DNA from: Paramacrobiotus metropolitanus | Lineage: Eukaryota > Tardigrada > Eutardigrada > Parachela > Macrobiotidae | Assembly (NCBI RefSeq): GCF_019649055.1 | Contig: NW_026570641.1 | Span: forward strand, 1-23,935 | Direction: 5' to 3' | DNA length: 23,935 nucleotides | Part shown: piece after piece, positions 1 to 23,935 of the stretch | How the letters are laid out: the number at the start of each line of letters is the position of its first letter | Numbering within the stretch: position 1 is the stretch's first letter | Translations under genes and position numbers: made by a program | The notes under the pieces: generated by a model | Databases searched by the model: none | Told to the model about the DNA's origin: nothing | Seen by the model: the letters and a program-made list of their open reading frames with translations, nothing else

Positions 1-865
1 TTTGGCACGCCCATGGTATTTCATTTATTCACTACAATTTTAACCAAAACAACAATATCTGCTTACTTCCGTAATTTCGGTTGATCGTTGTCATCAATTA
101 GCTCGCCATTGTTGTCAGCTTCAACACCCGGTTCACTTTCTTCAAGAACGCTTGGACATCTGTAAGAGAACACATTCCTTGCAAAGTTTTCTGAAGACGA
201 AAATGAATCCATCAGACACAATAAAGGCACATGGTCTACAGTGCTGGGAAAAAAATAAACCTTGACTTCTTACATACTTTAATGGCCTATTTTGAAAGAT
301 TTACATCAACAGCATTGCGTGCTTAAATTAGTACTCAAGATTATGAACCGTTGACAATGTGGGTATGCTTAGCCTCAAGTATCATTCTGGGGCCGCCGTA
401 TGATCGTAAAAATTTTATTTTTAGGCAATAACATTTAGGCTAGTTATGATTATCAGACAAATGGTACTTGCCCATTTATAGTTTCAATGATAGGAATTTT
501 TAAGAGAACGCTAAAGGTAGGTGCCAGAAATTTATGAAACTAATTCCTTTTAATGTCGACATCTCCATCTGTGTCAGATTTCTGAAATGTTTTATTTCAT
601 TGCAGAAACCAAATTTTCACTTACAAATGCGATCTAAACACAGTTTTATAAATCAATACCCTTTAGGCTTTTCAGCTGCTGTGTAAGCCACAAAGTGGAC
701 GCCATGCACATTTTTACATTATGCAAAATGCGCAGCTGCATTCGTTGATAGGTATTTTCCTTTGCATGTGGCACAATTGACACTTGCTGTAGGTACTACT
801 ATCTTTGCATGAACGTACTATGGAATGAGCATATAATATCCGCTGGAAGTCATATCGCTACATGT
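1..865. other. Left flank, no gene recognised
   Basis: AT-rich sequence with no open stretch that reads like a protein and no paired splice sites bounding one. I see no RNA gene or tandem repeat here. It ends at the inverted-repeat element that begins near 866. Confidence 0.5.
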
Positions 866-1538
866 TAAGGGAGGTACATGGTCCAGTACATGGTACAAAA
901 TTCGTGTACATGCACGAAAACTTTCGCTTTCGCGTGCAACCAAATATATTTTTGTTTCGGTTTGTGACATTCTATAGCCAGAAGATTTGCATACACTGGC
1001 GTGGAAACCGTTTGTGCGCGCAACATACGCTTCGGGAGTAATGGCTGTTATGACTGTTCATGCGTTCAGGTGTACCGAAAGTCTCATTATGAAGCGATTT
1101 TAACTCGAATTTTGCACGCAAATGCACACGGATACGAACACCGATCCAGATTTCCATGATTTTTTTCAAATTTTAAAATAACTTTTAAAGTTTTTGAAAT
1201 TCATTATAAAATTGGAAAAACATGCAAGAGCAGTGGATCGGTATAAAAGCGTTATGTGCATTTATGTACGTTATGCTCGTGGTTATTTGCATTTACGTGC
1301 AAAATTTTAGGAGATCGTCCGTAATGAGACCTATGGTACACCCGAATGCAATAAACTTTTTGGAATTTTTTTCCAGCCACAACTCCCGAACCGCAAACGG
1401 TTTTCGCGCCAGCGTATACAAATATTTTGGCTGCAGAATGTCATTAACCGAAGCAAAAATGTGTTTCAAATTGGGCGAAAGTGAAAGTTTTCGTGCATGT
1501 ACACGAATTTGGTACCATGTACCGGACCACTTCCCTAA
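866..1538. repeat. Long inverted-repeat (foldback) MITE
   Basis: The two halves are imperfect reverse complements of each other. The left arm, about 866-1160, starts AAGGGAGGTACATGG. The right arm, about 1220-1538, ends ACCGGACCACTTCCCT. Shared stretches include TTCGTGTACATGCACGAAAA at 901-920, whose reverse complement is at 1488-1507, and matching blocks around ACGCTGGC and AAACGGTTT. A spacer of about 60 bp of A/T-rich sequence separates the arms. No transposase is encoded, so it is a non-autonomous element. The 153-codon open frame at 1222-1683 lies mostly in the right arm and does not look like a real gene. I could not settle a target-site duplication; the flanks read TGTTA and AAAAT. Confidence 0.72.
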
Positions 1539-2789
1539 AATGGATGCGCTGCTTGTGAGCGATGTGCAGGTGATTGTAGCATTTGCTAGTGCGCTAATCG
1601 TAACGACAATGCAGCATGAGCTACCAAATAGTAGCTGCGGTATTAAGCCTGAAGCAAAGCTGGATGTTGCCAGTTTTTGCTAACAAAAGGGTTAACTGAA
1701 AACCATGGTTTTTATTTGAAACGTGCGCGCGCTAGAACTTGACCATTGTAGTACAAGGTATGTAAGTCAACAAGAAAATGTAAAAAATAGAGGAACAAAC
1801 TTTTTATCTTACGTGCGATGACGTTAATTCGGTAATATCACTGTCTGAGATGGACATCGACCGCTGACGAACGCCACTGTGGTTCCTGTAGATTGAAGTC
1901 GCAATTTATTCGAAATTATTTTACGCACACTGCCGTTATGTCAATTATTTGCTAATGAGATCGTGCCACTAAGCAGTTGATTAACACAAAGATTGCATTA
2001 CACAAAACAAGCAGTTCAGAAGTGCTACGACCCATTTCTTACCCTTTCTCTGGCGAACTTAAAATCTCAATGTCGGTTTTCGGACGTCCTAACAAGCTGC
2101 TACGAGCGCGATGACCAAACAAAGGACTTCTGCGGCTGTAAATGCACATGAAAAGGTCAGGGCTTTCTTGCCAAAGTACGTAAAAGCACGGTTTTAAATT
2201 TCCGAAACGTTACCTTTTTTTGGGCTCCGGCGATTCCAAATTCTCTTGATGTGACAGGTTCTCTTCATCGAACGGGTCTTCGACGAGGTGACGTGTTCCA
2301 AGCAAGCTGGCACGTCTGCGGCAAAACAGTGGGCATGCGGTTACATGGCTTAAATACAGTTACAGACATAACTAAAAAGCTTGAGCAAACACCTGTTAAA
2401 TGACTCAGTATTCCGATTGCGTGTGCGTAGTCGTTCACTAGCTTTGACTACAGGGCTAAAGGAAGAATTTTCAGGAATGGATATTGGCCGCGCGATTTTT
2501 AAATCCGACACAAAAGTTAATTTTTGAACCACTCTCTACTGCGGGACCATCTTTAAGACAAGGAAACTCAAAATTACTACTGCCGTAACAATTCTGTCAT
2601 CGCTCTTACAGCTAATTTATGGACCTTTTTTTAATTGATATAAGAGCTGAGGGCTATTTCGCAGACATGCCTAAGTCAATGTGATCCTAAATTTGCCAAA
2701 GAGAAGACTCCGGTTTAGGCCCGTAAAGTTATATATGGCACTTTCGAACATGTTATTTTCTGGAATCAACATTTTTGGCTTGTAGTACC
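1539..2789. other. Intergenic stretch, no gene recognised
   Basis: I see only short open frames without coding character, no convincing exon set and no RNA gene. The 60-codon minus-strand frame at 2350-2532 was considered and not supported. Confidence 0.45.
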
Positions 2790-3290
2790 GTAGGCCACCG
2801 TAGTTAGATGCTGCCTCCGTCACTACGTGTAGGTTTTTTAGTAACCGGCAGTGATCTGTGTGGCATTGTGTAGCAACCTATAATCTCGCGGAGTTTTTTA
2901 TATTTTGGATAGCCGCGAGTAGTCTGTGTAGCCTTGCGCAGCCACCACTAGGCTCGGTAGTTTGTATTGTTTTCTGTATTCTCAGGTAGTCAGCGTAGTT
3001 CCTTTAGTTTCCGGTAGTCACCGATAGTCTCGGTAGTTTGCGCAGTTTCCTGTACGTCCAAGTAGTATGCGTAGTTTTCGCTAATTTCCGGTAATTTCGG
3101 TAATTACCAGTACATTACCAGTACATTGTATTCTCGATAGTTTGTGTGGTTCTCCGCATCCACAGGTAGTCTGTGCAGTCCCTGTAGTTTTTGGTTGTCA
3201 ACGATAGTCTCGGTAGTTAGTGTAGTTTTCTGTATTTCATATTAAATCTTCGTAGTTTCTGTAGTTTTCGGGAGACGCTTTAATTAGCCT
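2790..3290 (+). repeat. Degenerate GTAGT-rich tandem repeat
   Basis: About 500 bp are built from loosely repeated words such as GGTAGTCTCGGTAGTTTG, GTAGTTTCCGGTAGTC and CTGTAGTTTTCG, with no fixed period. It looks like an old satellite or a much-decayed minisatellite. A short perfect sub-repeat, ACCAGTACATT, occurs twice in a row near 3106-3127. The same words return in reverse orientation at 3560-3765. Confidence 0.6.
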
Positions 3291-3559
3291 TGTAGTTTTA
3301 ATTACCTGCAAAAAGGTTTCTTCAAGTTTGCTTTTGTTGCTACAGTATTCCAAAACTTGTTAAAAGTTTAAGCCTGCAAATTAAGCCTGTGTAAGCCATA
3401 AAGCCGGTTTAAGCCTTAAAGCCCGCAAAATTTAAGAAAATTAGGAAATCAAACAACTAAAATTTAAAAGATCTAAGAACTTTAGGATTGATGCTGTGGG
3501 CCCAGAAATTAGTCGTTTAAGAAGTGTCTCATACGACTTCATTGCGACGAAACAAAACT

Positions 3560-3765
3560 TCAGTACGTAATTACGTAAGACTACACGGACTACCGGTAGC
3601 GCGCCAAACCAATGGCTACACAAAACTCGAGAATCTGCGTTAAACTACAAGGACTACTGGTGGGTACACAAACTACAGGATACTAAAAAAACTTTAGCAG
3701 ATGCATGGAGCTACCTAGACTACCGGTGGCTAGAGACTACAGAAAACTATCAGATCCATAGCATT
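3560..3765 (-). repeat. Inverted arm of the GTAGT repeat family
   Basis: This is the reverse-orientation counterpart of the repeats at 2790-3290: CTACACAAAACT, AACTACAAGGACTACTGG, GACTACCGGTGGCTAGAG. Together the two blocks form a loose inverted repeat of about 1 kb around an AT-rich centre. That centre also contains short repeated words, AAGCCT and AAAGCC, at 3370-3430. Confidence 0.5.
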
Positions 3766-3779
3766 TTTTTCCGATCTTA

Positions 3780-4155
3780 AAACGAACTTCAAGAATTTCA
3801 CAATTCATTTTAAAATTATGGGAAAATGCTATAAACCTGAAATTGGTTCATTTTTGAGTCTATGACCAAGTGCATTGGCAGCAAAGTTTCAAGAAGATTG
3901 GGTAATCACCAGACTTTTGGTACACAACAGTGCAACTTTTAACCCATTTTAGTACGCCATATCTTGGCAACCGGATGCTGGGCGGGCAAACGGTTATCAG
4001 AGCAATGCATACAAATCATTTGGCTTTGGAAGGACATAAATTAAAGTATTACAAAAACATGATTCAGAGTGCCCAAAAGCGAAAGTTTTTAGTGTATGTA
4101 TCTAGTTTTAGTGTTTGTTTGACACAATGTACCGGACCAATTCCCTCACAAGCAA
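3780..4155. repeat. Diverged relative of the 866-1538 MITE
   Basis: The block follows the centre and right arm of the upstream MITE in order: an AT-rich core with AATTCATTTTAAAATTATGGGAAAA, then CAAACGGTTAT, ATACAAATCATTTGGCT, AAAGCGAAAGTTTTTAG, and the terminal TGTACCGGACCAATTCCCT. No clear left arm was found. The 80-codon open frame at 3930-4172 lies inside it and is not a gene. Confidence 0.5.
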
Positions 4156-6210
4156 CGGCTCAGGCTGGTTAACCAATTACATTGAGGTCTATATATTAGG
4201 ACATCATCCTGTGCTCGCGGATATTCCATTACAGATACATGGATATTTTACCTATGTAGCAAGTAATCTGTGTTGATGCTTCCACACCAGAACATGCACG
4301 CGGCATTCCGTTGTAATAAAAAATACAAAAGTACAAATGCATACGTAAATTTAAAAAAGTTAAGGTTGTGAATTGTAGTACACGGAACAAACTGTAGTAC
4401 AAATATCTATCTTGCTTCGTCGTAATATGCTCCCAAACCTTGCAACCGGAATGATATTAAATTCTCAGTTGCTCGACGGAATATAACTTGACTTCCGGTT
4501 TTCATTTATTCCATTCAAAGAATAATATTTCGGTTGCCCATGGGCCATCTCGTATTTCTCTCGTTGAGAAAGGATGCAATTGTAAACTTAAATACTGACT
4601 AATCGACGTGATCAAGCAAAAATGCCATCGACAACAAGAGGCTACGTACGTATGTATACGTATGCATTAGCAAAAGATGAAAACGTGGAACGTCAGTCTG
4701 AATAATTTTACATCAAACGGATCTACGGATCATTACTGCGAACGCGATTTTGTGTCTTACAATTCATCAATGGAAAAAAATTATTTAATAAATACAAAAT
4801 ATGTTTACTTGCCTACAACTTTCCGCAGCTGCTTCAACCGTATCCGACTCATGCCCCGTCAGACTGAAGCTATCTTCCAAACTTCCGCCTCCAGCCCTGC
4901 AGACCATAATGCTCATGTAGATACACTAATAAATTGAAATTATTTCTATTCGGCGGTATCAAATTTCGTTACTGCTGCTCAGTTTAAATCTGCTGAATAA
5001 AACTCACCCCTCAATCAGAACATGATTATTTCAAATTGAAAGTTATGATTTTGGCGGTGATGAAATCTTTGTCGCGTTTCGGGTAATTTGTCGCTGATTT
5101 GTTTGTTGTTTAGAGTTTTGAATTGAACTGCTTGCTAGCCGTGGCGGCGGCTTATTTCAAAACCAGTAAAATAGAGGTCTTTTTAAAAACAATTACACAA
5201 AATAAAATTCAACAATTTTTAAAGCATACAGAAAATCCCAAAATTTCGAGCACGTTAATTAGTCCGTAATATACACTATGTCAAAACACAATTATTTTCA
5301 ATAACAAGAAACTTAGATGGTACTGCAAATCTATATTTTCTGAATTTGTGGTGATATCTAAACCAGTTTACGTTTGTGCAGTCGCTTTAGGACAAATGAC
5401 CCATAATATTTAACAATTTTAATTTAAATTTACTGCTTGGCTGCATGAAACCTTGCCTGCCACTGCTGCTTGTTGCTGGCAGTAAGTCGTCTAGTGCGTT
5501 TAGTTCGTCACTTCTACGGTTCTCTCCAAACATGTCCTCATCCTGCATCAGAAATCTTCAGTGGATGTTACACAAAAGCGATTGGGTGAAAATGCTTACG
5601 GAATCCGTATAAGAGAACATTTCTCCCGAATGGATGATTTTTCCCGTATAACGATAACACAGAGTCGCAGACCACAGTGCTACTGTTCCATCGAATACGT
5701 GATTATCAGGTACAATAAGGAAAATAAAACGAACACATTTTATCCCATTTACGGAAGACAGATCATTAAGCACAACGGAAAGGTAACGGGAAGAACTAAC
5801 AATAATGCGTGCTTGATTTGTAGTGTTTGATGGTCCTGACAGCTGCCTTGTTGAGCGGTACGCTCATGATGCGGCACCGGGTGCTTTGATCTGGCACCGC
5901 GCTGCGCCTTTTTTGTTTCATTCAGTCTACCGGCGCTTTGATTTTGTTAGTGTTCGTTCAAATTTGTTTTGCGCTGGTGCACGAAGAGGAGTATTCTCAA
6001 AATTACCATTTCGGGTGCGGAATACCCTTCCGCTTACCTGACTATTCATTTATGCAGCAGGGTATTTATTTACGACTGATTGTTTCACACTGACAATTGT
6101 GAGTGTAGTACGTACAGAGTACATCAGCGGGCAAGACATCTAATGTAAACTGACTGTCAGGTTTCCTACGTTATGACAGTAATCGTTCTATACGTTGGCT
6201 TGTGATCCGT
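4156..6210. other. Left flank up to the transposon, no gene recognised
   Basis: About 2 kb of AT-rich DNA. Open frames at 4677-4937, 5561-5830 (with an overlapping minus-strand frame) and 5823-6041 show no recognisable domain, no conserved-looking composition and no consistent splice partners. I regard them as chance frames, though an orphan exon cannot be excluded. Confidence 0.4.
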
Positions 6211-6216
6211 CAAGAA
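6211..6216. repeat. Left target-site duplication CAAGAA
   Basis: CAAGAA lies immediately outside the left inverted end and recurs at 22977-22982 immediately outside the right end. A 6-bp duplication placed exactly at both symmetrical ends marks a transposition event. Confidence 0.85.
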
Positions 6217-6480
6217 TATGGAATTCCAAATCCGACAGCCTCATCGATTTGGAAATCTGGAATTGGAAAACATCGTTTCTCGATTTCAAAAACATCGATT
6301 GCGATTTTGCCAACCCGGATGCTGGACTTGGAATTTTTTTTCAGCTTTTGATTTTCCAATTCCACATTCCATTACACGCACTGTAATGGACGTTTCCATA
6401 TAACTTACTGGTATTGGCCTTAACCTGACTTGCTCGCCATACTGTATGTGGAAATCTGGCAGTTTGCGTTGTTGTTGACG
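6217..6480 (+). repeat. Left terminal inverted repeat
   Basis: Compared with the reverse complement of 22715-22976, the first 59 bases match except at base 6 (A versus C). After that, blocks such as GATTTTCCAATTCCACATTC, CCATTACAC, TCCATATAA, TTGGCCTTAA and CGCCATA keep the alignment to about 6450, with weaker similarity to about 6480. It contains repeated TTCCAA/TTGGAA words in both orientations and a palindromic CCATTACAC/CTGTAATGG pair (6368-6389). These are plausible transposase-binding sites. Confidence 0.88.
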
Positions 6481-6558
6481 TTGGTAGAAGTAGAAACTAG
6501 ATTTTTTTTTGAAGAACGAAACCCGTTTATTTCTTCGAGTTGCAGCATCTTTTTTGTT

Positions 6559-6897
6559 TTATTCTGATTTTGTACTTGTACCCGCTGAGGGGCTAAAGTC
6601 CTTCAAGTGCTTATGATCGGGCCGTTGAATGGTGGAGTCCTCGATGTTTACGTCTTCTGGCCCGTTCTGGGGTTCTTGCCGTTGAGTAACAGCTGTATCT
6701 TTCCGCAACCCGAAGCTACCGTTCCATGTGTTGAACGAAAGTCTAAAATTACTTCTGCCACTGTAACTTACAGTGGGATCCATAACGGTCGACTGCGTCC
6801 CAAAATCCGAAGTTCCCCGAACACGGTACGTTTTTTCCGTTACACTTTGTACAGCAGCACTGTAATAATTACGTAATGAATTGTTCGACTGTGTCAC
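6559..6897 (-). CDS. Possible last exon of an unrecognised minus-strand gene
   Basis: An open frame of 112 codons, Ser/Thr/Asn-rich and hydrophilic, ends in TAA at 6559-6561. An AATAAA signal follows on the same strand at 6526-6531, about 28 nt beyond the stop, which is the spacing of a real 3' end. The frame stays open upstream to about 6945. A weak splice acceptor (GTGACACAG on the minus strand) lies near the start, so it may be a terminal exon. I do not recognise the protein. It lies just inside the left inverted end and diverges from the integrase gene, with only about 80 bp between them. It could be a third transposon gene, another captured fragment, or chance. Confidence 0.35.
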   Translation of the reverse strand: MTQSNNSLRNYYSAAVQSVTEKTYRVRGTSDFGTQSTVMDPTVSYSGRSNFRLSFNTWNGSFGLRKDTAVTQRQEPQNGPEDVNIEDSTIQRPDHKHLKDFSPSAGTSTKSE

Positions 6898-6976
6898 AGC
6901 CCAAAATAATTTTTGTAAATTTCGTGGTATTGATGTAAGTACTTGTTACTATTGGTTTCAGTTTGGTGCAGATACA

Positions 6977-9900
6977 ATGGAAGCTTTTTTTGTGTTTGCG
7001 GATTCTGTCGTCAGGCGGGCCAATAGGCTCTTGGATACTGCAGATGGGGATCAAGACGGCATTGAAGGAGCACTGGCGCAAATTGAATATTTAACTGGGT
7101 AAGCTGTAAAAATCCCATAAAATTGCAGTTAACCTAATTTGATTCTGCCACTTTTATTTTGCTGTTTTTCAGTTACACACGGGATATATGCGAAAACTTA
7201 CCTAACGAAGTGACGGGAGATGCTCAGCAGTTGTTCGACGTTTTGCGAAACTGTTCAGAGGGCTTGCACCAGCTACTGCGGGAAGACGAAAATGGGTCGG
7301 ATTATTTCTATGAAATGAAAGGCGGCACTAATAAATACGGAAAAATTTGTATTCCGGATAACGAACTCGGTGAAATGCGATGCGAAGGCTTCACAGTTAG
7401 GGAAATTGCTGGGTTCTTTGGAGTTACGACACGTACGATCGAGCGGAGGCTGGTTGAATACAATTTAAATCACAAGGTAAATTTTAATGCTAGCAAAAAC
7501 TTTAACGGTAGCGTCTTATTTGTATTAGCATGGTCAAGTAAAATAAGCTATTGTGAGTGCAATAAAATTCCAAATTTTATCAGCGCGAAAAAAAAGTTTT
7601 TTGCGGTTTTTATCGTAGTACAGCGATATATCCGACGATGACTTGGACATTGCCGTGCAGGAAATACTCAGTTCGTTTGTGAATGTTGGATATCGTTTCA
7701 TATGTGGTCAGTTAAAGAGTGCTGGATTATATGTCCAGCGAGCTAGGATTCTTTCATCTCTGCGACGCTTGGACCCTTATGGTGTTGCTAATCGGTTTTT
7801 CAACTTGGTCACTCGTCGTAAATACTCCAACCCTGGTCCGAACGCGTTGTGGCACATGGATGGTAATCACAAACTGGTGCGGTGGGGATTTGTTATTCAT
7901 GGAATTATCGACGGATTCTCCAGGCTGATCATTTCACTTGTGGTTGCCACGAATAACCGTGCTAGCACAGTACTAGAAGCCTTTTTGAACGGAGCGGGGG
8001 CGTGTGGAGTCCCATCTCGAGTGAGAAGCGACTGCGGAGGTGGGTTTATATACATTATTCTAAACTAGTGGACCCCGCGCAAACTGCGCGGTGTACAGAG
8101 AGTAGTAGAGATTAGCGTAGAGATAGATAAGAGAGAGATTAAAGAGATTAGCGGAGTAGTAGAGATTAGCGGCTGATAACTGCACGAACTAAATATATTA
8201 TGGAGACCTACTCGTACAATACATATTTTCGTTAATAATACCAAGATCATAATAAATACGTGCTTATCAGTAGTCAGTGTTAATGAACAGCCAGCCAAAC
8301 AACCAAAAACAATTCAGATGCTCTAAATGGCGCGGTGGCATCATTTAGAGCATTTAAAAATAAATTATTAAATTTGACCGCTCCGTTCACCACTTTTTAT
8401 TGCCTTTCAATCGTACTCGTATATCTGTACACAAACAATTTGGAAACTATTTGGAAACTATCGGTACTTGTACTCGTACTGCTTCTCCCTCCATTCATTG
8501 CTTTTATTGACTCGTCCAACGGTCTAAGTCAAAATTCCCTTCGCTTGATATTTATTTGCTTTCGCTTTCGCCACACTCGCTTGTTTTCAGAATATTTCTG
8601 TACTGCACATTCCTTTCATTTCCAAGATATTTCTATAGCATATGTTTTGTAAATGTTCGGAACATGCGCTACTTTAAACAGTTGGACAAAATACCAATTA
8701 TGTAGGCGCGCAGTGAATTTCTGGACAAAGAACATGAATAATTTCTGAAATTCAGAAGAATTTATTGCTCGAACTATAAGAATAATAATTTCTGAGATTT
8801 AGGTATGTTTACAATAATAACGCGTACATCTTTTCAAACAAAGCCAAATCATTATGCAGGAAATATACTGCAAAGTGTTTTCCCACGTCGGACCATGAGG
8901 GACGGCAAAAAAAACCGAAAAGGTATTTTACCGGGTAAATAGTACGCAATAAGTGAGTCAATAACGCAATAATTAGTGCACGGGGAGACCGTAGTGAGAA
9001 CGGTCGTGAGCCAAACGAAGGCAGTAAAAGTTTGTAACGGAGTGGTCACCTTTACTTTTTAGCTTTCAGTTTTCCAGGTCTACTTGTGCTTCGTGATTCC
9101 GTGGCGCCTCGGTGAAATACTGTAGCGTAGATCCGGTGACATTTTCACCAGCAAGTACAAAAGCCCGAATTTAAACAATGTATGCGTTTAGATTGTGCAA
9201 GTTTGGTTTTGCTGTTCCACGGAAGTACGAAGAACTACGCAGAATGTCTCACTTGTTGTTCCGCGAGCTCCGCTCGTGTCGTGTCGCCCGGCCGTCACCT
9301 GGCGGCGAAACAATCAAATTGGATAACATGAGGTTTAAAACCCGAACGCAACGTAGCTAGCAGAAGTTTCCACTCTTACAAAAACTGAACATAACAAACA
9401 CAAAATTTCCCGGCTTTTTCAAATTTAGCTTGTAGCCATTTCCAATTTTCCACAAATTTACAATGCGAAACTACTGCAGCCGCTGCACAAATTTCATAAC
9501 GGGAATAGTTGTCAGATTACTATGTGTAGTTTTTTACAGTACGTTTTATAAAAACCTCCAGAGATGGCAGCTGGACAGTGGACAAACTTTAAAGTTTAAA
9601 CGTGTTCCTTTTAACTTCAAAAATTTAAACGCAAATTATTAATTAAACGAAACTTAACTAGAAACGGGATAATGTGTTGCTAGCTGAAGCCGTACGTTTT
9701 CGCCATAGTACGGTAAAGTCGGCAGACTATCGAACGGTACATAGACATTCAAGTTTGGTTGGACGTGTCAATGACTTAGACCCTGACATACACAAACTTT
9801 GTGCACCTTCTTATTATTTTATATAGATAGATAGATTAAAAAGTAATTCAGGCATAACTAATATAAAATCTTTTGTTACATTAACTGCTTTAACTCTTAT

Positions 9901-10541
9901 GATTCTAATTAAAGTATTATTGATACGCAGGTGAAAATTTTGGAGTTGCAAGATGGATGGAGCATTACATGGGGCCTGATCGAGGCAGTATTATTATGGG
10001 TCCGTCCGTCCATAATCAAAGAATCGAGAGACTCTGGAGAGATTTGGGACGTGTGGTTATAAAACTTTTCCGGTCGGTTTTCATACACATGGAGAATACA
10101 GGCATTCTGGATGTTTCCTTTGCGCGCGACATGATGATACTGCATCTTGTGTACCAGCAAAGAATTCAAGAAAAACTTGGCCAGTTTATCGAATTTTTCA
10201 ATAACCATAAAATGCGAACCGAGCACGAAAAGACGCCTAGGCAGCTATTTATATTAGGATGTCGCGAGAAGGGACTGCACGGATTTTCACTGGATCAGGT
10301 TCTATCAGCAGACAATGTTTTGCCTGAAGCAGATGTTGATGTTGCGGAAAATTTTCCAGCGTATATCAGAAATCATGCCTCGCACTCAAGAGATTCAGTA
10401 CCGGTATTCGACATCATCAGCAGTTTTCCGAATGAGGCGCAGCTGATTTTGGATAGTATAGACGTTATGGCCGATGATGGGATGTACGGAATTGACACAT
10501 TTCAGACTGCAAAAGATTTAGTGCGGTTTCATTTTGGTTGA
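6977..10541 (+). CDS. D,D(34)E integrase-type transposase, four exons
   Basis: Exons 6977-7098, 7173-7476, 7619-8039 and 9931-10541 join in phases 2, 0 and 1 to give 485 residues. Introns are GT-AG. The start ATG at 6977 has a good context (A at -3, G at +4). A helix-turn-helix lies at about residues 112-138 (GFTVREIAGFFGVTTRTIER), and an rve-type core follows. The triad reads Asp223 (WHMDGNHKL), Asp280 (RSDCGG) and Glu315 (HNQRIERLW). The 34 residues between the second Asp and the Glu are the spacing of retroviral and IS3-type integrases. The family is the 'integrase core domain' proteins that are multicopy in fish and cnidarian genomes. It should bind the element ends and perform cutting and strand transfer in the nucleus. 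No internal stop or frameshift was found, so it may be active. A splice-acceptor-like tract just before the ATG (6945-6961) hints at a 5' UTR intron. Confidence 0.9.
8075..8091. repeat. GC-rich hairpin CCGCGC-AAACT-GCGCGG
   Basis: A perfect 6-bp stem with a 5-nt loop lies 35 bp inside the third integrase intron. The word GCGCGGTG at its right side recurs at 8330-8337 beside the second hairpin, so the two may mark the ends of a small nested insertion. Confidence 0.4.
8101..8171 (+). repeat. Direct repeat of AGTAGTAGAGATTAGCG
   Basis: The 17-bp word at 8101-8117 recurs exactly at 8155-8171. Between them are GAGAGATTAAAGAGATTAGCGG-like partial copies. It is a short purine-rich imperfect tandem array. 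Confidence 0.6.
8318..8353. repeat. Perfect 12-bp inverted repeat with 12-nt loop
   Basis: ATGCTCTAAATG at 8318-8329 and its reverse complement CATTTAGAGCAT at 8342-8353 flank GCGCGGTGGCAT. It may be a relic end of an inserted MITE inside the integrase intron. Confidence 0.6.
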
Positions 10542-10798
10542 TGGTACGAATTTTCGAAACAATAATTTTTGAAATTCGGTACTGACACGCGTGCTTTTTT
10601 GAAAATTTATTTCAGTATCTTTTAAATTTATTTCTCGTTTTTTTGCAGCTGGAAACGGAAAACTCGCAGAGATTTCCCGATGGTGCTTTTGTGTCTGAGT
10701 TTTACTCATTGTCAATATTGGAGTCAAGGGTGTCTTAACGTGGTGTTCGTGCATCCCAATATGGCCCATCGGCAGTTCGGAGCGTCTCGTGGCGGACG

Positions 10799-11980
10799 GT
10801 GCTGTGGCCCTGCAGAGCGAAGGTGATTCCATCCGCTTCTTCACTGCTCACCATGACTCCTCTCAATGTTTTCCGGAAATCCGCGACGGCACCCCGGAAA
10901 TCTGTTTCGTGGGTGGCTGGCTGGCTCGTGGGCTCTGGTGAAATCCCTTCTGGAGTGCATTATTTTTATCAGGCAGCAGATGGACAGCATATTTATCTGC
11001 ATCCGATTAACGTGAGAATGCTGACGGCGCAGTATGGGCATGTCCGAGAAGCGCCATTGGAGATCCCTGGGAAGGTGGTGGATGTTGATACATGGAGTAT
11101 TAACGAGGAAATACGAAAACGGTAATTTGAATTTCATGTCTAGTTTTTTCATCTGTGCATTCTTTAGATAACCCATTATGGTTTTCATAGATATCGGTAT
11201 TTATCGCACTTGCCGCTGACGTGTGTGTTTAGCGTGGTGGAACTAGACTTGCAGCCGCCGATGGTGTCCGTGGAGGTGCTGGATAGTTTCGCGTCGGAAA
11301 TCGACTAACGCCATCATGTTCGCAACATCAGAATGCAGTAAGAGTGAGCGATACTACGATCACAAGCTCTCTAATTTATTCCGTATTCGGCTTTTCAAAG
11401 ACGAAATGATGCGCCAGCGTGATGCCGAGAATGCGTTTCGAAAAGATATTCGCGGATGGGTATCCTTTAGTCTGCAGTCGGAGCTGTTTCCGGCCGTCAG
11501 TCCTAGCCCGACGATGGAGGATTTGAATTTGGCCTCGGAAGAAGCATTTCCAGCAGTTGGTAGCGAAACGCTGCTGCCTTCTTCACCTAAAGCCGCCACA
11601 TTGACCCCTAGTACTTCAGCGCCGAAATCTTTTGCACAGGTGCTGTCAGCATTCATTTGAGTTGGAAAAGATTTTAATTTCAATTTTCTATAATTTAGAT
11701 GCTGCGCGAAGGGAAAGTTCAGCGTCAGTCGTCCACCGGAAACGAAGGAATTCAGTCTACGAGCAAACATGTCCCGAAGCAAACATCTTCCGATGAGGAA
11801 AACCAGCAAGGAGCAGCGCCGGATTTCCACGCATCCTTCTCCGCTGGACTGGATGCTGCTTTTAGCCAGCTGGAGATGAGCAGTAGTAAGGCGGAAGGCA
11901 TGGGAGGTAAAGGATCAAAGAAGAAGAAGATAGGCAGCAAGGTGACGTTGTTCGCTACGGGAGTGATGCCGCGCGTTTAG
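10799..11980 (+). pseudogene. RNF10: Captured RNF10 C-terminal fragment
   Basis: The translation follows the C-terminal half of RING finger protein 10, an E3 ligase implicated in ribosomal-protein ubiquitination. The reader sees HYFYQAADGQHIYLHPINVR, then RYRYLSHLPLTC and VELDLQPP, later EEAFPAV, then SFAQ spliced to MLREGK, and the terminal GSKVTLFATGVMPRV. Exons run to 11121, then 11191 to about 11337, about 11395-11639 and 11699-11980. The first and last introns (11122-11190, 11640-11698) join in phase, with AATAAA at 11997-12002. The N-terminal RING part is absent. After FASEID comes an in-frame TAA (11306-11308), and the next donor and acceptor do not agree in phase, so the copy is broken. 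The left limit is uncertain: degraded coding-like sequence may extend back to the acceptor-like TTTTTTTGCAG at 10638-10648. Confidence 0.85.
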
Positions 11981-11996
11981 GCTACGGAGGAACTTT

Positions 11997-12002
11997 AATA
12001 AA
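11997..12002 (+). promoter_or_regulatory. Polyadenylation signal AATAAA after the RNF10 fragment
   Basis: A canonical AATAAA lies 17 nt past the TAG stop of the RNF10-like frame. The original 3' end of the cellular gene therefore came along with the captured piece. Confidence 0.6.
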
Positions 12003-12656
12003 GCTGTAATAAGTATTATCTGTTGTTGACATGATTGGTGCGAAGGAACAGTTGTTATTTAACAGATTTGGTTAATTATTTATTCATTTTCGATTTGATA
12101 ATCGTCATCTGAGTCGTGAATGTCTGCGTTTAAACAGTGTTGTTCTGATATTATAAATTATGATTATTCTAACTTGATGATGATCGATTGTTATCTAGAA
12201 ATTGGACATCGTAGTAGCTTTCTTCGCGGCTTTCGTGGTATCTGGTGTTTAATTGAAATAAATATCGTATAATAATACTTTTGGGGTCGAGTATTTACGG
12301 TCGAGATGTGTGCGTTATATAAACAAGTCGCTGCCATTGCCACCTTACGAACCGGACTACTGTTCTGGAGTTTTGTGTCGCTGTTCAAGAATTTCGGGCC
12401 GTGAGGAAACCGGGAATACCGTAAATGTAAATGACCGGGGAAATGTTTCGTTCAAGGATGAACTTTGGGGCATGTTGGGTTTGTTATAGCACATACTTGT
12501 GCATTTTCCGGTAATCAATAGTTAATTAATACCCTACATAGGATTAGGTTCTGATGATTTCCCTTTTTATTATCAGAAGGCATAGTAAATTACTAGTATA
12601 CTTGTATATTTTTCGTCATACAGCCCATTAATTATACCGTGCCGTATGGCATCCGA
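12003..12656. other. Spacer between the RNF10 and ZDHHC fragments
   Basis: AT-rich sequence with no exon I can identify. Upstream ZDHHC exons (first membrane segments) would be expected here if the captured piece were longer. I could not recognise them, so the capture boundary or decay lies in this stretch. Confidence 0.4.
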
Positions 12657-13841
12657 CGTAGATGTCGAATTACAAATTTTACGAATAGAAAATTCCTATG
12701 CGACTAATCTTCCAGTGCACACCAGAGGCTATAATCAAGGTCAGCTCTGCCGACTGTTTTGTCGTTCCCACCAACGTTAATATGGCGCCGTTTATATAGC
12801 ATCGTTGTAGTGCCGTCTTATTTCCAGATGTTACATACTGCAAGAAGTGCTTTCTCATCAAACCTGATCGTTCGCACCAGTGCTCAGTTTGTGAGAGGTA
12901 AAAACAACCAAATGTCCACGTTCTGGTGTCAACTTCATCCTTATGCCTTTCAATTACAGGTGTATTATACGATTAAAAATTGATCATCACTGGTAATTAA
13001 TTTTTACTCTTTTGTTGTATAACAAGTTCAATATTTCACTGACTTTTTTATTTGTTGCATCCCCTGGTGAGTCTTCGCTTTACTGCTAAATTGTATTTAA
13101 TGTACTGTATTGCACCCATGTCTGTTGATTCGAACGCTTACTCTAGGCCCTGCCTAAAATGCCTTGCAGTTTTCCGTAGAAAGTTATCGATCGCCTATAT
13201 TCGGGCGAGGTATCGATAAGAACGGCTGTCATTTGGGTCACTACAGCAATTTCACACAGATCTTTGGCGATAACTGGCTGTTTTGGTTCCTCCCGGTGGT
13301 TGCAAGGTACTCGTATGTTTATAAATTCTGTTCCACGAATTCGTCTCGGAGCAGGAAAATTGAGGTTAAGTGGCTTTCGGCAGTAGCCCGCATGTGAATA
13401 CTGTAGTTTAAAAAATACCGGCGAGGTACAGTAATTTTCAGTCGAAGTTTTTTCTAAATGTGTTGGCCAATTTAAAATGTTCTGATTCGGATAAGTATGA
13501 GATGGTACTCCTGGTAATGTTGGTTAATATATCCGTAACGTTTTTAAGGTGAAGAGTGACCGGATGTGCTCTTTTGTAACTTCAAAGGCTTGAATAAAAT
13601 GCGAATTATCCGTATTAATAATATTGCGTACTTCTATTACAGCAAAGGCAACGGATTACAGTACCCTGTGCGGTTTTCTCGTGATTTGGCGTATATTGCG
13701 CCGGTGCCTGACTCAACTGCTTCCCAGTTCCCCTCCCATCATGTGTCGCTGGACGTACGAAGTAAGACTACAAGCGACCCTATTCCTCCGAAATCCAGAT
13801 CTTTCCAGAAGGCTAAAGGACATTCCAATAGGTTGATGTGA
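12657..13841 (+). pseudogene. Captured ZDHHC palmitoyltransferase fragment
   Basis: Exons match a DHHC S-acyltransferase of the ZDHHC2/15/20 type, a multi-pass membrane enzyme. In order: ELQILRIENSYATNLPVHTR (exon ending 12739); YCKKCFLIKPDRSHQCSVC, the zinc-rich domain (12828-12897); CIIRLKIDHH plus the first two bases of a Cys codon (12960-12992); ESYRSPIFGRG ... FGDNWLFWFLPV (13170-13306); and GNGLQYPVRF to a TGA (13643-13841). The joins 12739/12828, 12897/12960 and 13306/13643 agree in phase. Defects: the zinc-ligand His before the third Cys is Gln (HQC in place of HHC); two extra residues precede the DHHC; and the exons coding PWVNNC and the third and fourth membrane spans are missing or unrecognisable between 12993 and 13169. 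It should be inactive. Confidence 0.82.
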
Positions 13842-14188
13842 GATTTTTATTTCTGAATTTTTGGTGGTAGTAAGTAGAAGTGTGTATGTCATGGTAGCAT
13901 CCCATCAAATTCCAGGCAAGTTTCGATGTCTCTAATTTCGTTGTTTGCCACAATTTGCAAACTGCGTCACCGTAACAAATTCAACAAATTGATATATTAT
14001 CAAAATATATTTTGTTCAGGTTGTCGTTGAGGAGAAAATGTGAACAAGATTATGGATTATGATTTTGTTTTTATTAGTGACTATTTGCCTATTAGTTTTC
14101 GGTTATAATTTCTGCCGCATGCTATAGCAACGGCCACGCATATTCGGTTTTAACCGGCATCGCACCGATGACCAACACACTGTTTAGG

Positions 14189-14291
14189 AGGCGCAGCTAT
14201 GGCTGGATGTGGATGCGGGTGAGACGAATCTCATCGCCCTGGACGCACCCAGTTTTCCCTGTAATCCGCAAGAGCAGCGCCAGTCACATTA
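14189..14291 (+). other. Possible orphan terminal exon
   Basis: After a good acceptor (CACACTGTTTAG ending 14188), a GC-richer frame reads EAQLWLDVDAGETNLIALD and on to a TAG at 14289-14291. The composition is coding-like and unlike its AT-rich surroundings. It could be the last exon of the ZDHHC gene or of another captured gene; I do not recognise it. Confidence 0.35.
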
Positions 14292-14310
14292 GCGGGACCA
14301 GCCACGGCTT

Positions 14311-14352
14311 GTTTTAGTTAACGAATAGTTCGCTGGTTTTAGTTAACGAATA
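14311..14352 (+). repeat. Direct repeat GTTTTAGTTAACGAATA
   Basis: The 17-bp word at 14311-14327 is repeated exactly at 14336-14352, giving a period of 25 bp. It is a small tandem duplication. Confidence 0.7.
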
Positions 14353-15592
14353 TTAGACTTTGATTGGGTCTGCATTTTCTAATTCCTTTCTGCAAATTTC
14401 CTTTGGGTTGTTTTATTTTTGACGGGGTTGTAGTCATTTATTGCAGATACGGTGCTGATTTGCTTGAACTTTCGGTTTTGGGCTTTTTCTGTCGGCTTTG
14501 AATTTCTGATAATTATGATGCAGCTCTGGAAAGTTATTGAAAGTTAACGAAAATAAAATTAACCACAAAAAATATAACTGGTGTTCTCTTCAGGCGAACT
14601 CAACATTGTTTTCGTTTTCATACGAAAAACCCAGACCAGTCCTGGCAGTCCATAATGTTGGGAAAACTGATTTGTAACAAAATACCGCATAAGACATTTG
14701 CTGCGATAATTTTATTGTTACTAAATAGCGGTAAACTTAGTTTAAAGTTAAACAGTCCAAAAAACCAAAAACAATTTCATCAGTTCGTCCGCACATTCAC
14801 ATGGTGCCACAATTTTTCCAAAAAGGAAAAGGTAAGAAGTATCAATATTCCAGAAAAAGCCCCACACTCAAATCCGCAGCAAATTACCTCCAAAAAAGCA
14901 GCAGTAAACCAAATGTGTCAACTTTTCGCCCAGTAAGCGAAAGTGCAAAAAATCGAAACAAAACAGGGGTGCTAAAAAAATATACACACAAACCAAAGCA
15001 ACAAAATAGGTGCTGCCGATGCCGGCATGTTTACACACCACCATCCTACTTGCTATCCAAATCCGAGCTGGACTAAATCCAAGTTCAATTGATTATTCCA
15101 CTCAAATCAGGTTAAAAAAGGTATAAAAAGTAATCTGCAGCTTCTTCCTCCACACGGCCGTCCAGTTACCGTTACCGCATAACAAGCCCTGAAAACAGCA
15201 GCGATTTACGATAACACTACTTTAATTGTTTTATTTTAAATCGAAGGTCATTTTTATTGTTATGGGTAGACAAATTATTGTTATGGGTTTGAATCACAAA
15301 TAAACACCCATCTCACCACGCTAACATGATTTTCGGGCGCTTAGCAATTTAACTATGCGTCCGGAATGTTTCCGGACGCATAGCATTTTCGTAAATTAGG
15401 TTATGTGACTTATTGTTGAATTACGGGTGCTGGAAATCCAAATAGTCATAAATAAAAATTTAAATTCCCTTACACGTTGTTCATTTGATCTGGAAAACCG
15501 TTCTACTAATCAGCGAATCGTTTTGGTTTCTATCACGCATATACAACCGCTATGCAACTACTACTGTTTAACGCAGTCCACTTAACTCAATT
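14353..15592. other. Central spacer between convergent genes
   Basis: This 1.2-kb stretch separates the + strand block from the 3' end of the HECT gene. Open frames at 14655-14936 and 14801-15076 are Lys/Gln/Ser-rich but match nothing I know and lack splice or Kozak support. ATTGTTATGGGT occurs twice near 15256-15287. The strong hairpin at 15353-15383 is its most structured part. Confidence 0.4.
15353..15383. repeat. Perfect 14-bp hairpin with 3-nt loop
   Basis: CTATGCGTCCGGAA at 15353-15366 and its exact reverse complement at 15370-15383 flank TGT. It lies about 210 bp past the HECT stop codon. It could help 3'-end formation, be a tiny foldback element, or be a folded RNA. Confidence 0.75.
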
Positions 15593-18500
15593 TCAGCCAA
15601 GTTGGAAACTTCCTTGTAGGGGGTGATCCATCGTATCCAGACACTCCCGAATCAATTCCAGCAATTTCTCTTTGCTCGGACAGGCCAAGGGAAGAAGCAG
15701 GGTGTTATTACACGTTCCGGCCGTCGGTCGTCGCAAAAAACGTCCATCGTTGCTAAAAAGAATCTGAATCTTTGGAGATGCCGGCATTGAATGCGAGCCT
15801 GTGATAAATCGGAGTAACTTTCGACGGTCGGAGCAGGAGAGGTCATCTTTGATGATATCGTCTAGCCAGGCGGCGAGCACGACCTCATCGGCCGAAGCTT
15901 CATCGTAATCCACAGCGATAAATTGCTCCAACAAGTCGTTTCCCATCAATACTGAATTGTACAGCGCATCTTCCATTATCTTCCAATTTGGCAGTAGTGC
16001 TTTTAATTCCTGAAAAATGCGACAATAAGGAAACGCTTATTCGAAAATGAATAAAAATTATTTCCCATTTTCTATTATTATTTTTTATTTTTTTATTATT
16101 TATTATTTCTCACCTTAATAAAACCACCGGCTAAGAAACCTTCGTACACGTAGCGGAGATTTTCAGCTCGCTTGCCTACCAGTTCGTACTCAGCAATGTA
16201 CTGACAGAATGTTTCCCGGCTGCTTTTCATCAGCTCCCTACACTGTAAAATAATCTACGATTATATTCAGTTGCACCACCCAAAAATTCACTATTATTAC
16301 CGGGAAAGTTGGATTATTTTCCGCCCATTGTTTCAGCATCGGCTCTTGATGCATGGTTAATTCTCCAGACCCCGATAAAATACGCTCGATCATATCTCCC
16401 ACGCCCTTATCAAAATGGAACACCTCATTCAGTTCAAGGGGTAAACCTAGCATGCTTCGCAGAACGCTGCTGGATAGCCAGTCGGGATACGACGCACCAC
16501 GCATCACTGCTTCGCGCAACATAAAACCGGAAGCCCTTAAGACAGCGCGCCCTTCTTCGGTTACAATGGGAACCGCCGTGTACAGCACCACCAAATTTAT
16601 TTCCACAAAAAGGGGCTCGTTAATATCCGGGAATTTATAATAACGAGCATCTTGCCAATAGCGAGAACCGAATTCTTTGTAAGGGCCATCAGCATCGACC
16701 GCACTGAAAATCAAAAACCGCAATGGAAAAATATTATTTATTGTAGGTTCATGAGCAGATACACATTACAAAATTCGATTTTTAATCTTTAACAAAAATG
16801 CCGTGCGGATTTAAAAATTCCAGCTTACCCATCCATTCGGACTTGAAACCGTCCTGCATTGGCAAGGTCATCACCATGCGCACAGTAGAAATTGCTGAAA
16901 TTTTCAACATTTTTCTCCTGAAGCCACCCGTATACGAACTGTGACTTGACCATCGGATACTCGTGTGTCATTTTAACGGATAATTGATCACGCATATCCT
17001 TAACCGTCAAGTATTGATTTTCAGGTTCCGGAAGATCTCGTACTGTAAATCTTTTCTTTAACGTGGGATCTGAACTTTCCGCATCGTCTTTAGTGGATAA
17101 TAGAGGCAGAATTTCTTTTACGGACGGCGTTTCAAGGGATTCAACATCACTGTCGTCTGAGAAATGCAGTGTTACAATCTCTGATCGGTTTTGCGGGCCT
17201 TTCGCTGGGATCCGAACACCCGCAAAGCGAACTGGGCGGTGATCTCGCTCCGGTGATGATGGTGGAGTGTCCAGGTCAAAAACAGTGCTACGTCGCTTGC
17301 CAACTGTAAAGCCGCGGGATCCACGGCCACCAAAGCTGGAAAAGCCTCCTTCATCATCTACGCGGGCAGTTGAGCGAAGGCCGGATGTACTGGCCTGCTG
17401 GTCATCTCGGCGGTTGTTTTCTCGCTTGACCGCTTCTGAAAATCCAGAAATAATGTGTCTGTGCAGTGCAGCTTCTACAGTGTGGCCTTATTAACTGCAT
17501 GATTTTATCAAGCTGCTCAAATTTAGCTGATTGTACGTCCTCGATACCTTCGATATTTTCCAGTGGTAATTCCTCAACGGTCATCCCTCGAGCCTAAAAC
17601 CGGAAGCAACAAATTCAAAATTAAACATTAAAGGATAATGAATTTAATTTCCTTTTTCAGTGAATTATCTTTGCTACGTTTGAAAAAAATTAAAATCTAT
17701 ACCTCAGCCGTCATTCATTGCAATGAAAATGTGACGATAAACGTCGCCAACCTCCGTTTCAGAAATCCTGAAAATAAGAAAATTAACATTATCGCATTGG
17801 GGCCCGACGTTCTTCCCGGAAAACTAAATAAATACATTTCTTGCTTTTCCCAAGCCCGGTGATCAACAACATTTGCCGCGTACAGCCAGTATCCTTTCTT
17901 TTTCCCCTTTCCAGTGCGCGACAGAAGTGTCCAAGGCCGACCTTGCAGACGATCCACAAAAAGCTGAGAAATGCTCTGGATGATGTGATCTTGCGTAAGC
18001 TTATCAAATTCAATTAACCGAATAAGTCCCATATGGTCCATCAGCTCCAGTTCAAGCTGATGTTCGCTGCAAAATTTCAACTGCTTGATCGTTTTTTACT
18101 TACTAAGCTAAGCACTAAAGTTAAGCTGACAATAACTGATAAAATGTGGCGAAATCATGTTAATGCAAAACTACGGAAAAACGTACTTTTTTGATTTTGG
18201 AGGCGGGACCACATTTTTGTTCCTCTTTCGAAACAAATACACGCGGAAATTGTATGTAATCTCAAGCTGGGGCTCTTTAATTGGATCTGGTGGCGCTTGT
18301 GCATTGAATGCTGGTGACCGATGAATGGCTAAGTTCGGGCGCTTCGCAGTACCTCGTCCACCGGTCGTCGCAGCCCATCGCCCAGCTGACCCACTAAATG
18401 GAAACGACGGTGACCCACCCAGTCCAACACATCTGCTTCCGCCGGGAAACCGGACCCCACGTCCAACACGTTCGCTTCCGCCGGGAAACCGGCCCCCATG

Positions 18501-19213
18501 TCCAACACCTCCGCTTCCACCGGGAAACCGATTTCCTGACCCAGCACCGACCCCGGCGCGGTAATTCATCGGCTCACTATGTGGAGTATGCGTAGATGGC
18601 TGTCCATGGGTATTGCTCGAGGCACGAAATCCAGACTCACTGCCATCTCCTGTCGCAAACGGACTACAAAGCGAAAACTCAAAGAATACACAGTGCAAAA
18701 TTTTATACCATAATGAATTAAAAAATTATCCATAATGACTTTAAACGAGACGACAAAAATGCGAGTAACCACTGCTGTACTTTCACCGGTAAATATCATG
18801 CCACAAAGCTTTGATCTGAGCCGCAACTCTTTTGCCCACTGGCAGGCTTTACAAACTACTTTTAACCACTACTGCAAGTAAATTTTAATATTTGATAATT
18901 ATCATATTTTAATATTTTACCTGTTTTCTGCCAACTGATCGATGCTTTGCGGAGATGTGACAATCGCCGGAATTCCATTCACACATTGGTCTGCTTCATT
19001 TATGTTGCGTCCAGACTGGCTGTTAACATGATGCCGCAAATGATCTTCCCAGTTCCTTAAATGATGTATTGCCAAGTAATGACCGCAACCGTTACGTCCA
19101 GAACAATTCGCATTGCCTAACGCCCATGAAAAATTTAATTCTGTAGGAGATCGGATAATGCAATGGCAGTCAGAGAAATCACACTTATACTCGTACTGCA
19201 ATAGACTCGCCAT
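15593..19213 (-). CDS. Transposon-borne HECT E3 ubiquitin ligase
   Basis: Minus-strand exons: 19213-18921, 18663-18187, 18066-17836, (17767-17752), 17593-17496, 17458-16829, 16703-16301, 16242-16114, 16009-15593; about 897 aa. The ATG at 19213 has A at -3 and G at +4. The N-terminus is Cys/His-rich (C11, C16, C18, C37, C43, several His), so it may bind zinc. Next is a Gly-rich part with three RFPGGS repeats. A small domain (MGLIRLIEFDKL ... GRPWTLLSRTGKGKKKGYWL) resembles one I recall N-terminal to HECT in repeated fish and cnidarian proteins. An acidic linker and the HECT domain follow. HECT marks are FQVRMDGAVDADGPYKEFG, and DRRKLLRFITG then PTAGTCNNTLLLPL. The catalytic Cys codon is at 15712-15710, 38 residues from the C-terminus. 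Ubiquitin is passed through that Cys. The join between 17836 and 17593 is uncertain: a 16-nt exon fits the phase, and two separate genes are also possible. The element's second gene, with no internal stop found. Confidence 0.85.
17459..17495 (-). other. Putative 37-nt intron in the HECT gene
   Basis: Donor CA|GTTAAT and acceptor CTGCACAG|A join phase 2 to phase 2 and give LDKIMQHIISGFSEAVKREN, a smooth helical linker. An alternative is donor GAAG|GTATCG (intron start 17546) to acceptor TTTTCAG (17436), which also fits in phase but removes about 24 residues. Confidence 0.45.
18424..18540 (-). repeat. 39-bp coding minisatellite in the HECT gene
   Basis: Three in-frame copies of a 39-bp unit code RFPGGSGGVGHGG, RFPGGSERVGRGV and RFPGGSRCVGLGG. 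The units start near 18434, 18473 and 18512. Such Gly/Arg-rich repeats are usually disordered and change length easily. Confidence 0.8.
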
Positions 19214-20106
19214 TATGTTTCTATGAAAAAATTCAGTTTATCGCAAAAACGGCTGGTTTAATTTCTCCGCTAACGAACTTCAGAAACATGCGTCAATTCT
19301 AACAAATTTTAAAAGAAATTGCCTGTGACTGAAATTTAAACTAACCGTCCAGACGTCCAGTGCACTCTGGTCTCATCGGCAGTTAGAACAAGCGTGGCAA
19401 AGACGTACCAGCTCAGCACGCCTGTTATGTAACAGGCCAATCGGAAGTGGATTCACTAAGAAGCGCGCCATTAACGTTTTAACAATGGCGAAACCGTCAA
19501 TGGCGACCGGCGCGGCGAGGAAGAAACTCGGCACCTTTTGATCCAACGCAACGGCATCAGTTTTTTTGGTAAGACCGAATGACGATACTTTTTTGCAATG
19601 CATAATCTACCTTGTGAAACCCAAATGTTAATTACAAGCAAACATACAAGTTACAATACAGGACTTGTGTGTAATAATGTGTAGAAGTAGGAAACTCTGT
19701 TTTGTAGTTGTTTTGCATTAGTGCCAGTTGCTTTCCAACCAAGTTAACGGCTATTACGTTTTAATTCACTCTTTACTCAGCAATTCGCATGTTTCGGTAG
19801 TCAAGTAGTCAACCAAAAATGCCATCACCTCTTCCTTACTTGCGCATCTGTTTCAGTGCAAATATTTCATATATTACTCTGAAGTCTTTACTAGGTAGTA
19901 CGAACTGCGGCTGCATCCAAAATTCTATGAAATAAACTTAATTTAAAAATTTCCGGAAAATTATCTTCGTCGACAAATCTTGATTACAGAAAAGATAACT
20001 TCGTAACCGCATGACAAAACACTAACAACAATAAATAAAGATCCGAAATAAACAAAAAACACTTGTCTATCGCAGAAAAGAGAGTAATGACTCAATCGCA
20101 CTGACC
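19214..20106. other. Spacer between HECT start and eIF3B fragment end
   Basis: It should hold the HECT promoter. I see no clear TATA box. A stand-alone minus-strand frame (19373-19603) occupies part of it; the rest is AT-rich without recognisable content. Confidence 0.4.
19373..19603 (-). CDS. Small unrecognised minus-strand ORF
   Basis: The 76-codon frame starts at an ATG with A at -3 and is GC-richer than its surroundings. It contains a hydrophobic stretch (VPSFFLAAPVAIDGFAIV) and ends with a Cys-rich CHACSNCR. A donor-like GACG|GTTAGT follows the stop closely. It lies upstream of the HECT gene on the same strand and could be an extra exon, a captured fragment or chance. I do not recognise it. 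Confidence 0.25.
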   Translation of the reverse strand: MHCKKVSSFGLTKKTDAVALDQKVPSFFLAAPVAIDGFAIVKTLMARFLVNPLPIGLLHNRRAELVRLCHACSNCR

Positions 20107-22560
20107 CAGTCACAGCGACTCGGCAATATTAGGAATATCGTACTCCACATCCACCGTAATCACACGTATAAACTCCTCTCCATTCTCATCTTCTTCCAAC
20201 TTGGAGGGAACCAGCTCTGGCGTGGGTGCCACACCACCGACCTCCTCCACAAAACTCGATAATGGAAATTGTTTGTCCGCTAGCGGTGACGTGTCCATGT
20301 CGGAGAACGCGCCAACTGGCAAATGACGACCGGTGTGCCTCGGCCCGTAGCCGCTTCCGCGCAAGCACACAAAACACCCTGTCGCCTAGTTTGTAGCCTA
20401 CATACCAGCATTAAAAGGTCAGTCAATTTCGAAAATTTACCTGTCAAATGGTTTTTTACGTTAAATGGATCAGCAATGTTTTCAACTTCAATTCTACCCT
20501 TCTTCCACTAGATGTTTTTACTATTCCTAAACTGTCTTCCTGTTGTGGACACCAAAATACGCACCTTGTTTTCGTGCCACTGGTTTGTGTCGTCCTTGCT
20601 CGAAGTTGCGCTGTTTTGTCGTCAAAAAATCCATAAACTCTGTCATCAGGCGTTTTCGTCGCTCCGACACTTCCTAAATCAACATAGTCACGGTTTTTGG
20701 GCTTTCCTTTGCTGCAGTCACATCAACCCACCTTCGACGCCTTCGACGCCAGCTATCGATCCTTAATTTCAAATTCCAATGCGTATTTCTTCAAAAATTT
20801 TTTTGAAAATTTTTTTATGTCCTTAAGCTTCTCTGCCGGGAAAATCGAAGGGGCGGGTCTCGGTCGCCAGCCCAGCATACTCAATCCATCCACTTTCTCA
20901 TTACGGATATAGCGGCCTTGAAAGGAATTCAGTGTAAATCCATTCTCTTTCTGCAAATTCACAATAATTTTGGATGGCGAAAACCAACAACTTAAAGAAC
21001 ATCAGCAAACGATAACGGTATCAATCTGGAGAGGACGCAAACAACTGCACTGTCTTGAAACACAGAAAGTATGATAATGAATTACAACAACCAGTTACCG
21101 CTCAATAAGGTTCGATATTTTTTTGATAAAACCCAACGAAGAAACAAAAAATCACTGGTGGTACTCAATTATTAAACAACAATTATACCTTGTTTCCGGC
21201 ATTCGAAGAGGACGTAACTGCTGTGAGGTGGCGTCCTGTGGGATCCCACTGGACATCAAAGAGCAGAAAGTGTTAAACATCTCCCAACACTGACAAATCG
21301 GCGGTATCCACAAAAAATTAAACACCCAACGCTTCCGCTGCATAACATACAGACAGTGTCAATCAACACACTGTCAGGAATACTACTGTGCTTTACCTGG
21401 AAGCCGTGTGAACGACGAACTGACCCACTGGCGACCAGGAAACTTTCTCGACCTTTGTGCCGCAGCGCTAATTTTCTATAACGTATTCAAACATAATTAG
21501 CACCATAAAACTGTAAAAAATGCGGCAAAATAAACAAATACTAATCTACTAAATAAATAATACTAAATTACATCGCAGAATAAATTTATAAAGTAATGGC
21601 AAGAAATAAAATGCACTTCGAGTCTTTATGTAACTCTCTTGAATTGTCTCAAACATCTGCTTATTATATAAATGCTACAAGCAGATAATTGTAATCAAAG
21701 ATCTGAAAGTTGCAAAAGACCTGCAACTTTTCCATGGACAACGACGTTTACTGACTAATTACAAAATGATGCCTTGTCGTCAACTATGGAAATTAGTCAA
21801 TTTACTGAACCAGCAACAGTCAGCACTACTAATTTGTTGCCATTTGGCTCCCGGGAAAAATCTACGATGGAATCTGCAAACGCCAATAAAATTCATTAGA
21901 AGTTTTTCTGATAAATCGCCGCATATTACTAAAATGAATTAACTTTTAAATTTTTACTAATCAAAGGAAGATACTCTGTAGAGGCAAAAAGATCAGCAAC
22001 GTGGTTACAAAAGAAAACTGATCTTGTAAAATAAGCTCAATCAATCTGTTTCTCTAACAACCTGCAACCTGCTACGAAAACTGGTAGTCCATTCTTATTT
22101 TAGTACCGAAAAATCTCGCAACGTGTAAGTTTATGTCTAGTCAAACCTGTCCCACTCTACTGTGCTCACCTCGTATTTTAGTGGATTCTACGGGGCTCCC
22201 GTTCGTTTAATTAGGGCGAAAATCTCCAGGTTGATGAAATATTCCACCGTAGTCAAACTTGTTTCGCTCTTTCCTTGATATGGTTATAAACGCTCCACGT
22301 TGACGGCCATATAATCACCGTTTTCTACCAGCAGAACTCGCAGTCCTTGACGCCGAACAGCTGTATAATGCGGATCTTTTCCATGGGCTTGTCTTTATCC
22401 GGTGGAATGCACAGAAGAACGACTGATGGCGACGGAGTTTTCATAGACTCTGAATCTCCAGAAACGTCCTGGAGATCCATGGAAACAACATAGTGGAGAT
22501 TGAGAACTCGATAGATCCTACAAAACGGGACGATATAGCCAGGAGACACGAGATAGCACA
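20107..22560 (-). pseudogene. EIF3B: Captured, decayed eIF3B fragment
   Basis: It follows the C-terminal two thirds of eukaryotic translation initiation factor 3 subunit B (WD40-like propeller and C-terminal helices that hold eIF3 together on the 40S subunit). Blocks in order: IPPDKDKP ... LFGVKDCEFCW (to 22325), GDYMAVNVER, EYFINLEIFALIKRTGAP (to about 22172), REPNGNKLVVL (from 21873), VEKVSWSPVGQFVV (21467-21397), IFVDTADLSVLGDV then FDVQWDPTGRHL (21337-21189), FTLNSFQGRYI and LGWRPRP (20950-20732), EVSERRKRLMTEFMDFL (20673-20565), and an acidic tail to 20110. Most exon edges keep GT and AG. Damage seen: in-frame stops after EFCW (22327-22325), VERL, RTGAP, LGDV and EIKDR (20755-20753); lost bases after EFCW; an extra T in the T-run before VDTAD; and a probable frameshift in the last exon. 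The RRM end is absent. Confidence 0.9.
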
Positions 22561-22714
22561 GGATGACACTTCAAAGGGATCGAAAACTGCCATACTAACA
22601 GCTGCAGATTTCTCTGAAATATATATATCCGCAAATCTGAATAAATCCATTTAAACAGACTAAAACAATAAGGAAAAACAACTTTTCATCGTAATTGTCA
22701 AATTGTACAATACT

Positions 22715-22976
22715 GTATAAAACTGCAACGCCAACGCAACATCCAGACTTCACTATGGCGTGCACACCAGATTAAGGCCAAGTCCAGTCATTTATATGGA
22801 AAAATCCATTACAGGTAGTGTAATGGAATGTGGAATTGGAAAATCAAAAGTTGAGAAAAATTCGAAGTCCAGCACCCGTGTTGGCAAATCGTAATCGATG
22901 TTTTCAAAATTGACAATCGATGTTTTCCAATTCCAGATTTCCAAATCGATGAGGCTGTCGGATTTGGAATGCCATA
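22715..22976 (-). repeat. Right terminal inverted repeat
   Basis: This is the reverse-complement partner of 6217-6480 and ends ...GGATTTGGAATGCCATA. The outer 59 bp match with one difference. Inner blocks diverge by substitutions and a few small gaps. The palindromic CCATTACAGGTAGTGTAATGG lies at 22806-22826. Confidence 0.88.
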
Positions 22977-22982
22977 CAAGAA
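22977..22982. repeat. Right target-site duplication CAAGAA
   Basis: Identical to 6211-6216 and directly abutting the right inverted end. The next base on the right, T, equals the first base of the left end, so a 7-bp reading (CAAGAAT) is possible, but 6 bp keeps the ends symmetrical. Confidence 0.85.
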
Positions 22983-23253
22983 TCAAGATGCTGGATATTT
23001 CGAGCTAAACTTTACTTCAGAGTTCAGTAAGTAACACCCCCAAGTCTCCCCATTTTCTTGATGTGCGAACAGCTGCTTTTAGGAAACCTATTACTGCAAG
23101 GTTGTAATTACGGTCTACACTGTTTATTCACTTCGTCGCTGTATTTTCCGGGCATGTGCCGTAGCCAGAGTTACAACTTTCAGCGCTCACAAATGAAGTT
23201 ACAATTAGACACTGAAAGCCAGAGTTTGTTTGTCGAAGCCGATTGTATGCTAG
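22983..23253. other. Right flank, no gene recognised
   Basis: This host-side sequence next to the transposon is part of an open frame (23058-23450) whose only notable portion is the downstream repeat. I see no domain or splice support. Confidence 0.4.
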
Positions 23254-23430
23254 TCAGAGCCTCAGAGTCAGAGTTTCATTGGTCAGAGTCAGAGTTTCAT
23301 TGGTCAGAGTCAGAGTTTGAGTGGTCAGAGTCAGACTTTGGGTGGTCAGAGTCAGAGTGGTCAGAGTCAGAGTGGTCAGAGTTTGAGTGGTCAGAGTCAG
23401 AGTTTGAGTGGTCAGAGTCAGAGTCAGAGC
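23254..23430 (+). repeat. GTCAGAGTCAGAGT minisatellite
   Basis: An imperfect tandem array is built from TCAGAGT units joined as GGTCAGAGTCAGAGTTTGAGT and shorter variants. Read in the open frame at 23058-23450 it codes for repeated SESEFEW/SESEW, a Ser-Glu-Trp polymer. The frame has no other support as a gene, so I list only the repeat. Confidence 0.75.
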
Positions 23431-23469
23431 TTGAGCGCGGGCCCTTCTAAAAGACTAACTGTTCGAATA

Positions 23470-23935
23470 CCGTAATTATCGAATTTGTGGCCCTGGGGTA
23501 CAAATAGTTCGAACGCTATGGCGGAGGGGCTTATTTCGGGGGGTGGCATTATTTTTCGAACGGTATTTTTTGGGAGGGGGCATTATATTTCAAACAACTG
23601 CGCATCCAGTTCTAGTGAAATTGAGCGCAGTAGTTACCGGTATACGCAAAAGCGCAACCTTCCCATCAACATTTTCGAGCATATACTTAGATCCCCATAC
23701 ACCTTTTTGCCAACGAATACCGCATTATGTTGATGTTCGTTTAATGTTTGCTCACAATCACAACAGTTCTTAAAAAACATTTGCGGTACACCTATCATTT
23801 TGCAGCGCTTGGCATTTTTTAACGGCCCCCTGGGGCGTAATTTCGGGGGGTGGCCTTATTTTTCAAACAGGGTCGGGGGGCTTATTACACGGGGTGCTCT
23901 TATTGCGGGGGGAGCCACAAATTCGATAATTACGG
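23470..23935. mobile_element. Small element with perfect 22-bp inverted ends, cut by the window edge
   Basis: The 22 bases at 23470-23491 (CCGTAATTATCGAATTTGTG then GC) are the exact reverse complement of 23914-23935, the last bases of the window. The interior is G-run rich. A direct repeat, TTTCGGGGGGTGGCNTTATT, is found at 23534-23553 and 23841-23860, plus similar GGGGGGCTTATT words. It looks like a non-autonomous MITE. The right end may extend beyond the window. Confidence 0.6.

Follow-up and report, generated by a model that had tools for sequence, protein, structure and literature searches.

A probable large IS3EU-type DNA transposon in a tardigrade, with an integrase, a predicted HECT ligase partner and captured pieces of host genes

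Among the described systems closest to the locus reported here, Pack-TIRs are usually non-autonomous and lack a transposase of their own. In animals, single-copy Pack-TIRs are described as forming mostly by gap filling, and multicopy ones by fork switching and transposition (PMC8277862, whose text names neither IS3EU nor a tardigrade). Another close system is IS3EU, whose published termini are TAYGG..CCRTA and TA..TA with 6-bp target-site duplications, and whose fungal members (IS3EU/GingerRoot) can also carry extra genes, such as a TET/JBP dioxygenase or an alpha-kinase (PMC10045372 and PMC12730594).

The element described here lies in a 23,935-nucleotide stretch of DNA (the window) from the tardigrade Paramacrobiotus metropolitanus. 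It spans 6217-22976 (16,760 bp), and its inverted ends of 228 bp are 87% identical (BLAST E 1.3e-73), the left opening with TATGG at 6217 and the right finishing with CCATA at 22976. A first-pass annotation had proposed precise TATGG...CCATA ends, a 6-bp CAAGAA duplication and an interior holding an integrase gene, a HECT ligase gene and three cellular gene pieces. Both ends and duplication read exactly so, and all of the proposed content was located inside the element:

6211-6216: left target-site duplication, CAAGAA
6217-6444, plus strand: left terminal inverted repeat, TATGG start, from alignment of the ends
6977-7098, plus strand: integrase exon 1, protein identical to RefSeq
7173-7476, plus strand: integrase exon 2, helix-turn-helix matches all under curated cut-offs
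7619-8039, plus strand: integrase exon 3, first two catalytic aspartates, D223 and D280
9931-10541, plus strand: integrase exon 4, catalytic E315, ending with the stop codon
10734-10923, plus strand: GT4 glycosyltransferase piece; parent C33:386532-386720, 86% identity; a paralogue on C19
10931-12697, plus strand: RNF10-like piece, introns kept; parent C22:780318-778511, 91% then 80% identity
12691-15076, plus strand: DHHC piece, introns and downstream sequence; parent C63, 442007 to about 438865, about 85% identity
15593-16703, minus strand: HECT domain exons 16703-16301, about 16254-16108 and 16009-15593, with the TC-N cysteine motif
16829-17593, minus strand: two HECT exons, 17593-17548 and 17435-16829
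17703-17767, minus strand: small HECT exon, with a 38-bp deletion and frame break in the window, open in copy C3
17836-18066, minus strand: HECT exon
18187-18663, minus strand: HECT exon rich in Gly, Ser and Pro
18921-19213, minus strand: first HECT coding exon
22751-22976, minus strand: right terminal inverted repeat, CCATA end, from alignment of the ends
22977-22982: right target-site duplication, CAAGAA

The same termini are common to three families in the genome. Further copies with these ends and 6-bp duplications, which the first-pass annotation had proposed to look for, were indeed found: among 20 two-ended copies from the three families, 18 have exact 6-bp duplications, one has a duplication with a single mismatch and one has none. 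The window element is no one-off, as 13 of these 20 copies exceed 10 kb, and most of the clean long copies measure 14-17 kb. One copy (C88) opens at its left end with TAAGG instead of TATGG.

The integrase gene comprises four exons in 6977-10541 with an intact open frame of 485 aa, and its protein is identical to RefSeq LOC129602365 isoform X2 (P0001 of the relatives list). It matches the Pfam family rva_4 (PF24764) at E 1e-73, above cut-off, and rve (PF00665) under its cut-off; the N-terminal HHCC zinc domain (Integrase_Zn) gave no match at E 0.1. D223, D280 and E315 are invariant in all 34 aligned sequences, that is, the query and 33 relatives hand-picked from 120 listed of 1,661. Most of the 120 are nameless, and those with names are rva_4 proteins from animals and one fungus. 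A second tardigrade, Hypsibius exemplaris, is represented among the integrase relatives by P0009, P0019 and P0032. The predicted structure (pLDDT 81.4) retrieves retroviral intasomes, IstA and TnsB in a structure search; by sequence, neither the integrase nor the RNF10-like piece has a useful match in the PDB. Comparison of the integrase frames with C3 gives a dN/dS of 0.47-0.61, from too few changes to be of use. A viral origin was also considered and set aside, as viral_contigs held no match to integrase-derived patterns in one scan that reaches close relatives only. Taken together, the shared TA..TA ends, the 6-bp duplications, the loci without the element, the PF24764 match and a DDE core without the zinc domain agree with published IS3EU features and bear out the earlier attribution to an IS3-like eukaryotic superfamily; judged from its sequence, the integrase fits IS3EU.

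The second gene, on the minus strand at about 19213-15593, is predicted to encode a HECT-type E3 ligase. For its last exon the PF00632 match has an E of 1.6e-11 (6.6e-13 in protein P0121), and the TC-N motif with the putative catalytic cysteine is present in 3 of 3 RefSeq proteins; the exon at about 16254-16108 was placed by comparison with RefSeq and C85. Structure prediction from three sequences reached a pLDDT of 31.5 and was not used; the predicted ligase identity therefore draws on the PF00632 match together with the cysteine motif. The 38-bp deletion breaks the gene in the window, and several small indels break it in C61, while in C3 the frame is open. Across the six larger HECT frames, dN/dS is 0.05-0.51 between the window and C3 and 0.15-0.61 against C61. 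These frames appear to be under constraint. Single values are soft: where frames of the HECT region overlap, they ranged from 0.15 to 3.7. The HECT ligase gene is a steady partner of the integrase in these elements: an integrase lies within 10 kb at all 20 HECT loci found, in four relative strand arrangements, and a HECT match is present at 21 of 27 integrase loci. At least two of the six loci without a nearby HECT match are in shortened copies. A word-based search, which distant relatives may escape, scored 7,993 candidates and returned three proteins at E 1e-3, all from P. metropolitanus and none from beyond it. No paper linking HECT with such elements was found in a literature search whose reach mostly excluded subscription journals.

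Cargo sits downstream of the integrase gene and, in the families read, between it and the HECT gene. Every named cargo piece has an origin locus in the same genome, and introns were retained. The cargo differs by family: GT4, RNF10-like and DHHC pieces in the family of the window, and LSM14-like, 49-kDa complex I subunit, PIWI, GcvT and EF-hand pieces elsewhere. We take the GT4 piece to be ALG2-like, the family-less piece derived from C22 to be RNF10-like, and the LSM14-like, EF-hand, GcvT and 49-kDa pieces to be EDC3, plastin, AMT and NDUFS2, respectively. The Pfam matches of DHHC (21.9 bits against a cut-off of 28.7) and LSM14 (21.6-26 bits against one of 30) are too low to pass, the RNF10-like piece has no Pfam match, and the GT4 piece has no match in the PDB by sequence. 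Within the window family, the GT4 piece is longer in C3 and C61 than in the window, and the RNF10-like piece is absent from these two and has no match in other copies. The DHHC piece has one internal deletion relative to its parent; only its part right of 14451 has a counterpart in C3 and C61, and on the right the piece runs past the stretch missing from these copies by about 600 bp. The region C2:260500-261700 was rejected as a cargo-free relative because its frames, taken in sequence, correspond to the Piwi domain; it is likely the parent of a captured piece.

Some cargo joints have short shared words, for instance AATTCCT, which are candidate microhomologies, and the C33/C22 and C33/C25 joints have a few unaligned bases instead. 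All eight scored pieces (five with Pfam matches above cut-off, two below, and the RNF10-like piece by its long open frame) lie in the integrase sense, with a binomial value of 0.004 in a test conceived after seeing the data. The count leaves out a piece from C3:2075398 that lacks a Pfam match, and also 81 bp over which the C28 interior matches the other strand of C15. If the latter is a captured piece, it counts against a sense rule.

The window element is very probably a member of a large IS3EU-type DNA transposon lineage with an integrase, a HECT partner and, probably, template-switch capture downstream of the integrase. The integrase, through D223, D280 and E315, would most likely bind the long inverted ends, bring them together as a pair and join both, 6 bp apart, to the two strands of the target, so that gap repair would then leave the 6-bp duplications; this presumed chemistry is that of its family, while the ends, the duplications and the loci without the element can be read in the DNA. 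The HECT ligase would most likely aid the element, either by attaching ubiquitin to a host silencing factor or by governing how the integrase turns over. Downstream of the integrase gene, the repair of breaks probably switched template into host genes, which would write intron-containing host fragments into the element, and the captured fragments would later move along with it. A bolder version is distinctly unlikely: a gene-collecting animal lineage whose elements remain complete around an integrase and HECT core, in which HECT disarms a silencing factor, the stretch downstream of the integrase gene acquires host pieces in sense, and these pieces, PIWI included, travel on integrase transcripts and interfere with or hide from small-RNA defence.

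Maverick/Polinton elements, which measure 15-20 kb and start with AG, are self-replicating and overlap with this one in size class, long inverted repeats and rve integrase class. Polintons likewise give 6-bp duplications (PMC10045372). That the window holds such an element is hardly credible: the termini are TA..TA, the named integrase relatives listed are the rva_4 proteins, and 26 window frames, including all 21 stop-to-stop frames of at least 100 aa within the element, have no Pfam match to DNA polymerase B, capsid, ATPase or protease, although shorter exons may escape such a scan. The only stray matches, BSP and Med16_C, are weak and under cut-offs. Alternatively, a small IS3EU element could have received host duplicates through other processes, with HECT as a passenger of one lineage. 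The variable cargo, the lack of the C22 piece in C3 and C61 and the six integrase loci without HECT would suit such a composite. It is nonetheless very unlikely given the constrained look of the HECT frames and the constant proximity of integrase to HECT across four strand arrangements. Moreover, a cargo-bearing 4-kb interior is 99-100% identical across five family B elements (six places, two within C121), of which four carry exact duplications and the fifth has one mismatch in its duplication, and four left flanks diverge precisely at TATGG; the whole composite thus moves as one.

Bacterial IS3 moves by copy-out, and copy-out/paste-in insertion here, as in those relatives, is rather unlikely but the most serious of the alternatives. 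The flanks meet without the element at three paralogous loci, C7, C368 and C209, with the junction CCGTCAAGATG in C7. The window target reads TCAAGA-A-TCAAGA; C7 has one TCAAGA, and C368 and C209, in the form without that G, have TCAAA. The empty site expected in the first pass was therefore found in that the flanks join, but not as a single exact CAAGAA. The joined flank of the window is 7 bp longer than C7, and the TCAAGA at 22983-22988, directly after the right CAAGAA, is part of these extra bases. They resemble an excision scar, which speaks against copy-out, but a local tandem duplication would look alike. Of the earlier cut-and-paste label, insertion thus stands, and excision is hinted at by the scar-like 7 bp.

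On the preferred reading of an IS3EU-type lineage, an animal TIR transposon has kept an integrase of its own and at the same time carries, and multiplies, intron-bearing stretches from several host genes, and a predicted ubiquitin ligase joins the partner genes of IS3EU elements. The tardigrade families offer both single-copy and multicopy capture situations, and their near-identical long copies make the role of HECT and the mechanism of capture testable. Turmoil-1 of Caenorhabditis elegans, likewise a DNA transposon of an animal, contains parts of two host genes, and one of these parts includes an intron, but it belongs to the Harbinger superfamily, measures 5 kb and holds the pieces inside its inverted repeats (PMC2572040). 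The planarian Burro elements are also large and have ubiquitination-linked extra domains, read as meddling with host systems, but are giant LTR retrotransposons (PMC6431247, whose text names neither HECT nor IS3EU). Maverick/Polinton elements differ in their termini and in their polymerase, capsid and protease genes. Animal Pack-TIRs and plant Pack-MULEs share the capture of host DNA by a DNA transposon, with introns sometimes kept, microhomology at many joints and amplification of multicopy forms by transposition (PMC8277862). The tardigrade element, too, has an interior derived from host genes whose parents are still in the genome, but it retains an intact integrase and a partner gene, and its cargo lies downstream of the integrase and, in the pieces scored, in its sense. 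With IS3EU/GingerRoot it shares the TATGG..CCATA ends, the 6-bp duplications and an integrase-type DDE transposase (PMC10045372 and PMC12730594), to which it adds a predicted HECT ligase partner and intron-bearing pieces of host genes.

The transposon described in the first-pass annotation is real and was understated: the genome holds at least 13 long elements, with a ligase gene as their steady partner and a cargo of collected host genes. The main features of the window are as follows.

6217–22976, the element, with TATGG...CCATA termini
6977–10541, plus strand, integrase gene
10734–15076, mosaic of pieces from three host genes (GT4, RNF10-like and DHHC)
about 19213–15593, minus strand, HECT ligase gene

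The element ends form an inverted repeat of 228 bp (87% identity), and CAAGAA stands on either side, bearing out the claimed bracket of ends and duplication. Searching the 169.8-Mb genome, in which the window is contig C421 (23,935 bp), with the left end, as had been proposed, gave 16 matches and defined family A. Families B and C share the termini, and the left end of family B occurs at four places with four different flanks.

Two-ended copies by family and contig; counts from the genome searches are lower bounds
Family A: C421, 16,760 bp; C3, 14,480 bp; C61, 13,912 bp
Family A, internally deleted: C4, 3,023 bp; C6, 3,365 bp
Family B, six close copies: C85, 16,174 bp; C121, 24,272 bp; C4, 16,106 bp; C2, 16,728 bp; C64, 15,279 bp; C231, 3,874 bp
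Family B, three short relatives with ends about 70% similar: C37; C10; C2:1426004
Family C, six copies: C5, 17,460 bp; C26, 17,344 bp; C34, 15,091 bp; C2, 15,089 bp; C112, 41,832 bp; C88, about 1 kb

The family A count leaves out C2, C522 and C23, each missing one clean end, and that of family B two further match pairs (C26:6711–9976 and C137). Exact 6-bp duplications flank 18 of the 20 two-ended copies: 5/5 in family A, 7/9 in family B (one mismatch in C4, none in C231) and 6/6 in family C, where C88, with TAAGG as its left terminus, was scored by eye. The elements insert at exact ends with a 6-bp duplication; 13 of the 20 exceed 10 kb, and several near-identical long copies bear cargo. The 41.8-kb stretch between family C ends at C112:159810–201641 has matching CATCAC duplications, and its right 30 kb may hold nested insertions. 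C121 has two integrase matches, and the family B interior occurs there twice at a distance of 8.2 kb, an arrangement resembling an internal tandem duplication. The C61 left end with 30 bp of identical flank is present three times at about 2.04-kb spacing (C61:555145–559227, loci L020 and L021), either a real duplication or an assembly effect.

The window flanks are repeated elsewhere in the genome (left 4200–6216, right 22977–23700); the flanking repeated segment (4200–6216 and 22983–23444) lies on C7, C368, C209 and partly C9. Aligned to the window flanks joined at one CAAGAA, the site reads CCGTCAAGATG on C7, CCGTCAAATG on C368, similarly with further changes on C209, and CCGTCAAGAATCAAGATG in the window. 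The expected empty site with a single CAAGAA was thus found in part: the two flanks meet at C7, C368 and C209, but the window is 7 bp longer than C7. The insertion site is continuous without the element, though shorter by that length in C7. TCAAGA-A-TCAAGA would be a remnant if an earlier element with a TCAAGA duplication had departed leaving one base, the present element later inserting into CAAGAA; a small tandem duplication ahead of insertion explains the extra bases as well. A tandem array with a TCAGAGT-like unit (23262–23445) adjoins the insertion and has a similar counterpart on C23, and an imperfect 650-bp palindrome (67% self-complementary) lies left of the element at 879–1529.

The four exons of the claimed integrase gene join into 485 aa identical to RefSeq LOC129602365 isoform X2 of Paramacrobiotus metropolitanus. 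The protein matches Pfam rva_4 (E 1e-73), its rve match falling below cut-off. Residues D223, D280 and E315 are invariant across all 34 sequences of an alignment of the query with 33 relatives picked among 120 listed of 1,661, and the named relatives among those 120 come from fish, mussel, soft coral, sponge, fungus and another tardigrade. Structural matches of the AlphaFold model (pLDDT 81.4) include retroviral intasomes, IstA and TnsB; overall TM-scores are low, at 0.13–0.32 by query length among 50 matches listed.

The HECT gene, likewise present as claimed, lies on the minus strand and carries a 38-bp deletion in a small exon. In C3 its spliced frame is open across 885 aa; the RefSeq HECT protein P0121 (798 aa) has one exon more than the C3 splice and a later start. 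One HECT exon as query found 21 matches at 20 loci, every one with an integrase within 10 kb, while an integrase exon gave 32 matches at 27 loci, 21 of which have a HECT match (the six without are C51, C2:3804556, C86:257554, C158, C231 and C70). By reported strands the two genes occur in four arrangements: convergent in family A; on the same strand, integrase first; on the same strand, HECT first (C312, C45, C88); and divergent (C86:47787/54122). The two genes stay together while their orientation varies, which argues that HECT belongs to the transposon. For the six larger HECT frames dN/dS is 0.05–0.51 between window and C3 and 0.15–0.61 against C61, single values that are soft because overlapping frames in the region reach 3.7. 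An 88-aa frame at 20459–20722 on the minus strand (dN/dS 0.25, C421 vs C3), for which a Pfam search gave no match, may belong as an exon to a third gene or to the HECT gene.

The three cellular gene pieces noted at first pass are of host origin, as are those of other copies. C3 and C61 have the beginning of the GT4 piece and the right portion of the DHHC piece (parent locus on C63) in common with the window; between these they have an LSM14-like piece (parent C25). Family B has cargo from the gene for the 49-kDa complex I subunit (PF00346, E 3.9e-30), at six places in five elements at 99–100% identity; the likely parent by sequence match is C10:1756584–1759568 (78%), and other C10 parts match smaller family B stretches, reordered and at up to 91% identity. 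Family C carries a piece of a PIWI gene, a class that silences transposons (PF02171, E 7.3e-9; locus L086, C112:163266–163616), about 100% identical among C112, C5 and C26 and 89–95% with gaps in C34 and C2. Its likely parent is C2:260500–261700 (L087), whose first exon has Piwi-like protein 2 as nearest PDB match; set within the piece is one of GcvT (PF01571, E 2.7e-21; parent C6:1125688–1128003, 89%). An element on C28, outside the 20 two-ended copies, holds part of an EF-hand gene (C15, 91%), a second piece from locus C3:2075398 (85%) and 81 bp that match the opposite strand of C15.

All eight scored pieces (GT4, RNF10-like, DHHC, LSM14-like, 49-kDa subunit, PIWI, GcvT and EF-hand) have the same orientation as the integrase gene. 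Several keep introns and were therefore copied from DNA. The C22/C63 joint has the shared word AATTCCT and the C25/C63 joint GGT; two further joints have a few unaligned bases. The RNF10-like piece is 91% identical to its parent on C22 in the first half, which is richer in frames, and 80% in the remainder, a contrast that would fit a constrained parent and an unconstrained copy. In 500-bp steps, C421 and C3 diverge by 1.4–2.8% as far as about 10.2 kb, by 9–16% at 10.2–10.9 kb and by 3.8–11.7% right of 14.2 kb. The low values indicate a younger common ancestor of the left part, which suggests exchange between element copies.

In the mechanism we propose, the integrase would supply the chemistry, the element would be excised, and host pieces would be captured through template switching in break repair, a route proposed for animal Pack-TIRs (PMC8277862). 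The HECT protein would most likely help against host control. Two studies offer parallels: for TET in fungal elements the authors propose such a role (PMC12730594), and the ubiquitination-linked domains of planarian Burro elements were read similarly (PMC6431247).
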